A stretch of DNA of 64,000 nt from Sphingobium wenxiniae. GTDB lineage: Bacteria > Pseudomonadota > Alphaproteobacteria > Sphingomonadales > Sphingomonadaceae. The DNA is taken from contig NZ_VLKK01000006.1 in assembly GCF_007830065.1 (NCBI RefSeq), positions 178,381 through 242,380 of the forward strand, written 5' to 3'. The number at the start of each line of letters is the position of its first letter. Position 1 is the stretch's first letter. The notes below the pieces were generated by a model. That model worked only from the letters and a program-made list of their open reading frames with translations. It had not been told where the DNA came from and made no database searches. Positions 1 to 64,000 of this stretch are shown piece after piece. The translations under genes and the position numbers were made by a program.

Positions 1-1
1 G

Positions 2-1150
2 GTGCCGCTGCGTTCGCGCGGACGCACATGGGCAAGCAGACTCGCCTTCCTGCGAGTCGGCTGGCGGATGATACGCAACAGGCTGGGCGCACGCCTCGTC
101 GGCATGGGGCCGGCGCTGTACGGACGGCTGTTCCAGCAGGCGGTAAAGCGCGGCGTGATGTTCCGCTCGGGAATCACGGTTCGGGCCTTCAAGACCGACG
201 GCGCGCGCATCAGCGGCGCGGAGATCACGTGGCAAGGGACGCCCTCGACGATCCATGCGCGCCGCGGGGTCCTGCTCAACACCGGAGGCTTCGCCCACAA
301 TCCGCGGATGCGCGAAACCTGGCAGCCGAAGCCCGCGTCGGTCGACTGGACGCTCGCCAATCCGGGCGACACCGGCGAGATGATCGAGATGGTTCGCGAT
401 CTCGGCGGGGCCATCGACCTGATGGATGCAAGCTGGTGGTTGCCCGGCACGACATTGCCCGGCGGCATCCGCCTCTATCTGGTGCCGGAACTCCAGCAGC
501 CGCATGGCTTCGTCGTGGATTCGACCGGCCAGCGCTACATGAACGAGGCGACCTCCTATGTCGCGATCGGCCGCGCGGTCTACGAACGGCAGAAGACCGT
601 ATCCGCAGTGCCGAGCTGGCTGGTGATGGATCGCCAGTATATGGAAAAATACTGGATCCTGGGCCAGCCGATGAAAACAGTGCCGCAAGCCTGGCTCGAT
701 CAGGGCATTATCGTCGAGGCGCCGACGCTGGCCGACCTTGCCGCCAAATGCGGGCTATCTCCAGACGCGCTCAAAGCCTCGGCGGACCGCTTCAACGGCT
801 TCGCCCGCACCGGCCTTGACGAGGATTTCGGCCGAGGTCGCAGCGCCTATCATCGGCTGTTCGGCGATCCGTTGCACAAACCGATACCAGGGTTGGGCAC
901 CGTCGAGAAGCCGCCCTTCTATGCGATGCCCTTCTATCCGGCGGATGTCGGGACGGCGGGCGGCGTGTTGACCGACGAGCATGCCAGGGTGCTGCGTGAA
1001 GACGGGTCGCCGATCGAAGGCCTCTATGCCGCCGGTAACTGCACCGCGACGGTGATGGGTCGCAGCTATCCCGGCGCGGGCGCGAGCATCGCGCCGTCTC
1101 TGGTCTTCGGCTATGTTGCCGCCGGTCACACCATCGACGGCAATCGCTGA
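2..1150 (+). CDS. FAD-binding dehydrogenase, C-terminal part (KstD/fumarate-reductase flavoprotein type)
   Basis: This is the C-terminal 382 residues of a flavoprotein whose N-terminal FAD-binding part lies outside the window. The reading frame is open from the first bases, so the true start is not visible. The end contains a GLYAAGN motif followed by YPGAGASIAPSLVFGY, typical of 3-ketosteroid delta1-dehydrogenase and fumarate-reductase-like enzymes that oxidise CH-CH bonds with FAD. The middle (HARRGVLLNTGGF) matches the part of these proteins that closes the FAD site. Full-length relatives have about 500-570 residues. It converges on the next gene with only 3 bp between stops. The substrate cannot be deduced; a role in the neighbouring catabolic cluster is an inference. 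Confidence 0.8.
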   Translation: MPLRSRGRTWASRLAFLRVGWRMIRNRLGARLVGMGPALYGRLFQQAVKRGVMFRSGITVRAFKTDGARISGAEITWQGTPSTIHARRGVLLNTGGFAHNPRMRETWQPKPASVDWTLANPGDTGEMIEMVRDLGGAIDLMDASWWLPGTTLPGGIRLYLVPELQQPHGFVVDSTGQRYMNEATSYVAIGRAVYERQKTVSAVPSWLVMDRQYMEKYWILGQPMKTVPQAWLDQGIIVEAPTLADLAAKCGLSPDALKASADRFNGFARTGLDEDFGRGRSAYHRLFGDPLHKPIPGLGTVEKPPFYAMPFYPADVGTAGGVLTDEHARVLREDGSPIEGLYAAGNCTATVMGRSYPGAGASIAPSLVFGYVAAGHTIDGNR

Positions 1151-1153
1151 GGT

Positions 1154-1999
1154 TCAGATCGCGTCGTCGATCGCCGCGAGCCTGTCGAGCACGATCCGCT
1201 CACCTTCGGCGCCTTCGCCCGACACGTCATGTTCCAATTCGATCAGCCCCGTATAGCCGAGCGAGCGGATATGGCGCAGCACATTGGCCCAGTTGAGTTC
1301 ACCGCTGCCCATCTCGCCGCGCCCCGGATTGTCGGCAACCTGGATAGCAGCGACCATGTCCCAACAGCGGGTGAGCGCGTTGATAACGTCACCGCCTCGC
1401 GCCTGGGCATGATATATATCGAAGACCATCCGAACTGCGGGACTCCCCACTGCCTGCGCCACCGCATAGGCATCGGCGACATCTGCCAGCAACTGCGACG
1501 GATAGTCCCGGGTATTTACAGCCTCGAGGCAAATCACCACCCCCGCCCGCTCGGCAAGCGGGGCCGCGCGCTTGAGGTTCTCGACCAGCGCGGCGCGCTG
1601 ATAAGTCGCCGCCTCGCCGTCGCGGCGGCCAATCAACGTGGTCATCAACCGTCCGCCAACGCGTCTGGCGGCCTCGATTGACCCTTCGAGCTCGGCGATC
1701 ATCGCGGCCCGATCATTGGGGTCACGCGACACCCAAAGGGGCAGGTTCCAACTCGTTACATTGTTGACGAAGCAACCCATATCGAGACCGCGCCGCGCCA
1801 GCTCGACGCCAATTCGTGTCTGTTCCTCGACCGGCCGGACCTTGAGGAAATTGTCTTCGATGCCGGCAAAGCCGTTATCCTGGGCGAAAGCGATATGCTC
1901 GATCGGGTCGACCGATCCCACGAGATGGCGGAATAATGGCGTGTCGAGCGAGTTGAGACCGATGTTGGACGCATAGCGCATGATTCGCTGAGCCGGCAT
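1154..1999 (-). CDS. Sugar phosphate isomerase/epimerase, hydroxypyruvate-isomerase-like
   Basis: A 281-residue TIM-barrel protein of the AP-endonuclease family 2 fold, closest by motif to hydroxypyruvate isomerase (Hyi). The visible signatures are ICLEAVNTRDYP (metal-ligand Glu), VRMVFDIYHAQ, and QVADNPGRGEMGSGELNW followed by LIELEHD near the end. I place the start at ATG 1999 because GGAGGGG lies at ideal spacing before it; a longer in-frame extension to 2089 has no good ribosome site and does not look like family sequence. These enzymes isomerise small hydroxy/keto acids or sugars using a divalent metal in the cytoplasm. Its neighbours suggest a role in catabolism, but the substrate is unknown. 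Confidence 0.8.
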   Translation of the reverse strand: MPAQRIMRYASNIGLNSLDTPLFRHLVGSVDPIEHIAFAQDNGFAGIEDNFLKVRPVEEQTRIGVELARRGLDMGCFVNNVTSWNLPLWVSRDPNDRAAMIAELEGSIEAARRVGGRLMTTLIGRRDGEAATYQRAALVENLKRAAPLAERAGVVICLEAVNTRDYPSQLLADVADAYAVAQAVGSPAVRMVFDIYHAQARGGDVINALTRCWDMVAAIQVADNPGRGEMGSGELNWANVLRHIRSLGYTGLIELEHDVSGEGAEGERIVLDRLAAIDDAI

Positions 2000-2169
2000 G
2001 GCGGTCGATCCCCTCCGACGGGCATCCCGTGTCCCATCTTTGAGATCAGTATAGTCATAAACTTCAAATATTCTAGCATCTATCGCCATGGAACGGGTGC
2101 CTGGCGAACTGACGTGCGAAAGAAGCCGGTGCGACCAACACCAGCTTCTTCCCCCCTATTGGCCATCGA

Positions 2170-4503
2170 TCAGAAGAGGTTCGGCTTCACTGTCACCCGG
2201 ATCATCAGCTCGCGCCCGCGATTGGGCGCGCCGATGATGTCCGCCTGGCGATTGGCGACCGCAGTACCCGACGCCCCGCCGCTGAACGGCTGTTCCGAGG
2301 ATCGCACCACATAATATTTGTTGCCGAGGTTACGGCCCACCAACGCGACTTCCCAGCGATCGTCGGGCGCACCGACGCGCAGGCTCGCGTCGAACAGCCA
2401 ATAGGACTTCTGATAGCCCAGCGGCTCGTTGTACGCATTGTTGAAATAGCCGCCGCTATAGTTGGCGTCGCCGCTCAGCCCGACCTTGAGGCCGGACATG
2501 GTCGTCTCATAGTTGAAGCCGCCGTAACCACCCCATTTGGGGGCACGAACGATCGGCTGGCCCGCGAGATTCTGCTGCGTGAACACGCCGCTGACCGGGG
2601 CGAGGCTGCACCCCTGCGCGACCGACTGCCCCTTGAAGCAGGCGAAGGTGAACAGGTCATATTCAGCCTCGTTATAGGAGACGGCGCCACGCAGCGTCAG
2701 GCCCGTGACGGGGCTGGTCCAGTTGCCATCGAGCTCGATACCGCGCGTGTGCGCCTTGCCGGCATTGGTAGACAGGTTGCTGACGCCCGTGGTCGCGGCA
2801 ACCTGAAGTCCGCGGATATCATAGTCGAACAGGGCCAGGTTGAGGCGCAATGTCCGGTCGAACAGCCGCGCCTTCACCCCGATCTCGCCGCCGCGATTGG
2901 TCTGCTGGTCGTAACTGAGATTCACGCCGGTGTAGCTCGCCCCGGCCGAGCCGTTGAACCCGCCCGACAGGAACCCCCGCCGATAGGACGCGAACAGGTT
3001 CAGATCGGAAGTCGCGCTCCATTTGACGGTGAGCTCGGGCGAGAAATTCGACCAACTGTCCTGCGGCACCGCGGAAATCTGCTCGACCCCGCGGGATATG
3101 GTACGGATGCGCTTGCTTTCATGCGACCAGCGCCCGCCGGCCGACACTTCGACGCTGGCGGCCGGCTTGAGGACGAGTTGGCCGAAGAAGGAATAGGATT
3201 CGCCGCGCTGGCTGTTGTCGACATTGAAGAGGCTGGTGATCACGCCTCCCGGCGAGAAATAGGCACGGTTATGATAGTCGATCGCGCCTGACTGGTACAT
3301 TGCGCCAGCGGAGATGTTGGCCAGGCCGTCGAAAGAGGTCAGGACGCGCAGTTCTTGGTTGATATCGCGGTAGGTGACCCGTTCCGGTGTGTAGAGCAGG
3401 TTGCTTTGGATATCGATCGCGCTGGTGTTGCTCAGGTTGTTGGTGTGGAACCGGTAGACGCCGGTGATCGAGGTCACCGTCACGTCGTCGACAGGCTTGA
3501 AGTTCATTTCGAGCGAGGTGAGAACCTGATTTCGGTCGGAAAACAGCTTGCCGCCATGTTTGGTCGGGAAGACCGCCTGGAACGCGGGTCCAGGATCGAT
3601 CAACGATGTCTTGCCATTGGCCTGGCAGTCCATGTTGGCGCTTGCGAGTTGCGGCGTCGCGCCCGAACAATTGACGATCTGATTGATCGACGTCGGGCCG
3701 CTGTCCTTGCCCGCGCCATAAGCGAGCTTGAACCGCGCGTTGAACCGGTCGTCGGGCTCATATTTCAGCGTCAGGCGCGCGGCGAACTCATGCCCTTCGG
3801 GCCCGCGGCCGAACGACTTGAGCGATCCGGCGGCAGGCACAGAGACATTGTCAATATAGCCGCGCATGGACGAGAAATAGCCGGCAACGCGAATGCCCAG
3901 CGTGTCGGTCATCGGGCCGGACGCATAGCCTTCCAGCCGCTTCTCCCGCGCTCCGAATTCATAGCCCGCCGACACCTTCATGTCGAATTCCGCGGTTGGA
4001 TCGGCGCTGCGTATCGAGATGACGCCCCCGGGGCTGTTCTTGCCGAAGAACAACGCCTGGGGACCCTTCAGAATTTCGACGCTCGCGACATCCATCGAGG
4101 CGAGGCGCTGGACGCTGGAGCGCGCGACCTGGATGCCGTCGATGTTGAACGATACGGCCTGATCCGAAAAGGGATTGATCTCCGATCCGGCGATGCCGCG
4201 GATCGCAATCGGCGCGCCCTGCACGCCGCCGGTATTCTCACCGATCAGCAGCAACGGCGTTACCCGCGACAGCCCCTCAACATTGGTGATAGACCGGCGC
4301 GACAGCTCTTCGCCGCCCACAGCCTGCAGCACGACCGGCGTGTCGAAGGCGGTTTCAGCCCGCTTGCGGGCGGTGACGATGATCTCGCCACTCGCGTCGG
4401 CGCTCTGGTCACCGACCTGCGGCGGCGCCGTTTGGGCCCATAACGGACTGGTTCCCGACAGCAGCAGCGTGACCGCGCACGTCAAGCGTAGTTGAGCTTT
4501 CAT
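2170..4503 (-). CDS. TonB-dependent receptor
   Basis: A 777-residue outer-membrane receptor. The start ATG 4503 follows GGGAGGA and gives a clear signal peptide (MKAQLRLTCAVTLLLSG ending at WAQ). The plug domain has EIIVTARKRAETAFDTPV, an IRGIAG segment and VEILKGPQALFFGKNSPGG, the conserved plug core. The rest is a 22-strand barrel pattern ending in a terminal phenylalanine, as used for Bam-dependent insertion. Such receptors in sphingomonads often import aromatic, steroid or other hydrophobic compounds, energised by TonB-ExbBD. It sits between the BKACE and isomerase genes on the same strand, so it probably takes up the substrate of this cluster. The ligand cannot be named from sequence. 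Confidence 0.93.
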   Translation of the reverse strand: MKAQLRLTCAVTLLLSGTSPLWAQTAPPQVGDQSADASGEIIVTARKRAETAFDTPVVLQAVGGEELSRRSITNVEGLSRVTPLLLIGENTGGVQGAPIAIRGIAGSEINPFSDQAVSFNIDGIQVARSSVQRLASMDVASVEILKGPQALFFGKNSPGGVISIRSADPTAEFDMKVSAGYEFGAREKRLEGYASGPMTDTLGIRVAGYFSSMRGYIDNVSVPAAGSLKSFGRGPEGHEFAARLTLKYEPDDRFNARFKLAYGAGKDSGPTSINQIVNCSGATPQLASANMDCQANGKTSLIDPGPAFQAVFPTKHGGKLFSDRNQVLTSLEMNFKPVDDVTVTSITGVYRFHTNNLSNTSAIDIQSNLLYTPERVTYRDINQELRVLTSFDGLANISAGAMYQSGAIDYHNRAYFSPGGVITSLFNVDNSQRGESYSFFGQLVLKPAASVEVSAGGRWSHESKRIRTISRGVEQISAVPQDSWSNFSPELTVKWSATSDLNLFASYRRGFLSGGFNGSAGASYTGVNLSYDQQTNRGGEIGVKARLFDRTLRLNLALFDYDIRGLQVAATTGVSNLSTNAGKAHTRGIELDGNWTSPVTGLTLRGAVSYNEAEYDLFTFACFKGQSVAQGCSLAPVSGVFTQQNLAGQPIVRAPKWGGYGGFNYETTMSGLKVGLSGDANYSGGYFNNAYNEPLGYQKSYWLFDASLRVGAPDDRWEVALVGRNLGNKYYVVRSSEQPFSGGASGTAVANRQADIIGAPNRGRELMIRVTVKPNLF

Positions 4504-4643
4504 CATCAATCCTCCCTGGGTCAGCACCACGTCATCATTTCGCGGACGCGGCTTGTGATTTTACGACCGGCGTGGATCGGCATTCCGACAACGCCGGGTT
4601 CATTCTCGATTGTCGGCTTTCTACCTTCGGCGGCGACCGGACG

Positions 4644-5558
4644 TTACGCCGGCACCTTTTCCTTCATGCCAAGATATCCCTTGGCATCTTTCCCACTCAC
4701 TACTGTCCGATCGACCTTGCTGGCCATGAGCTTGACCGCTTCGACCATCTCCAGATTGCTCATGCCGCTCGCGCCGGAAACATCCTCTATGCCGACGCGA
4801 ATATGGCCACCGCGCTCGAGCGCGAGTTGCGCCACGGCTGAATCCAGTATCGCGTCCCCTTGCGCCGAAACCATCCAAGGCACGTCGATATCCCCGATGG
4901 CTTCCAGACAAGCGTCGAGCGCGCGCTCCGTCGGCGCGAGCCCAAAGCGCATTTGCGGTTCCAGGTGAGAGCCTGTGACATAGCGGCCGGCGAACCAGAT
5001 CTTGATGAACGAGCCCGCCGGGATCAGACCGCGAGCGGCATATTCGCGTATCCAATAGACGCTACCAAGGGAATAAACACCGAAGGAGATCGGAGCCTGA
5101 TATTCGTTGGCAAACGTCACAAGCTCATGGCAGTCCGCAAAGTCCGCAGCGGCGAAATTCTTTCGTCCCGAAGACGGAAGCCCGTCAGCATCGGACACGG
5201 CATATTCAACGCCGCCCATCTCGATCGAAAACATGTTCAAATCACCCGATTCTGCGAGTGCCTTGACATGTTCGTTGATCTCCCAGAGCCGTTCGCCCTT
5301 CATCGGCGCCGGATACATCAGCGCATCGGGATGCGTCGTGCGAAGCTCTCGTTGAAAGCGCGTGACCTGTTCGATCTGCTGCTCCCGGCTTAACGCCCAA
5401 TCGTGATGGTAGTGGATGATGGAAGCTCCGGCGTCGAGGCACTCGCGTGCAGCGATCAAGGAAGGTTCATATACGCTGATTTGTTCGCTCTTTGGCCGAT
5501 CTATCCTGTAATGGGAGACCGCAACCTCGATGATGAAGGGGTTTGACGACAACGTCAT
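4644..5558 (-). CDS. Beta-keto acid cleavage enzyme (BKACE, DUF849)
   Basis: A 304-residue zinc-dependent TIM-barrel enzyme of the 3-keto-5-aminohexanoate cleavage family. Members condense a beta-keto acid with acetyl-CoA and release acetoacetate plus a new CoA ester. Metal-ligand candidates H49 and H51 lie in the SIIHYHHDW segment, and the conserved GGHIRVGIEDV motif near residue 245 carries the third ligand Glu. Start ATG 5558 follows AGGATTAGGAAA. It is the first gene of a leftward run into the TonB receptor and is divergent from a TetR regulator. The family contains many substrate types, so the specific keto acid is unknown. Confidence 0.88.
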   Translation of the reverse strand: MTLSSNPFIIEVAVSHYRIDRPKSEQISVYEPSLIAARECLDAGASIIHYHHDWALSREQQIEQVTRFQRELRTTHPDALMYPAPMKGERLWEINEHVKALAESGDLNMFSIEMGGVEYAVSDADGLPSSGRKNFAAADFADCHELVTFANEYQAPISFGVYSLGSVYWIREYAARGLIPAGSFIKIWFAGRYVTGSHLEPQMRFGLAPTERALDACLEAIGDIDVPWMVSAQGDAILDSAVAQLALERGGHIRVGIEDVSGASGMSNLEMVEAVKLMASKVDRTVVSGKDAKGYLGMKEKVPA

Positions 5559-5838
5559 TTTCCTAATCCTCTCAGAGACTACCGATATATAATAATCATT
5601 TTTCTGTGATTAAAATTATATATTTACTTATTTATATAAAATAAATTCATAATTTCGTCGACGATTATCCGAATTATATTATGAGATAATATCATATTTC
5701 CCAGATATATTGTTACAATGACAGCATTGGCAGAAACTGTCAACCAATAAATTTTAGTATGTAATGCGGGAACGCGCAAAATCTTTGGCAGATTTTTCGC
5801 CGCCTCGGACCTAGGATGCGAGCGCATGATTCAGGAGA
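5559..5838. other. AT-rich divergent intergenic region
   Basis: This 280 bp gap between the BKACE and TetR genes is strikingly AT-rich compared with the GC-rich genes on both sides. It has long runs of A and T around 5580-5710 and no convincing reading frame. It must contain the promoters for both divergent genes. Confidence 0.6.
5719..5743 (-). promoter_or_regulatory. Candidate TetR operator overlapping a -35 element
   Basis: An inverted repeat TGACAG-N12-CTGTCA spans 5719-5742. On the minus strand its outer arm lies inside a perfect -35 hexamer TTGACA (5743-5738), with a weak -10 candidate CATTGT 17 bases further on. The position between the divergent BKACE and TetR genes fits a TetR-family repression site. 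The assignment is by pattern only. Confidence 0.4.
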
Positions 5839-6456
5839 ATGCGTTTGGTCCCGATCCAGTTGATTCGCGCTGTTGAAGACGAAGCGGCCCCCTCATACGA
5901 CCCTGCGAGGCAGGTATCGCACGCCGCGCTGTCGCTTTTCGTTAAAGCGGGAACCACCAGGTTCAGCGTCAAGGAATTGGCAGAACATGCCGGAATTTCG
6001 GAACGCACCTTCTATCGCTATTTCCCGCGCAAGGAGGATGTCGTCCGCCCGGTGCTGTCGGCTGGCGCGAACCAGTTCAGTGCGCTGTTGGCGGCGCGGC
6101 CAGAGACGGAATCGGTGCTCGATGCGCTCAAGGCCGCCTTCGCCCTGTCCTGGTGGGGCGAATCGACCGAGCAGGCCCAGGTCTTACGCGCGCTGATGCA
6201 CGAGACCGACGTGTTGCGAACGATCTGGCTCGACATCATCGCCGAAACCGAGATTCGGCTGAGGGTAGCCATCGCCGCGCGGATGGGGCTGGACGAGGGC
6301 GCGACCCGGACCCGATTGATCGCGAGCGTAGTCTGCGCCGTGATCCGCAGCTCGGCAAGCGCCTGCGACAGCAGCAATCCGCATGCCTTGGCGGACGCCT
6401 TCGCGCGCGACCTGGACTGCGTCGCGGCCGGGCTATTCGGCGTCGAGCGCGGCTAA
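5839..6456 (+). CDS. TetR/AcrR family transcriptional regulator
   Basis: A 205-residue regulator with an N-terminal helix-turn-helix at about residues 43-62 (SVKELAEHAGISERTFYRYF), the TetR signature, and a helical ligand-binding half. It is divergent from the BKACE gene across an AT-rich gap holding an inverted repeat, so autoregulation and control of the leftward catabolic genes are likely. ATG 5839 sits only one base after GGAG; an in-frame TTG at 5845 has better spacing and could be the real start. The inducer is unknown. Confidence 0.88.
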   Translation: MRLVPIQLIRAVEDEAAPSYDPARQVSHAALSLFVKAGTTRFSVKELAEHAGISERTFYRYFPRKEDVVRPVLSAGANQFSALLAARPETESVLDALKAAFALSWWGESTEQAQVLRALMHETDVLRTIWLDIIAETEIRLRVAIAARMGLDEGATRTRLIASVVCAVIRSSASACDSSNPHALADAFARDLDCVAAGLFGVERG

Positions 6457-6468
6457 AATCGCAAAACC

Positions 6469-6488
6469 GGGGCGTCGGCAAGCGCCCC
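6469..6488 (+). terminator. Stem-loop after the TetR gene
   Basis: A hairpin with stem GGGGCG / CGCCCC and an 8-base loop lies 13 bases after the TetR stop codon. There is no strong U run, so it may be a weak or Rho-assisted terminator. Confidence 0.4.
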
Positions 6489-6809
6489 TCCGTCTCTACA
6501 GACCGGACCATCGCCCCGAATGGCGCAGAGCTGGTCGCCTTCCGGGAAACCGTCCTTCGATATCAATGACTTATGAATAAATGGCGGTGGGCGAGAGCCT
6601 GCGGGCGAACTCTCTCGTCGCAGAGCAGCGCGCTGCAGCGGTTCGGATTAACAGTCTGCCGAACTTAGCTACGCCCTGACTTCAAAACTCACTGATTTTG
6701 TGGCCAGTCGCGAATGCTACGATTGCAGTTGCTGCTCAGCCAATTTTTCCCTATTTTCTCAAATGAGAACAACCCTCCTGATGGGAGTCGGCACTTGGAG
6801 AGCGACGTA
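6489..6809. other. Intergenic region before the defence operon
   Basis: About 320 bp without a credible gene. It holds the inverted repeat at 6756-6769 and presumably the promoter of the rightward defence operon. If the defence genes are cargo of a mobile island, its left end should fall here, but I see no repeat shared with the region after 37903. Confidence 0.5.
6756..6769. promoter_or_regulatory. Candidate operator before the HTH gene
   Basis: An inverted repeat TTCTCA-AA-TGAGAA lies about 40 bases before the ATG of the small HTH protein that opens the defence operon. Location and symmetry fit an autoregulatory site. No binding data can be inferred. Confidence 0.3.
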
Positions 6810-6974
6810 ATGACCATCAAGGAGGTTTCCGATTACCTCAAGCTGGCTGAGAAAACAGCCTATCGCCTCGCTGCCGAAGGAAAGATCCCCGGGTTCAAGG
6901 TTGGGGCCTCCTGGCGCTTCCGGAAGAGCGAGATTGACCGATGGATTATCGCTCAAGAGCAGGGGCGTGCCTGA
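6810..6974 (+). CDS. Excisionase-type helix-turn-helix protein (HTH_17)
   Basis: A 54-residue DNA-binding protein: MTIKEVSDYLKLAEKTAYRL opens a MerR-like winged helix, and GKIPGFKVGASWRFRKSEID is the wing and second helix typical of the excisionase family. ATG 6810 has GGAG nine bases upstream; a longer extension to 6714 lacks family sequence. It is the first gene of the defence operon, 17 bp before the helicase start. Such small HTH proteins in phage-defence operons are usually taken as regulators; it could also act as a recombination directionality factor if the locus is mobile. Confidence 0.8.
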   Translation: MTIKEVSDYLKLAEKTAYRLAAEGKIPGFKVGASWRFRKSEIDRWIIAQEQGRA

Positions 6975-6991
6975 TCCATGGGGAATTCGAA

Positions 6992-9900
6992 GTGACTGTT
7001 CTCGAAGACCTGAAAAACGGGGCTGTCGTTCAGGGCATTATACCCAGCCAGCCCGTAGAAATTGTGTCCGTCGACTGGATAGGCCAGCAGGCCGTCAATC
7101 TCGTCTACCGCGTCCCTGGTGGGTCGGTGGCAGAGACCACGCTCTATCGCGACGATGAGCACCGCCTGTCCGTTGAAACCCGCGGCCACGCTTGGTCCTT
7201 TGACGCCGACGGCGCTCTGCTCCGGCTGGTGACCGAGGCAAACCGGATCAAGCTGGCCCACTTCTTCGACCCCTACCTCGCCATCCACACCAGCCTGGTC
7301 GAGCCCCTGCCGCATCAGATCTCTGCGGTATACGGCGAGATGCTCACGCGCCAGCCGCTAAGGTTCCTGCTGGCCGATGACCCGGGCGCCGGCAAGACGA
7401 TCATGGCCGGCCTGCTGATCAAGGAGCTGATTGCCCGCAGTGATCTCGAACGCTGCCTGATCGTGGCGCCAGGCAGCCTAGTCGAACAGTGGCAGGATGA
7501 GCTCGGCCAGAAGTTCGGCCTGGAGTTCGACATACTCACCCGCGACATGATCGAAACATCCCGGTCCGGAAACGCTTTCAACGATCACCCGCGGCTCATC
7601 GCGCGCCTGGACGTGCTGGCCCGCAATGAAGACCTGCAGCAGAAACTCTCCAGTTCCACCGAGTGGGATCTAGTGATCTGCGACGAAGCCCACCGCATGT
7701 CGGCGTCCTATTTCGGTGGCGACGTGAAATACACCAAGCGTTACCAGCTGGGCCAACTGCTGGGCCAGGCGTCGCGCCACCTACTGCTCATGTCGGCCAC
7801 ACCCCACAACGGCAAGGAGGAGGACTTCCAGCTGTTCATGGCCCTGCTGGATGGCGACCGGTTCGAGGGCCGCTTCCGAGACGGCGTCCACTATGCCGAC
7901 ACGGCCGATATGATGCGTCGCCTGACCAAAGAGGAACTGCTCCGGTTTGATGGCCGACCACTTTTCCCGGAGCGCCGCGCCTACACCGTAAAGTACGAGC
8001 TCTCGCCTGTGGAGGCCGAACTCTACAGTGCCGTCACCGAATACGTCCGGACAGAGATGAACCGCGTTCAGAGGTTTGCTGATCAGGATGGCAAGAAGCG
8101 CAACAACGTCGGATTCGCCTTGCAGATCCTGCAGCGCCGCCTCGCATCGTCGCCGGCCGCGATCTACCAGTCCCTGAAGCGTCGTCGCGAACGCCTCGAA
8201 AACCAGCTCGCAGAGGCGCGTCTTGCTCGCCGCGGTGGTCGGACCGACTTCAGCGTCGTGAACGTGCGGGAAGACGACCTGCGCGACATTGAGGAATACG
8301 GCCAGGACGAGGTCGATGAGATCGAGGACCTGATCTCGACCGGTGCGACCACCGCCGAAACCATCGAGCAGCTGGAGATCGAGGTCCAGACCCTCAAGGG
8401 TCTGGAGAGCATGGCGTTGAACGTTCTCGGCTCAGGCCAGGACACCAAGTGGACCCAGCTCAACCGCATCCTCGACGATGACCTGATGGTCGATGCCGAT
8501 GGCAACCGGCGCAAGCTGATCATCTTCACCGAGCCCAAGGACACCCTGCATTATCTCGTCGACAAGGTGCGGGCGCGCCTTGGCAAGCCTGACGCTGTCG
8601 ATGTGATCCATGGTGGCGTCACCCGTGAAGAACGACGCAAGATCGTCGAGCGGTTCATGCAGGACCGCGACATGCTGGTCCTCATCGCCAATGACGCAGC
8701 CGGCGAAGGCGTGAACCTTCAGCGCGGCCACCTGATGGTGAATTACGATCTGCCCTGGAACCCCAACAAGATCGAACAGCGCTTCGGCCGTATCCACCGG
8801 ATCGGCCAGACCGAGGTCTGTCATCTCTGGAACCTCGTCGCGGCCGACACCCGTGAGGGCGAGGTTTATGGCCGTCTGCTGGAAAAGCTGGAGGCCGCCC
8901 GTGAAGCGCTCGGCGGCCGCGTCTACGACGTCCTGGGCGAATTGTTCGAAGGCACGGCCCTGAAGGACCTGCTGTTCGAGGCAATCCAGTACGGCGAACA
9001 GGAGGATGTCAAAGCCCGCCTGTTCCAGGTGGTCGACGGAGCCGTTGATCAGGACCACCTACTGCGGCTGCTTGAGCGCCGGGCGCTCACCAACGACACC
9101 ATGCCCCAGACCAAGGTGCATGAGTTGCGGCTGGAAATGGAAAGGGCTGAGGCCCAACGGCTTCAGCCCCACCACGTTCAGAGCTTCTTCGTCGAGGCCT
9201 TTCAGCACCTGGGTGGCCAGATCAAACGCCGGGAGGAAGGCCGCTGGGAAATCCTTCATGTGCCCGTGGTCCTGAGAGAGCGCGACCGACAGATCGGCTC
9301 GGGCGCGCCGATCCAGAAGAGGTACGAGCGGATCTGCTTTGAAAAGGGCCGGATCAATCAGCAGCCAGTGGCGGCCTTCCTCTACCCGGGGCATCCGCTG
9401 ATGGAGGCGGTGATCAGCGTCATCCGCGAGCAGTACGACCACCTGATGAAGCGCGGCGCTGTTCTGGTCGACGATACCGACCCCGGAGAGGGCATCGAGG
9501 CCCTGTTTCTGCTCGAACACAGCGTGCAGGACAGCCGCCTGACCTCCACAGGCAAGCCGCACATTATTTCCGAGAAGCTGCAGTTCGCGGCGATCGACAA
9601 GGATGGCAGGGCCACGGACGCCGGGATCGCGCCGCACCTCAATCTGAGGCCGGCCACCCCCGCCGAGGTCGCCCTGGTCGATGACCTCCTGCATGAGGAC
9701 TGGCTGCGCAACGATCTGGAGAAGACAGCCGTTCGCTTTGCCACGGTGGAGCTGGCTCAGAGTCATGTCGCCGACGTCAAGGCCCGTCGGGTTCCAGAAA
9801 TCGACAAGGTCGAACAGGAAGTCCGCGCGCGGCTGAAAAAGGAAGTGAACTACTGGGACGCCCGGGCCTTCGAGCTCAAGGAAGAAGAACGGGCCGGCAA

Positions 9901-10498
9901 GAAGACACGCCTTAACTGGCAGAACGCCCAGCGCCGTGCAGAAGACCTGGCTGAACGGCTTAAGCGCCGGATGGCGATCCTGGAGCAAGAGCGGTTCATT
10001 TCATCCCAGCCACCGCGGGTGCGGGGCGGCATGATCGTCATTCCGCGCGGATTGCTGCAGGCACGTCAGCCAGAAGGTGGCGCTGGAGGTGGCGGCTTTT
10101 CTGAAGACCCGGTTGCCCGCCGGTTGATCGAGATCGCCGCCATGACTGCAGTGATCAATGCGGAACTTGCGCTCGGCAATTCGCCCAAGGACGTTTCGGC
10201 CCAGAAGGTCGGCTACGACATCGCATCCTACGACCCCAAGACGGATCACCTGCGCTTTATCGAGGTCAAGGGCCGGATCGATGGTGCCGATAGCGTGATG
10301 ATCACGCGGCAAGAGGTCATCACCTCCCTGCATGAGCCGGACAAATTCATCCTGGCGATTGTTCAGGTCGAGGCCGGGTTCGCCCGAGAACCGCGCTATG
10401 TTCGCGGCGCTCTCGACACGCGTGAACCCCCGTTTGAACAAAACGCCATTCAATTCAATATCAATCGTCTATTGGAAAGGGGCGAGATTCCATCATGA
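6992..10498 (+). CDS. SNF2-type DEAH helicase with C-terminal DUF3883 nuclease-like domain
   Basis: A protein of 1168 residues from GTG 6992 (GGGGA eight bases upstream; the in-frame ATG 6941 lies inside the HTH gene). Walker A DDPGAGKT is near residue 130, the DEAH box (CDEAHRMS) near 230, then SATPHNGKEEDFQLF, and motif VI QRFGRIHRIGQ near 600: a superfamily 2 SNF2-like translocase. Residues about 1040-1130 contain a DUF3883 domain with GYDIASYDP and IEVKGR, resembling the D/E-x-K core of restriction-type nucleases. It is the helicase subunit of a helicase-methylase-ATPase defence operon and may translocate on and cleave foreign DNA. Its stop overlaps the next start by 4 bp (ATGA), indicating translational coupling. 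Confidence 0.9.
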   Translation: MTVLEDLKNGAVVQGIIPSQPVEIVSVDWIGQQAVNLVYRVPGGSVAETTLYRDDEHRLSVETRGHAWSFDADGALLRLVTEANRIKLAHFFDPYLAIHTSLVEPLPHQISAVYGEMLTRQPLRFLLADDPGAGKTIMAGLLIKELIARSDLERCLIVAPGSLVEQWQDELGQKFGLEFDILTRDMIETSRSGNAFNDHPRLIARLDVLARNEDLQQKLSSSTEWDLVICDEAHRMSASYFGGDVKYTKRYQLGQLLGQASRHLLLMSATPHNGKEEDFQLFMALLDGDRFEGRFRDGVHYADTADMMRRLTKEELLRFDGRPLFPERRAYTVKYELSPVEAELYSAVTEYVRTEMNRVQRFADQDGKKRNNVGFALQILQRRLASSPAAIYQSLKRRRERLENQLAEARLARRGGRTDFSVVNVREDDLRDIEEYGQDEVDEIEDLISTGATTAETIEQLEIEVQTLKGLESMALNVLGSGQDTKWTQLNRILDDDLMVDADGNRRKLIIFTEPKDTLHYLVDKVRARLGKPDAVDVIHGGVTREERRKIVERFMQDRDMLVLIANDAAGEGVNLQRGHLMVNYDLPWNPNKIEQRFGRIHRIGQTEVCHLWNLVAADTREGEVYGRLLEKLEAAREALGGRVYDVLGELFEGTALKDLLFEAIQYGEQEDVKARLFQVVDGAVDQDHLLRLLERRALTNDTMPQTKVHELRLEMERAEAQRLQPHHVQSFFVEAFQHLGGQIKRREEGRWEILHVPVVLRERDRQIGSGAPIQKRYERICFEKGRINQQPVAAFLYPGHPLMEAVISVIREQYDHLMKRGAVLVDDTDPGEGIEALFLLEHSVQDSRLTSTGKPHIISEKLQFAAIDKDGRATDAGIAPHLNLRPATPAEVALVDDLLHEDWLRNDLEKTAVRFATVELAQSHVADVKARRVPEIDKVEQEVRARLKKEVNYWDARAFELKEEERAGKKTRLNWQNAQRRAEDLAERLKRRMAILEQERFISSQPPRVRGGMIVIPRGLLQARQPEGGAGGGGFSEDPVARRLIEIAAMTAVINAELALGNSPKDVSAQKVGYDIASYDPKTDHLRFIEVKGRIDGADSVMITRQEVITSLHEPDKFILAIVQVEAGFAREPRYVRGALDTREPPFEQNAIQFNINRLLERGEIPS

Positions 10499-10932
10499 CC
10501 GCAAAAATAGGGTCAAAGCCTAAGGCTGTTGTCTATTCGTTTGAAGGCAGGTGGGAGGATTCGCTCCGCTCTGGTAAAGTGCGCGTGTTCTTTAGAAAGC
10601 GGCGCCCCGTTAACGTACCAGAACGCATATATTTATATGTAGGCGTCCCTATAAAAAAGATAATTGGGTATGCAGAGGTAGATAAAATTGCAGATATTTC
10701 CCAATCCGAAGCTATTTCAATTAAGTCTTATGGGCATATAACTAAAGACGAAATAGTCACCTATATGGGTGAAAGAAAATATATAAATGCCATTTATATT
10801 AAAAATCATAAAATATTTAAAACTCCACTATCTCTAAACTTTTTAGAGGAAAATTTTGGATTTAATCCACCCCAAAGCTTTTCCAATCTAGATGAGAAAA
10901 TGGAAGCAGAATTTATAGCGAGTGGACGATGA
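10495..10932 (+). CDS. Small ASCH/PUA-like domain protein embedded in the defence operon
   Basis: A 145-residue protein. SGKVRVFFRKRRP at residues 26-38, then ERIYLYVGVPIKKIIGYAEV at 43-62 and a late PPQSF at 125-129, match what I recall of the ASCH/PUA-like family COG4933 (G-x-K...EFRK, IYIYAS-P-K-IVGE, PPQSF). PUA-like folds bind RNA or modified bases. It overlaps both neighbours by 4 bp (ATGA at each end), so it is translated with the helicase and methylase. Its DNA is far more AT-rich than the helicase gene before it, with many AUA and AAA codons, pointing to separate acquisition. A role in sensing modified bases is inference. Confidence 0.72.
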   Translation: MTAKIGSKPKAVVYSFEGRWEDSLRSGKVRVFFRKRRPVNVPERIYLYVGVPIKKIIGYAEVDKIADISQSEAISIKSYGHITKDEIVTYMGERKYINAIYIKNHKIFKTPLSLNFLEENFGFNPPQSFSNLDEKMEAEFIASGR

Positions 10933-13721
10933 AAAAAAAGCTAATTGAAGTCGCCATTCCGCTTGAAGCAATCAATACGGCTTCGATAAGGGAAAAATCG
11001 ATACGTCATGGGCATCCATCTACGCTGCATTTGTGGTGGGCGCGACGCCCCTTAGCTGCGTGTCGCGCAGTTCTGTTTGCCCAACTCGTTGACGACCCCT
11101 CGAGCCATCCGGATAGGTTCCCGACCCCTAAAGCCGTGGAAGCGGAGCGGCTGCGACTGTTCTCGATTATTGAGGAACTAGTTCAGTGGGAAAGCACGAC
11201 AAATGACGAGGTTCTAGAGCGGGCGCGAGCCGAAATCAGAAGCTCTTGTGGCGAAGATCTCCCGCACATCTACGACCCATTTTCTGGTGGGGGCTCGATT
11301 CCACTAGAAGCCCAGAGGCTGGGATTGCCTTCCTACGGATCAGATTTGAACCCGATTGCAGTCATGATCGGGAAATCCATGATCGAAATCCCTCCCAAAT
11401 TCCTGCATCAAGCTCCTGTCCACCTGGGCGCTGGCGGTCGCACATCATATAGGTATGCGGAAGGCCTTGCCGAAGATGTGCAGCATTATGGCGAGTGGAT
11501 TCGCCAGCGAGCATTCGAGAGAATTGGGGAATACTATCCATCAGTCGAAATTCCCGTTGGCACCAATGCTGCCGGCGGAAAGAAGGATGGCAAGGTAGTT
11601 GCGTGGATATGGGTTCGAACGGTTCCAAGTCCTGATCCAGCATTTGCTGATGTCGAAGTGCCATTGCTTTCGAGCTTCACACTTTCTTCAAAGAAGGGGC
11701 GTGAAGTTTGGATCGAGCCAATTGTTGATAAAAATTCAAAAACAATCTTATTTAGCATCCGCACTGGAGGGACCAGTGCCGAGATCAAAGCTGCCGAAAT
11801 GGGAGCAACTGCTGGTAAACGGCAGGGTTTTCGTTGCCTGATTTCTGACGCTGCAATAACATATGATTACATTCGAACTATTGGGCAAGCTGGCAAGATG
11901 GGCACGAGGCTTGTAGCAATTGTCGCCGAGGGCAAACGGGGGCGTATATTTCTTCCTGCAAATGATGAGCACGAACGCATAGCGCACTCGGCAAATCCAG
12001 AGTGGAAGCCTAGACTAGTTCTTCAAGGTAAGGCACAAGTGAATGTCGCAAACTACGGCATAACGACAGTCGGAGACCTATTCACAAATAGACAATTGCT
12101 GGCATTAGATACAATTTCGAACCTTATATCTGAGGTTAAAAAGAAAATCGAGAGCGATGCAATTAGCCGCGGCATGGCTGATGATGCAAGGCATCTCAGA
12201 GATGGTGGTGCAGGCGCACTCGCTTATTCCGAAGCGGTTAGCCTTTATCTTTCTTTTGGTGTCAGCAGGCTGGCTGACATATCTAATGCTCACTGCAACT
12301 GGTCCAGGTCGGCAAATCAGGCGGTCCACTTATTTGGCCGGCAGGCCATCCCGATGGTCTGGGATTTCGCTGAAACAGCTCTTTTCTCAGACATGGCAGG
12401 AGACTTCCGCACTTCTCTGAATAGCATCGTTAAGGCGTTGGTGCGATTGAACCCTGCATCTGAAGGATTTGAAGTGCAGCACGATGCACAGTCCATGTCC
12501 TATCCGGAAAATGCGGTTATAAGCACCGACCCCCCATACTATGACAACATTGACTATGCAGATTTATCTGATTTCTTTTTCGAACTAATGAAGAGGAATG
12601 CTTCAGATATTTATCCAGATATATTTCAAGTTCTTGCGACTCCAAAAAATGAAGAGCTTGTCGCTTCTCCATCAAGGTTTGGTGGAAAAGATGCCGCGGA
12701 AAGCCATTTTCTAAATGGAATGAGTGTCGCAATTGCTAATATGGCTAGGGGGGCAAATTCGAATTTTCCAACGACGATATATTATGCATTCAAGCAGAGT
12801 GAAATTCAGGCTGAAGGCATTAGTTCAACCGGGTGGGCTACATTTTTATCAGCCGTCATGTCGGCTGGATTTCAGATAGTTGGCACATGGCCTATCCGGA
12901 CCGAACGCGATACTGGGCTTAAAGTCGGGATGAATGTTCTGGCGAATTCCGTCGTGCTGGTGTGCCGAAAAAAGATCTCTACTGCGGAGGTCATCACTCG
13001 TGCGGAATTCATCCGCGCTCTAAAGCGAGAATTGCCGCCAGCAATCGCTGAGCTTCAGGCCGCCAACATTGCCCCCGCAGACATGCCCCAATCGGCCATT
13101 GGCCCCGGCATGGGTGTGTTTTCGCGCTACAAAGGGGTTCTAGAGTCCGATGACAGCCCGATGAGCGTAAAAGCCGCCTTGCAACTGATCAACCGGGAGC
13201 TTGATGACTATCTCGGCGGTATTCAGGGGGAGTTCGATGCGGACACCCGTTTTGCCATTACCTGGTTTGAGCAGAACGGGTTGAAGGCCGGTGATTATGG
13301 CACAGCGAACAACATCGCCACTGCGCGTGGGATTTCGGTCGAAAGCGTTAAGCACGCCGGGATCGTCGAAAGCCAAGCCGGCAAGGTTCGAGTTCTCCGC
13401 CGGGACGAACTGGATGACAAATGGGAGCCTGGGACCGATCAACACCTGACGATCTGGGAATGCCTTCAGCATCTTGTGCGCTTGCATGAAAAGGACGGAA
13501 TTTCACATGCAACAAGCGTCCTGCTTAAGAAGATCGGCGACAAGGGCGAGGCTGTTAAGGACCTCGCGTATATCCTTTATGATATCAACGCAAACAAGCG
13601 TCAGGACGCCAAAGAGGCGATCGCCTACAATGCTCTGATTGCAGACTGGACTGAACTGTCCCGCCAAGCTGCGACGGTATACGATACGCGTGGCGACCTT
13701 CAGCAGCGACTTGACCTTTAA
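10929..13721 (+). CDS. DUF1156 DNA methyltransferase of the defence operon
   Basis: A 930-residue methylase. The N-terminus (KKLIEVAIPLEAIN...HPSTLHLWWARRPLAA) is the DUF1156 signature. The SAM-binding motif DPFSGGGSIPLEA is at residues 116-128 and the catalytic DPPYYDN near residue 535, the order and sequence of an amino-methyltransferase acting on adenine N6 or cytosine N4. It probably marks host DNA so that the helicase/ATPase machinery spares it. Base composition changes inside the gene: up to about 12960 it is AT-rich like the preceding small gene, and after that it resembles the GC-richer helicase and ATPase genes. It is coupled to the upstream gene by a 4 bp overlap and followed by the ATPase after 12 bp. 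Confidence 0.9.
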   Translation: MKKKLIEVAIPLEAINTASIREKSIRHGHPSTLHLWWARRPLAACRAVLFAQLVDDPSSHPDRFPTPKAVEAERLRLFSIIEELVQWESTTNDEVLERARAEIRSSCGEDLPHIYDPFSGGGSIPLEAQRLGLPSYGSDLNPIAVMIGKSMIEIPPKFLHQAPVHLGAGGRTSYRYAEGLAEDVQHYGEWIRQRAFERIGEYYPSVEIPVGTNAAGGKKDGKVVAWIWVRTVPSPDPAFADVEVPLLSSFTLSSKKGREVWIEPIVDKNSKTILFSIRTGGTSAEIKAAEMGATAGKRQGFRCLISDAAITYDYIRTIGQAGKMGTRLVAIVAEGKRGRIFLPANDEHERIAHSANPEWKPRLVLQGKAQVNVANYGITTVGDLFTNRQLLALDTISNLISEVKKKIESDAISRGMADDARHLRDGGAGALAYSEAVSLYLSFGVSRLADISNAHCNWSRSANQAVHLFGRQAIPMVWDFAETALFSDMAGDFRTSLNSIVKALVRLNPASEGFEVQHDAQSMSYPENAVISTDPPYYDNIDYADLSDFFFELMKRNASDIYPDIFQVLATPKNEELVASPSRFGGKDAAESHFLNGMSVAIANMARGANSNFPTTIYYAFKQSEIQAEGISSTGWATFLSAVMSAGFQIVGTWPIRTERDTGLKVGMNVLANSVVLVCRKKISTAEVITRAEFIRALKRELPPAIAELQAANIAPADMPQSAIGPGMGVFSRYKGVLESDDSPMSVKAALQLINRELDDYLGGIQGEFDADTRFAITWFEQNGLKAGDYGTANNIATARGISVESVKHAGIVESQAGKVRVLRRDELDDKWEPGTDQHLTIWECLQHLVRLHEKDGISHATSVLLKKIGDKGEAVKDLAYILYDINANKRQDAKEAIAYNALIADWTELSRQAATVYDTRGDLQQRLDL

Positions 13722-13733
13722 GGACGATAGAAG

Positions 13734-16700
13734 ATGGCCAAGAGCACCCGCCAATATGTCTTTGAAGGCATGGAGCTTCTTCCCGAAGCCCTGGTCCCGT
13801 TCGTTGAGAAGCGCCTAGAAAGTTCACTCACCGGTCACTGGCAGGTGGAGGTGGTGCAGCGTGTATCCGGCCTGAAGCCCAACTCCAATGGGGAGGTCGG
13901 CTGGGATCAGCAGGGTCTTTTGAAGACCATGATGGCGTTCTGGAAGGACGCGTTCTCCATGGTGCTAGGGCACCCGGAGCGCTCCTACATCTCAGAGCTT
14001 CTCGATGTGCGAAATAAGCTCTCGCACAATGAGACCTTCACCTATGACGACGCGGAGCGCGCCCTTGACACCATGAGGCGGCTCATGGAGTCGATCAGTG
14101 CAGGGGATGTGGCGACCGAGATCGCCAAGATGCGCGATACGATCCTGCGCACCAAGTTCACCGAGTTGCAGCGCAATGAGGAACGTCGGAAGACCCACCG
14201 CCTTGACATCTCGGTCGAAACCGTTGCCGGCCTCATGCCCTGGCGCGAAGTGGTGGAGCCCCACCAGGATGTCGCCACCGGCGAGTTCCAGCAGGCGGAG
14301 TTCGCCGCGGATCTTGCCAAGGTGCACAATGGCAGCGCGCCGTCAGAGTACAAGAACCCGACCGAGTTCTTCGCTCGCACCTATCTAACAGAGGGCTTGA
14401 GCAACCTACTGATCGGCGCAGCCAAGCGGCTGTCCAGCGCAAGTGGCGATCCGGTCGTTGAACTTCAGACCAATTTTGGCGGCGGCAAAACGCACTCGAT
14501 GTTGGCGCTCTATCACATGGCTAGCGGCACGGCGGCCCAGGACCTTCCGGGACTAGACCAGTTGCTGTCGCAGCACGGACTGACCGTTCCTAAGAAGATC
14601 AACCGGGCTGTCTTGGTCGGCACCTCGCGCGGCCCGCAGGATGTCTTAAGCGTTGAAGGTGGTCTGAAAATTCGCACCACTTGGGGCGAATTGGCTTGGC
14701 AGCTGGGCGGGGCCGAAGGCTTTACCATGGTAGCCGACAATGACGAGCGTGGGATCGCTCCAGGCTCCAACCTTCTGGAAGCCCTCTTCAAGAAGTATTC
14801 GCCATCGCTGATCTTGATCGATGAGTGGGTCGCTTATCTTCGTCAGGTCTACAAGGTGGAGGGCCTGCCATCGGGCTCCTTCGACGCCAACCTCTCCTTC
14901 GTCCAATCGCTGACAGAAGCGGTAAAGGCGAGCCCAGGCACATTGCTTGTGGCGTCGCTTCCAGCATCGCAGATCGAGGTCGGCGGCGAAGGCGGGCAAG
15001 AAGCGCTCGTGCGGCTCAAACAGACCTTCAGCCGCGTGGAGTCATCATGGCGGCCGGCTTCTCAGGAAGAGAGCTACGAGATTGTCCGGCGACGCCTGTT
15101 CAAGGAAATCCCCAGCGATCGCTTCCATCACCGCGACAACACGCTGAAGCAGTACGCAAAACTCTATCGTGAAAACGCTGACGATTTCCCGAAGGGATGT
15201 GCAGACGAGGACTACCGGCGCAAGCTGGAAAAGTCTTACCCGATCCATCCCGAGATGTTCGACCAGCTCTATACGAGCTGGGGCTCGCTGGAGAAGTTCC
15301 AGCGCACGCGTGGTGTGCTGCGTCTCATGGCGCAAGTCATCCACGAGCTTTGGATGGGCAATGATCCGTCGGTCATGATCATGCCAGGGAGCGTGGCCAT
15401 CAGCTCGGCACGCGTGGAGCCAGAGTTGCTCCATTATCTCGATGCCAGCTGGCAATCGATCATCGCTGGAGACGTCGATGGCATTACATCAACGCCATAC
15501 AAGATTGACCAGTCTGCGCCGAACCTAAACCGCTACTCCGCGACCCGCCGGGTCGCGCGCACCATTTTCATGGGCACAGCGCCCACACATGGGCAGGAGA
15601 ACAAGGGGCTCGACGACAAGCAGATCAATCTGGGTGTGGTCCAACCAGGAGAACGCCCTGCGATCTTCGGGGATGCATTGAGGCGTCTCACCAACCAGGC
15701 CAAGTTCATGCACAGCGACCTTGGGCGCTATTGGTATTCGATGTCGGCGAGCCTGAACCGGATCGCCGCAGATCGTGCCGGGCAAATCGAGGAGGCGTTG
15801 GTTCTTCTGGAGATCGACAAGGCGCTGGGGAGCTACATCAACGGCCTGTCCGATCGCGGGCATTTCGACGCCGTACAGGTCGCGCCGGGCAGCTCGTCCG
15901 ACGTGCCTGACGAAGCTGGAGGCGTGCGCGCAGTCGTGCTGGGTGTGGCGCACTCCCACACCGGTCGCGAGGGCTCAGAGGCCATGACCGAGGCTAAGGA
16001 TATCTTGTTGCAGCGGGGCACGACCCCGCGCGTCTATCGCAACATGCTGGTCTTCCTGGCTGCGGAACAGCGCCAGCTAGACAACCTTAAGGCCTCCATG
16101 CGCTCGGCCTTGGCCTGGGCGGAGATCGTCCGGGAAATCGACCGGCTGAACCTGACCCAGAGCGACAGCGCCCTGGCGAAGGCCAAGCTCGTCGAGGCTA
16201 ACGAAACGCTGAAGACGCGGCTCAAGGAAGCCTGGTGCTATCTGATCTACCCTGTGCAGGAAACCGCACAGGCCGATCTGGAATGGACGACGGCAAAAGT
16301 TCCGGCCCAGGACGGATTGCTGGCCAGGGCAAGCAAGAAGCTTGTCAGCGATGAGGGCCTGCTCCCCGAGCTCGGCCCGGCCCGCCTTGACCGCGAGCTG
16401 CAGAAATACATCTGGAACGGCAAGTCCCACCTGCATCTCAAGGACCTGTGGGAGTATCTGAACCGCTACACCTACATGCCGCGGATCAAGAACCGCGAGG
16501 TTCTGGCCAAGACGGTTCAGGCAGCCGTCGGCGGTATGCTCCCGGGCCCGTTTGCGTATGCCGAGCGATGGGACGAGGCCAAGAAGACCTATGCTGGTCT
16601 GGCGATTGACCACGCAGGTGGGGCGCAGATCGTCATTGATAGCGAGTCCGTTATCATCCAGCCGGATGTCGCTGAGGCTAATCGGCCCAAGCCAGCGGTT

Positions 16701-17033
16701 GTGCCGGAGGGCGGAGGCGCCGCTCCGGGGACTACGCCACCAATCCCCGGCGGTGGTCAGGCGGGAACACCTCCAATCGAACCTGGACCAGTGGTCGAGA
16801 AGAACCCGACGCGCTTCTCAGGAACAGTCATGATCTCACCAGATCGGCCGGCGCGTGTCATGCACCAGATCGTTGAGGCCATTGTCGAACAGTTGACCAC
16901 GATGGCCGGCAGCGAGGTGACCCTCAGGCTTGAGATTGACGCGGAGGTTCCGACAGGTCTGGACCGCGCCAAAGTCCGGACCCTGATCGAGAATGCGACC
17001 ACGCTTGGGTTCATCGAGAAGATCATCAAATAG
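13734..17033 (+). CDS. DUF499 ATPase with N-terminal Swt1-HEPN-like domain
   Basis: A 1099-residue protein. Residues 1-115 form a helical domain ending in LLDVRNKLSHNE, where R93-x4-H98 is the HEPN-type motif seen in Swt1-like domains. A P-loop (NFGGGKTHS) lies near residues 248-256 and a Walker B SLILIDEWVAY near residue 360, the pattern of DUF499 ATPases found with DUF1156 methylases in anti-phage loci. A proline/glycine-rich linker at about 990-1020 precedes a C-terminal domain. It is the last gene of the operon and is followed by a strong hairpin. The HEPN motif raises the possibility of RNase activity, but many HEPN domains are only structural. Confidence 0.88.
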   Translation: MAKSTRQYVFEGMELLPEALVPFVEKRLESSLTGHWQVEVVQRVSGLKPNSNGEVGWDQQGLLKTMMAFWKDAFSMVLGHPERSYISELLDVRNKLSHNETFTYDDAERALDTMRRLMESISAGDVATEIAKMRDTILRTKFTELQRNEERRKTHRLDISVETVAGLMPWREVVEPHQDVATGEFQQAEFAADLAKVHNGSAPSEYKNPTEFFARTYLTEGLSNLLIGAAKRLSSASGDPVVELQTNFGGGKTHSMLALYHMASGTAAQDLPGLDQLLSQHGLTVPKKINRAVLVGTSRGPQDVLSVEGGLKIRTTWGELAWQLGGAEGFTMVADNDERGIAPGSNLLEALFKKYSPSLILIDEWVAYLRQVYKVEGLPSGSFDANLSFVQSLTEAVKASPGTLLVASLPASQIEVGGEGGQEALVRLKQTFSRVESSWRPASQEESYEIVRRRLFKEIPSDRFHHRDNTLKQYAKLYRENADDFPKGCADEDYRRKLEKSYPIHPEMFDQLYTSWGSLEKFQRTRGVLRLMAQVIHELWMGNDPSVMIMPGSVAISSARVEPELLHYLDASWQSIIAGDVDGITSTPYKIDQSAPNLNRYSATRRVARTIFMGTAPTHGQENKGLDDKQINLGVVQPGERPAIFGDALRRLTNQAKFMHSDLGRYWYSMSASLNRIAADRAGQIEEALVLLEIDKALGSYINGLSDRGHFDAVQVAPGSSSDVPDEAGGVRAVVLGVAHSHTGREGSEAMTEAKDILLQRGTTPRVYRNMLVFLAAEQRQLDNLKASMRSALAWAEIVREIDRLNLTQSDSALAKAKLVEANETLKTRLKEAWCYLIYPVQETAQADLEWTTAKVPAQDGLLARASKKLVSDEGLLPELGPARLDRELQKYIWNGKSHLHLKDLWEYLNRYTYMPRIKNREVLAKTVQAAVGGMLPGPFAYAERWDEAKKTYAGLAIDHAGGAQIVIDSESVIIQPDVAEANRPKPAVVPEGGGAAPGTTPPIPGGGQAGTPPIEPGPVVEKNPTRFSGTVMISPDRPARVMHQIVEAIVEQLTTMAGSEVTLRLEIDAEVPTGLDRAKVRTLIENATTLGFIEKIIK

Positions 17034-17043
17034 GTAACGCCAT

Positions 17044-17074
17044 CACCAAGGCCGGCTCGATGCTGGCCTTGGTG
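17044..17074 (+). terminator. Stem-loop at the end of the defence operon
   Basis: A perfect 10 bp stem, CACCAAGGCC / GGCCTTGGTG, with an 11-base loop begins 10 bases after the DUF499 stop. It lies between the rightward defence operon and the leftward phage genes and could act in both directions. No U run follows on the plus strand. Confidence 0.55.
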
Positions 17075-17101
17075 AATGTCGTACTCCCCGCAGCAACCAT
17101 G

Positions 17102-17296
17102 CTAACCAATCCGCGCTTTCGCCGTCCTCCGGAATACCACGCTGCCGATACCGGTCAGCGCGAGTACGGCGGTCAGGACGTCCGCCTGTGTCAGCCCGTC
17201 CGGCAGAATGTCGAGCGCGGCGGCCACGCCCCAAAGGCTGCCGATGACGCCGGTCCAGATGGCCTTGGACGCCCACCAGGGTTTCAGATCTTCCAT
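17102..17296 (-). CDS. Small two-helix membrane protein, holin candidate
   Basis: A 64-residue protein with two predicted membrane helices, about residues 12-30 (AIWTGVIGSLWGVAAALDIL) and 40-54 (LTAVLALTGIGSVVF), and a basic C-terminus (RRTAKARIG). ATG 17296 has GGAG ten bases upstream. It follows the endolysin gene, where holins or related lysis proteins usually lie. Two-helix organisation and context support a holin-like role; sequence alone cannot prove it. A terminator hairpin separates it from the endolysin, so it may have its own promoter or depend on read-through. Confidence 0.6.
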   Translation of the reverse strand: MEDLKPWWASKAIWTGVIGSLWGVAAALDILPDGLTQADVLTAVLALTGIGSVVFRRTAKARIG

Positions 17297-17309
17297 GTCG
17301 TTTCTCCAC

Positions 17310-17334
17310 AAAAAAGCCCGCAGGGATTGCGGGC
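17310..17334 (-). terminator. Rho-independent terminator after the endolysin gene
   Basis: Read on the minus strand, GCCCGCA...TGCGGGC forms a 7 bp GC-rich stem followed by TTTTTTG. It lies 28 bases after the endolysin stop and just before the holin-candidate ribosome site. This is the clearest intrinsic terminator in the window. Confidence 0.8.
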
Positions 17335-17361
17335 GGACGGGTTGGTGATGATGTCGGCCGA

Positions 17362-17898
17362 TCAGGCCTCGTTGGGCGACAGCACGCCGTTGGCCGCGAG
17401 CTGGACCGGCTTCGCGCTTGCAGGCGCCTTGCGGTAGGTAGGCCGGCGAATGGCGATGCAGCGGTCGCGGGCGATCCGGGTGATGGTCACACCGTCGGAC
17501 TGGTTGCCGCCCAGCACGTGGAAGGCGCCGTAGTCCTCGCCAACATAGAGCCCGACATGGCCCGAACCCTGTCCGCGGCGGAACACCAGGATATCGCCCA
17601 GCTGGGCCCGGTCGGCGGGATTTCCGAACTTCGCCCAATTGCGCGCCCAGAGCGGACCTTCCACGATCGGCCTGCCAGCGCGTTTGGGGACCACGGCCAT
17701 GAACAGCCCGCACCACGGAATGGCGTCGTCATTATAGATCTTGGCGAGGCCCGTCTCCTTTGCCCAGCCGAGGATCGCGGGATTGTCGGCCGGTCCGACG
17801 ACCTCGAAGGTGCCGTAGAGCTTGCGGGCTTCTTCCAGCATCCTGGGCAGCGGACGCAGGTCATCGATCCAGCCATAGGCCGGTGGTAGCGGTTTCAT
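17362..17898 (-). CDS. Phage endolysin, NlpC/P60-CHAP-like (TIGR02594 type)
   Basis: A 178-residue cell-wall hydrolase. The catalytic Cys candidate is C63 in AIPWCGLFMA and the catalytic His is H114 in GSGHVGLYVGE, preceded by LGDILVF, the arrangement of papain-like peptidoglycan amidases/endopeptidases. ATG 17898 follows GGGAGACATCC; sequence further upstream in frame overlaps another small gene and is not family-like. It lies downstream of the head-connector genes, next to the holin candidate, so it is the lysis enzyme of the element. In a complete phage tail genes would normally lie before it; here they are absent. Confidence 0.85.
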   Translation of the reverse strand: MKPLPPAYGWIDDLRPLPRMLEEARKLYGTFEVVGPADNPAILGWAKETGLAKIYNDDAIPWCGLFMAVVPKRAGRPIVEGPLWARNWAKFGNPADRAQLGDILVFRRGQGSGHVGLYVGEDYGAFHVLGGNQSDGVTITRIARDRCIAIRRPTYRKAPASAKPVQLAANGVLSPNEA

Positions 17899-17915
17899 GG
17901 ATGTCTCCCGGGAAG

Positions 17916-18124
17916 TTAGCGGCCGGACAGGCCTTTGACGGTGGCGTAGAGGACGGCGAGCGCGGTCGCGAAGGTCGACAGCCACTTGACGAACCGGACC
18001 ATGCCAGTCGCGGTGTTCCAGGCCTCGAGGAGGTCCTTCACATCCGCGCGCAAGGCGAGAAGCTCGGCGCGCACGTCGGCATGCTCCGCCTTCAGGCTCG
18101 GCGCTTCTTTTCCATATCATCCAT
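17916..18124 (-). pseudogene. Small membrane-anchored phage protein interrupted by a -1 frameshift
   Basis: ATG 18124 has a strong AGGAGA site but the frame stops after ten codons (MDDMEKKRRA). Shifting back one base at the GGAAAAG run gives a 69-residue protein: a helical, charged segment (EHADVRAELLALRADVKDLLEAW) followed by a C-terminal membrane helix (FVKWLSTFATALAVLYATV) and stop at 17916. This layout fits small phage lysis- or tail-associated proteins. The break could be a real mutation, a homopolymer sequencing error, or programmed -1 slippage at the A-rich site. Confidence 0.55.
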
Positions 18125-18143
18125 GGGTTTCTCCTGCTGACGG

Positions 18144-18470
18144 TCACGCCGCCGCGCGGATGGCGGTCACTTCCACACCCTCGTTCAATGCTAGCGGCAC
18201 GACGGAGGTGATATTCCACAGCCCGCCGGCAAAGCTGATGCGGTCAAGGACGCTGAGCGCCAGCGTCTCGCTGTTGCCCAGCACCCGAAACGTCGCTGGC
18301 TGCGAGGCTGAGAGCTGCGCCGCCTCTCGCCGTTCAGCGCCTGTACCCCAGATGACGCCCGCCCAGAGGATTGCGTAATCGGTCCAGGTTTCAATCTCAC
18401 CGCCATAATCGTCTATGACGACCGTCTTGCGCTGGAACACGATCCTGCGATTCCGCGGTCCGGCCCTCAT
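18144..18470 (-). CDS. Phage head closure / head-tail adaptor protein
   Basis: A 108-residue protein starting at ATG 18470 (MRAGPRNRRIVFQRKTVVIDDYGGEIETWTDY), the usual opening of SPP1 gp16-like head closure proteins: a short R-R-I-x-F-Q strand, a variable W, then WAGVIWGTGAERREAAQ. It seals the filled capsid and joins it to the tail. The start overlaps the previous gene stop (TGATG). It is the last morphogenesis gene before lysis genes; no tail genes follow. Confidence 0.8.
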   Translation of the reverse strand: MRAGPRNRRIVFQRKTVVIDDYGGEIETWTDYAILWAGVIWGTGAERREAAQLSASQPATFRVLGNSETLALSVLDRISFAGGLWNITSVVPLALNEGVEVTAIRAAA

Positions 18471-19012
18471 CAGACGCCCCGGCGGTGGTTGCACAGCAGG
18501 CTGTCGAGATTGGTCCAGTCGCCTGCTTTGGCATGCTCGCGCCGATCGAAGCTGTCAGCGATGAACAACAGCATGGCGTGGAGCACATCGTCGGGAGGAA
18601 GGGTGCCGACCGACGCGGTGAGCGTAATGCGTGATCCCGGCTGAACCGCCGGCCATGCCGCTCCCGGCTTCAGGACGATGGCCGCATCAAGCCCGTCAGC
18701 GCGCAGTTCATAAATAGCAGCGGACATGGACTGCGCGGCGCCGGCCACATCAATATACTCGATCGACGTGACGGAATTGACCGGCGCGAACGGAAGCCGC
18801 GCCATATCGGTAAAGCTGTCGCAATGCGCCACCAGCGTTCGCTCAGCGAATGCCACGCCGCAATAGGCTTCCGCGTGCGCCCGCGCAGAGGCGATGTACA
18901 GATCGAGCGCATCGTCTTCGTCAGTGCCAATGACCCGGCACTGGGCCTTGGCCTCGGCGAGGCTGACCGGCTCGACCGCAGGCGCAACGGGGGCGACCGG
19001 GTACCAGCTCAT
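18470..19012 (-). CDS. Phage head-tail connector (gp6-like)
   Basis: A 180-residue connector. Typical features are EPVSLAEAKAQCRV near the N-terminus, then DALDLYIASARAHAEAYCG and FAPVNSVTSIEYID. These proteins form a ring under the portal for tail attachment. It overlaps the upstream 66-residue gene by 4 bp and the head closure gene by 3 bp, so the three are translationally coupled. Confidence 0.85.
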   Translation of the reverse strand: MSWYPVAPVAPAVEPVSLAEAKAQCRVIGTDEDDALDLYIASARAHAEAYCGVAFAERTLVAHCDSFTDMARLPFAPVNSVTSIEYIDVAGAAQSMSAAIYELRADGLDAAIVLKPGAAWPAVQPGSRITLTASVGTLPPDDVLHAMLLFIADSFDRREHAKAGDWTNLDSLLCNHRRGV

Positions 19013-19209
19013 GGTGCTGTCTTCTTCCTGGTACCGGCACGCAGCTCGGGTACCGATTTCACCGTCCGCTCCACCTTGGGCGCGGCGTCTGGCACCGCGA
19101 AGCCCGCCTCAATCAGGCTGCAGGCTTCCTCGTCGCTGCATATATATTCGTCGCCCGCGCTCCATGCGCCGTTTGCGCCGGACAGGCTGGCGGTGAGTTT
19201 GACCTTCAT
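19009..19209 (-). CDS. Small phage protein between capsid and connector
   Basis: A 66-residue hypothetical protein with the pattern SAGDEYICSDEEACSLIEAGFAV followed by a basic tail (RAGTRKKTAP). Proteins of this type commonly lie between capsid and connector genes in HK97-like elements, where their function is not established. The fold resembles a short SH3/ankyrin-binding-like strand-helix unit, but no catalytic residues are visible. It is coupled to the connector gene by an ATGA overlap. Confidence 0.7.
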   Translation of the reverse strand: MKVKLTASLSGANGAWSAGDEYICSDEEACSLIEAGFAVPDAAPKVERTVKSVPELRAGTRKKTAP

Positions 19210-19283
19210 GGGATGCTCCTCTCCAAAAGGGCGCGGACACGCCGCTCAGGAAATGGGCGGAGCCGAAGCCCCGCCCGATCCAG

Positions 19284-20543
19284 TTACGATGCCTTGGTGA
19301 TGAGGTGCTTGACCGCGGCGGTATCGCCGAGCTCGCCGTCGAAACGGATCAAACCTGCGATGCCAAGGTCAGGCCAGAAGCGCTCACGCATCACACCGAT
19401 GACCGGCGCGCCGACCTTGCGGACAAAATACTTGCCGAAGTCACCGAACACAGCCACCCGCGCGGCGGCCGCGGCGCCAGGCACAGAGCCAATCGCCTGA
19501 TTAACGTGGTAGTTGTAGCCCAGCAGCGAACCGGGGACGCCGGCGCGCACGTCGCCCATCTGCCACAGATAGTTGCCGGCGCCGTCCTTGAGCTTGCGGA
19601 TCAGCTTCAACGTGCTGTCATTGAACATGAAGCCGACCTTCGGTCCGGTGCGGTATGCCGGGTCGACCGAATGCACGAGGTCGATCAGCTCATCCGCGAT
19701 GATGGCGGTGGCCGATGCGGTCGTGACACCCAGTGTGGACGCGGTGACGATGCCGTTCGGATCACCCGTGCCATCGCCGATGGTCAGTTCACGGTTGGCA
19801 ATACGGCCAAGACGCTCGCCGAGCAGCGAACCCAGCAGCGCTTCCATGTTGAAGATGCTGTCGGTGTCGAGTTCCCACGACCAGCGGATAAACTCGGTGT
19901 CGTAGGCATAGGCATCAAGGCTCTTCTGTCCGAACGTCACGTCACTGCCGCCATCGTCGGTCAGGGCGGTGGCTTCGGTGTGCTTCACAGCCGGAACAGC
20001 CGTGTCATCGGTGGTCGGAATCTTGATCGGGTTGCCGCTTGCCGTGACCATTTCCGTCACGACGCTGCCGTCATACATCGGACCCCATGCCAGCATCGAC
20101 TTGATGATCTGGTTCGACAGTTCGGTCGGGACGGTGAAACCGCCCGCCGTGGTGGTGCCAGCCGTCTGTGCACGAAATTCAGCGCGGCCCTTTGCGAGGA
20201 CGGCGCGCTCTTCCTGCGTCAGGTCTTCGAGCGGGCCGCAGATGGCCTTGGCGAAGGCGGTACGATATTCGACGGCCTCGACCTCATCAACGCCGCGCGC
20301 TTCACTGTCCTTGGGGTGCGGGCGCTGCCTGGCGCGCGCTTCATCGGCGCGGGCCTCGGCGGCTGCGGTGCGCTCTTCGCGGGCGATTTCCACTTCCACC
20401 TTGTCGAAGTCGGCCATGATCATGTCGTGGCGCGCTTCCAGTTCGGCGGTGCGGCTTTCGTCGGTGTTGGCCTTGATCTCGTCGAGGGCTTCGCGGGCCT
20501 GGGTAACGAGGCGGCCGCGTTTGTCGTGCAATTCAGTGGTCAT
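19284..20543 (-). CDS. HK97-type major capsid protein
   Basis: A 419-residue capsid precursor. Residues 1 to about 110 are charged and coiled-coil rich (the scaffolding delta domain), followed by a probable protease cleavage region and the mature shell protein from about AQTAGTTTAGGFTVPTEL onward. The shell part has the usual motifs: KIPTTDDTA, WSWELDTDSIFNMEALLG, RELTIGDGTGDPNGI, and a C-terminal FVRKVGAPVIGVMRERF. It lies directly after the prohead protease and portal genes, the conserved HK97 order. A hairpin at 20568-20586 lies just upstream and may adjust its expression. Confidence 0.95.
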   Translation of the reverse strand: MTTELHDKRGRLVTQAREALDEIKANTDESRTAELEARHDMIMADFDKVEVEIAREERTAAAEARADEARARQRPHPKDSEARGVDEVEAVEYRTAFAKAICGPLEDLTQEERAVLAKGRAEFRAQTAGTTTAGGFTVPTELSNQIIKSMLAWGPMYDGSVVTEMVTASGNPIKIPTTDDTAVPAVKHTEATALTDDGGSDVTFGQKSLDAYAYDTEFIRWSWELDTDSIFNMEALLGSLLGERLGRIANRELTIGDGTGDPNGIVTASTLGVTTASATAIIADELIDLVHSVDPAYRTGPKVGFMFNDSTLKLIRKLKDGAGNYLWQMGDVRAGVPGSLLGYNYHVNQAIGSVPGAAAAARVAVFGDFGKYFVRKVGAPVIGVMRERFWPDLGIAGLIRFDGELGDTAAVKHLITKAS

Positions 20544-20567
20544 GAGAATATTCCTTAAAGCAAGAAG

Positions 20568-20586
20568 GCCGCCAACACGGCGGCCT
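20568..20586 (-). terminator. Stem-loop between protease and capsid genes
   Basis: A perfect 7 bp stem GGCCGCC / GGCGGCC with a 5-base loop, followed on the minus strand by TTCTTGCTTT. It lies between the protease stop and the capsid start. It could be a partial terminator or an mRNA processing/stabilising structure that raises capsid expression over protease. Confidence 0.45.
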
Positions 20587-20641
20587 CGATGCCTTTCCCA
20601 AGGGCAGACGATGGGCTCCGCGTTGACACGCGGGAATCTCG

Positions 20642-21238
20642 TTAAATCTTGCGGAATCTCTGTTCGGCAGCGGCCTTGCGCTCAGCAATGCGGGCCTCGG
20701 CGCGCTTGCGGTTATGGTCCGCGCGGGCTTGTCCGGCCGCCGTCCGCGCGGATTCAAGCGAGCGGAGCGCAAGAGACGTATCGTCATAGGCCGGGAAGGC
20801 GACGGCACTGACCTCGCGCAGATCGACCGCCTGGATGGTGCGGACCGGGATATCGCCGGTCTCGTCCCAGAGCTGACGGGTGACGATGAACCCGAACGAC
20901 ATGCCCGAGATGTCGCCGCGGGCAATCAGCGTCGCAAGATCGCGGCCATCCTGCGTGTCGGGCAGATCGATTTCGACCGCGAGGCCCACGTCATCTTCTA
21001 TAAGCCGCAGGGTGCCCGCCGTAGTCCGGCCGATCACGCGCCCGCTGTCATGGTCGATCAGTGCGCGCACGTCACCGGCGATCGTGCCCTGGAAGGCCCC
21101 GGGGGCAATGATCTCCCGGAACTGACCGCCAATGTCGGCGGCGCTGCCAAACACTGCTGCATAACCGGCGATGGTGGGGCCATCACCGGCCGATCGGATA
21201 GCAAGGGGACGCACCAGCGCACGTCGTTCCATCGTCAT
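20642..21238 (-). CDS. HK97-family prohead protease
   Basis: A 198-residue serine protease that cleaves the capsid scaffold domain. The visible motifs are IAGYAAVFGS, ALIDHDSGRVIGRTTAGTLRL with the catalytic His, and RGDISGMSFGF with the catalytic Ser. The C-terminal 40 residues are Arg/Ala-rich and probably helical. It follows the portal gene with a 4 bp overlap. Confidence 0.93.
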   Translation of the reverse strand: MTMERRALVRPLAIRSAGDGPTIAGYAAVFGSAADIGGQFREIIAPGAFQGTIAGDVRALIDHDSGRVIGRTTAGTLRLIEDDVGLAVEIDLPDTQDGRDLATLIARGDISGMSFGFIVTRQLWDETGDIPVRTIQAVDLREVSAVAFPAYDDTSLALRSLESARTAAGQARADHNRKRAEARIAERKAAAEQRFRKI

Positions 21239-22473
21239 ACGGTATCTCCATTGGGTACGGCAGCGGCGTCGGTGCCTGTCGCCGCGTTACTGCCCAGCGG
21301 CACAGTCGCGCCCTGGATGTAAAGCTGATCCCCTTGCGGTCGCGGCGGCCGGTTCTCCAGCGCCCGGGCTTCATCGGGGGTAAGGATCGCGTTCTGGATC
21401 CCCTGGGCAAGCCCGGCCATGCGGGCGGCAAAGTCGCCGCGCATCAGGCCGTCGAGATTATGCTCGACATAGCGTGCACTGCCGCGGGGCCCGAATAGCT
21501 TGAGGTTGAGCTCTTCTTCGAACGCCTTGGCCCATTGCGCAATGAGGTGTTTGACCAGGTGGAGGTCCTGCTGCTCGGTGTTGGAAAATGTGCCGTGGGT
21601 CAGGTCCTGCAGAAATACCGGCGGCAAATTATAGACCCGGGCAATCTCCTCGACCTGAAAGCGGCGGGCCTCGGTCATCTGCCCCTTGGCGGGATCGAAC
21701 CCGACCTGTTTGAGCTCGTGACCGGGCGGCATCGGAAACACCGGCTTGCGGCTCGCCTTGGCCGCCTCGATGGCGCGGTGAATATCGCCCATCGCCCGCT
21801 TCATCGCGTCCGCGCCCTGCGGCAGCGGGCCCGACAGGGCGAGTGGCGGAACCCCGCCGCCCGCGAAGAAATCCCCGGCATAGTCACCCATGGCCAGTGC
21901 CAGCGCGACTGCCTTGGCGCCGTTGATGATCGGGCTGTAGGAACCAAGCTGGTCGCGCTTCAAGAGATACGGAATGTCGATGACGTCGGCGGCCGGATAG
22001 GCCTGCGCTTTGCCGGCAACGGCATAATATTTGCGGCCATCGATCCGCTTGACGGTGGTGGCGGCCGGATCCATCGGCCAGATGGCAATAATATTGGCAC
22101 CGCTGCGCTCGATCCACGACACGCCGCGCCCGCCGGTGAACACCTGCTGCCACATATATTTGCGCCAGCCGAAGCTGGTCCATTCCGGATTGGGGGCTTC
22201 ATTGAGCAGCCGCTGGATGCCGCCGCGGATCCGCTCTGCCCCGTCGTCCTTGGTGCGATAGGCATGGAGCGGCAGGTTCGCCATGGATGAGGCCAGGAAC
22301 GTGACCGCCGCCGAGACCGCCGGCACGGTGAGCGCGCTGTCGATGGTGACGCTGGGTAGATTGCCCGACTGGACACCGAAGAAAGCGAGGAAGTTTTCGG
22401 AACTCACCGGGATGGTCGGGTTCTCGATCGAAGCCCGCGTCTCGCGCCCGAGCCAGTCACGCCAGCCCATCAC
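21235..22473 (-). CDS. Phage portal protein, HK97 type
   Basis: A 412-residue portal subunit (twelve form the ring through which DNA enters the capsid). Typical motifs are TVPAVSAAVTFLASSMANLPLHAY near residue 50, RLLNEAPNPEWTSFGWRKYMWQQ, and RRFQVEEIARVYNLPPVFL. It begins MMGWRDWLG; either Met could be the start. It overlaps the terminase gene by 4 bp and the protease gene by 4 bp, so packaging and head genes form one coupled operon. Confidence 0.94.
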   Translation of the reverse strand: MMGWRDWLGRETRASIENPTIPVSSENFLAFFGVQSGNLPSVTIDSALTVPAVSAAVTFLASSMANLPLHAYRTKDDGAERIRGGIQRLLNEAPNPEWTSFGWRKYMWQQVFTGGRGVSWIERSGANIIAIWPMDPAATTVKRIDGRKYYAVAGKAQAYPAADVIDIPYLLKRDQLGSYSPIINGAKAVALALAMGDYAGDFFAGGGVPPLALSGPLPQGADAMKRAMGDIHRAIEAAKASRKPVFPMPPGHELKQVGFDPAKGQMTEARRFQVEEIARVYNLPPVFLQDLTHGTFSNTEQQDLHLVKHLIAQWAKAFEEELNLKLFGPRGSARYVEHNLDGLMRGDFAARMAGLAQGIQNAILTPDEARALENRPPRPQGDQLYIQGATVPLGSNAATGTDAAAVPNGDTV

Positions 22474-24323
22474 GCCACCAACCGGAAATTGGGATCATCC
22501 CATGGGGAGACGGGAAGGGCGATCACGCTGCCCATGGCCGCGCCCAGCGCCATGCACAGCGCTACAGCACAATCGATCTTGTTCACGGCTCTCTCCTTGG
22601 CCAGCCAGTGGTTGCCCCATCGGTCCTCATCGGTGACGGCCGACATGATGGCTGAGACGAGGACGGGGCTGCGTTTGAGGCGCAGGCGCCGCTCGAGCAG
22701 CGCTTCTTCGACCAGCCGGACCGAGCCCGGCATCCACAGGCCTTCGCTCATTCCCTCAGTCGGTTTTCCGCGCCTTGTGCCGCCCTGGGGATGTTCGACA
22801 AAGGGCAGGGCAAGCCCGAGTTCGGCTACTTCGTCCTCTAGCCTCCGGAACGCATAACGATCGTAGGCGGCGACACTGATGTCGAACATCCGGTCATAGT
22901 CCGCGAGTGCCTGGGCGACTTGGCGCAGGCTGATATTCTCGCCCCTGGGGGCATGCAGATATCCATCGCGCACCCAGGTGTCATAGGGCGCCTTGTCGCG
23001 CAGTTCGCGGGCGACAAGCGTATCGCCCGGCGTCCAGGCTTCCACCCAGCCATCGAACAGCGGTTTGCCGGCATGTTCGCCGGACTCCACGACGCCGGTT
23101 TGCACGATAGCGGCGAGCGCGGTGATGTCGCGGTTTTGGCTGAGGTCGAGCCCGAGCGCCACGCGCGCACCGGCGTGATCGGCAATCTCGAAGTCGGCGA
23201 GTGCCGGCTCCACGGTCGCCCGGGTCATCCAGGCGGTTTCGGCATCGGTCCAGACGCAGAAGTGAAGGCGCAGAATTCCGTTGAGCTGCCCCGGGATCGC
23301 TTTGGCCTGCGCCACCGTCTCGGTGAGATATTCTGCTGTGATGGTGACGCCGAGCAGCGGGTTGGCCTTGATCCAGCATCCCGGGTCGGTGAGCGGATCA
23401 TCGCCTTCGTCGAGCGCGCAGACATAGGAAAATGTCGTGTCGTCGATGACCGCGCCGAGGTAGGTCGGGTCGGTTACGGCATCGATATTGCCGGCCGCGA
23501 CCTTGATGGCGTGCTCATGCTCTTCCCACGCCACCGAATTGCGGTTGGAGCCCGAGTTGGTGATCATGAACAGCAGCGGGTCGCGGCGGAATTTGAAGCC
23601 GCGCTCCAGCATCTCGATGATCGAGCGGTCGGGCAGCTCGTGGATCTCGTCCGCCAGCACGAAATAGGGCCGCGGGCCCGAGCCGGTCCTGCCGGTATCG
23701 CGGGACACCGGGCGGAAGAAGGATCCCGACCCATGATGCGCGATGTTGAACTCGCGGCCGGCGCCGCCCGAGAACTCCAGCCGCTTTGCCAGCGCGGGTG
23801 ATTGGCGGACCATCTTGACCGCGTCGGCAAACAGGATGCCGGCCTGTTCGCGCTTGGCGGCCGCGGCATAGATCTGCGCGCCAGCCTCATTGCAGGCGGT
23901 CATGCCGTACAGACCAATGCCGCCCGCGACCGGGCTTTTGCCATTACCCTTGCCCTGTTCGATATAGGCCCGGCGGAAACGCCTGCGGCCATCCTTGCGC
24001 TTCCAGCCGAACACCGAGCCGATGATGAAAGCCTGGCTCGGTTCCAGTCGGAAAGGCTGACCATCGAATTGGCCTTCGGAAAGTTTGAGCACCTCCTCGA
24101 AAAAGCCAAAGGCGTGGGCTGCGGCCTCCGGGTCGAAGCGGATCCCATCGGTGCGGTTCAGGTCATCGAGATGCCGACGACAGGCGTTGCGGACATGCGG
24201 ACCAGCGATAAACTCGCCGGCAATGACGGCCCGGGCGTAATCGGTGGTGCGATCAGCCGAAGAAGCGGTCGGCGGGGTCGTCGCTTTCCGCCGGCGTTTC
24301 TGCGGCGATGCGGGTTCTGGCAC
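22470..24323 (-). CDS. terL: Terminase large subunit
   Basis: A 617-residue packaging motor ATPase and nuclease. Walker A is QGKGNGKSPVAGG near residue 125 and Walker B YFVLADEIHELPD near residue 215; the C-terminal half has the RNase H-like nuclease acidic residues (ALGLDLSQNRD). The start is GTG 24323, inside the remains of a duplicated terS 3' end, in a different frame. An ancestral-style start (the same GTG-CCA-GAA-CC context) is also present at 25044 behind the intact terS, but that copy stops after 28 codons because a gene has been inserted between terS and terL. Confidence 0.94.
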   Translation of the reverse strand: MPEPASPQKRRRKATTPPTASSADRTTDYARAVIAGEFIAGPHVRNACRRHLDDLNRTDGIRFDPEAAAHAFGFFEEVLKLSEGQFDGQPFRLEPSQAFIIGSVFGWKRKDGRRRFRRAYIEQGKGNGKSPVAGGIGLYGMTACNEAGAQIYAAAAKREQAGILFADAVKMVRQSPALAKRLEFSGGAGREFNIAHHGSGSFFRPVSRDTGRTGSGPRPYFVLADEIHELPDRSIIEMLERGFKFRRDPLLFMITNSGSNRNSVAWEEHEHAIKVAAGNIDAVTDPTYLGAVIDDTTFSYVCALDEGDDPLTDPGCWIKANPLLGVTITAEYLTETVAQAKAIPGQLNGILRLHFCVWTDAETAWMTRATVEPALADFEIADHAGARVALGLDLSQNRDITALAAIVQTGVVESGEHAGKPLFDGWVEAWTPGDTLVARELRDKAPYDTWVRDGYLHAPRGENISLRQVAQALADYDRMFDISVAAYDRYAFRRLEDEVAELGLALPFVEHPQGGTRRGKPTEGMSEGLWMPGSVRLVEEALLERRLRLKRSPVLVSAIMSAVTDEDRWGNHWLAKERAVNKIDCAVALCMALGAAMGSVIALPVSPWDDPNFRLVA

Positions 24324-24365
24324 TGGGCGTTATCCCGAATTCCGCAGCGTACGCATCCTGTCCGC
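24250..24365. repeat. Direct repeat copy 1 (terS 3' end / terL 5' end)
   Basis: About 115 bp closely matching 24970-25090, with scattered substitutions and one single-base indel near 24352. Shared blocks include CGATCAGCCGAAGAAGCG, CGCTTTCCGCCGGCG and GTTCTGGCACTGGGCGT. The two copies bracket the plus-strand gene at 24444-24938. Confidence 0.85.
24253..24365 (-). pseudogene. Truncated terS 3' remnant
   Basis: This frame encodes AYAAEFGITPSARTRIAAE followed by TPAESDDPADRFFG and stop, nearly the same as the last residues of the intact small terminase that ends at 24974. Upstream of the tyrosine the frame is unrelated sequence. It is a duplicated fragment created when the gene between terS and terL was inserted; it overlaps the terL start in another frame. 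Confidence 0.85.
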
Positions 24366-24425
24366 CCAAAATCACAATATTGGGCGATATCCCCGACGTT
24401 TCCGCTCCACCGATGATTAACAAAT

Positions 24426-24441
24426 CGCCGATATATCGGCG
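24426..24441. promoter_or_regulatory. Perfect 16 bp palindrome before the inserted gene
   Basis: CGCCGATATATCGGCG is fully self-complementary and ends two bases before ATG 24444. The location suggests an operator that blocks ribosome or polymerase access, or an mRNA hairpin over the start. No clear Shine-Dalgarno is present between it and the ATG. Confidence 0.5.
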
Positions 24442-24443
24442 GC

Positions 24444-24938
24444 ATGAACGACATGCCCCGAGACTTACTGCCGCCTGAGCCGGCCAGCCGCGAGAAGGCG
24501 CTTCAGTCCGCGCATATCTTCCGCAGCAAATTGATCGAACGTTGCGCACAGGTCGAACGATGGATTGCCCAGATGATGGCCAGCATTACACCTGCGACAT
24601 CCGGGAAAAGTCGTCCGGCGCTCGTCCTGCTTGGAAACAGGTTAGATGAAATCCGTGACTTGGCGCGCAAGAGCCCCGAACGATTCAAAAACCCTGGACG
24701 GATCATCGAAAAGATGGACCAGTTCCAGATTTACTCGGAACTCCGCAGCGAGCTCGCCCACGCGACGACTGAGGTACTCGTTCTGGAAGATGGGTCAGTC
24801 CAGATACAGTTCGACAATGCAGGCCTCGTACATCCCCTGATCGAACGGCGGATAATCTTGAACGAAGACAAAATGCGAGAAATCGCAAACAGCTTGGCAA
24901 GCCTGGTCAATCAAATCAGGCAGCTTGAACTCAAATAA
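24444..24938 (+). CDS. Unrecognised 164-residue protein with HEPN-like motif, inserted between terS and terL
   Basis: I do not recognise the family. The protein is mostly helical and charged, without membrane segments or signal peptide. At residues 99-106 it has ELRSELAHA, giving R101-x4-H106, the spacing of the catalytic HEPN RNase motif, followed by a strand-like segment (EVLVLEDGSVQIQFDNAG). It runs opposite to the packaging operon and is bracketed by about 115 bp direct repeats of the terS/terL junction, so it is an added cargo gene (moron). A perfect palindrome sits at its start codon. A defence or superinfection-exclusion role is suggested by context and motif only. Confidence 0.6.
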   Translation: MNDMPRDLLPPEPASREKALQSAHIFRSKLIERCAQVERWIAQMMASITPATSGKSRPALVLLGNRLDEIRDLARKSPERFKNPGRIIEKMDQFQIYSELRSELAHATTEVLVLEDGSVQIQFDNAGLVHPLIERRIILNEDKMREIANSLASLVNQIRQLELK

Positions 24939-24957
24939 TCACGGCTTTTTCACCGAC

Positions 24958-25044
24958 TCAGCTGATCGTCCGATCAGCCGAAGAAGCGCTCGGCGGGATC
25001 CTCGCTTTCCGCCGGCGCTTCGGCTGCAATCCTGGTTCTGGCAC
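24958..25044 (-). pseudogene. Truncated terL 5' remnant
   Basis: From GTG 25044 this frame encodes MPEPGLQPKRRRKARIPPSA then SSADRTIS and stop. The intact terL begins MPEPASPQKRRRKATTPPTA, so this is the original terL start cut off by the insertion. It overlaps the 3' end of intact terS, which is how terS and terL were joined before the event. Confidence 0.8.
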
Positions 25045-25090
25045 TGGGCGTCATCCCGAATTCTGCAGCGTAGCGCATCATGTCTGCGGC
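24970..25090. repeat. Direct repeat copy 2 (terS 3' end / terL 5' end)
   Basis: The partner of 24250-24365. This copy belongs to the intact terS gene. Same-orientation duplication on both sides of a foreign gene is the mark of an insertion by recombination with a related element. Confidence 0.85.
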
Positions 25091-25456
25091 GGCCTTGTTG
25101 GCGGTGCCGACGAGCGGGTTCTGGATGGCGTTGCCGTTGGTGGTTTTGATCATCAGGCCGCCGGTCAGCTGGTCCTTCTCAGCCATCTTGGCGATCGCGC
25201 GTTCAGCCTGGACCCAGCGGCCATAGGCCTGGGCGTAGGCAGCAAGGGCGGCGCGATCGACCTCAGACAGGAGCCCGATACGGTGTAGCCAATGGGCGAC
25301 CCGGTTCCATTCCTCCAGCGCGTCAGCGGTCAGATGCGGCGGCGCCGATGGCAATGCCGTTACGGTGCGAGGCTCCTTGCGATTGAGCGGTCGTTTGCCG
25401 CGGTTGCCCTCGATCAGCTTCAGCTGCGTCGGTTTGGGTTTGGTACCGGGTTTCAC
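24974..25456 (-). CDS. terS: Terminase small subunit, P27 family
   Basis: A 160-residue DNA-recognition subunit of the packaging motor. The N-terminus KPGTKPKPTQLKLIEGNRGKR is the P27-family signature, followed by PPHLTADALEEWNRV and a helical oligomerisation region, ending in ARTRIAAEAPAESEDPAERFFG. It lies between HNH/ParB-methylase genes and terL, the usual order. Its end is duplicated beyond the inserted cargo gene. Confidence 0.92.
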   Translation of the reverse strand: MKPGTKPKPTQLKLIEGNRGKRPLNRKEPRTVTALPSAPPHLTADALEEWNRVAHWLHRIGLLSEVDRAALAAYAQAYGRWVQAERAIAKMAEKDQLTGGLMIKTTNGNAIQNPLVGTANKAAADMMRYAAEFGMTPSARTRIAAEAPAESEDPAERFFG

Positions 25457-25516
25457 TGGGACGGTCCTTCAACTATGCGTCGTGACCAACCTGCTCCCAC
25501 CACCAACGCCAAGGTC

Positions 25517-25954
25517 ATGACGATTTTCAATTTTCTGCTGTTTGCCGTTGCGGCCGTCGCGCCCTCTGGAGAAACCTTCACCTGCACGCCCATCCGGGTG
25601 TGGGACGGCGATGGGCCGATCTGGTGCGCCGAAGGCCCGCGCATCCGTCTGTCTGGTATCGCAGCGCGAGAAATGGATGGCACCTGCCGGCCCAATCACC
25701 CATGCCCGAAGGCATCGGCCGAGCAGGCCCGTGATGCGCTGGTCAGTTTGATCGGCCGTCCGGTTGGTGTTTCCCGCGAGGGCCATATCCTTGTGAGCGG
25801 CCAGGCTTTGCGTTGTCGTTCCGAAGGCGGCGCTGGTGGTTCACGGACTGCGGCCTGGTGCGTGTCGCCCAAGTCAGGTGACCTTTCCTGTGCGATGGTC
25901 AGGGGCGGCTGGGCACTGCGGTGGGATCGGTACTGGCGGCAGCACCGATGCTGA
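25517..25954 (+). CDS. Secreted staphylococcal-nuclease-like protein
   Basis: A 145-residue protein with an N-terminal signal peptide (TIFNFLLFAVAAVAPSG). The core RVWDGDGPIWCAEGPRIRL then SGIAARE reproduces the thermonuclease pattern: D30 and D32 in DGD, R44 in RIRL, E52 in the position of the usual APE. Four or more cysteines suggest disulfides in the periplasm. The predicted activity is DNA/RNA cleavage, but the second catalytic Arg is not obvious. It is on the opposite strand to the packaging operon and overlaps the end of the ParB-methylase by 56 bp tail to tail. ATG 25517 gives the cleanest signal peptide; an earlier ATG at 25475 is possible. Confidence 0.65.
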   Translation: MTIFNFLLFAVAAVAPSGETFTCTPIRVWDGDGPIWCAEGPRIRLSGIAAREMDGTCRPNHPCPKASAEQARDALVSLIGRPVGVSREGHILVSGQALRCRSEGGAGGSRTAAWCVSPKSGDLSCAMVRGGWALRWDRYWRQHRC

Positions 25955-27185
25955 TCTGAGCTGAGACCTCATCAAATGTCAGGCCATCAGCTTCCAGCGT
26001 CGCGGTGTCACCGGCAAAATCCTGCCAGCGTTTGACGATCACGTCGCAATAGCGCGGATCGAGTTCCATCAGGCGTGCGATGCGGCCGTTCTTTTCGGCG
26101 GCGATCAATGTGGTCCCCGATCCGCCGAAGCTGTCGAGCACGATATCGCCGCCCTTGGTGTTGTTGAGCATCTGATACTCGAACAGGGCGACCGGTTTCA
26201 TGGTCGGGTGCTTGCCATTGCGTGACGGCTTGTCGAACTTGAGGATGGTCGTCTGCTTGCGGTCGCTGGCCCACAGGTGCCCGGCGCCGTCCTTCCAGCC
26301 ATAGAGGCATGGCTCGTGCTGCCAGTGATAATCCTGCCGGCCCAGCGCCAGCGATGACTTTTCCCAGATCAGACACTGGCGGATTTTCCAGCCAGCATCG
26401 ATCGCCGCGCCCCGGAAATTATAGCCTTCGCTGTCAGCGTGCCAGATGTAGAACACCGCTCCGGGTTTCATCACCGTGCTGGCGGTGACATAGGCATCGC
26501 GCAGGAACTGGCGGAACTCGTCATTGCCCATATTGTCGTTCTGGATGGTCAGCTTGTCCTTGGTGCCGCCCTCATAGGCGACATTGTACGGCGGATCGGT
26601 CAGCCACATGTCGACCATCTGCCCGGACGTCAGCTTCTCCATGTCGTCGACGCTGGTGCTGTCGCCGCACATCAGCCGGTGCTTGCCGAGCAGCCAGACG
26701 TCGCCCGGGCAACTCACCGGAATTTCCGGAGGGTTGGGAGCCGCGTCGGGATCGGTTAGGCCTTCGGTCTTGTCGGCCGTCAGGGCGGCCAGTTCGTCAT
26801 CGGAGAAGCCGGTGAGGCCCAGATCGAAGTCGAAGGCCTGCAGGTCCGTCAGCTCGACGCGGAGCAGTTCGGCGTCCCAGCCGGCGTTCAGCGCCAGCTT
26901 GTTATCGGCCAGCACATAGGCTCGCTTCTGGGCCTCGGTCCAACCGGCTGCCACCATCACTGGGATGTCGGCAATGCCCAATTTGCGTGCAGCAAGCACC
27001 CTTCCATGGCCAGCGATCAGGCCGCCGTCCTCGTCGATGAGCACCGGCACGGTCCAGCCCCATTCGCGGATCGAAGCGGCAATCTGGGCCACCTGTTCCT
27101 CGCTGTGGGTGCGGGCATTTCGGGCATAGGGCACCAGTGCCGAGACGCTCCTGCGCTCGACCTTATCTGCCGGCCAATTCACCAT
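25899..27185 (-). CDS. ParB-domain DNA methyltransferase
   Basis: A 428-residue protein fusing a ParB/Srx-like N-terminus (residues about 8-100, with DEDGGLIAGHGRVLAARKLG) to a DNA methylase. The catalytic DPPY is near residues 197-200 and the SAM-binding FGGSGTT near 353-359; this order (DPPY first) is that of beta-class N6-adenine/N4-cytosine methylases. The start is ATG 27185 after a GGGGG stretch. Such proteins are common in phages next to terminase genes and modify phage DNA, probably to evade host restriction or mark packaging sites. Confidence 0.9.
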   Translation of the reverse strand: MVNWPADKVERRSVSALVPYARNARTHSEEQVAQIAASIREWGWTVPVLIDEDGGLIAGHGRVLAARKLGIADIPVMVAAGWTEAQKRAYVLADNKLALNAGWDAELLRVELTDLQAFDFDLGLTGFSDDELAALTADKTEGLTDPDAAPNPPEIPVSCPGDVWLLGKHRLMCGDSTSVDDMEKLTSGQMVDMWLTDPPYNVAYEGGTKDKLTIQNDNMGNDEFRQFLRDAYVTASTVMKPGAVFYIWHADSEGYNFRGAAIDAGWKIRQCLIWEKSSLALGRQDYHWQHEPCLYGWKDGAGHLWASDRKQTTILKFDKPSRNGKHPTMKPVALFEYQMLNNTKGGDIVLDSFGGSGTTLIAAEKNGRIARLMELDPRYCDVIVKRWQDFAGDTATLEADGLTFDEVSAQISIGAAASTDPTAVPSRP

Positions 27186-27277
27186 GTGACCCCCGGTCGT
27201 TAACTCGCGGCTGCGTGAAGTTCTGATCCCCAGCGGTTTCCCACCCGAGAGCGACTGAGAGCGAACCGCCCCCCGGG

Positions 27278-27544
27278 TCAGGCACAAGGCCAACCGTCGG
27301 CATTGACCTCGATCCGCCGGCGATATCCAAACTGCTCGGCGGTGCGGGCCTGGTGGCAGTCAGCACAAAGGCATCGGATATTATTGTCGTCGTCGCTGCC
27401 GCCCTGGGTGAGCGGAACGATATGGTCTGGCACCGTCGCGGCCGTGATGATGTCCCGGGATTTGCAGTCGCGGCAAAGCGGTTCGGCCTGGAGACGGCGT
27501 CGGCGCTGGGCGACAGCAGCCCGTCCGCGCAATCGCTCAGCCAT
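27278..27544 (-). CDS. HNH endonuclease
   Basis: An 88-residue nuclease. C24-x2-C27 and C60-x2-C63 form a zinc site, with the catalytic D40-H41 (VPDHIVPLTQGG), N55 and H64 (CADCHQART) of the HNH fold. ATG 27544 follows GAGGTG. In HK97-type phages and capsid-forming satellites an HNH protein beside the terminase genes is needed for efficient DNA packaging; this gene is in that position, one gene removed by the ParB-methylase. Confidence 0.9.
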   Translation of the reverse strand: MAERLRGRAAVAQRRRRLQAEPLCRDCKSRDIITAATVPDHIVPLTQGGSDDDNNIRCLCADCHQARTAEQFGYRRRIEVNADGWPCA

Positions 27545-27711
27545 GGGCAACACCTCAAATGAACAACGCCCGAAAGCCTGTGGGCTCCGGGCGCAGTTCT
27601 GAATTCTCTATTTCGGAAGGTCTACGGCATCTGGCAAGATTGGTCAATGGAAAATCACAAATAATATAATATATTCAGTTTGTTAGTGATATTGGTAGGG
27701 GAGGGGATCCA

Positions 27712-28293
27712 TCACGAACTGTCTCTGCGGTCCCCGAACAAACGCACCAGCGCATCAAGCCCATGGCCAAGGTTGATGATGTCCGCTGCCGACCAGGTCG
27801 CTGCTTCAACCTCATGGCAAACCACTGCATGAACGAGGGTGCTGGGCTTGCGATCGACGGCGCCAGGCGCATCCGCGTCGGCGGTGCGCAGCATCATCAT
27901 TGCGGCAGCAGCGCGGCGGCGAACCTTCTCGACCAAGGCCGGGTCATGGTCAGGCGTACTGCCACCGAAGATGCCCTCGTTGATTAGCAAGCCGGTCACG
28001 GAGCGGGGCTGGTCCATGGGCAGACCCATGACGGCGCGGTTGCGGGCCATGATCTCCCCGTACATGTCGCCTGCCGCATATTGGTCAGCGGCAATCTTGC
28101 CAGAAAAGGCGAGGCGGCCCAGCGCGGTGCCCAAACGCTTATCCTTGGCCTGCTTCGCCGTCACCCCATAATGGCGTTGGCGGGCCTGCAGCACCGTGGC
28201 GACTGCGTCGCGCTGGGTTTCGCCAACACTGGCCCGAACCAGCTTGCCGCATGGGTGCCGGCGCCCGGCTTTCCGCTTACGACCGCGCGCCAT
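27712..28293 (-). CDS. Unrecognised phage protein, 193 residues
   Basis: Start ATG 28293 has GGAGG eight bases after the site. The N-terminus is very basic (ARGRKRKAGRRHPCGKLVR), suggesting nucleic-acid contact; the remainder is helical (TALGRLAFSGKIAADQYAAG, LVEKVRRRAAAAMMMLRTAD) and ends in EVEAATWSAADIINLGHGLD. Similar proteins occur between replication and packaging modules in alphaproteobacterial prophages. No catalytic motif is visible. It starts just beyond the large inverted repeat at 28327-28447. Confidence 0.65.
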   Translation of the reverse strand: MARGRKRKAGRRHPCGKLVRASVGETQRDAVATVLQARQRHYGVTAKQAKDKRLGTALGRLAFSGKIAADQYAAGDMYGEIMARNRAVMGLPMDQPRSVTGLLINEGIFGGSTPDHDPALVEKVRRRAAAAMMMLRTADADAPGAVDRKPSTLVHAVVCHEVEAATWSAADIINLGHGLDALVRLFGDRRDSS

Positions 28294-28326
28294 CGCTCGC
28301 ACCTCCAGCAGCGGAAGCGTCGATGG

Positions 28327-28447
28327 CAGTTGTCACCAGTTGTCCCTTGTGCGGGCGCGAGGCGAAAACATCACGCGGGCGAAAAAGAGAGAAGAAGTTC
28401 AAAATATACTTCTGCTCGCGTACACAAGGGACAACTGGTGACAACTG
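28327..28447. repeat. Perfect 25 bp inverted repeat with iterated CAGTTGTC units (origin candidate)
   Basis: Arms at 28327-28351 and 28423-28447 are exact reverse complements. Each arm contains two direct copies of CAGTTGTC spaced 10 bp apart (about one helical turn), ending in CCTTGTG, so four units in all. The 71 bp between the arms has an AT-rich part with an AGAAG...CTTCT hairpin. It lies between the primase gene and the next gene. The structure fits an initiator-binding replication origin; a long transcribed hairpin is the alternative. Confidence 0.6.
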
Positions 28448-28505
28448 GAACGCAAAACTGCCATTTTTTGACACCACAACCGCCTCCACGCTAATTTTCA
28501 TCATC

Positions 28506-31178
28506 CTATTCATCGCCGGCTCCCTTGGCTGACATTGCGATTGCATCCTTGATTGCCGCCTGCGCTTTTGCCCTGCGCGCCTCCTCTTTCGCCGACCGTT
28601 CGACGAACCGGGAATGCACAATCGGGTTGACTGCCCAGCGCGGCGTGTTGCTGCGGGCCGCAGGTCCGGCCTCGATAAGCCAGCCCATGCTTTCCAGCTT
28701 TTCGCACAGCTTCCGGCTGTCATCGCTCGTGAGGGATCGCAGAGCCCGTCCTGCGCGCTGAATGACGCGGCTGTTCACCGTGTCGAGCTTATGCGTGACG
28801 ATGTGCGCCGCGAGATCCACGAGCGTTTCATGGTCATCTGCAAGGCCGAGCATCCCGCAGTAAAATGCCACCGCGTTCGGCGCGATATACTCGTGCATAA
28901 ATTTGGCCACACGCGCTGCGGTGGCGGCTGTGATGACGCTGGGCGCGCATGGGAGCCCCTGCGCCTCGATACAGTGCCACAGGACGCACAGGCGGGCGAA
29001 AATGCCGTCATATTTGCCGAAGTGCGACGCCATCTTGGGAGAGATGACCTCGGTCGACATCATCTCGTGATGCCGCTCCTCAAGCTCGCGGCGTATTTCC
29101 TGCGCTAAGGGGTCGAAGCGCATAGCCTCCGCGCCATGATCGTGCGGCCGCAGCTGCCACATATCGACAACAAGCTGCTCATAGGCCTCGACCTCGCCAC
29201 TGCGGGGCGCGTCAATGCCGACAGATGCCTGGTGAAGCGGAATTGGCAACAGGCGCTGCACAAGGCCGTCATCGACCGATTCCCCGACCAGGCGACGCAG
29301 CGGCTCCGGCTGGATTCCTCCAAGGACGGATATGGATAGGTTCGGGATGAGCGCGGCCCCGCGAGCAACGCGGTTAAGCGCATATTCGCCGCCGTTGAAG
29401 GCTTGCAGCCAGAATGCCCGGTCGCCCGCAGCGCCTTTGGCCGATCCATATTTATCCATGGCGCCGAACCAGCCGGATAGCTCGTCCTGCACCGACAAGA
29501 TGCCATCAGGCGAGCCTTTCATGACCTCTTGGGCGGCTTCGACCGTCGCATCGCTGATACGCAATCGACGTTGCAAAGGCTTTTGGATGCCCTCGCGCTC
29601 GGTCTTTTTCCTCGCCTGATCCTCGTCATAGGCGTCCAATTTCACCATGTATTCGGCGAAAAGCTGGGCGTCCAAACGGTTGAGCGGGCGGGTGGCTGCG
29701 GACATGATCGGCGTTTTCTTGGCGCTCGGAGGTCCGATCAGCGCCACCCATAGACGGGCGCTTTCCTTCCACGAGGGATCGTGCTGTTTCACCTGTACGC
29801 AAATGCGATCCGAAATTACGGCGGAGCAGACGGCGAGCGCCGACATGGCAATGCCGCCGGGATCCACACCCATGAGTTCCGCCTGGGATTCCGCATATTT
29901 TTCGATGACGTCAGGGAGCAGTCCGCGCGGCAGAACGGCGGGATCATAACGCGCCCATAAATCTACCGGGTCGGGATAATCCGCTTCGTCGATTACGGCT
30001 TCTGGTTGGTCGAAAACCTCGCCACCCACCGCGTTCATCGAATCGATATCTTCGGCGCATATGCCCGGATCGTCAGGGTGCATCGCCGGCGGCGCGCTAT
30101 ATGGCTGCGGCTGAGCGGCGCGGCGCTCCTGATAGAGCGTGCGGAAAGCCGACTTATGATCGCCGCTATGCTCGAAATGGACGAAAAGGTCATAGGCGTC
30201 GCCGAAGCACCCCGCCTGGCATTTCTGACCAAGGCCGGACGCCACGTCGCTGGCCGACAGGCTGATCCAGGAATCCTCGACGATACGGGTCGCGTAGCTA
30301 TCGCTCTGCTGGTGCGGCGAGCGCCAATCCGCCGGATTGCGCGGGCTTTGCTTATATCCGTAGAGTTCGAGCAGGTTCGCAACCGGAGTGCCGCGGTTGA
30401 ACTCCTCCATGATCGGCGCGTCGTCATTGCGCGGACGATTGGCACGGCGCCGGGCTGCCTCCTCGCGCATCTGCTTGCGCTCTGCCTCATCGTCCTCGCG
30501 CTTGCGGGCGATCGCGGCCATGCCGGATGCGAGCGGGCCGTCTGTGGTCAGGCCTGGGGCATTGGTGCCGGTGGTCGCGCGTTTATAGAACAGCGGCGCC
30601 CCGTCATCGTCGCGGAGCAATTCGCCGGTTTTGGCATGGTGATCGGGGACGTTGGGTAGATAGACGGGCTGGCCGGCGCGATCGAGCGCGCGGTCCATAT
30701 CGATGCCGCCATATTCCATGAAATTGAAAAAGGCGTGCTGCGCGTCGTGCCAATCATCAAAACCTATCGGCTGGGCAAGCGGGATGACAATGCGCCACCT
30801 TTTGTCATCGGCGCGGGCGTGGGCGGTCGAGAAGATCAGCCAGGCCGCGTCCCTGGCAAACCCGCGCACCATGGACTCGATGCGGTGCAGCGGGTGGTCA
30901 CCATGGTCAACGTCGCCGCACAGAGCCACGAAGACCCCGTCAGACCGCTGGGTGGCGTGGCTGCGGGCGTCGTGGGCGCTGTAGCTGCTGGGGATGAATG
31001 CGAGCCCGTCCAGCTTGTCCGCATTGCCCGGTTCGAGCGCGAACAGGCTGGCGAGGGTCCGCGTGTCATATTCGCCGCCGGTTGTTATGCGCGTATCGTG
31101 CTGGCCGTTGAAGGTGACGACCTGGCGCGCGTTCCACGACGGCGCGAGCTTGTGAATGTTATCGGCCTCGGTCGCCAT
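28506..31178 (-). CDS. Primase-helicase with DUF3987 domain
   Basis: An 890-residue replication protein. The N-terminal part resembles archaeo-eukaryotic-type primases: D89-V-D91 in ALCGDVDHGDH, then S117-x-x-H120 in IFSTAHARADDKRWR. The C-terminal half is a DUF3987 ATPase, with a P-loop-like GPPSAKKTPIM and LSVQDELSGWFGAMDKYG. ATG 31178 follows GGGAG. It probably primes and unwinds the element's DNA at a nearby origin; the iterated inverted repeat directly after its stop is the natural candidate. Satellites and prophages commonly carry this type of fused initiator. Confidence 0.85.
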   Translation of the reverse strand: MATEADNIHKLAPSWNARQVVTFNGQHDTRITTGGEYDTRTLASLFALEPGNADKLDGLAFIPSSYSAHDARSHATQRSDGVFVALCGDVDHGDHPLHRIESMVRGFARDAAWLIFSTAHARADDKRWRIVIPLAQPIGFDDWHDAQHAFFNFMEYGGIDMDRALDRAGQPVYLPNVPDHHAKTGELLRDDDGAPLFYKRATTGTNAPGLTTDGPLASGMAAIARKREDDEAERKQMREEAARRRANRPRNDDAPIMEEFNRGTPVANLLELYGYKQSPRNPADWRSPHQQSDSYATRIVEDSWISLSASDVASGLGQKCQAGCFGDAYDLFVHFEHSGDHKSAFRTLYQERRAAQPQPYSAPPAMHPDDPGICAEDIDSMNAVGGEVFDQPEAVIDEADYPDPVDLWARYDPAVLPRGLLPDVIEKYAESQAELMGVDPGGIAMSALAVCSAVISDRICVQVKQHDPSWKESARLWVALIGPPSAKKTPIMSAATRPLNRLDAQLFAEYMVKLDAYDEDQARKKTEREGIQKPLQRRLRISDATVEAAQEVMKGSPDGILSVQDELSGWFGAMDKYGSAKGAAGDRAFWLQAFNGGEYALNRVARGAALIPNLSISVLGGIQPEPLRRLVGESVDDGLVQRLLPIPLHQASVGIDAPRSGEVEAYEQLVVDMWQLRPHDHGAEAMRFDPLAQEIRRELEERHHEMMSTEVISPKMASHFGKYDGIFARLCVLWHCIEAQGLPCAPSVITAATAARVAKFMHEYIAPNAVAFYCGMLGLADDHETLVDLAAHIVTHKLDTVNSRVIQRAGRALRSLTSDDSRKLCEKLESMGWLIEAGPAARSNTPRWAVNPIVHSRFVERSAKEEARRAKAQAAIKDAIAMSAKGAGDE

Positions 31179-31236
31179 TATATGGACTCCCGATCACCCC
31201 GGCGCTGCAACTCCGCCGAAATGATCGGGAGAGTCA

Positions 31237-31530
31237 TCAGCTGGCGCTCCTCTTCAGCGCCGATTTCACAGCAGGGTCGACGCCAGTCGCACCGGCCTCG
31301 CGGGCCATCTGGTACAAGCGCCTCAGTGCCGAGGCGCGACGGTAGGCCGCGGAGTATTCCTGATCGGCAGCGACGATCGCGAACGCGACATCATCGATGG
31401 TCGCGTCCACGAGGGGGAGCAGATCTTCGCTTTCGCATGCCGGATGCTGCGGAAACGTGATGGTATCGGGCAGGCCTTCGAGGGCGTAATGCGCCTTGCG
31501 CAGGCGCGCGACAGGGTTCGAGAACAACAT
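31237..31530 (-). CDS. Small hypothetical protein, 97 residues
   Basis: An unrecognised, largely helical protein (MLFSNPVARLRKAHYALEGL ... YSAAYRRASALRRLYQMARE). ATG 31530 has AAAGG at good spacing; an ATG five codons upstream lacks one. It lies in the early-gene run before the primase, so a replication accessory or regulatory role is possible. No domain is recognised. Confidence 0.6.
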   Translation of the reverse strand: MLFSNPVARLRKAHYALEGLPDTITFPQHPACESEDLLPLVDATIDDVAFAIVAADQEYSAAYRRASALRRLYQMAREAGATGVDPAVKSALKRSAS

Positions 31531-31541
31531 GGGAGGACCTT

Positions 31542-31745
31542 TCATTTGGGGAGATCGCTGGCCTGGGAATCGGCCTCAGGCTCGCTGGAATAGACGGCCA
31601 ATAGCGGGGTGCCGTCGGCGTGGGTGCCGGCCTCTTCGATGTGGTACCGGCGCTGAGCCTCGAAGATTTCCGGCAACTCCCAGCGACGGTAGAGGCCGGG
31701 GATCCGCTTCAGAGACTCAATCGGGATGGCAGTCGTATCGGTCAT
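31542..31745 (-). CDS. Small hypothetical protein, 67 residues
   Basis: An acidic unrecognised protein (TDTTAIPIESLKRIPGLYRR ... EEAGTHADGTPLLAVYSSEP). Start ATG 31745 has AGGAAA upstream. It is part of the early leftward operon between the sigma-like gene and the primase. Nothing in the sequence reveals its job. Confidence 0.55.
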   Translation of the reverse strand: MTDTTAIPIESLKRIPGLYRRWELPEIFEAQRRYHIEEAGTHADGTPLLAVYSSEPEADSQASDLPK

Positions 31746-31829
31746 AAACTGGGGTTTCCTGTTTGTGAAAAGACGCTCGGTGCGTCCGAAGTTGAAAAGC
31801 CAACGGCGCGCGCCGAGCGGGACAAAGGG

Positions 31830-32516
31830 TCAGGAATTTTCGTCGACATGATCGCGCAGGCGCTTCAACGCGCGCTGGAACCGTTTGCGGGCCGCGGGTT
31901 CTGACAGGCCGAGATCCTTGCCAGCTTTGACCTGCGTGTACCCATCTACGACAACGCGGATGACGAGATCGGCGTCGGCGCCGATCAGACTGGTCAATTT
32001 GGCCAGCAGGCTTTCGGGAAGCGCGTCGGCATCAGGAGCATGCATCGTTCCGCCATGGGTGTCGGGATCGAACGCGTCCTGCTGCTGTTGCAGGAGACTT
32101 TCCCGCCGATGTGCCCGGAGCACATCGCGTTCGACATTCTGGAGGATCGTGGCCGCGATCCAGTTGACCTTCGTGAGATCAAGGTTCCGGATCCCGGCGG
32201 TTGCACGGGCGAGGATCTCGGAGGCAAGCTCGTCCACATGGCCAAGACGCCGGGCTCGCGAACGAAGGAAGACACCATCGAGCCCGGGCCAAAGCGCCAG
32301 CAGCATGAGCGTGAGCGCACAGTCACCGGCACGGTCGTCTGATTTCGCACTCCGGATCAGCGTGCTGAGCACGATGTTCTTCTTGTCCGAAGGAGCATCG
32401 CCACGGTGCAGGTGGTCCAGCAAAGCCGCCGGGTCCGCAAAACGGGTCAATTCCGGGTGTCTGGACCGCACCGTGTTGAAGCCGCGCTGGAAGTTGAGGG
32501 TGGAAGATGAATGCAT
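31830..32516 (-). CDS. Sigma-70-like regulator (ECF-type)
   Basis: A 228-residue protein. The middle (LASEILARATAGIRNLDL ... NWIAATILQNVERDVLRAHRRE) resembles sigma region 2, and the C-terminus has a region 4 helix-turn-helix (YTQVKAGKDLGLSEPAARKR then FQRALKRLRDHV). Start ATG 32516 has only a weak ribosome site. In a phage-like element it probably redirects host RNA polymerase to element promoters, for example those of replication or packaging genes. The region 2 core is divergent, so it might be a non-sigma DNA-binding regulator using the same HTH. Confidence 0.7.
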   Translation of the reverse strand: MHSSSTLNFQRGFNTVRSRHPELTRFADPAALLDHLHRGDAPSDKKNIVLSTLIRSAKSDDRAGDCALTLMLLALWPGLDGVFLRSRARRLGHVDELASEILARATAGIRNLDLTKVNWIAATILQNVERDVLRAHRRESLLQQQQDAFDPDTHGGTMHAPDADALPESLLAKLTSLIGADADLVIRVVVDGYTQVKAGKDLGLSEPAARKRFQRALKRLRDHVDENS

Positions 32517-32651
32517 GATATTTCCGTGGAAATCGTGCCACGTGAAGGACATTGGACGCCTGCCTTGCGGCCGGGCGTCCAGTGCCTCCTTCCGGCCAGG
32601 TCAGGGCGTCGAGCACCTCTGCGTTGTTGGGATTTGGGTGGAGTTTGCGCC

Positions 32652-32894
32652 TCAGCGCAGTGCGGGACCGGTTGCCTTGTTCAGCGATCCGCAACCGCGG
32701 CAGGTGGCCACCACAGGAAAGCCCACGAGATATTCGTGCCCCCGCGCAAAGCGCAGGTGCATCTGGCCGTCACGGCAGACGCCGAGCAACTTGGCGCAAC
32801 TGCTGCAGCGCCATTCGCGTTCAGTGGTGGAAGGGGCGGCGCCGGGGTTGTGGCTCTGATTGGCCACACGGCGCGAGAGGTAGGGAGTCGTCAT
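32652..32894 (-). CDS. Com-like zinc-ribbon protein
   Basis: An 80-residue protein with C30-x2-C33 and C65-x2-C68 (WRCSSCAKLLG and ATCRGCGSLN), the pattern of the phage Mu Com family. Mu Com binds mRNA and opens a hairpin to allow translation of the DNA-modification gene mom. ATG 32894 has an AGGAG site 7 bases upstream that is wholly contained in a stable hairpin. It opens the early leftward operon, downstream of which lies a DNA methylase gene, so a Com-like control of modification or self-control of translation is plausible. Confidence 0.65.
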   Translation of the reverse strand: MTTPYLSRRVANQSHNPGAAPSTTEREWRCSSCAKLLGVCRDGQMHLRFARGHEYLVGFPVVATCRGCGSLNKATGPALR

Positions 32895-32898
32895 CGGG

Positions 32899-32920
32899 GT
32901 GCTCCTCGTTTCAGGAGCAC
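32899..32920 (-). promoter_or_regulatory. Hairpin sequestering the ribosome site of the Com-like gene
   Basis: Read on the minus strand, GTGCTCCT-GAAACG-AGGAGCAC forms a perfect 8 bp stem with a 6-base loop. The 3' arm contains AGGAG, the Shine-Dalgarno for ATG 32894, so translation should be off unless the hairpin is opened. Confidence 0.7.
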
Positions 32921-32936
32921 ACCTAATAATCAGCAC

Positions 32937-32982
32937 TTTGTCAGACCGTCGCCTGCGGCATGTTAGACCGTTGTCAGACGGG
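32937..32982 (-). promoter_or_regulatory. Three related 10-12 bp repeats in the early promoter region
   Basis: On the minus strand the motifs CGTCTGACAA, CGGTCTAACA and CGGTCTGACAA occur in the same orientation within 46 bp upstream of the Com-like gene. They look like repeated binding sites for a regulator of the early operon. The outermost overlaps the 3' end of the 750-residue gene. Confidence 0.4.
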
Positions 32983-35226
32983 TTCTTCGATCGGGGATTC
33001 CACGGCGTCTTTCGTCGTCAGTCCGGCGACGAGCAGGCGCCAGTAGCCACGCTTGGCGCCGGTGCCGATGTAGACGTCCCGGATGCTCTCCCACATCTCC
33101 TTCCGGAATGCCTGCTGGGGGCTTCTGGAGTCGAAGCCATCCATCAGCGCCTTGACCTGAATGTCGGGGCTGCCTTGCCCGGCTGCGACGACGAGGCGTT
33201 CGAAGATTGTAAGCTGATCGTTCCCGGCGAGGTGCAGCGGTTCCTTACCCGGAATGTACAGAGTACCGGACTGTGTGCTCGTCCGCACCACCCGCGGTGA
33301 CACGCCCCCGCGTGCGAGCGAAAGGCTGCTCCGATATGCGAGTTCGAGGCCGTCCCGAGCGAACAGGATCTCATCGTCCGCTGATGCGAGGTGGGACAGG
33401 AGCGGCATAACCACGTTCGGGCCGAGGTGCGATGGCATTTCCTCGCTTGCCGCGAGGATGATGCCGACGCCGGCTGAGTTCCGCGCGCGCAGGGCCAGAT
33501 CCAGCCGCTGCGCCGTTTTCGGATCATTGAGACGCCGGGCGAAATAGATGGGCGCTTCGGTGCCATCGACCTGTATCGTACCGAGAAGGGTCAGGTCAGG
33601 GTCGAGAATCTGCGCTGCCAGCCTGCTCAGGAGCGGTTTCATCAGGCGCATGAGCGTCTCGTGAAGCCATTGGGCGTTGATCGTGTACATCTCGACATCG
33701 GACGCTGGCCGTTTGCCGGCATCCTCGCCGAACGGGCCTACAATACGGACCATGCCTCCTGTCGCTGACGGCTTGATGGTGCCTTCCCCGTCGAGGTCGT
33801 CCTCCTCGATGAGGACCACATCCTGCCGGTCGCGCCGCTCGAGTAGCCCGCCTTCGATCAGTCGGCTCGCGTCGAGCCCCAGTTCCAGCAGATACCCACC
33901 GCTGACCTCGTCCTCGACCCGGTCGTGGAGTTGAACCAACTGGGGAAAGATCGCGCGCAGATCGTCGGGTGAAATCTGTCGGAATGCACTGAGAATTCCC
34001 CATTCTTTCAGAAGATCGAAGCCGAGGCTGCGATCTTCCGGATCCGCCTTGCTCTGCAGGTTGCAGCTTTTCGTGCCTGCGATCGTGATGTTCAGCGTCC
34101 GCTCTTTCTCGTCGCCGACCCGATTATAGGCAACCGCTATCCCGATGCGGCTGAAGGCTTCTGCGCGTTGGAAGATGTTCCCGGCTCCGAGGTACTGGTC
34201 AGCCACCTCCTCGATATTGTCCTCGACGGTGACTTTGAGCTGCAGCTTGCGCCCCCAGTGGCCGAGCCGGACCTCTGCTTCCACGACACGGGAAAATTTG
34301 AGCTCGTAGCCGTCGATCGTGGGAGGTTGCAGCAGAAGCGAGGTGCGGAACCGCGTGAGATTGTAACGCTTCCAGGTCAGCGGCTTCTGGGAGAGGTCCT
34401 GGCCGAGTGCGACTTCGGCAAACGAGTTGCTGACTGTCTGGCGCACCACCGGGTTGTCCGCACAGATCTCGATCTGCCGCAGCGATGGCGTGTAGATCAG
34501 CGTCGCCTCGTTCGGTGGTCGGTAGTAAATCGTTGCCCGACGTCCATCGTGTCGGTGGTTGTAAACGCTCGACAGCGGTCCGCCATGCCGGACGATCAGC
34601 ATGATGGACGCGGGGTGCGCATCGGTGGCGGGCAGATCGAGCGCTTTCACCGTACAGGAAATCTCGGGCTTGAGCTCGAGCAGCTCCTTGATCCTGGTGG
34701 CCAGCACCGCCTCGTCGATTCCCACAGCATCGAGAGCAACATGATTTTCGAGATCAACCTCAAAGGCGTCGTAGAGCTTGCCGTGGTCGCGGAACTGCCG
34801 GGCAAAATGAAAACTCTCGGCATCCTCGAACGTTTCGCGCGCGTTTAGGTAGACCCAAATGCTCCTGCAAAGCCGATCGGGCTGTCGATCGAACTCCAGC
34901 GACTGGTCATCACCGAGCTGCTGCTTGACGATTGTCGTAAGGGACGTGGCACCTTTGCTGTCCGCGAGAGACCGGATTCTACGCGATCGCTGCTCTGCCG
35001 GTCGTAATTCGTCCTGATCAAAGTCCGATAGCGTTTGGATGAGCCCTTGTCGAAACGCCTCGACCGCTTCCTCGTCCACTTGATCGGGGCAGTCTTCAGG
35101 CAAATTGAAGTCCGGTTCGTTGTCACCCTCTCTGAGAGCAAGAGCTGCCCGGGCAAGATCGATGCGCGCGTCCTCGATCAGTGCCAGGACCTGAGGACCG
35201 ATAGAATTTGCCTTTCGTGACACCAC
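32974..35226 (-). CDS. Unrecognised 750-residue protein
   Basis: I do not recognise this protein. The likely start is GTG 35226 (or GTG 35223), with AAAGGGG five to eight bases upstream; a TTG at 35271 would add 15 residues. It is soluble and mixed alpha/beta, without membrane segments, signal peptide or P-loop. Distinct stretches include RSIWVYLNARETFEDAESFH, MLIVRHGGPLSSVYNHRHDG, an acidic EEDDLDGEGTIK around residue 485, and a C-terminal DIQVKALMDGFDSRSPQQAF. It lies between the recombinase cassette and the early operon, a common cargo position. Function unknown; a defence role is possible but unsupported by motifs. Confidence 0.65.
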   Translation of the reverse strand: MVSRKANSIGPQVLALIEDARIDLARAALALREGDNEPDFNLPEDCPDQVDEEAVEAFRQGLIQTLSDFDQDELRPAEQRSRRIRSLADSKGATSLTTIVKQQLGDDQSLEFDRQPDRLCRSIWVYLNARETFEDAESFHFARQFRDHGKLYDAFEVDLENHVALDAVGIDEAVLATRIKELLELKPEISCTVKALDLPATDAHPASIMLIVRHGGPLSSVYNHRHDGRRATIYYRPPNEATLIYTPSLRQIEICADNPVVRQTVSNSFAEVALGQDLSQKPLTWKRYNLTRFRTSLLLQPPTIDGYELKFSRVVEAEVRLGHWGRKLQLKVTVEDNIEEVADQYLGAGNIFQRAEAFSRIGIAVAYNRVGDEKERTLNITIAGTKSCNLQSKADPEDRSLGFDLLKEWGILSAFRQISPDDLRAIFPQLVQLHDRVEDEVSGGYLLELGLDASRLIEGGLLERRDRQDVVLIEEDDLDGEGTIKPSATGGMVRIVGPFGEDAGKRPASDVEMYTINAQWLHETLMRLMKPLLSRLAAQILDPDLTLLGTIQVDGTEAPIYFARRLNDPKTAQRLDLALRARNSAGVGIILAASEEMPSHLGPNVVMPLLSHLASADDEILFARDGLELAYRSSLSLARGGVSPRVVRTSTQSGTLYIPGKEPLHLAGNDQLTIFERLVVAAGQGSPDIQVKALMDGFDSRSPQQAFRKEMWESIRDVYIGTGAKRGYWRLLVAGLTTKDAVESPIEEPV

Positions 35227-35530
35227 GCTCACCCCTTTGATCAATTTCCTATTCAGATGATTCGCAATCAATGATTGCTGGCAGCATGGCAGTGCGCAAG
35301 GATGATATTCCAGATTTATTCATAGCTTCATGTGAAGCGCCGCGAACCCACTGTCCCGTTTCGCAGGGTCATTTGGCTTTTCCGTCTCAGTACTATCGCT
35401 CGACCCAGTCGGGTGCCAGACGGAGATGCCAAGTGAAACGCCCGTACCCGATATATCCCGATCATATGCCTTCGGCCGCACGCCGCGGGCCATGTTTCGC
35501 GTTGCCAGACACCAAAGTTGGGGTGGCAGC
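35227..35530. other. Divergent intergenic region before the recombinase cassette
   Basis: About 300 bp without a credible gene. It contains the inverted repeat GCTTCA-TG-TGAAGC at 35325-35338, a possible operator, and must hold the start signals of the leftward 750-residue gene and the rightward recombinase cassette. Confidence 0.5.
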
Positions 35531-35734
35531 ATGAGCAGAGAAAACGGCATCAATCCGGACATCATGTCCGTGGATTCCCGACTGTCCGAGTTGGGCCGCA
35601 TCATCGCTGCGGGCATTCTGCGCATGCGCGAACAGTCCAGTCCTTTACCTGCGCGCAGCGGAGATAGTTCGCTCGCTATCCTGCCCGCCAAGAGCGTCAG
35701 TCGTCCCCGGGCAAAGGCCCGGATTGGAGAATGA
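35531..35734 (+). CDS. Small hypothetical protein of the recombinase cassette
   Basis: A 67-residue protein starting at ATG 35531 (MSRENGINPDIMSVDSRLSE), with a helical N-half (RLSELGRIIAAGILRMREQ) and a basic, proline-containing end. It overlaps the DUF2924 gene by 4 bp. Small proteins of this kind often precede DUF2924-recombinase pairs in alphaproteobacteria; function unknown. Confidence 0.65.
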   Translation: MSRENGINPDIMSVDSRLSELGRIIAAGILRMREQSSPLPARSGDSSLAILPAKSVSRPRAKARIGE

Positions 35735-36207
35735 TGATGCAAAAACAGGACAATGCGAAGGTGCTGGCCAGGCTGGCCAGGCTGGCCGCGCTGAAGGCGA
35801 TGACGGTCAGGGAACTGAAAACAGAATGGCAGGGCCTGATGGGATCGGCGGCACCCAACAATAGCCGATCGTTTCTGGAGCAGCGGCTGGCCTACCGCAT
35901 CCAGGAGCTGACCTGGGGCGGGCCTTCCAAGCCGGTCATTCGACTGCTCGATGCGCTGGCCGACGAGGTTGAGGGCAAGAAGGTCCGTAAGTCGGTGATC
36001 AGCGATCCTCGCAATCCGGTGATTGGCACGAGGCTGGTGCGCGAATGGGATGGCGCCGAACACATCATCACGGTGCTGAAGGACGGGTTCGACTGGCAGG
36101 GGCGGCGCTACAAGTCCCTGTCGGCAGTCGCCCGCGACATCACCGGCACGCAATGGAACGGCTACCGCTTCTTTGGCCTGCGGGAAAACAGGAAGGACGC
36201 CGCATGA
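35731..36207 (+). CDS. DUF2924 protein
   Basis: A 158-residue protein with the DUF2924 pattern: LKTEWQGLMGSAAPNNSRSF then LEQRLAYRIQEL, followed by IGTRLVREWDGAEHIITVLK and DGFDWQGRRYKSLSAVARDI then TGTQWNGYRFFGL. It is translationally coupled to both neighbours (ATGA overlaps). The family is regularly linked to large serine recombinases and is thought to assist DNA recognition or control of recombination; this has not been established as far as I know. Confidence 0.9.
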   Translation: MMMQKQDNAKVLARLARLAALKAMTVRELKTEWQGLMGSAAPNNSRSFLEQRLAYRIQELTWGGPSKPVIRLLDALADEVEGKKVRKSVISDPRNPVIGTRLVREWDGAEHIITVLKDGFDWQGRRYKSLSAVARDITGTQWNGYRFFGLRENRKDAA

Positions 36208-37523
36208 CGGAGATGACACCCCGGCGGCGACTGCGCTGCGCCATCTACACCCGCAAATCCAGCGAGGAAGGGTTGGACATGGAGTTCAACAGCCTCGATG
36301 CCCAGCGCGAGTCCTGCGAGGCCTATGTCGCCAGCCAGCGCGCCGAAGGTTGGGCCTGCATGCGCGAACGCTATGATGACGGGGGGTTCTCGGGCGGGAC
36401 GCTGGATCGCCCGGGCCTGAAAACCCTGATCGAGGATATCGAGGCCGGGCTGGTCGACGTGATTGTCGTTTACAAGATCGACCGCCTGTCACGGTCGCTG
36501 ATGGACTTCGCCAAGCTGGTCGAGGTGTTCGACCGGCACGGGGTCACGTTCGTGTCGGTGACGCAGGCGTTCAATACCACTACCAGCATGGGCCGCCTGA
36601 CACTCAATATCCTGCTGTCCTTCGCCCAGTTCGAGCGCGAGGTCACCGGCGAGCGGATCCGTGACAAGTTCGCGGCCAGCCGTGCAAAAGGCATGTGGAT
36701 GGGCGGGTTCGTGCCGATGGGTTATGATTTGGTCGCCCGCAAGCTCATCATCAACGATGCCGAAGCCGCCACGGTGCGCGGCATCTTCGAACGGTTCGTG
36801 GAGCTGGGCTCGGCGACGACGCTGACCCGCGAGTTGGTGGCGAACGGGACCCTCAACAAGCGTGGGCGCCCGATCGACAAGGGGTTTCTCTACAAGCTTT
36901 TCCGCAACCGGCTCTATCTCGGTGAGGCCGTGCACAAGGGCACCAGCTATCCCGGCGAGCATCGGGCCATCATCGACCAGCCGCTGTGGGATCAGGTGCA
37001 TGCCATATTGCAGGAGAGCCCACGGCAGCGGGCGGCCAACACCCGTGCGCAGACCCCGGCGCTCTTGAAGGGGCTGATATTCACCACCACCGGCATCGCC
37101 ATGACACCGACCGCTACCAAGAAGGGTGGCCGGCATTATCGCTACTATACTTCGATGGACGCCATCCGGAACCGGGCTGCCGAAGGCACCGACGGGTTCG
37201 TCCGGCTCAACGCGGGGATGGTGGAAACGGCCGTAGTCCAGCACATTCGGTCGCTGCTGCGCACGCCAGAGATCGTCACGCGGGCGGTTGAAGGTGCGCG
37301 CCGGACTGACCCGACCGTCAACGAGACTGAAGTCGTCACTGCGCTGTCGGACTTCGATGGGCTGTGGGAATCGCTGTTCCCGGCCGAACAGGCCCGCATC
37401 GCCCGGCTGCTGATAGAGCGGGTCACGGTCAGCAGCGACGGCCTCGCGGTCGATCTGCGCACCGAGGGTCTCGGATCGATCATCCGCGAAATGGTCACCC
37501 CGAAACAGGAGTTGGCAGCATGA
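36204..37523 (+). CDS. Large serine recombinase (integrase)
   Basis: A 439-residue site-specific recombinase. The catalytic nucleophile is S19 in AIYTRKSSEEG; YKIDRLSRSLMDFAKLVEVF carries the active-site arginines, followed by SFAQFEREVTGERIRDKFAA. The recombinase DNA-binding domain starts near residue 170 (GYDLVARKLIINDAEAATVR). The C-terminal zinc and coiled-coil region is short compared with phiC31-type enzymes. ATG 36204 overlaps the DUF2924 stop. It is the probable integrase of the phage-like element and marks its right end. Confidence 0.93.
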   Translation: MTEMTPRRRLRCAIYTRKSSEEGLDMEFNSLDAQRESCEAYVASQRAEGWACMRERYDDGGFSGGTLDRPGLKTLIEDIEAGLVDVIVVYKIDRLSRSLMDFAKLVEVFDRHGVTFVSVTQAFNTTTSMGRLTLNILLSFAQFEREVTGERIRDKFAASRAKGMWMGGFVPMGYDLVARKLIINDAEAATVRGIFERFVELGSATTLTRELVANGTLNKRGRPIDKGFLYKLFRNRLYLGEAVHKGTSYPGEHRAIIDQPLWDQVHAILQESPRQRAANTRAQTPALLKGLIFTTTGIAMTPTATKKGGRHYRYYTSMDAIRNRAAEGTDGFVRLNAGMVETAVVQHIRSLLRTPEIVTRAVEGARRTDPTVNETEVVTALSDFDGLWESLFPAEQARIARLLIERVTVSSDGLAVDLRTEGLGSIIREMVTPKQELAA

Positions 37524-37903
37524 GCGCCCCCACCACCATGCGGGTTTTCATCCCGCTCACCATCCGCAAGCGCAACGGACGGCCGAAGATCGTGCCTCCC
37601 GCCGACATGGCACCGGATATCGGCGGGGTGGATCCGCATGTGCTGAAGGCGATCGCCAAGGCGTGGAGCTGGCGGCGGAAGCTGGAGAGTGGGGAAGCGG
37701 CGACGATACAGGATATCGCGCAAGCCGAGGGCATTTCGGATCGTTATGTCGGGCGCATGCTGCGACTGGCCTATCTTGCCCCGGCCGTGCTGGAAAAGCT
37801 CCTGATCCAGCGCATGGCCCCGACCGTGTCGATCAAGGACATGACGGCCGCTGCCGAACTGCCGTGGGCGGAGCAGGAGGCGGTGGTATATGGTCAGGGA
37901 TAA
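37520..37903 (+). CDS. HTH protein following the recombinase
   Basis: A 127-residue basic protein (MRVFIPLTIRKRNGRPKIV) with a helix-turn-helix at about residues 73-95 (TIQDIAQAEGISDRYVGRML). It is coupled to the recombinase by an ATGA overlap. The conserved position suggests a recombination cofactor, such as a directionality factor, or a regulator of the cassette; neither is shown. Confidence 0.75.
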   Translation: MSAPTTMRVFIPLTIRKRNGRPKIVPPADMAPDIGGVDPHVLKAIAKAWSWRRKLESGEAATIQDIAQAEGISDRYVGRMLRLAYLAPAVLEKLLIQRMAPTVSIKDMTAAAELPWAEQEAVVYGQG

Positions 37904-38236
37904 AGGTCCGCTTCGCCGCTCGATGTGGTCAAACAGGCGGCTCTCGATAGATCCCGAAAGCCGCCAATTTCAGGTTAGTTTCGAGCGTCGCCGATGATTC
38001 CAGGAGGTGAAAGCAGCGGGAAGCCGCGCGAGCACATCAAGGCCGGTGTATGGGATCGACCATCGCGCCGGCCGGGCCGACGCGCCGCGCTTTCTAGCTT
38101 TCAGTGAAGTCACGATGAATCGTCTTATCGACCGTTCATTTAGCGTACACCGATCGGCAAACGAGAATGTCATCAACAACGCTCCTTCAATCTGTTATCG
38201 GTTGGCTGCTTCGTTGAAACTGCAAGAGGATCTGCC
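37904..38236. other. Intergenic region at the right end of the element
   Basis: About 330 bp between the recombinase cassette and norB. It probably contains the right attachment site and the norB promoter. An inverted repeat ACGAT-GA-ATCGT lies at 38112-38123. I see no repeat longer than about 9 bp shared with the left boundary candidates and no clear FNR or NsrR box. Confidence 0.5.
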
Positions 38237-40480
38237 GTGGGAGAATATCGCAAGTTATGGTGGACGCTGATCGCGGTCCTCGCCGTCACATTCAGCATAT
38301 TGGGTTTCTACGGCACCGAATTCTATCGGAAGCCGCCGCCGATTCCGGCGCAGGTCGTATCGGCCAGCGGTACGGTACTGATGACCCGCGGCGATATCCT
38401 CGACGGACAGACAGCCTGGCAAAGCACCGGCGGAATGCAACTCGGGTCAATCTGGGGGCATGGCGCCTATCAGGCGCCCGACTGGTCCGCCGACTGGCTG
38501 CATCGCGAACTGACCACCTGGCTCGATCTCACTGCGCAGGAGACCGCTGGCAAGCCGTTCGATGCCCTCCAGCCGGGCGAGCAGGCCAAGCTCACCTATT
38601 GGCTGGAGCAGGAATATCGCCGCAACACGTACGACCTCGACACCGGCACCTTGACCGTTTCCGACCGGCGCGCTCGGGCGATGGCTGCAGTTGCCGACCA
38701 CTATCAGCGACTTTACGGCAATGATCCGGCGCTGACCCAGCAGCGCGACAATTACGCCATGAAGGACAACACCCTGCCCGATCCGGCGCGGCGGGAGAAC
38801 CTGACTGATTTCTTCTTCTGGACCGCTTGGGCTACCGCCACCGAACGGCCGGGAACGAATGCAACCTATACCAACAACTGGCCGCCCGAGCCGCTGATCA
38901 GCAATCACCCGACACCCGAAAACATCATGTGGTCGCTGGCATGCGTCATGATTCTGATCGCTGGCGTCGGCGCGCTGGTCTGGGGCTGGGCATTCCTGCG
39001 CAGCCACGAGCCCGAACCCCAAGCGCCGAAAAACGATCCGGTCCTCGCCATCGGGCTGACCCCGTCGCAAAAGGCGGTCGGGAAATACCTCTTCGTCGTG
39101 ATGGCGCTATTCGTCTTCCAGGTGTTCCTCGGCGGCCTGACCGCCCATTACACCATCGAAGGACAGGGTTTTTACGGCATCGACCTGTCATGGCTCCCTT
39201 ACTCCCTCAGCCGTACCTGGCATGTCCAGAGCGCGATATTGTGGATCGCCACAGCCTTTCTGGCGGCGGGACTATTCCTCGCGCCCGTCATTAACGGCGG
39301 CAAGGACCCGAAATATCAGGCGCTTGGCGTCCATATCCTGTTCGCAGCGCTGCTGATCGTTGTCGTCGGTTCTTTTGCCGGCAATTATTTTGCCATCGCC
39401 CAGACCATGCCGCCCGAACTCAATTTCTGGCTTGGCCATCAGGGGTATGAATATCTCGACCTCGGCCGACTGTGGCAGATCGCCTTGTTCATCGGCATAT
39501 TGTTCTGGCTCGGCCTGATGCTGCGGGCGATGATCCCGGCCTTGCGCGGCGACGGGGACAAGAACCTCATCGCCCTGCTGTGCGTCTCGGTTGTCGCCAT
39601 CGGGCTGTTCTACGGCTCCGGCCTGTTTTACGGCGAACGCACCCACATCACCATCATGGAATATTGGCGTTGGTGGGTGGTGCATTTGTGGGTGGAAGGC
39701 ATCTTCGAGGTCTTCGCGACCACCGCCTTGGCGTTCATCTTTTCCTCCATGGGGCTGGTGTCGCGCCGCATTGCTACGGCGGCGGCTTTGACCTCAGCGT
39801 CGCTGTTCATGGTCGGCGGCGTGCCCGGCACCTTCCACCATCTGTATTTCTCCGGCACCACCACGCCGGTGATGGCGGTCGGCGCGGCGTTCAGCGCGCT
39901 CGAAGTCGTGCCGCTGATCGTGCTCGGCTACGAAGCGTGGGAGCATTGGAGCTACCGGACTCGCGCGCCGTGGATGCAGCGGGTGAAATGGCCGTTGATG
40001 TGCTTTGTCGCGGTCGCCTTCTGGAACATGCTGGGTGCCGGCGTCTTCGGCTTCATGATCAACACGCCGGTCGCGCTGTTCTATCTGCAGGGCCTCAACA
40101 CCACCGCCGTCCATGCGCATGCCGCGCTGTTCGGCGTCTATGGCTTCCTGTCGCTGGGCTTCGTGCTGCTGATCCTGCGCTATCTGCGCTCGGAGATATT
40201 GTTCAACGAACGGTTGATGAAAACGGGCTTCTGGGCGCTGAATGCCGGTCTGGTGCTGATGATCTTCACCAGCCTGCTGCCAGTCGGGCTGTTCCAGTTC
40301 CAGGCGAGCACCAGCGTCGGCATGTGGTATGCGCGCAGCGACACCTTCTTGCAGCAGCCCTTCCTCGAAACCTTGCGCTGGATCCGGACGTTCGGCGATG
40401 TCGTGTTCATCATCGGGGCTGTAGCGGTCGCCTGGCAGGTCGTGATTCTGGGCCTGTGGCGAAAGGGTGCTCGCGCATGA
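38237..40480 (+). CDS. norB: Quinol-dependent nitric oxide reductase, large subunit
   Basis: A 747-residue membrane enzyme reducing 2 NO to N2O with electrons from quinol. GTG 38237 has AGAGGA upstream. The N-terminal 220 residues form one membrane helix plus a periplasmic domain (ending RPGTNATYTNNWPPEPLISN) that marks the single-subunit qNor type. The catalytic part has the heme-copper oxidase fold: RTWHVQSAILW holds a heme-ligand His, WWVVHLWVEGIFEVFATT the FeB His and Glu, and GTFHHLYFSG the paired His. No nitrite reductase or norC is nearby, so NO detoxification is more likely than denitrification. It overlaps nnrS by 4 bp. Confidence 0.94.
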   Translation: MGEYRKLWWTLIAVLAVTFSILGFYGTEFYRKPPPIPAQVVSASGTVLMTRGDILDGQTAWQSTGGMQLGSIWGHGAYQAPDWSADWLHRELTTWLDLTAQETAGKPFDALQPGEQAKLTYWLEQEYRRNTYDLDTGTLTVSDRRARAMAAVADHYQRLYGNDPALTQQRDNYAMKDNTLPDPARRENLTDFFFWTAWATATERPGTNATYTNNWPPEPLISNHPTPENIMWSLACVMILIAGVGALVWGWAFLRSHEPEPQAPKNDPVLAIGLTPSQKAVGKYLFVVMALFVFQVFLGGLTAHYTIEGQGFYGIDLSWLPYSLSRTWHVQSAILWIATAFLAAGLFLAPVINGGKDPKYQALGVHILFAALLIVVVGSFAGNYFAIAQTMPPELNFWLGHQGYEYLDLGRLWQIALFIGILFWLGLMLRAMIPALRGDGDKNLIALLCVSVVAIGLFYGSGLFYGERTHITIMEYWRWWVVHLWVEGIFEVFATTALAFIFSSMGLVSRRIATAAALTSASLFMVGGVPGTFHHLYFSGTTTPVMAVGAAFSALEVVPLIVLGYEAWEHWSYRTRAPWMQRVKWPLMCFVAVAFWNMLGAGVFGFMINTPVALFYLQGLNTTAVHAHAALFGVYGFLSLGFVLLILRYLRSEILFNERLMKTGFWALNAGLVLMIFTSLLPVGLFQFQASTSVGMWYARSDTFLQQPFLETLRWIRTFGDVVFIIGAVAVAWQVVILGLWRKGARA

Positions 40481-41670
40481 TCGGGAAAACTGCTGAAGAG
40501 AATCGCAGTGCCGAAACACCGATATGCCTCCAAGGCGGGTTCCGGCTGCTTTTCACCGGCGCGGCGCTCTGGGCGCTGGTCGTCGTCGCGCTGTGGGTCG
40601 GTGCGCTGGATGGAGCGTGGTCGCTGCCGACCGCGATGGAGCCGCTCGCCTGGCACCAGCATGAGATGCTGTTCGGCTATCTCGGCGCGGTCATCGCCGG
40701 GTTCCTGAGCGCGGCCATCCCCAACTGGACGGGGCGGCCAGTAGTGACCGGCTGGCCGGTGGCGGCGTTCGTCGGCCTGTGGGTCGCCGCCCGGCTGGCG
40801 GTGCTGTTTTCCGCCTATGTGCCGCCGCTCGTTGGCACCGTGCTCGACGTCGGCTTCCTGCTTGCGCTGTTCGGCTATGCAGCGCGGCAGATATTCGCCG
40901 CGCGCAACCGCAACAAGCCGATCCTGATCGTCCTGCTCCTGTTCGCCGCCGCCTGCGGACTGGATCATGCCGCGGCGATGGGGTTCACCGCCGACCCGGC
41001 GATCGGCATGCGAGCCGGCTTCGCGCTGATCCTCATGCTGATCGCGATCATCGGTGGGCGGATCATCCCGGCCTTCACCCGCAACTGGCTGGTCCGGCGC
41101 GGCCAGACGGACGGGTTGCCGATCATGGCCAACCGGTTCGACCATGCGGTGCTCGCAATCACGGCGATCGCCCTAGCCGGCTGGACACTCGCACCGGCTG
41201 CGCATCTGGTGGCCTGGCTGCTGCTTGGCGCCGGCGCGTTGCACGCCGCGCGGCTGACCCGCTGGGCCGGGCTGCGTGCGGTGGCCGACCCTTTGGTGTT
41301 CGTGCTGCATGTCGCCTACGCATGGCTGCCGTTGGGGTTGCTGCTGCTTGGCGCCGCCACTCTGTGGCCGATCGTGCCCGTATCGAGCGCGATGCACGCG
41401 CTGGGTGCCGGCGCGATGGCGGCGATGACACTGGCGGTCATGACGCGGGCGACGCGCGGCCATACCAGCCGGCCGCTGGAAGCGGACGGCGCGACGGTCG
41501 CGGTCTATATGCTGGTCAATCTGGGCGCACTGCTGCGGGTCGCCGCTCCGCTGCTGCCGTTCGACTATATGCTGAGCATTCGTCTGGCCGGCGGTCTGTG
41601 GGGCGGCGCTTTCCTGCTGTTCTTATTCATTTACGGGCGTATGGCAATGGAACGGCCCGTCAAATCCTGA
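40477..41670 (+). CDS. nnrS: NnrS family membrane protein
   Basis: A 397-residue protein with about 12 membrane helices. The family hallmark WHQHEMLFGYLGAVIAGFL is near residue 62 and GGRIIPAFTRNWL near residue 190. NnrS is a heme- and copper-containing protein that protects cells against NO stress. The ATG overlaps the norB stop, so both are made together. The end adjoins the cupin gene on the other strand without a gap. Confidence 0.92.
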   Translation: MIGKTAEENRSAETPICLQGGFRLLFTGAALWALVVVALWVGALDGAWSLPTAMEPLAWHQHEMLFGYLGAVIAGFLSAAIPNWTGRPVVTGWPVAAFVGLWVAARLAVLFSAYVPPLVGTVLDVGFLLALFGYAARQIFAARNRNKPILIVLLLFAAACGLDHAAAMGFTADPAIGMRAGFALILMLIAIIGGRIIPAFTRNWLVRRGQTDGLPIMANRFDHAVLAITAIALAGWTLAPAAHLVAWLLLGAGALHAARLTRWAGLRAVADPLVFVLHVAYAWLPLGLLLLGAATLWPIVPVSSAMHALGAGAMAAMTLAVMTRATRGHTSRPLEADGATVAVYMLVNLGALLRVAAPLLPFDYMLSIRLAGGLWGGAFLLFLFIYGRMAMERPVKS

Positions 41671-42006
41671 TCACCGCGCCGGGGGCGTGTCGAACAATAT
41701 CGTGAGCAGCAACCGTGCATCTTCGACGCAATGAACAGAATGATGATCGCCGCGCTCCAGATAGACCCAGTCCCCGGCGCCGAGTTCAATGTCCGATGGA
41801 CCCAGTGTGACGTGGCCTTCCAGACAATGCAGCGTCAGATAACCGGACACATGGTGTGGCGGTATGGTTGATCCCGCGGGAACGACGAGGTGAATTGCCT
41901 CGAACCGATCCGTTTTGACCAGCGCGGCGGTCCTGGTGGCGCCCCGCTCGACAGCTAACGCCTCCAGATGGATCACTTCGCCGGGCTTTACGTGCTGGAG
42001 TGCCAT
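41671..42006 (-). CDS. Cupin-domain protein
   Basis: A 111-residue single-domain cupin. Motif 1 is TIPPHHVSGYLTLHCLEGHV and motif 2 AGDWVYLERGDHHSVHCVED, with His residues suited to bind one metal ion. The ribosome site GAAGGAAG lies partly in an inverted repeat (CCTTCG-N11-CGAAGG, 42015-42037). It converges on the norB-nnrS pair; small cupins occur near NO-response genes, but a role here is only inferred. Confidence 0.8.
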   Translation of the reverse strand: MALQHVKPGEVIHLEALAVERGATRTAALVKTDRFEAIHLVVPAGSTIPPHHVSGYLTLHCLEGHVTLGPSDIELGAGDWVYLERGDHHSVHCVEDARLLLTILFDTPPAR

Positions 42007-42014
42007 CTCAACTT

Positions 42015-42037
42015 CCTTCGATATTTGGTACCGAAGG
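42015..42037 (-). promoter_or_regulatory. Inverted repeat overlapping the cupin ribosome site
   Basis: CCTTCG-N11-CGAAGG lies 9-31 bases before the cupin ATG, its inner arm running into the Shine-Dalgarno GAAGGAAG. It could be an operator or a weak mRNA hairpin. Confidence 0.3.
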
Positions 42038-42334
42038 CCTATCAGCTGTCAAAATTTCTGGCGACCAAAATACGTTGGGGATTAGCGGACCGGACTGCCG
42101 CACCTTAGCATCTCGAGGCGTCTCCTAGTTCGCACGCCTCTCTGCTTTCTGGTCAATCGCGTAAAAGAAAACAGGTTATTCGACTGCGCTCAGGCGCTGA
42201 CAGTCACAGGCCCATACGAGCCGCTTCGCTGCAAACCGCCCTCCTCGGGTCTCCGGATGCACGCGGGTGCCGAGCTCTCGCAGAAAATACCCGATGGGGC
42301 AACGTCGTTCAACCTGACGTAAATTAACGATATT
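42038..42334. other. Non-coding gap after the cupin start
   Basis: About 300 bp with no credible gene and no repeat that I can recognise. A short leftward open frame at 42176-42376 has neither a ribosome site nor family resemblance. Confidence 0.5.
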
Positions 42335-42545
42335 TTTCGGCCGAACCCTTGATGTGGTCCGGGTGAAAAGAGACAAAGGCTATTTAGAGACTGATTTTTG
42401 CGCTTCCGGCAGCATCCGAGGTTCGGACGGCGTAGCCAAAATGGCGCGGAAGCTGGGGGTTTGTGGCCCCAAAAAGACCCATGTCATTGGTTCTCATTCA
42501 GATGTTAGCAGACGAAGCGATTATCGAACCTGACACTGTGTCGAG
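42335..42545. repeat. Decayed copy of the tRNA-Ser 3' end and its flank
   Basis: This stretch aligns with 45575-45790 in the same orientation. Shared blocks are GGGTGAAAAGAGAC, GAGACTGATTTT, CCGAGGTTCGGA and GGCGCGGAAGCTGGGGGTTT, ending in a degenerate version of the tRNA-Ser acceptor and T-arm (GATGTT then GC-GA and CGAACC). It is a relic of duplication or island insertion at the tRNA. Confidence 0.8.
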
Positions 42546-42556
42546 GTCAGCGGCTA

Positions 42557-42587
42557 TTGACTCTGACAAGATGTCAAGCACCAGATT
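42557..42587 (+). promoter_or_regulatory. CueR-type promoter of the copper ATPase
   Basis: A -35 TTGACT (42557-42562) and a -10-like CAGATT (42582-42587) are 19 bp apart, the long spacing used by MerR-family activators. The spacer contains the dyad TGACA-AGA-TGTCA (42564-42576). A MerR/CueR regulator is encoded in the same operon. Confidence 0.55.
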
Positions 42588-42611
42588 GCAGGCTATTGAA
42601 GGAGACGGTTG

Positions 42612-44981
42612 GTGGCCGAGTCGAACCATAGCGCGCATTCCGGGGCCCATAGCTGTTGTGGTGGGGGCCACGGCGAGGCAGATTCCACGGTCCCCGTTGT
42701 CGATCCGGTTTGCGGCATGACCGTCGATCCGCACAAAACTACGCACCATGCGGTTCATGACGGCCACAACTATCATTTTTGTAGTGCCGGGTGCCGCGAG
42801 AAATTTGTTGTCGATCCGGAGCGATACCTGAACAAGTCCAATGCACCTGCTGCGGAAAACCCGCAGGGGATGATCTGGACCTGCCCGATGCACCCCGAGA
42901 TCCGGCAGGACCATCCCGGCGCTTGCCCCATCTGTGGCATGGCGCTCGAGCCGGAACTGGTTAGTGCGGACACTGGGCCCTCTGCCGAACTGACCGACAT
43001 GTCGCGCCGCTTCTGGATCGCGCTGGTGCTGGCTCTTCCCGTATTTATCCTTGAAATGGGCAGCCATCTGTTTCCGGCGCTGCATCATTTCGTCCCCGTG
43101 AAGCTGTCGGCCTGGATCCAGTTTGTGCTGGCGACGCCGGTTGTGCTCTGGGCGGGCTGGCCCTTCTTCGAGCGCGGCTGGGCCTCGCTGAAGACGCGCA
43201 ACCTCAACATGTTCACGCTGATCGCGATGGGGACCGGCGTCGCATGGGGCTATAGCGTCGTCGCGACACTGGCGCCCGATGTGTTTCCGGCGGCCTTCCG
43301 GGCCGCCGACGGGTCGGTCGCTGTCTATTTCGAAGCGGCGGCTGTGATCACCGTGCTGGTGCTGCTCGGGCAGGTCCTCGAACTGCGCGCGCGCGAGCGG
43401 ACCTCAGGGGCGATCAAGGCGCTGCTCAATCTGGCGCCGAAAACCGCGCGGCGTATAGCCGATGATGGCAGCGAAGAGGAAGTCTCGCTCGACCTGGTAG
43501 CGGTGGGGGACCGGCTGCGGGTGCGGCCGGGCGAAAAGGTGCCGGTCGATGGCGTGGTCGAGGAAGGGCGCTCGGCGCTCGATGAATCGATGGTGACGGG
43601 CGAATCCATGCCGGTAACGAAAACGGTCGCCGACACGGTGATCGGCGGGACGATGAACCAGAGCGGCGCGCTGGTGATCCGCACCGACAAGGTCGGACGC
43701 GACACCATGCTGTCGCGCATTGTCCAGATGGTCGCCGAGGCGCAGCGATCGCGGGCGCCGATCCAGCATATGGCCGATCAGGTCGCCGGCTGGTTCGTCC
43801 CCGCCGTGCTTGCGGTCGCGGTCGTCGCCTTCGCCGCCTGGGGCATCTGGGGACCCGACCCGCGCCTGGCGCACGGATTGGTCGCGGCGGTAGCGGTGCT
43901 GATCATCGCCTGTCCCTGTGCGCTGGGCCTAGCGACGCCGATGTCGATCATGGTCGGCGTTGGTCGCGGCGCGGGGCTTGGTGTCCTGATCAAGAACGCC
44001 GAAGCGCTGGAGCATATGGAGAAGGTCGACACGCTGGTCGTCGACAAGACCGGGACATTGACCGAGGGGAAACCCGCCGTCACCCGGATCATCGCGGCGG
44101 ATGGTTTCGAGGAACGCGAACTGCTGCGGATCGCTGCCGGTGTCGAACGTGCGTCGGAACATCCCCTGGCGCTGGCGATCGTCAATGCGGCGCTGGATCG
44201 GAACATCGACATTCCATCTGTCAGCGGCTTTGATTCGCCGACTGGCAAGGGCGCACTGGGTATGGTCGAAGGCAAGCGGGTGACGCTTGGCAATGCCCGT
44301 TTCCTGAGTGAATCGGGGATCGACACCTCGTCCCTCGCGGCGCAGGCCGAGCAGCTTCGTGCCGATGGCGCGACTGCGATTTTCATGGGGCTGGACAGTC
44401 GGGCCGCGGGCGTGTTCGCCATTGCCGATCCGATCAAGCCGACCACGGCCGAAGCATTGGCCGCTTTGCGCGCCGATGGCATCAAGGTGGTGATGCTGAC
44501 CGGCGATAATCGCACGACTGCCGAAGCCGTCGCGCGTCAGCTCGGTATCGATGCTGTCGAGGCCGATGTGCTGCCCGATCAGAAAGCGGCTGTTGTTGTG
44601 CGGCTGAAACAGGAAGGACGGATCGTCGCAATGGCGGGCGACGGGGTCAATGATGCACCGGCGCTGGCGTCAGCCGATGTCGGCATCGCGATGGGACATG
44701 GCACCGACGTCGCCATGGAAAGTGCGGGCGTAACCCTGTTGAAGGGTGATCTCATCGGGATCGTCCGCGCCCGCCAGCTCAGCCAGGCGACGATGGCCAA
44801 TATTCGGCAGAATCTGTTCTTCGCCTTCATCTATAATGCCGCTGGCGTGCCGATCGCGGCGGGGCTGCTCTATCCGTTCTTCGGCATCCTGCTCTCGCCG
44901 ATGATCGCGGCGGCAGCGATGGCGCTGTCCTCGGTCAGCGTCGTCACCAATGCGCTGCGGCTCAATCGGGTGCGGCTGTGA
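42612..44981 (+). CDS. Copper-exporting P1B-type ATPase with YHS and metal-binding domains
   Basis: A 789-residue efflux pump. GTG 42612 has GGAG seven bases upstream. Order of domains: His/Cys-rich tail, YHS domain ([20 protein letters not shown]), heavy-metal-binding domain ([20 protein letters not shown] then GMALEP), then the ATPase with TGES, the Cu(I) transport motif [11 protein letters not shown] near residue 435, phosphorylation site [10 protein letters not shown] near 480, SEHPLA, and [23 protein letters not shown] plus the metal-binding domains indicate Cu(I)/Ag(I) export to the periplasm. It overlaps the regulator gene by 4 bp and has a CueR-type promoter. Confidence 0.94.
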
Positions 44982-45391
44982 ACATCGGCGCGGCCTCGAA
45001 CGCCAGCGGTGTCTCGCAGCGGATGATCCGCCATTACGAAAAGATCGAGCTGATCCCCGCGCCCCTGCGCCGGGACAGCGGCTATCGCGATTATGCCGAT
45101 GCCGATGTCCATCGCCTCCAGTTTATCGCCAATGCCCGCGATCTCGGCTTCCCGATCGAGGATATCCGCGATTTGCTTGGCCTGTGGAGCAACAGCCAGC
45201 GCGCCAGCGCCGAGGAGAAAGCCCTCGCCATGGCCCGTGCCGAAGAACTGGGTCGCAAGGCAGAGGTCCTTCAGGCGCTACGCCACACGCTGCTGGAACT
45301 GGCCGAACGCTGCCACGGCGACGACCGCCCAGACTGTCCAATCATTGAGCGCATGTCTAACCACGCCAACAGCACAGCAAGAAACCGGTAG
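44978..45391 (+). CDS. cueR: MerR-family Cu(I)-responsive regulator, CueR-like
   Basis: A 137-residue regulator. The N-terminal winged helix ([20 protein letters not shown]) is followed by a dimerisation helix and the metal loop C112-HGDDRPD-C120, the C-x7-C spacing of Cu(I) sensors. The GTG start overlaps the ATPase stop (GTGA). It should activate the long-spacer promoter before the ATPase when Cu(I) or Ag(I) is bound. Confidence 0.9.
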
Positions 45392-45590
45392 GGCAAAGCA
45401 TTTTGCATCCCAGGCCCGGACCAAGCAGGCGCCCTTCAAACAATCTTGCTGTTGGCCGACCCCTCTCGAGCCTCCGGCTATTCTGGAACACCCACCTCGG
45501 GTTTTCTGTCGACACGCGCCAGCCGAGATTGGTGCTCAAAGGTACGGCTGCCGTTGATCGGAAAAACCCCGGAAATCCGTCATTTTCTGA

Positions 45591-45619
45591 ACCCGAACCT
45601 TTTCCAACGGGGTTCGGGT
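45591..45619. terminator. Strong stem-loop downstream of cueR and the tRNA gene
   Basis: A perfect 9 bp stem ACCCGAACC / GGTTCGGGT with an 11-base loop lies about 200 bp after the cueR stop on the plus strand and 140 bp beyond the tRNA 3' end on the minus strand. The left repeat carries only a degenerate version. Confidence 0.45.
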
Positions 45620-45709
45620 GAAAAGAGACGAAAGCCGATCGGAGACTGATTTTGGCGCTTCCGTCAGTCTCCGAGGTTCGGATGGCAATGCCAGAACGGC
45701 GCGGAAGCT

Positions 45710-45726
45710 GGGGGTTTTCGACCCCC
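45710..45726 (-). terminator. Hairpin after tRNA-Ser
   Basis: On the minus strand GGGGGT-CGAAA-ACCCCC forms a 6 bp GC-rich stem 35 bases after the tRNA 3' end, a plausible tRNA terminator. The corresponding spot in the decayed repeat keeps a weaker version. Confidence 0.5.
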
Positions 45727-45760
45727 GAAAGACGCATCTCATTGATTCGCATTGAGATGT

Positions 45761-45850
<90 letters not shown>

Positions 45851-45988
45851 GCAGAATGCCGCGATGCCTCGTTCCGCCAGGGAACCAAGCCGGTCACGCC
45901 AGGTCGAGGGGCGCCATTAGCGGATGATTCCCGCCTTGCCAAGCAGCCCGAGGGCTATTTTTCTTGTGCATGCGCAATAGCATCTTAA

Positions 45989-46369
45989 ATGGGAAACATG
46001 ACAAACGCGATTCAAATTTTTGGCGCAGGCGTTACCGCACCGCCGATTGTCCATGCGCGGTTCAGCATAGGCGACGTGGTCAAACATCGGGTGTTCGGAT
46101 TTCGCGGTGTGATTTTCGACATCGATCCAGTCTTCGCCAACAGCGAAGAGTGGTATGAATCGATTCCCGCCGAATTGCGGCCGGACAAGGAGCAGCCCTT
46201 CTATCATCTTCTCGCGGAAAACGGCGAAGCGAGCTATGTCGCTTATGTAAGCCAGCAAAATCTGGTAACGGACGACAGTGAGGAACCCGTGGATCATCCG
46301 GCGATCGCCGATATGTTTGGCCCTTATGCGAACGGCAAGTACAAGCTGCGACCGCTCCACCGGCACTAG
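45989..46369 (+). CDS. hspQ: HspQ / YccV-like hemimethylated-DNA-binding family protein
   Basis: A 126-residue protein. Its core (VHARFSIGDVVKHRVFGFRG then VIFDIDPVF, and EEWYESIP...QPFYHLLAEN) is the YccV domain. In enterobacteria HspQ acts as a heat-shock factor and specificity enhancer of Lon; it was first noted as binding hemimethylated oriC DNA. ATG 45989 is used; ATG 45998 is an alternative. No SD is strong for either. It lies 10 bp before the hydrolase gene. Confidence 0.9.
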   Translation: MGNMTNAIQIFGAGVTAPPIVHARFSIGDVVKHRVFGFRGVIFDIDPVFANSEEWYESIPAELRPDKEQPFYHLLAENGEASYVAYVSQQNLVTDDSEEPVDHPAIADMFGPYANGKYKLRPLHRH

Positions 46370-46379
46370 AAGCGGGGGG

Positions 46380-47117
46380 ATGCAAAGGCGGGCAACGCTT
46401 TTGTGCGCGATCCTCCCCCTGCTCTTCCTGCCGGCCTTCGCCCTGTCGCAGGCGGCGGAACCGGATACGTCCCTGGCCCGGGTCAACGCCGATCCCCTCT
46501 TCCCCTTCTCTCGCGAGATCGAGGCATTCGCCAAGGCGGAAGAGAAGGATCCGGCGGTTCCCGACGCCGCGCTTTTTCTGGGCAGCTCCAGTATCCGGCT
46601 CTGGGACATCCACAGCAGCTTTCCCGACGTCGGGACGGTAAATCGCGGTTTCGGCGGCGCCACCACGCGAGACGTGCTGCATTATTATCCACGGCTGCTG
46701 CCTCATGCAAAGCCGCGCTCCGTGATCGTCTATGTCGGCGAAAACGATCTAGCCGGCGGCGCCGATCCGCAGAATGTGGCGCGCGAAGTGCTGGCGTTGC
46801 TCAAACGGCTGCGCGCCGATTATCCCAAGGCCCATATCGCCTATCTTTCGCTGAAGCCCAGCCCGATCCGCTGGACGCTCTGGCCCAAGATGGCGGCTGT
46901 CAACATGACCGTCGCGGCCCGCGCGCGCGTCCAGCGCTTCGACTATGTGGATGTCGGCAGGACGCTGCTCGCGCCCGACGGCCTGCCGGATGCTTCCCTG
47001 TTCCGAAAGGATGGACTGCACATGAACGCGCGCGGCTATGATCGGTGGACCCGCGTTGTCGACGCCTATCTCGACCGCATGCAGATTGCCGATAGCCGGG
47101 CCGTCGCGACATCCTGA
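46380..47117 (+). CDS. Secreted SGNH/GDSL-type esterase
   Basis: A 245-residue protein with a signal peptide (RRATLLCAILPLLFLPAFAL). Family motifs: FLGSSSIRLW with the nucleophile Ser, RGFGGATTRD with the oxyanion Gly, VYVGENDLAGG with the Asn, and KDGLHMNARGYDRW with the catalytic Asp-x-x-His. It probably hydrolyses an ester in the periplasm or outside. ATG 46380 follows a G-rich site. The substrate is not evident. Confidence 0.88.
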   Translation: MQRRATLLCAILPLLFLPAFALSQAAEPDTSLARVNADPLFPFSREIEAFAKAEEKDPAVPDAALFLGSSSIRLWDIHSSFPDVGTVNRGFGGATTRDVLHYYPRLLPHAKPRSVIVYVGENDLAGGADPQNVAREVLALLKRLRADYPKAHIAYLSLKPSPIRWTLWPKMAAVNMTVAARARVQRFDYVDVGRTLLAPDGLPDASLFRKDGLHMNARGYDRWTRVVDAYLDRMQIADSRAVATS

Positions 47118-47228
47118 CGCTATCCCCGCGGATTTGACGTCCGGCGGGCAACTTTCCTGTTGCTCCACGGGAAAGCAATATTATTACGAAGCAGGCTAAA
47201 GATATAAGCCTGAAGCGGGGGACATCAG

Positions 47229-49196
47229 TTGACAAGCGATCCGGCCAAAGCCGCACCGATGGCGGAACTCACGATCCGCGGCGTCATTCTGGGCGCGCTC
47301 ATCACCCTGCTGTTCACGGCCGCCAACGTCTATCTGGGGCTGAAGATCGGCCTCACCTTCGCGACGTCGATCCCGGCGGCCGTCATTTCCATGGCGATCC
47401 TGCGACTGTTCGCGACGGGAACGATCCTAGAAAACAATATCGTCCAGACCATCGCATCGGCCGCGGGGACGCTGTCGGCGATCATCTTCGTGCTTCCCGG
47501 TCTTGTCATCATCGGCTGGTGGCAGGGCTTTCCCTATTGGCTGTCGGCCTGCACCATCGCGCTGGGCGGCATATTGGGCGTCATGTATTCCGTGCCGCTG
47601 CGCCGGGCGCTGGTCACCGGATCGGATCTGCCTTATCCGGAAGGCGTCGCCGCCGCCGAAGTGTTGAAGGTCGGCGCGGGTTCGCGCGAAGGGCTGGAGG
47701 AGAACAGGCGGGGCTTGGCCGCGATCGTCATGAGCGCGCTGGCCGCGGCCGGTTTCTCCATCGTCGCCAAGACCCGCCTGATCGCGGAGGAGGCCGGAAC
47801 CTTTTTCAAATTCGGCGCGGGCGCGACATCGGTGTCCACCAGCTTTTCCATGGCCCTGATCGGCGTGGGGCATCTGGTCGGCCTGTCGGTGGGCGCCGCC
47901 ATGTTCGTCGGCCTGCTGATAAGCTGGGCCGGCATCGTGCCCTGGCTGACGACGCCTCTGCCCGCCGGCGCGGATCTGGCCGACGTGGTGGGCGCGACAT
48001 TCCGCACGAAGGCGCGCTTCATAGGCGCGGGGACCATCGGCATCGCGGCGATCTGGACCCTGCTCAAGATTCTCGGCCCGATCGTCGGCGGCATCCGGTC
48101 CGCCCTTGCCGCCAACCGGATGCGCAAGGGCGGCAATGCGGGTCTGCTGGAGCTGACCGAGCGGGATCTCCCGATCGGCATCGTCGGCGGCACCATCCTC
48201 GCCTCGCTGATCCCCATCGGCATCTTGCTGTGGATTTTCGCGCAGGGCGGGCCGATCGCCGCCAATCCCGTGCCCGTGATCGTGCTGACGCTGGCCTATG
48301 TGCTGGTCGCGGGCATCGTCATCGCTTCGGTCTGCGGCTATATGGCGGGCCTGATCGGCGCATCGAACAGCCCGATCTCGGGCGTCGGCATTCTGGCCGT
48401 GTTGGGCGCTTCGCTGATCCTCGCGGCGATCTACGGTTCGGGCGGCGATCCGGGCCGGACGCAGGCGCTGATCGCCTATGCCCTGTTCGTGACCGCCATC
48501 GTCTTCGGCATCGCCACCATTTCCAACGACAATCTTCAGGACCTCAAGACCGGCCAGCTCGTCGGCGCGACGCCGTGGAAGCAGCAGGTCGCGCTGGTGC
48601 TGGGCGTGATATTCGGCTCGCTCGTCATTCCGCCGATCCTCGACCTGCTCAACAGCGCCTTCGGCTTTGCCGGCGCGCCGGGCGCGAAGGCCAGCGCGCT
48701 GCCCGCTCCGCAGGCGGCGCTGATCTCCGCGCTGGCGAAGGGCGTGCTGGGCGGCGACCTTGACTGGGGGCTGATCGGCATCGGCGCGCTGATCGGCGCG
48801 GTGGTCGTGGCCATCGACGAGCTTCTGGGCAGGACCGGCAAGTTGCGCCTGCCGCCGCTCGCCGTCGGCATGGGCATCTATCTGCCGATGGCGCTCACGC
48901 TGTTGATCCCGGTGGGCGCGCTGATCGGCCATTTCTACAACCGCTGGGCGATGCGCCAGGCGAATCCCGATTTCGCCGAACGCATGGGCGTGCTGATGGC
49001 CACGGGCTTCATCGTCGGCGAAAGCCTGTTCGGCGTCGCCTTCGCGGCTATCGTCGCCGCCACCAACAGCGACGCGCCGCTGGCGCTGGTGGCGGAGCAT
49101 CATTGGGCCGCACCGCTAGCGGTGGCGATCTTCGTAGGGGTGATCGCGGCGCTCTACGGCCGGCTGCGCCGCTGGGCCGGCTCGCCGCTAGGGTGA
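47229..49196 (+). CDS. OPT family oligopeptide transporter
   Basis: A 655-residue inner-membrane transporter with about 15-16 hydrophobic helices. The N-terminal AELTIRGVILGALITLLFTA AN and the early NVYLGLKIGLTFATSIPAAV are the OPT signature; SGVGILAVLGASLILAAIYG lies in the middle. The family takes up oligopeptides or metal-chelate conjugates with protons. TTG 47229 has GGGGGA upstream; ATG 47259 (MAELTIRG) is an alternative. It converges on an M1 peptidase gene that could process imported peptides, an attractive but untested link. Confidence 0.92.
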   Translation: MTSDPAKAAPMAELTIRGVILGALITLLFTAANVYLGLKIGLTFATSIPAAVISMAILRLFATGTILENNIVQTIASAAGTLSAIIFVLPGLVIIGWWQGFPYWLSACTIALGGILGVMYSVPLRRALVTGSDLPYPEGVAAAEVLKVGAGSREGLEENRRGLAAIVMSALAAAGFSIVAKTRLIAEEAGTFFKFGAGATSVSTSFSMALIGVGHLVGLSVGAAMFVGLLISWAGIVPWLTTPLPAGADLADVVGATFRTKARFIGAGTIGIAAIWTLLKILGPIVGGIRSALAANRMRKGGNAGLLELTERDLPIGIVGGTILASLIPIGILLWIFAQGGPIAANPVPVIVLTLAYVLVAGIVIASVCGYMAGLIGASNSPISGVGILAVLGASLILAAIYGSGGDPGRTQALIAYALFVTAIVFGIATISNDNLQDLKTGQLVGATPWKQQVALVLGVIFGSLVIPPILDLLNSAFGFAGAPGAKASALPAPQAALISALAKGVLGGDLDWGLIGIGALIGAVVVAIDELLGRTGKLRLPPLAVGMGIYLPMALTLLIPVGALIGHFYNRWAMRQANPDFAERMGVLMATGFIVGESLFGVAFAAIVAATNSDAPLALVAEHHWAAPLAVAIFVGVIAALYGRLRRWAGSPLG

Positions 49197-49239
49197 GGGA
49201 GCTAGCGATCGGGTAAGGAGCCGCGCGCGGCCCTCCCCT

Positions 49240-51885
49240 TCACTTCTTCGCGGCGAACCAGCTTTGCAGCGCGGGCTTGAGCCGCGCCCGCGTTTCGATC
49301 CGCGTCTGGATGCCCGCTATGGCGCGATCCACGACCTTGCGCGATTCCGGCGTCAGATATTGCGTGGCATAGGCGTCCAGCTTCCGCGCCATGGCCGGGT
49401 CCGCCGAACCGCCGCCCAGCCGGGCCAGCGCCTGCGAGCGGGCCGACACGTCGATCAGCGCCTCATATTGCTGGCGATGGGCCAGCACATAGTCGACGGC
49501 AAGCATGGGATGCTCATAACCGACCTGTGCGATGATCGCGGCGCTGGTGGTCTTGCCCGGCTCGTCCGTCAGCGCGAGGTCGAGCGCCTGACCGGCGAGC
49601 TTCTCATCCTTCGCACCGCCCAGCAGCGCGAAGAGCTGGCTCTTGTCGAGATCGGTCTTCGCGCCGTTCGCCATGGCGCGCAGCCTGTCCCACTTCGCCT
49701 GATCGGCGTTCCTCGCGACGATGCCCAGCCAGACATTGCGGAGCGGCCCGTCCAGCGCCGCCGGATCGGAGCCGAGCGCGGCGAAACGCCGATTGGCTTC
49801 CGCCACCACCGCCTTGTCGCCGACCGCGCCCAGCGTCGACACGAGGCTGGACCGCAATACCGGCACCTGCGCGCCTTCGCCCGGTTTCGCGTCATAGCCG
49901 ATGGCGGCCAGAACCGGCATCAGCTTTGCCGAGGCATAGGCGGCGACCCTGCCCTGCGCGGCGGCGTCGCCCTCCAGCATCTGATGAGCACCCTCCAGAT
50001 AGTCCGGCACCTGCGCCAACACGGCGGGGCTTGCGCTGCCCGGCACCGCGTCCAAAAGGTCGAGCGCAAGGCCCATCGGCTGATAACCGCCAAGGCCAAG
50101 CTGCCAATTGTCCGCCAGCAGGCCGATCTGGTCGATGGCGGGGAGCGTCGTGAAATCCTTCGCCAGCGCCCGCACATTGGCGGCCGGGTAGAGCGAGCGA
50201 TAATAGCCCGACTGCCCCGCATTGACGACATAGGCGCCGCAGCCCGGCAGCGTGATCTGCCCCTTGCCGCTCAGGATCATGCGCTGCGCCGAACCGCCCA
50301 GCGTCTGCGCCATGACGGGCACGTTCCAGCGCAGCGGCGTCTTGTCCTTCCGGTCGCGGCTGAATTCGCCCTGGACCAGCGACAATATGGTGTTGCCGCC
50401 CTTGCATTGGGCGCTTTCCACCGTGACCAGCGGGATGCCCGGCTGGCTGGTGAAGTCGTGCGCTATGGAGACAAGCCCCTTGGCCCCCGCGCCTTCGACC
50501 GCTTTCCACAGGTCGTCGGTCACGGTGTTTCCATAGGCGTGCTGCTTCATATAGGCGCGGATGCCGCTGCGCCACACATCCTCTCCGGCATAGCCTTCCA
50601 GCATGGTGATGACGGCTTCGCCCTTTTCATAGGTGATCGCATCGAACGCCTGGTTGACCTGATCGACGGTCGCGATCTTCTGCACGACGGGATGGGTGGT
50701 CGCCAGCGCATCCAGCCCCATGGCGCTTTCGCGGCCGCCGACCCGGTTCAGCAGCATTTCCCATTGGGGTTGCAGCTTGTCCGTCACCTTGGTCGCCATC
50801 CAGCTCGCAAAGCCCTCGTTCAGCCAGAGGTCGTCCCACCAAGCCATGGTGACGAGGTCGCCGAACCATTGATGCGCCATTTCATGCGCGACGGTTTCGT
50901 AGATGCGGCGCTTTTGCGCTTCTGTGGTGAAGCGGGGATCGACCAGCAAGGCGCGCTCGAAGGTGAAGATCGCGCCCCAATTCTCCATGGCGGAGAAGAA
51001 CTGGCTCTGGCCCGGTCCCGCGACATTGTCCAGCTTGGGCAGCGGGAAGGGGACGCCGAAATAGTCGTTGAACCAGGGCAGGATCGCGGCGGAGGCATCC
51101 AGCGCCAGCGCGGCCTTGCCGGTATTGCCCTTGCCGGTGACGACGCCGACTTCGGTGGCGCCGGCCATCTTGGTGGCGCGGTCCAGTTCGCCCAGACCAA
51201 AGAACAGCAGGTAGGAGGACATTTTCGGCGTGGTGCCGAACGTCACCTGCGTCTTGCCGTTGCCCAGATCCCGGCTGTCCTTCACCGGCATATTGCCGAC
51301 CGCCATCTCTCCGGCCGGGACGACGGCCGTCAGGTCGAAGGTCGCCTTGTAACTCGGTTCGTCCCAGCTCGGCACGAAGCGGCGGGCATCGGGCGCTTCG
51401 AACTGGGTGAAGAGGGCGCGCTTCGCCTGACCCGCATTGTCCGTATAATCGAGCGCGAAAAGCCCGTTCGCCTGCGTGGCGATGACGCCGTCATAGGCGA
51501 TGTCCAGCCGATAGCTGCCCGGCGCGAGCGGCTTGCCGAAGTCCAGCGTCACCGTCTGCGCGGCGGCGTTCACGCTGGCGGCCCCCTTCACCGCCTTGCC
51601 CCTGGCCGGGGTCAGCGTGACCGCGCCGAAATGGAGGTCGGCCGCGTTCAGCACCAGCGCAGGCATGGCCTGCGATACGGTGATGTCGATCGCCACCTTG
51701 CCCGTGAAGGTGAGGGCGCTGGCGTCCGGCGTGACCGTGATCGCATAATGGCTGGGCGCGGCGCCGCGCGGCAACTGAGTCGTCACGGCGGCGGCGAGGC
51801 CGGCCTGTCCTTGTGCATGGGCGGTGGCAGCCAGGGCCAGCGGGGCTGCGGCGAGCAGCAGGGGCAGCATCTTTGAAAATGTCAT
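49240..51885 (-). CDS. M1 family metallopeptidase (aminopeptidase N type), exported
   Basis: An 881-residue zinc aminopeptidase. The start ATG 51885 gives a signal peptide (MTFSKMLPLLLAAAPLALAA then TAHAQG). The exopeptidase motif SAMENWGAI is near residue 300 and the zinc site HEMAHQWFGD near 335, with the third ligand Glu in LNEGFASWM. The N-terminal beta-saddle and C-terminal helical ERAP1-like domain are both present, so it is full length. It acts in the periplasm or outer envelope, trimming peptides. It is convergent with the OPT peptide transporter. Confidence 0.94.
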   Translation of the reverse strand: MTFSKMLPLLLAAAPLALAATAHAQGQAGLAAAVTTQLPRGAAPSHYAITVTPDASALTFTGKVAIDITVSQAMPALVLNAADLHFGAVTLTPARGKAVKGAASVNAAAQTVTLDFGKPLAPGSYRLDIAYDGVIATQANGLFALDYTDNAGQAKRALFTQFEAPDARRFVPSWDEPSYKATFDLTAVVPAGEMAVGNMPVKDSRDLGNGKTQVTFGTTPKMSSYLLFFGLGELDRATKMAGATEVGVVTGKGNTGKAALALDASAAILPWFNDYFGVPFPLPKLDNVAGPGQSQFFSAMENWGAIFTFERALLVDPRFTTEAQKRRIYETVAHEMAHQWFGDLVTMAWWDDLWLNEGFASWMATKVTDKLQPQWEMLLNRVGGRESAMGLDALATTHPVVQKIATVDQVNQAFDAITYEKGEAVITMLEGYAGEDVWRSGIRAYMKQHAYGNTVTDDLWKAVEGAGAKGLVSIAHDFTSQPGIPLVTVESAQCKGGNTILSLVQGEFSRDRKDKTPLRWNVPVMAQTLGGSAQRMILSGKGQITLPGCGAYVVNAGQSGYYRSLYPAANVRALAKDFTTLPAIDQIGLLADNWQLGLGGYQPMGLALDLLDAVPGSASPAVLAQVPDYLEGAHQMLEGDAAAQGRVAAYASAKLMPVLAAIGYDAKPGEGAQVPVLRSSLVSTLGAVGDKAVVAEANRRFAALGSDPAALDGPLRNVWLGIVARNADQAKWDRLRAMANGAKTDLDKSQLFALLGGAKDEKLAGQALDLALTDEPGKTTSAAIIAQVGYEHPMLAVDYVLAHRQQYEALIDVSARSQALARLGGGSADPAMARKLDAYATQYLTPESRKVVDRAIAGIQTRIETRARLKPALQSWFAAKK

Positions 51886-52094
51886 CCGGTTCAGACTCCG
51901 ACACGTCTTGAACGGCGCAGCCGGGGCGGCCATGCGCCTTGATACAAAGCGGCATCGGCTCTTTCGGTTCGTCGGTCAAGACAGGCGGCCGGTCGCGGGC
52001 GGGAAATCGCCGTGCGATTGCGGGCTTGCGCCGTGCCTGTTAGGCGTCTTCCCCTGACAGGACAGCCGTTCGATCCACTGGTAGAAGGAAGTTC

Positions 52095-53426
52095 ATGCGA
52101 AATCGACTGACGGCCTTCATCCTGGCGGGCATGGTTCTGGGCGTTCTCACCGGATTTGCCGCCAATCTGTGGGTCGCGGGCGACAAGGCGCTGGCCAAGG
52201 ACGTGGCGGGCTATTTCCACCTGCTGGCCGATATCTTCCTTCACCTCATCAAGATGATAATCGCGCCGCTGGTCTTTTCCACGCTGGTCGCGGGCATCGC
52301 CCATATGGGCGACAGCGCGGCACTGGGGCGGATCGGCGGGCGGGCGCTGGCCTGGTTCGTCATGGCGAGCCTCATTTCTCTGTCGCTGGGCCTCGTCCTC
52401 GTCAATTTCTTCGCGCCCGGAGAGGGCCTCAATCTGGTGCGGACGGGCGCGGAATCGGGCGTCAGCACCGAAGCGCTCAACTTCCGCGATTTCATCCTGC
52501 ACGTCTTCCCCACATCCATGGTGGGGGCGATGGCGGAAAATTCGATCCTCCAAATCGTCGTCTTCTCCCTGTTCGTGGGCGTGGCGCTGACCGCTATCGG
52601 GGAAAGGGGCAAGCCCATCGTCGTCGTGATCGAGGCGATGGTCGAGCTGATGTTGCAGGTGACGGGCTATGTGATGCGCGTCGCGCCCTTCGCGGTGTTC
52701 GGCGCGCTGGCCTCGGCGATCACGACCGAGGGCCTGGGCGTGCTCAAGACCTTCGGCGAGCTGGTCGGCGAATTCTACCTGTCGCTGCTCGCGCTGTGGG
52801 TGCTGCTGTGCCTGGCGGGCGGGGTTTTCCTGGGCAGGCGGATCCTGACGCTGCTGCGCTATGTGCGCGAGCCGGTGCTGATCGCCTTCTCCACCGCCTC
52901 GTCCGAAGCGGCCTATCCCAAGATGCTGGAGCAGCTCGACCGCTTCGGCGTGCCGCGCCGGATCTACAGCTTCGTGCTCCCGCTGGGCTACAGCTTCAAC
53001 CTCGACGGGTCGATGATGTATGCGACCTTCGCCACCATCTTCATCGCGCAGGCCTATAATATCGACCTGCCGATCATGACGCAGATCACCATCCTGCTGG
53101 TGCTGATGGTGACGAGCAAGGGCATCGCCGCCGTGCCGCGCGCCTCCCTGGTCGTCATCGCGGCGACTCTGGGCCAGTTCAACCTGCCGGTCGAAGGGGT
53201 CGCCTTCATCCTGGCGGTCGATCATTTCATGGACATGGGCCGCACCGCGACCAATGTGCTGGGCAACGCCATCGCCACGTCCGTCATCACCAAATGGGAA
53301 GGGATGCTGGAGGTGGAGGAACCGGAATATGCGGCGCCGCTCAAGGCGCCTGCCCATACCCCGTCCCATGGCCGGGCCGGGCTGGAACTGGCCGAGGACA
53401 TGGTGGATGATGAGCAACGGGGCTGA
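52095..53426 (+). CDS. Dicarboxylate/amino acid:cation symporter (DAACS)
   Basis: A 443-residue transporter. LADIFLHLIKMIIAPLVFSTL in the N-half, the serine-rich AFSTASSEAAYPKMLEQ hairpin near residue 275, SFNLDGSMMYATFATIFIAQ and the late DHFMDMGRTATNVLGNAIAT are the DctA/GltP signatures. It imports C4-dicarboxylates or glutamate/aspartate with protons or sodium. ATG 52095 has AGAAGGAAG upstream. Nothing in the context decides the substrate. Confidence 0.93.
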   Translation: MRNRLTAFILAGMVLGVLTGFAANLWVAGDKALAKDVAGYFHLLADIFLHLIKMIIAPLVFSTLVAGIAHMGDSAALGRIGGRALAWFVMASLISLSLGLVLVNFFAPGEGLNLVRTGAESGVSTEALNFRDFILHVFPTSMVGAMAENSILQIVVFSLFVGVALTAIGERGKPIVVVIEAMVELMLQVTGYVMRVAPFAVFGALASAITTEGLGVLKTFGELVGEFYLSLLALWVLLCLAGGVFLGRRILTLLRYVREPVLIAFSTASSEAAYPKMLEQLDRFGVPRRIYSFVLPLGYSFNLDGSMMYATFATIFIAQAYNIDLPIMTQITILLVLMVTSKGIAAVPRASLVVIAATLGQFNLPVEGVAFILAVDHFMDMGRTATNVLGNAIATSVITKWEGMLEVEEPEYAAPLKAPAHTPSHGRAGLELAEDMVDDEQRG

Positions 53427-53431
53427 ACGCG

Positions 53432-54001
53432 TCAGCGGGCGGCTTTCGCCGCCTGCGCCCACCAGAGCAAGGTGTCCGCGAACTTCGGGAAACCACGTTC
53501 CAGCGCCGCGCCGCCGTCGCCCCGCGGCCGTCCCGCTTCATCCAGCGCATCGCCGATCTGGCCGACGCTGAGCCGTTCGGGGATCACCGTCATGCCCATG
53601 GCGGACAGCGTCACCTTCCAGTCGGCATGGCTGTTGACGCCAGCAAAACGGCCTGTCGAATAGCTGGCGATGGCGGCGGGGCGGCGGTCGAATTCCTTGA
53701 GATAATGATCGACCAGATTCTTGAGGCCCGGTTGGACGCCGCGATTATATTCGCCCGCGACGAACACGAAGGCATCGGCGGCGGTGAGGCGCCGGGCAAG
53801 GGCGGACATGGCGGCGGGCGCTTGTCCCGGTGGATAGTCGCCATGGCGCAGGTCCAGCATCGGGAGGCCGATTTCCTTCGCGTCGATCAGTTCGGCGCGA
53901 TGGCCCAGTTCCGCAAAAGCAAGAATGAGATAGTCAACTAAACGGATTCCCAGACGGCCGCGCCTGTAGGAACCGTATAGGACGAGTATGTCGAGCGCCA
54001 T
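53432..54001 (-). CDS. NADPH-dependent FMN reductase family protein
   Basis: A 189-residue flavodoxin-fold protein. The phosphate-binding loop is LYGSYRRGRLG at residues 8-18, and FVAGEYNRGVQPGLKNLVDH is the family flavin-contact motif (usually PEYN). It reduces FMN, quinones or azo compounds using NAD(P)H in the cytosol. It converges with the symporter gene with a 5 bp gap. Confidence 0.9.
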   Translation of the reverse strand: MALDILVLYGSYRRGRLGIRLVDYLILAFAELGHRAELIDAKEIGLPMLDLRHGDYPPGQAPAAMSALARRLTAADAFVFVAGEYNRGVQPGLKNLVDHYLKEFDRRPAAIASYSTGRFAGVNSHADWKVTLSAMGMTVIPERLSVGQIGDALDEAGRPRGDGGAALERGFPKFADTLLWWAQAAKAAR

Positions 54002-54055
54002 GCGGGCCTCCCTTGTTGTAGGAAGTGTCGCACTGGCGCGCGGCGGCGTCCAGCC

Positions 54056-54238
54056 TTAGCGCAGCTTCGCGATGGAAAGCCCGTCCTGCTTGGCGCGGGC
54101 CTTCACCGATTCCTCGCTGCGGGTGAGGGCCTTGGCGATCGCCTTGAGCGCCATGCCCTTCTTCGCGAGCGTATGGAGCTTTTGCAGCTCGTCCGCCGTC
54201 CAGGGTTGCTTGTGGCGCTCGAAGCGATCTCCGGCCAT
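54056..54238 (-). CDS. Small SANT/Myb-like HTH protein downstream of purA
   Basis: A 60-residue protein. KQPWTADELQKLHTLAKKGM then ALKAIAKALTRSEESVKARA is a SANT/Myb-like or resolvase-type three-helix DNA-binding unit with a conserved Trp. It follows the purA stop by only 6 bp, so it is probably cotranscribed. Function unknown; a small DNA-binding regulator is the natural guess. Confidence 0.7.
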   Translation of the reverse strand: MAGDRFERHKQPWTADELQKLHTLAKKGMALKAIAKALTRSEESVKARAKQDGLSIAKLR

Positions 54239-54244
54239 CCCGGA

Positions 54245-55534
54245 TCAGTCCGCGAAGGGGTCGCGCACGAGGATGGTGTCCTCGCGTTCCGGGGACGTTG
54301 AAACCAGCGTGACCGGGCAGCCGATCAGTTCCTCGATCCGGCGGATATATTTGATCGCCTGCGCGGGGAGTTCGGCCCAGCTGCGGGCGCCTGCGGTGGT
54401 GTCCTGCCAGCCTTCGATGCTTTCGTAGATCGGCTGCGCCTTCGCCTGATCCTGCGCGTGGGCGGGAAGATAGTCGTAGGTCGTCTCGCCGATCTTGTAG
54501 CCGACGCAGATTTGCAGTTCGTCGAACCCGTCGAGCACGTCGAGCTTGGTGAGGGCGATGCCGGTGACGCCCGACACGGCGACCGACTGGCGCACCAGAA
54601 CCGCGTCGAACCAGCCGCAGCGGCGCTTGCGGCCCGTCACCGTGCCGAATTCATGGCCGCGCTCGCCCAGGCGCTGGCCGGTTTCGTTTTCCTGCTCGGT
54701 CGGGAAGGGGCCGGAACCGACGCGGGTGGTGTAGGCCTTGACGATGCCGAGCACGAAACCCGCGCCCGAAGGACCAAGGCCGGTGCCGCTCGCCGCCGTG
54801 CCCGCCACCGTGTTGGAGGAGGTGACGAAGGGATAGGTGCCATGGTCGATGTCGAGCAGCGTGCCCTGCGCGCCTTCGAACAGGATGCGCTTGCCCTGCG
54901 CCTTCGCCTGATTGAGCGTCAACCAGACCGGCTTGACGAAGGGCAGGATGAAGTCCGCAATGTCGCGCAATTCCGCCATCAGGGCGTCGCGGTCGATAGG
55001 CGCTTCGTTGAACCCGGCGCGCAGCGCGTCGTGATGCGCGGTGAGGCGGTCAAGCTGCGGGCCGAGATCGTCGAGATGGGCAAGGTCGCACACGCGAATG
55101 GCGCGGCGGCCGACCTTGTCCTCATAGGCGGGGCCGATGCCCCGGCGGGTGGTGCCGATCTTGCCCGCGCCCGACGCATCCTCGCGCAGGCCGTCAAGGT
55201 CGCGGTGGAAGGGCAGGATCAGCGGGCAGGTTTCCGCGATCTGGAGATTGTCCGGCGTGATGGCGACGCCCTGCCCCCTGAGCTTGGCGACTTCTTCGCG
55301 AAAATGCCATGGGTCCAGAACGACGCCGTTGCCGATGACGCTCAGCGTGCCGCGCACGATGCCAGAGGGGAGCAGCGAGAGCTTGTAGACCTTCTCTCCC
55401 ACGACCAGCGTGTGGCCCGCATTATGGCCGCCCTGAAAGCGCGCGACGACGTCGGCGCGTTCCGACAGCCAGTCGACGATCTTGCCCTTGCCTTCATCGC
55501 CCCACTGGGCGCCGATCACCGTAACATTTGCCAT
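54245..55534 (-). CDS. purA: Adenylosuccinate synthetase
   Basis: A 429-residue enzyme making adenylosuccinate from IMP, aspartate and GTP, the first step towards AMP. The GTP-binding N-terminus is [18 protein letters not shown] with the catalytic Asp; GHNAGHT is the IMP loop with catalytic His, and the family signature [20 protein letters not shown] is present, then [14 protein letters not shown] and the C-terminal [12 protein letters not shown]. Length and motifs are normal. It follows hisZ on the same strand, an order common in sphingomonads. Confidence 0.97.
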
Positions 55535-55667
55535 GGATATAGTCCTTCGCCCCGCCGCGCGGACCCGGCTTGCCCTTCGACGGGACTCGGCAAGCGGGCG
55601 GAATAGGGTGGGCGCGTGTCGCCCCGTGCGGGCCGGCGGTTAGCCGCGCCAGCCCCGTAAAGTCAAG

Positions 55668-56795
55668 TCAGTAAGCGCGCGGCTCCGCGCCGTCGAGCCA
55701 GTGGGAACAGCGCAGGCGCTCCCCATTTTCATCGCCGGTCAGGGCGGCAATCGTATGCCAGCCCTCGCCGCGCAGCGCGGCGGCGCGGTCCGCATCATGG
55801 CCGAGGGGGAGGAACAGCCGCCGCACCGGCTGGCCGCCGAAACCGGCATCGATCAGCGGATCGGGATAGAGGGAAAAGCCCATGGCCGGTTCGTCCGTGC
55901 CGTCGGCCCGGGTGATGGCGTAGCTGCCGCCCCGGCCGATTTCACCGATGAAGCCGTCCGCGAAGACCGAGAAGCCGAACCAGTTCTGATATTCAAAGCC
56001 GTGGCGCTCCGTCGGATCGAGCGTCAGGGTGATGTCCCAGCCAATGGGCTTGGCGATGGCGCGCAGGCCCGCGATGCGGCTGTCGATGGCGCCGCCAAGC
56101 TGCGCGTTCAGGGCTTCCAACCGCTCCATCGCGGCGTGGAAGGGGCCGGTCGCCTCGATCAGCGGGAGATAGGCGGCGGCGGCGGGGCTGATCGCGGCGA
56201 GCGCGCCCGCATCCTTGGCGTCGAGTTCGTGGCGGACGGCTTCGATCTCCTGCGGGTCGAGCGGCAGGGAGCCGGCCGCCAGCGTGTCGATCAGGTCCGG
56301 CAGGGTGAAATCGATGGTGAGGCCGGTGACGCCCGCCGCCTGCAATGCCTCTATCGCGACATTCACGATCTCGACGGCGGCGGCGACGCTGTCGCTGCCG
56401 ATCAGCTCCGCGCCGACTTGCAGATGCTCGCGCTCCGGGCGAAGCTGGTTGGCGCGCAGGCGCAGGACCGGGCCGGAATAGGAGAGGCGCAGGGGGCGCG
56501 GCGCGCTGGCAAGGCGGGTGGCGGCGATGCGGCCGACCTGCGCGGTCATGTCCGGGCGGAGGGCCAGGCTGCGCTGCGAGACCGGGTCGATGGCGCGCAC
56601 CAGATCCTGCGCGCGCATGGATTTGAGGCGGCCGACCAGCGTGTCCTCAAACTCCGCGAGCGGGGGCATGACCCGCTCATAGCCGTGGGTCGCCACGGTA
56701 TCGAGCACGCGGCGCGCAAGCCGCGCGGAGGCTTCCGCCTGCGGCGGCAGGCGGTCGGACAATCCTTCAGGCAGGAGGCCGGGGGGAAAGCTCAT
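55668..56795 (-). CDS. hisZ: ATP phosphoribosyltransferase regulatory subunit
   Basis: A 375-residue class II aminoacyl-tRNA-synthetase paralogue that activates the short form of HisG in the first step of histidine synthesis. It has HisRS-like motifs (YERVMPPLAEFEDTLVGR, LALRPDMTAQVGRIAATRLA, and RGGSYAITRADGTDEPAMGF) but no tRNA anticodon domain, which separates it from HisRS. The start overlaps the DUF559 gene by 4 bp. Confidence 0.92.
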   Translation of the reverse strand: MSFPPGLLPEGLSDRLPPQAEASARLARRVLDTVATHGYERVMPPLAEFEDTLVGRLKSMRAQDLVRAIDPVSQRSLALRPDMTAQVGRIAATRLASAPRPLRLSYSGPVLRLRANQLRPEREHLQVGAELIGSDSVAAAVEIVNVAIEALQAAGVTGLTIDFTLPDLIDTLAAGSLPLDPQEIEAVRHELDAKDAGALAAISPAAAAYLPLIEATGPFHAAMERLEALNAQLGGAIDSRIAGLRAIAKPIGWDITLTLDPTERHGFEYQNWFGFSVFADGFIGEIGRGGSYAITRADGTDEPAMGFSLYPDPLIDAGFGGQPVRRLFLPLGHDADRAAALRGEGWHTIAALTGDENGERLRCSHWLDGAEPRAY

Positions 56796-57166
56796 AGCCC
56801 CCTCCTCCCTTGGGGAGAGGGGGCATCGCGCAACGCTTGAGCAATCACACTCAACACTCCCTCCATATTCCCCATCACGTCAGGATTCGAAAAACGGATC
56901 ACACGATACCCCAGCGATTCCAGAAACTCCGTTCGCCGCGTGTCATAGCGATCTTCGGCGGAATGTGTATCCCCGTCGATCTCCAGGATGAGTCTGGCCG
57001 CTTTGGAGGCGAGATCCACGATATAGGGCGCGATGATCGCCTGGCGGGTGAATTGGCGATTTTCGAAGCGGTTGGCCCGCAAGGCGAGCCAGAGTTTTTG
57101 TTCGGCGGGTGTGAGGTTGGAGCGCATGGATTTTGCGCGTTCCTTCAAGGTTGCATCCAGACGCAT
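56792..57166 (-). CDS. DUF559 endonuclease-like protein between serA and hisZ
   Basis: A 124-residue protein of the Vsr-like DUF559 family. NLTPAEQKLWLALRANRFEN starts the domain; LASKAARLILEIDGDTHSAE carries the D-x-(E)...EIDG nuclease-like core, followed by RTEFLESLGYRVIRFSNPDV. Activity as a nuclease is predicted, not shown. The C-terminus (DAPSPQGRRGL) is encoded by a CCCTCTCC-type repeat that recurs in perfect inverted form just upstream of the gene. The 4 bp overlap with hisZ makes it part of that operon despite its mobile look. Confidence 0.82.
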   Translation of the reverse strand: MRLDATLKERAKSMRSNLTPAEQKLWLALRANRFENRQFTRQAIIAPYIVDLASKAARLILEIDGDTHSAEDRYDTRRTEFLESLGYRVIRFSNPDVMGNMEGVLSVIAQALRDAPSPQGRRGL

Positions 57167-57186
57167 CGGCGCTCCCCCTCTCCCAA

Positions 57187-57208
57187 CCCTCTCCCCGAGG
57201 GGAGAGGG
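57187..57208 (-). terminator. REP-like perfect hairpin after serA
   Basis: CCCTCTCCCC-GA-GGGGAGAGGG has a perfect 10 bp stem and lies 11 bases after the serA stop. A shorter relative (CTCCC-TTG-GGGAG, 56805-56817) lies at the other end of the DUF559 gene. It could terminate serA transcription and belongs to a dispersed repeat type. Confidence 0.55.
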
Positions 57209-57218
57209 CTTTGCCGGC

Positions 57219-58799
57219 TCAGGCGAAGTGCAGCGGCTTCACCGTCTTGACGCCGGCGAGCTTGCAGATGTCCTGACGCAGCGCGTCCGTCACCGCGCCA
57301 TCCACCGACAGCAGCAGCACGGCTTCGCCGCCCTGGTTGCGGCGGCCCAGATGGAAGGTGCCGATATTGACGCCCGCCTCGCCCAGCGTCGAACCCAGAC
57401 GGCCGATGAAGCCGGGCGCGTCCTGGTTGACGATGTAGAGCATGGTGCCCGTGAGGTCTGCCTCCACCTTGATGCCGAACAGTTCGACAAGGCGCGGCTG
57501 GGCATGGCCGAACAGCGTGCCCGCGACCGACTTGTCGCCGTTTTCCGTGGTGACGGTAACGCGCACCAGCGTCTGATAGTCGCCCTCGCGGTCATGGCGC
57601 ACTTCGCGCACGTCAAGGCCGCGTTCCTTCGCCAGGAAGGGCGCGTTCACCATGTTCACCGTGTCGGAATAGACGCGCATCAGACCCGCGAGCACCGCCG
57701 CGGTGATCGGCTTCTGGTTGAGTTCGGCGGCATGGCCTTCGACCTCTACCGCAACGCCGGTGATGGCGTCGCCTTCAAGCTGGCCGACCAGCGAGCCGAG
57801 CTTTTCGGCGATCGCCATATAGGGCTTGAGCTTGGGCGCTTCCTCCGCCGACAGGCTGGGCATGTTGAGCGCGTTGGTGACGCCGCCGGATACGAGGAAA
57901 TCGGCCATCTGCTCGGCCACCTGAAGCGCGACATTCACCTGCGCTTCCGTGGTCGACGCGCCCAGATGCGGGGTGCAGACGAAACCGGGCGTGCCGAACA
58001 GCGGCGAATCCTTGGCCGGTTCGGTTTCGAACACGTCCAGCGCCGCGCCCGCGACCTGGCCGCTGTCGAGCGCATCCTTGAGCGCCGCCTCGTCGATCAG
58101 GCCGCCGCGCGCGCAGTTGACGATGCGGACGCCCTTCTTCGTCTTGGCAAGGTTTTCGCGGCTCAGGATATTGCGGGTCTGGTCGGTGAGCGGCGTGTGC
58201 AGGGTGATGAAATCCGCCTTCGCCAGCAGCGTGTCGAGATCGGCCTTCTCCACGCCCATTTCGACGGCGCGTTCCGGGGTGAGGAAGGGGTCGAAGGCGA
58301 CGACCTTCATCTTGAGGCCCAAGGCGCGGCTGGCGACGATGGAGCCGATATTGCCCGCGCCGATCAGGCCCAGCGTCTTGCCGGTGACTTCGACGCCCAT
58401 GAAGCGGTTCTTTTCCCACTTGCCCTGCTGGGTCGAGACGTCGGCTTCGGGAAGCTGGCGGGCGAGCGCGAACATCAGCGCGATGGCATGTTCGGCGGTG
58501 GTGATGGAATTGCCGAAGGGCGTGTTCATGACGACGACGCCCTTGGCCGACGCCGCCGGAATGTCGACATTGTCGACGCCGATGCCCGCGCGGCCCACGA
58601 CCTTGAGGTTGGTCGCGGCGTCGAGAATCTCCTTCGTCACCTTGGTCGAACTGCGGATGGCAAGGCCGTCATACTGGCCGATGATCGCCTTCAGTTCTTC
58701 CGGGGTCTTGCCGGTGATTTCGTCGACCTCCACGCCGCGCTCGCGGAAGATCGCGGCGGCATTGGGGTCCATCTTGTCGGAAATGAGTACCTTGGGCAT
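57219..58799 (-). CDS. serA: D-3-phosphoglycerate dehydrogenase
   Basis: A 526-residue long-form enzyme, the first step of serine synthesis from 3-phosphoglycerate. NAD-binding GLIGAGNIGSIVASRA is near residue 146; the catalytic Arg/Glu/His residues lie in NCARGGLIDE and CTPHLGASTTEAQ. The C-terminal ASB intervening domain and ACT domain (YIVNQDAPGFIGRLGSTLGE) indicate allosteric control. ATG 58799 starts MPKVLISDKMD. It lies 100 bp after serC, forming a serine pair. Confidence 0.96.
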   Translation of the reverse strand: MPKVLISDKMDPNAAAIFRERGVEVDEITGKTPEELKAIIGQYDGLAIRSSTKVTKEILDAATNLKVVGRAGIGVDNVDIPAASAKGVVVMNTPFGNSITTAEHAIALMFALARQLPEADVSTQQGKWEKNRFMGVEVTGKTLGLIGAGNIGSIVASRALGLKMKVVAFDPFLTPERAVEMGVEKADLDTLLAKADFITLHTPLTDQTRNILSRENLAKTKKGVRIVNCARGGLIDEAALKDALDSGQVAGAALDVFETEPAKDSPLFGTPGFVCTPHLGASTTEAQVNVALQVAEQMADFLVSGGVTNALNMPSLSAEEAPKLKPYMAIAEKLGSLVGQLEGDAITGVAVEVEGHAAELNQKPITAAVLAGLMRVYSDTVNMVNAPFLAKERGLDVREVRHDREGDYQTLVRVTVTTENGDKSVAGTLFGHAQPRLVELFGIKVEADLTGTMLYIVNQDAPGFIGRLGSTLGEAGVNIGTFHLGRRNQGGEAVLLLSVDGAVTDALRQDICKLAGVKTVKPLHFA

Positions 58800-58899
58800 G
58801 GGAATGCTCCTTGAATATGGTCCGTTCGGTTGAGCCGGTCGGAAGAGCCGGACAATGAAGGGCTTCGACAGACTCAGCCCGAACGGTGGATTGGTTGGA

Positions 58900-60060
58900 T
58901 CAAGCGGCCTTGGTCTGGGCGTAGGCCCAGTCGAGCCAGGGGCCGAGCGCTTCGATGTCGGCGGTGTCGACGGTCGCGCCGCACCAGATGCGAAGACCGG
59001 CCGGGGCGTCGCGATAGCCCGCGACGTCATAGGCCGCGCCTTCCTTTTCGAGGAGGGCCGCAAAGCTCTTGATGAAGGCTTCGTCGGCGCCCGCGACGGT
59101 GAGGCAGACGCTGGTCTTCGAGCGCGAGGCGGTGTCGGCGGCGAGATGGCCGAGCCAGTCGCGGTCCGCCACGATCTTGTCCAGAGCCGCCGCATTGGCG
59201 TCGCTGCGGGCGATCAGGCCCTTCGCGCCGCCGACCGACTTGCCCCATTCCAGCGCGAAGATCGCGTCCTCGACCGCCAGCATGGAAGGGGTGTTGATCG
59301 TCTCGCCCTTGAACACGCCCTCGGCCAGCTTGCCCTTGCTCATCAGGCGGAACAGCTTGGGCAGCGGCCAGGCGGGGGTGTGGGTTTCGAGGCGCTCGAC
59401 CGCGCGGGGGCCGAGGATCAGCACGCCATGCGCGCCCTCGCCGCCCAGCACCTTCTGCCAGGAGAAGGTGGCGACGTCGATCTTCGTCCAGTCGATGTCA
59501 TAGGCGAAAACCGCGCTGGTCGCGTCGGCAAAGGTCAGCCCTTCGCGGTCCGCCGGAATCCAGTCGGCGTTCGGCACGCGCACGCCCGAGGTGGTGCCGT
59601 TCCAGGTGAACAGCACGTCGTTGCTGAAATCGACCTGCGTCAGATCGGGCAACTGGCCATAGTCGGCGCGGATGATCGTGGGGTTGAGGTTCAATTGCTT
59701 GGCGGCGTCCGTCACCCAGCCTTCGCCGAAGCTTTCCCACGCCAGCGTCGTGACGGGCTTCGCGCCCAGCATCGTCCACATCGCCATTTCAAAGGCGCCG
59801 GTGTCGGAACCCGGCACGATGCCGATGCGGTGGGTTTCGGGCAGGTTCAGAAGCTCGCGCATCAGGTCGATGCAATAAGCGAGGCGGGTCTTGCCGACCT
59901 TCGAACGGTGCGAGCGGCCCAGCGAATCCGTGGCGAGCGCAGCGGCGCTCCAGCCCGGAGGCTTGGCGCAGGGACCGGAAGAGAAAAAGGGGCGAGCCGG
60001 CTTGGTGGCGGGCTTGGCGGCAGGCGCAAGAGTGGCGCCCGCGGCAGTCGGTTCAGTCAT
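58900..60060 (-). CDS. serC: Phosphoserine aminotransferase
   Basis: A 386-residue PLP enzyme converting 3-phosphohydroxypyruvate to phosphoserine. [15 protein letters not shown] opens the protein; the PLP lysine is in [20 protein letters not shown], preceded by the [15 protein letters not shown] strand with the cofactor Asp. The extra N-terminal [20 protein letters not shown] is low complexity, as often in alphaproteobacteria. It belongs to the alphaproteobacterial SerC type and is the first gene of the serC-serA pair. Confidence 0.95.
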
Positions 60061-60220
60061 GTAATGCTTCTCCTTACAGAGAGCACGCGCGGCGTTGGGA
60101 CCGCGTGGCCCGCCGGTCGCCCTAAAGAGATCGGCGGGAGAGTCAAGAGCAGAACAAAATGCGACGAATCGAGGCCCGCGTTAACCACCGTCTGAAAAGA
60201 ACGTGCTAAATGCTTGATTC

Positions 60221-60922
60221 ATGGAAGAGCGGGCGTGGGACAATCTGTTTCGACGCGGCGCGGGCCTTGCCGCGCTGTTGACAATGACTTTGGCGTTGGC
60301 GGCATGCGGCGGCGACCTGGTGCCGCGCGGCCGGGTGAGCAGCGCGTCCAAACCGCATAAAGCCAAAACGGCCCGTCCCGCCGCTCCGCCGACGATGGAA
60401 GTGCGGCAGTGCATGGCGAAACTGCAATCGCAATCCGTCGCCTTCACGCCGCTGCCCGATCAGAATTTCGGCGGCGGGTGCAGCGCCATGGGCAGCGTCA
60501 AGCTGCTCGACATCGGCGTGCCCGCGACCAATCTGGGCGCGATGACGTGCAATCTCGCCGCCAATTTCGCGGCATGGGCGCGTTTTGGCGTGCAGCCCGC
60601 CGCGCGGCTGATCCTGGGCGCGGAGGTCGTGCGGATCGAAACGTTCGGCACCTATAATTGCCGTCCCATCGCGGGCAGCGGCAAGCTTTCCGAACATGCC
60701 CACAGCAATGCGATCGACGTGTCCGCCTTCGTCCTGTCGGACGGGCGGCGCATTTCGATCGAAAAGGACTGGAGCGGCGACCGGCGCACGCGGCAGTTCC
60801 TGGAAGTCATCCATGCCAGCGCCTGCAAGCGGTTCCGCACGGTGCTCAGCCCGAATTATAATACCGCCCACCACGACCATTTCCATTTCGACATGGGCGG
60901 CAAGGGCGGCTTCTGCCGCTGA
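60221..60922 (+). CDS. Extensin-like C-terminal domain lipoprotein
   Basis: A 233-residue protein. A signal segment GLAALLTMTLALAACGG with a lipobox-like LAAC suggests a lipoprotein anchored to the envelope. The rest is the bacterial extensin-like domain with GKLSEHAHSNAIDVSAFVLS and NTAHHDHFHFDMG, whose His and Asp residues resemble the zinc site of D-Ala-D-Ala metallopeptidases. Action on the cell wall is likely but unproven. Confidence 0.88.
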   Translation: MEERAWDNLFRRGAGLAALLTMTLALAACGGDLVPRGRVSSASKPHKAKTARPAAPPTMEVRQCMAKLQSQSVAFTPLPDQNFGGGCSAMGSVKLLDIGVPATNLGAMTCNLAANFAAWARFGVQPAARLILGAEVVRIETFGTYNCRPIAGSGKLSEHAHSNAIDVSAFVLSDGRRISIEKDWSGDRRTRQFLEVIHASACKRFRTVLSPNYNTAHHDHFHFDMGGKGGFCR

Positions 60923-60966
60923 CAAGCCCCCTTGGCATGCCCGCCTTTGCTGCCTAGTTGGTCGGC

Positions 60967-61845
60967 ATGACCAGGAAAGAAATCGCCGAACGCAAGTTCC
61001 GTCCCGCCAAGCAGGAAGCCGCCGACGCCCGCAAGGCGGTGGAAACGCCGCAGACGACCAGCGCGGCCTATCGCCTGGCCTTTCAGGACACCGAATTCCT
61101 GCTGCGCGAGGATTTGCGGCCCGTCCGGTTCCAGCTCGAACTCCTCAAGCCCCAATTGCTGATGGAGGAAGCGCGGATCGAATCGACCTTCGTCTTCTAT
61201 GGTTCGGCCCGCATTCCCGAACCCGAAGAGGCGCAGGCCCGAATCGACGCCGCTGCCACGCCGGAGCAAAAGCGGATCGCGGAAAATCTGGGCAGGAAGG
61301 CGCGCTATTATGAGGAAGCGCGCAAGCTGGCGCGCATCGCCGCCGCCTATCCGCCCAATCCCGCCGGGTGCCGCCATTTCGTCGTCTGTTCGGGCGGCGG
61401 TCCTTCGATCATGGAAGCGGCCAACCGGGGCGCGGCGGACATCGGCGCGCAGACCATCGGCATGAACATCGTCCTGCCGCACGAGCAGTCGCCCAATCGG
61501 TTCGTGACGCCGGAACTCAGCTTCCAGTTCCACTATTTCGCGCTCCGCAAGATGCACTTCCTGCTGCGCGCGCGGGCGCTGGCGGTGTTTCCGGGCGGTT
61601 TCGGCACGTTCGACGAGTTTTTCGAGCTTCTGACGCTGATCCAGACCGGCAAGATGAAGCCCATTCCCATCCTGCTGTTCGGCCGGGATTTCTGGAATCG
61701 CGTGATCGATTTCGAGGCGCTGGCCGATGAAGGCGTGATCGCGCCGTCCGACCTCAACCTCATCACCTGGGTCGAAACGGCCGAGGACGCATGGGCGGCG
61801 GTCGAAGCCTTTTACGAGGATATGGACGCGCCGGGTTGCGACTGA
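60967..61845 (+). CDS. LOG family protein (lysine-decarboxylase-like Rossmann fold)
   Basis: A 292-residue protein of the TIGR00730/LOG class. FYGSARIPEPEEAQ begins the fold; VCSGGGPSIMEAANRGA and AVFPGGFGTFDEFFELLTLI carry the PGGxGT-x2-E signature near residue 208. Plant LOG enzymes release cytokinin bases from nucleotide monophosphates; bacterial members have similar nucleotide 5'-monophosphate phosphoribohydrolase activity. ATG 60967 is preferred to an upstream TTG. The long N-terminal extension is usual in alphaproteobacteria. Confidence 0.9.
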   Translation: MTRKEIAERKFRPAKQEAADARKAVETPQTTSAAYRLAFQDTEFLLREDLRPVRFQLELLKPQLLMEEARIESTFVFYGSARIPEPEEAQARIDAAATPEQKRIAENLGRKARYYEEARKLARIAAAYPPNPAGCRHFVVCSGGGPSIMEAANRGAADIGAQTIGMNIVLPHEQSPNRFVTPELSFQFHYFALRKMHFLLRARALAVFPGGFGTFDEFFELLTLIQTGKMKPIPILLFGRDFWNRVIDFEALADEGVIAPSDLNLITWVETAEDAWAAVEAFYEDMDAPGCD

Positions 61846-61895
61846 AAAGCGCAACTCGCCTTGCCCTTGCCCACCGGCGGGGATAGGGCGCGGTC

Positions 61896-62564
61896 ATGCG
61901 CGCGGACCTTGCCCATATCGATTGCTGGATCTTCGATCTGGACAATACCCTCTACCCGGCGAAGGCGGACCTGTTCGGCCTGATCGACGTGAAGATGGGC
62001 GAGTTCATCCAGGGTCTGCTGGGCTGCGACCCGGTCGAGGCGAAGGCCGTGCAGAAGCGCTATTTCATGGAGCATGGCACGACGCTTTCGGGCCTGATGC
62101 GGCATCACGGCATCGAACCGCGCGCCTTCCTCGACTATGTCCACGACATTTCTATGGAGCGGCTGGAAGTGGACGCGGCGCTCAACGCCCGCATCGCGGC
62201 GCTGCCGGGACGGCGGCTGATCTTCACCAATGGCGACGCGGATTATGCGGGGCGGGTGCTCGACCGGCTGGGGCTGGGGCAAGCGTTCGAGTTGATCCAC
62301 GACATCCATGCCTGCCAATATGTGCCCAAGCCCGATCCGTCCGGCTATGCCGCGCTTTGCTCCGCCCATGGGGTCGATCCGGTGCGCGCGGCCTTTTTCG
62401 AGGATATGGCCCGCAACCTGAAGCCCGCCAAGGCGATCGGCATGACGACCGTCTGGGTCAATAACGGATCGGAAGGCGGCAGCCACGATCACCATCCCGA
62501 TTTCATCGATTTCGAAACCGATCATCTGACGCCATTTCTGGCCGACATCATTGGGGAAACATAA
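61896..62564 (+). CDS. HAD-family pyrimidine 5'-nucleotidase
   Basis: A 222-residue phosphatase. The HAD nucleophile D14 and acid D16 are in [10 protein letters not shown]; motif II is LIFTNGD, motif III lies at [10 protein letters not shown], and motif IV at [10 protein letters not shown]. This is the SDT1/PHM8-like subgroup that dephosphorylates pyrimidine nucleotides. It overlaps the dapD start by 1 bp. Confidence 0.9.
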
Positions 62565-63400
62565 TGACCGACCTGATCGCCACCATCGACGCCGCCTGGG
62601 AAGACCGGGCCAATGTGACCCTGTCCACGCAAGGCGCGGTGCGGCAGGCGGTGGACAAGGCGCTCAGCCTGCTGGACAGCGGCGAAGCGCGCGTAGCCGA
62701 ACCGAAGGGCGACGGCTGGCAGGTCAATCAGTGGCTGAAGAAGGCGGTGCTGCTGTCCTTCCGCCTCAACGACAATGCGATGATCGACAACGGGCCGGGC
62801 GCGGGCCATTGGTGGGACAAGGTGCCCAGCAAGTTCGCGGGCTGGGACGAAGCCGCTTTCCGCGCCGCCGGGTTCCGCGCCGTTCCCGGCTCCTTCGCGC
62901 GGGCGGGCTCGCATATCGCGAAGAATGTCATCCTGATGCCCAGCTTCGTCAATATCGGCGCGTTCGTGGATGAAGGCACGATGGTCGATACCTGGGTGAC
63001 GGTGGGAAGCTGCGCCCAGATCGGCAGGAATGTCCATCTGTCGGGCGGCGTCGGCATCGGCGGCGTGCTGGAGCCGTTGCAGGCCGACCCGGTCATCATC
63101 GAAGACGACTGCTTCATCGGCGCGCGGTCCGAAGTGGTGGAAGGCGTGCGGATCGGCAAGGGATCGGTGCTGTCGATGGGCGTCTTCATCGGCCAGTCGA
63201 CCAAGATCGTGGACCGCACCACCGGCGAAATCTTCATGGGGCAGGTGCCGCCCTATTCGGTGGTCGTGCCGGGATCGCTGCCCGGCAAGCCGCTGCCCGA
63301 CGGCACGCCGGGGCCGAGCCTGTATTGTGCGGTGATCGTCAAGCGCGTGGACGCGCAGACCCGGTCCAAGACGGGCATCAACGACCTGCTGCGCGATTGA
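62564..63400 (+). CDS. dapD: Tetrahydrodipicolinate N-succinyltransferase
   Basis: A 278-residue enzyme of the lysine/diaminopimelate pathway that succinylates tetrahydrodipicolinate. It has an N-terminal helical domain and a left-handed beta-helix of hexapeptide repeats ([20 protein letters not shown] then [20 protein letters not shown]). [18 protein letters not shown] is the family C-terminus. Full length and intact. Confidence 0.97.
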
Positions 63401-63458
63401 CGGGGTTGCATAAGGCCGCCCCGTTCAAGACGGGGGGCGCCGCTGTCTGGAGCGATGA

Positions 63459-64000
63459 ATGATGGATCGTTATTCCGCGCCGCAAGGCCCGCTGACCGGG
63501 ATCAGGGTGATCGAATTCGCGGCGATCGGCCCCGCGCCCTTCTGCGCGATGCTGCTTTCGGACATGGGCGCCGATGTCGTCCGGATCGATCGCACGCTGC
63601 AGGACGCCTTTCCCGATCCCGTGACGAATCGCGGCCGGGCGGCGGTCCATCTCGACCTGAAATCGGACGCCGGCCGCGCGGCCGCTCTGGACGCCATCGC
63701 GCTGGCGGACGTGCTGATCGAGGGATATCGTCCCGGCGCCATGGAGCGTCTGGGCCTGGGTCCGGATGCGGCGCTCGCCCGCAATCCGCGACTGATTTAC
63801 GGCCGGATGACCGGCTGGGGCCAGACCGGGCCGCTGGCCGACCGGGCGGGCCACGATATCAACTATATCGCGATCACCGGCGCGCTCGAAGAGATAGGCG
63901 AAGCCGGCGGCCGGCCGATACCGCCCCTCAACCTGGTGGGCGATTTTGGCGGTGGGGCGCTTTATCTGGCCTTCGGCATCGCCGCGGCCCTTGTCGAGCG
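63459..64000 (+). CDS. CaiB/BaiF CoA-transferase family protein, N-terminal part
   Basis: The first 180 residues of an alpha-methylacyl-CoA racemase-like or family III CoA-transferase; the gene runs off the window. [20 protein letters not shown] starts the fold, followed by [32 protein letters not shown] and [32 protein letters not shown], where the H and D in GHDINY are the racemase-type catalytic pair. Racemase rather than transferase is favoured by that pair. ATG 63459 and ATG 63462 are adjacent alternatives. Confidence 0.88.

Follow-up and report, generated by a model that had tools for sequence, protein, structure and literature searches.

In the window, the whole 64,000-nucleotide stretch of Sphingobium wenxiniae DNA analysed here, positions 6810 to 17033 hold a complete copy of the known anti-phage operon Hma, with five forward-strand genes in the order HTH, HmaA, gene 3, HmaB and HmaC (Table 1). 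The compact layout that an earlier note had read at this locus, with 4-bp overlaps or short gaps, is confirmed by the open reading frames and the sequence. Its assignment to the Hma type is likewise borne out, because PADLOC assigns HmaA, HmaB and HmaC outright: these were the top-scoring models by a wide margin and far beyond chance, the genes adjoin on one strand in the expected order, and competing models fell below their curated cut-offs. In the Pfam search that the note had proposed alongside PADLOC, NOV_C (equivalent to DUF3883; 67 bits), DUF1156 and DUF499 all exceeded the Pfam cut-offs, as did HTH_17. Candidates that were set aside are DISARM (DrmD at 382 bits against a curated cut-off of 610, with a far better match to the HmaA model), DUF1156_antiphage (128 bits against 1000) and DUF499_antiphage (170 bits against 1200). 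The note was partly right that the mechanism is little studied; yet, as far as the available portions of these papers go, the HEPN-DUF499 and SNF2-DUF3883 gene set was described in 2013 (PMC3710099), named Hma and found in 26 phyla in 2021 (Payne; PMC8565338), and dissected in 2026 as the BREX-related Type-1 BR system (Rakesh and Krishnan; PMC12839542).

Table 1. Features of the Hma operon and its surroundings, in window positions
Feature	Position	Strand	Basis or remark
Small excisionase-type HTH_17 protein, predicted regulator	6810..6974	+	HTH_17 63 bits
HmaA: SNF2 helicase with C-terminal NOV_C/DUF3883, predicted PD-(D/E)XK nuclease	6992..10498	+	PADLOC 1590 bits
Divergent block: gene 3 and HmaB codons 1 to about 690	10459..13001		blastn against L001, L002, L071
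Gene 3: ASCH fold, predicted ssRNA-binding or RNA-cleaving effector, in the HmaA-HmaB slot	10495..10932	+	
Junctions of gene 3	HmaA end 10498; gene 3 10495-10932; HmaB 10929-13721	+	4-bp overlap at each gene 3 edge
HmaB: DUF1156 amino-methyltransferase (predicted N6-adenine)	10929..13721	+	PADLOC 1151 bits, DUF1156 103 bits
HmaB hypervariable insert (codons 240-520), predicted target recognition domain	11646..12488	+	Low identity
HmaB-HmaC spacing	13721 to 13734	+	12-bp gap
HmaC: N-terminal HEPN_Swt1, then DUF499 AAA+ ATPase	13734..17033	+	HEPN_Swt1 93 bits, DUF499 118 bits
Strong hairpin 3' of HmaC	17042..17078	+	17030-17090 folds at -33.9 kcal/mol, z -7.0, 0/200 shuffles equally stable

The predicted active-site residues of the operon proteins are intact. 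In HmaA, SNF2 and Helicase_C domains are accompanied by NOV_C at residues 1063-1144, numbered from an ATG at 6941 from which the frame can also be read. The putative PD-(D/E)XK residues of this C-terminal domain are kept, D1093 in all 45 homologues and E1108 and K1110 in 44 of the 45, as expected of a Type-1 BR helicase. Translation probably starts at the GTG at 6992, because the PADLOC match opens at residue 21 (profile position 4) and, of the 42 rows not gapped at the column of codon 18, 27 show ATG or GTG there and the other 15 neither; three of the 45 rows begin later than codon 18. A start at 6992 would therefore leave 17 bp between the HTH gene and HmaA, rather than a 34-bp overlap. The HTH protein itself scores 81 bits against the NCBIfam MAD1 model NF047737 (cut-off 80), and it alone among the operon proteins matched a mad model in the matches listed, which for HmaA were the best 25 of 59 families. 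By tblastn against 80 related loci, an HTH homologue lies directly upstream of HmaA in L002 (96%) and L018 (63%) and is absent from the other 78, some of which stop short of that region.

HmaB carries a DPPY motif at residues 534-537 that is invariant (47/47), and a search of its sequence for a PCQ motif found none; both results fit an amino-methyltransferase, with N6-adenine as the predicted target. Residues 12-683 are predicted to fold as a class I SAM-methyltransferase, and the fit of the HmaB model to known structures is weak (best Foldseek E 0.035). Mean pairwise identity across 63 rows drops from about 90% at codons 1-60 to 36-55% in the insert, which separates predicted strands 2 and 3 of the methyltransferase (strands at 113-116 and 135-138, then the insert, then 513-516), the post-strand-2 position of the Type-1 BR methylase. 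At the start of HmaC, the earlier note had overlooked a HEPN_Swt1 domain (residues 12-122, RX4H at 93-98) that lies outside the PADLOC model, the match to which (953 bits) covers residue 167 onward. R93 and H98 are present in 81 of 81 sequences, as is the P-loop G251-K252-T253, and the N-terminal fusion of a HEPN domain with an RX4-6H motif to DUF499 is the HEPN form found in Type-1 BR. The strong hairpin reported after HmaC was found again; it is not a textbook intrinsic terminator, because no T run follows it in the sequence. Phage structural genes start just past it on the opposite strand, the first identified at 17362.

Gene 3 had no Pfam match, and the three families listed among its PADLOC matches are all PDC-M11B. 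Its earlier description as ASCH/PUA-like is supported by a predicted fold of the kind seen in ZmASCH of Zymomonas mobilis and by a profile match to that protein, at about 25% identity overall. The available sections of the ZmASCH reports describe a weak single-strand RNase for which K53E and S128A reduced binding and only Y47F is said to cut less. Y47, K53 and S128 of ZmASCH correspond to Y48, K54 and S128 of gene 3, and all three are kept in 59 of 59 rows of its alignment, which leaves out the shortest relative (P0060, 122 aa) and contains 25 invariant columns. Gene 3 relatives in the slots of L015 and L030 have N at S128, with M at K54 in L015 as well, and a search of 384 further genomes of the class yielded three distant relatives, which have G, Q or M at K54 and retain S128. 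The ZmASCH assignment gives a gene without Pfam matches a concrete biochemical prediction.

The position of gene 3 is also informative. Junctions of at least 150 bp occur between HmaA and HmaB in 53 of 60 loci and between HmaB and HmaC in 5 of 62, and this bias toward one internal junction suggests where, in this clade, embedded defence genes might be sought. The slot is not new, because genes within Hma operons have already been published as Hma-embedded candidates. Its contents form 20 clusters, one of them made of minus-strand ORFs and probably spurious; slot families were scanned with Pfam, and the PADLOC scan covered 10 proteins and L052 rather than every Pfam-scanned family. The related loci were taken as the 80 most similar in HmaC out of 175 and thus form an uneven sample; two more even samples, of 385 and 398 genomes, contained 12 and 11 genomes, respectively, with an HmaA match at E <= 1e-200, each count including the window's own. 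The slot list excludes L026, whose genes stand in an unusual order, and L081, the copy from the window's own genome, and G446 was left out with its HmaA split across two contigs. L008, in which HmaA and HmaB are apparently fused by a deletion, was dropped from the correlations, AU trees, cargo permutation and junction counts, and retained in the 63 HmaB rows, 62 slots and 55 filled junctions.

A modest new finding from our comparison is that the operon differs from its nearest relatives, L001, L002 and L071, over a sharply bounded block. DNA identity is 86-93% on both sides of this block; blastn homology ends at 10458 in all three relatives and restarts at 13005, 13002 and 12924, respectively. 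Gene 3 is missing from all three, and within the block the matches are limited to the start of HmaB (46 and 92 bp in L001, 578 bp at 70% in L071). GC content is 0.37-0.53 in the block, against 0.62 in HmaA, 0.56 at the end of HmaB and 0.605 in HmaC, and GC3 is 0.315 in gene 3, 0.445 in the HmaB insert and 0.418 in HmaB codons 521-690, against 0.781 in HmaA and 0.749 in HmaC. A quick HmaC tree unites the window with L001, L002 and L071 (SH-aLRT 100), whereas HmaB codons 240-690 reject this clade in an AU test (p-AU 0.0003, from quick trees in which L001 is a long branch). The block exceeds the insert, since codons 1-230 of HmaB also diverge from the relatives (62-75% identity), and the stretch still shared with L071 shows that the HmaB portion of the block is related sequence. 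Rapid divergence could account for part of the block, though not for its sharp DNA borders, and the relatives may instead have lost gene 3. Judged from these sequence comparisons, gene 3 and the recognition half of HmaB were likely acquired by swapping as sharply bounded blocks.

Other pairs of loci resolve two blocks that vary independently, one at the HmaA-HmaB junction and the other within HmaB, starting near codon 240 and ending at 610-695. Between L056 and L059, for example, HmaA is 92% identical, the slot is unmatched, HmaB codons 1-240 are 92.9% identical, codons 241-513 and 539-632 are without a match, and the remainder is 92.6% identical. Across 42 of the 80 loci plus the window, all with three near full-length proteins and a defined slot, pairwise identity in HmaA is strongly correlated with that in HmaC (r 0.92, Mantel p 0.0005), and r with HmaA falls to -0.01 for HmaB codons 1-230, 0.10 for the insert (p 0.11) and 0.04 for codons 520-690, with 0.50 for the HmaB C-terminus. 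The kind of cargo in the slot was not associated with similarity of the HmaB insert (permutation p 0.41). The pattern of exchange suggests that specificity is determined by HmaB codons 240-690. It seems fairly probable that the operon encodes a restriction-modification-like anti-phage machine in which 10459-13001 was swapped as a block, and HmaA, the HmaB C-terminus and HmaC stayed constant.

It is possible to sketch how such a machine might work. HmaB would methylate the adenine amino group within a site that its variable insert recognizes, thereby protecting host DNA, and the ATPase HmaC may hold HmaA on DNA that lacks the mark, allowing HmaA to translocate and cut through its C-terminal PD-(D/E)XK domain. 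RNA cleavage by the HEPN domain at the start of HmaC could serve as a fallback, halting the cell when DNA restriction fails, and gene 3 would be an extra effector in the slot, most likely a ZmASCH-like protein that binds or cuts single-stranded RNA. A swapped insert would alter the protected site and a swapped slot gene would alter the fallback, the two varying independently across relatives. We tentatively propose a fixed Hma chassis with two cartridges, one for recognition inside HmaB (beginning near codon 240, ending at 610-695) and one for the effector between HmaA and HmaB, exchanged separately by homologous recombination through conserved flanks (the end of HmaA, HmaB codons 1-240, and the HmaB C-terminus to HmaC), such that protected site and fallback change at different times. 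Here the fallback would be an ASCH ribonuclease working without PIN-GNAT-EVE, its usual partner, and becoming active once the Hma complex is blocked; taken as a whole, the proposal is possible rather than probable.

Gene 3 may instead read modified DNA bases and help the operon to counter phages whose genomes are modified, which we regard as a serious possibility, if still a doubtful one. ASCH, EVE and YTH folds include modified-base binders, and the fold lists for gene 3 contain VcaM4I, the N-terminal domain of McrB, and EVE and YTH proteins, one of the YTH structures being a complex with m6A DNA. EVE proteins are also described, in the published text available, as companions of COG1743-DUF499-SNF2 operons in archaea, and the accessible part of another report describes restriction of phages carrying hypermodified DNA by a GmrSD-type pair within a Type I operon, and places GmrSD-like genes in Hma clusters too (PMC11411939). 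A regulatory or functionless gene 3, left over from the toxin-antitoxin-like PDC-M11 system in which an ASCH protein is paired with PIN-GNAT-EVE, is rather improbable. It would accord with the PDC-M11B matches and with the neighbours of the distant relatives, which are a PDC-M11A protein for two (405 and 415 bits) and, by eye, an ATPase-like and a GNAT-like gene for the third, whereas gene 3 lies between HmaA and HmaB without M11A. The gene 3 relatives in the slots of L015 and L030 are likewise unpaired, and these, together with the 25 invariant columns, argue for a working single gene.

The division of labour within the core can also be read differently, with the HEPN-DUF499 protein as main effector and the system chiefly arresting infected cells, with little or no DNA cutting by HmaA. 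The invariant RX4H motif favours this, and in a more even draw of 14 HmaC-matching loci, HEPN, judged by alignment start, is present in 7. The remaining seven have no match to the HEPN part, however, and the core thus seems functional without it; moreover, the HmaA nuclease residues are equally conserved, and the sections of Rakesh and Krishnan available name the helicase-fused nuclease as primary effector and HEPN as backup (PMC12839542). We consider a HEPN-led system unlikely, though less so than a leftover gene 3. The phage structural genes immediately behind the hairpin raise the further idea that the operon is cargo of the adjoining prophage, serving superinfection exclusion. This is very unlikely: a tblastn search of 50,697 phage records found no match to HmaC, the surroundings of the nearest relatives differ by eye, partial matches occur on three plasmid records, and DNA homology with L002 stops at 17094, ahead of the phage gene at 17362.

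The swapping pattern is a new detail of a system that is itself already known. In the portions of Rakesh and Krishnan available, recognition domains in general are said to diverge fast and an antiphage test of the helicase-nuclease is cited from a Halomonas paper; the string 'recombin' has no match in the main text, and the system sections hold no description of insert block exchange (PMC12839542). Nor was such exchange found in open-licence PMC papers, though the Payne 2024 preprint and the Halomonas paper may describe some. Hma is widespread, and otherwise near-identical operons that differ naturally allow methylation motifs to be compared.

Set against known systems, the operon has HmaA, HmaB and HmaC in the order of Hma as named in 2021, here with an HTH gene and an ASCH gene in addition. 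The PLD-helicase, DUF1156 and DUF499 set of Type-2 BR, the restriction-like system of Gao, has the DUF1156 and DUF499 families in common with it, at scores that here lie well below the NCBIfam cut-offs, and in contrast to the PLD-helicase, none of the six Pfam matches of HmaA is a PLD domain. Gene 3 resembles ZmASCH (5guq, 5y6b, 5y6c) in fold and functional residues at low identity, its RNase role being a prediction, and it belongs to the M11B family of PDC-M11 without the partner. It occupies the embedding position of the Hma-embedded candidates (HECs; Payne 2024), which in the accessible text are foreign defence-type genes between Hma genes (PMC12111858, PMC12988326, PMC11411939), and matches PDC-M11B models rather than any of HEC-01 to HEC-09. 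In architecture the operon is a Type-1 BR system, with which it shares a HEPN-fused DUF499 ATPase, a DUF1156 methylase with a post-strand-2 insert, and a Snf2 helicase with a C-terminal PD-(D/E)XK domain.

The recognition half of HmaB was likely swapped as a block, in one direction or the other, among related Hma loci. Across the HmaA gene, the window is 89–93% identical in DNA to its three nearest relatives (L001, L002 and L071), and in all three the homology breaks at exactly 10458, 40 bp short of the gene's 3' end, to be regained at 13005, 13002 and 12924, respectively, at 86–88% identity. Between the breaks, the only matches lie at the start of HmaB: two pieces in L001 (46 and 92 bp) and a single 578-bp stretch in L071 (70% identity). 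L002 has no DNA match between 10458 and 13002. In these relatives the HmaA-to-HmaB alignment gap is 14 bp and gene 3 is missing. HmaB identity to the three is 62–75% over codons 1–230, 31–48% over codons 240–520 (the insert, a predicted recognition domain) and 91–96% over codons 700–930. The block is AT-rich, with a GC content of 0.37 in gene 3 and 0.44–0.53 in HmaB codons 1–690, against 0.62 in HmaA, 0.56 in HmaB codons 691–930 and 0.605 in HmaC. Three plasmid records, compared from 10400 onward, begin to match only at 12938–12987 (75–77% identity).

Other locus pairs split the differing block in two, namely the HmaA/HmaB junction, or slot, and a segment of HmaB. For example, loci L056 and L059 share 92% identity over HmaA and 92.9% over HmaB codons 1–240, with no match in the slot; codons 241–632 are unmatched except for a 74-bp piece at codons 514–538, and identity from codon 633 is 92.6%. 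Five further pairs (L059/L063, L063/L064, L052/L064, L068/L069 and L010/L012) are alike, with first breaks at HmaB codons 238–296 and second breaks at 610–695. Across the 42 loci having all three proteins, pairwise identity of HmaA correlated with that of HmaC (r 0.92, Mantel p 0.0005), partially with that of the HmaB C-terminus (r 0.50), and not with that of HmaB codons 1–230 (r −0.01), the insert (r 0.10, p 0.11) or codons 520–690 (r 0.04). In quick trees, HmaC groups the window with L001, L002 and L071 (SH-aLRT 100), a clade that HmaB 240–690 rejects (p-AU 0.0003, with L001 a long branch).

Features of the window and of related loci, each in the coordinates of its own sequence
Sequence	Feature	Coordinates	Strand	Evidence or content
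Window	Operon, five genes	6810-17033	+	ORF calls
Window	First gene, small, excisionase-type HTH protein		+	Curated MAD1 model, 81 bits, barely over the cut-off of 80
Window	HmaA	start probably GTG 6992	+	HmaA model, 1590 bits; Pfam SNF2/Helicase_C, NOV_C (=DUF3883)
Window	Gene 3, predicted ASCH-fold protein	10495-10932	+	PDC-M11B, 60 bits; no Pfam match
Window	HmaB	10929-13721	+	HmaB model, 1151 bits; Pfam DUF1156
Window	HmaC	13734-17033	+	HmaC model, 953 bits; Pfam HEPN_Swt1, then DUF499
Window	Phage structural genes	17362-24323	-	Lysozyme-like, head-tail adaptor, major head protein, protease, portal, large terminase
Window	ParB-like and DNA methyltransferase fusion	25899-27293		PHROG 498, 590 bits; inside the phage-like region
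Window	Direct repeat, first copy	42356-42512		157 nt, 81% identity
Window	Direct repeat, second copy	45611-45767		Adjoins the tRNA gene
Window	tRNA-Ser(CGA)	45761-45850		
L023	Sacsin/TmtA-like protein	2928-7169		
L096	Septu PtuA and PtuB	4902-6876		
L114	Septu PtuA and PtuB	8787-10867		
L008	Apparent HmaA-HmaB fusion	around 8673-8785		

Among loci chosen for HmaC similarity, the HmaA/HmaB junction spans at least 150 bp in 53 of the 60 whose HmaB is nearly full-length and whose junction was measured, and less than 60 bp in 7; the HmaB/HmaC junction reaches at least 150 bp in only 5/62. Slot proteins of at least 70 aa number 67 across 62 loci and form 20 clusters, of which one is probably spurious. 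Those scanned (20 by Pfam, 10 by PADLOC) match TmtA/Sacsin, ASCH (slightly below the Pfam cut-off), GmrSD, DUF4917/PDC-S21, HEC-07, PDC-M11B and DUF6680, and the remainder gave no match above cut-off. A possible start overlapping the HmaA stop (ATGA, GTGA or TTGA) occurs in 43/55 filled junctions and also in all seven empty ones, and is therefore no mark of cargo. The commonest cargo in the clade is a Sacsin/TmtA-like protein of about 1,410–1,500 aa (19 loci, among them L023). Haematobacter missouriensis CCUG 52307 carries two Hma operons on two contigs (L020, L021), one with an empty slot and the other with a gene that clusters with a GmrSD-type protein. In Mesorhizobium sp. Root552 (L008), a deletion has apparently fused HmaA to HmaB, removing the nuclease end of the former and the recognition half of the latter.

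In a more even genome sample, HmaA and HmaB were both present in 17/19 fetched loci, the slot being empty (<60 bp) in 6 and filled in 11. Cargo there includes the Septu pair PtuA and PtuB (L096 and L114), PDC-S06 together with PDC-M38A and PDC-M38B (one locus), HEC-08 (one locus), and HEC-09 (NYN) in L110, to which the start of the L111 sequence is near-identical. Septu in slots fits the Septu association behind the Hma naming in PMC8565338. Hma-embedded candidates, genes between Hma genes tested for phage resistance, appear in PMC12111858, PMC12988326 and PMC11411939, so the slot itself is known rather than new.

What the slot holds varies independently of the recognition insert. Loci with cargo of one family are not significantly closer in their inserts than other loci (p 0.41, 60 loci), and L043/L066 and L053/L068 have inserts in common (88% and 87%) with different cargo. 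Cargo tracks HmaC similarity with the large Sacsin family counted (p 0.0005); without it, the HmaC similarity means in the cargo comparison are 0.850 and 0.847.

The phage structural genes lie directly behind the Hma hairpin. HmaC had no match among phage records, and the nearest relatives' operons have different surroundings, which suggests that the operon moves by itself or with various elements. HmaA at E 1e-200 or better was found in 12/385 genomes of the class and 11/398 of the phylum, the window's own included in each. The 157-nt direct repeat is possibly an integration remnant or a duplicated gene edge.

All activities of the operon proteins are predicted. The HEPN RX4H residues R93 and H98 and the P-loop G-K-T of HmaC are invariant (n=81 sequences), D1093, E1108 and K1110 of HmaA are each retained in 44 or 45 of 45, and HmaB carries the amino-methyltransferase motif DPPY in 47/47 and lacks a PCQ motif. 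The AlphaFold model of HmaB (mean pLDDT 73.9) has a class I methyltransferase fold ending near residue 683, into which a long insert breaks after strand 2; its listed structural neighbours align over 158–189 residues scattered across about 12–683, and Foldseek by itself is weak (best E 0.035).

The ORF calls and the fold 3' of HmaC (−33.9 kcal/mol, z −7.0) uphold the earlier note's same-strand, five-gene operon with a strong hairpin; given the probable HmaA start, the apparent overlap of 34 bp between HmaA and the HTH gene is probably spurious. Among the matches listed (for HmaA, the best 25 of 59 families), the other four proteins matched no MADS model. DISARM and PLD-type relatives fell below cut-offs, bearing out the statement that the operon is not simply DISARM. 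Its parts are Hma as named by Payne and colleagues (PMC8565338), and the operon corresponds to the Type-1 BREX-related system of Rakesh and Krishnan (PMC12839542) in its HEPN form, so its original filing as Hma was correct; the HEPN-DUF499 and SNF2-DUF3883 architecture was noted as early as 2013 (PMC3710099). The operon is a textbook, apparently intact Hma/Type-1 BREX-related one. The analysis adds that the recognition half of HmaB was likely exchanged as a block, independently of what the slot holds, and it gives gene 3 a concrete assignment, with the kind of system unchanged.
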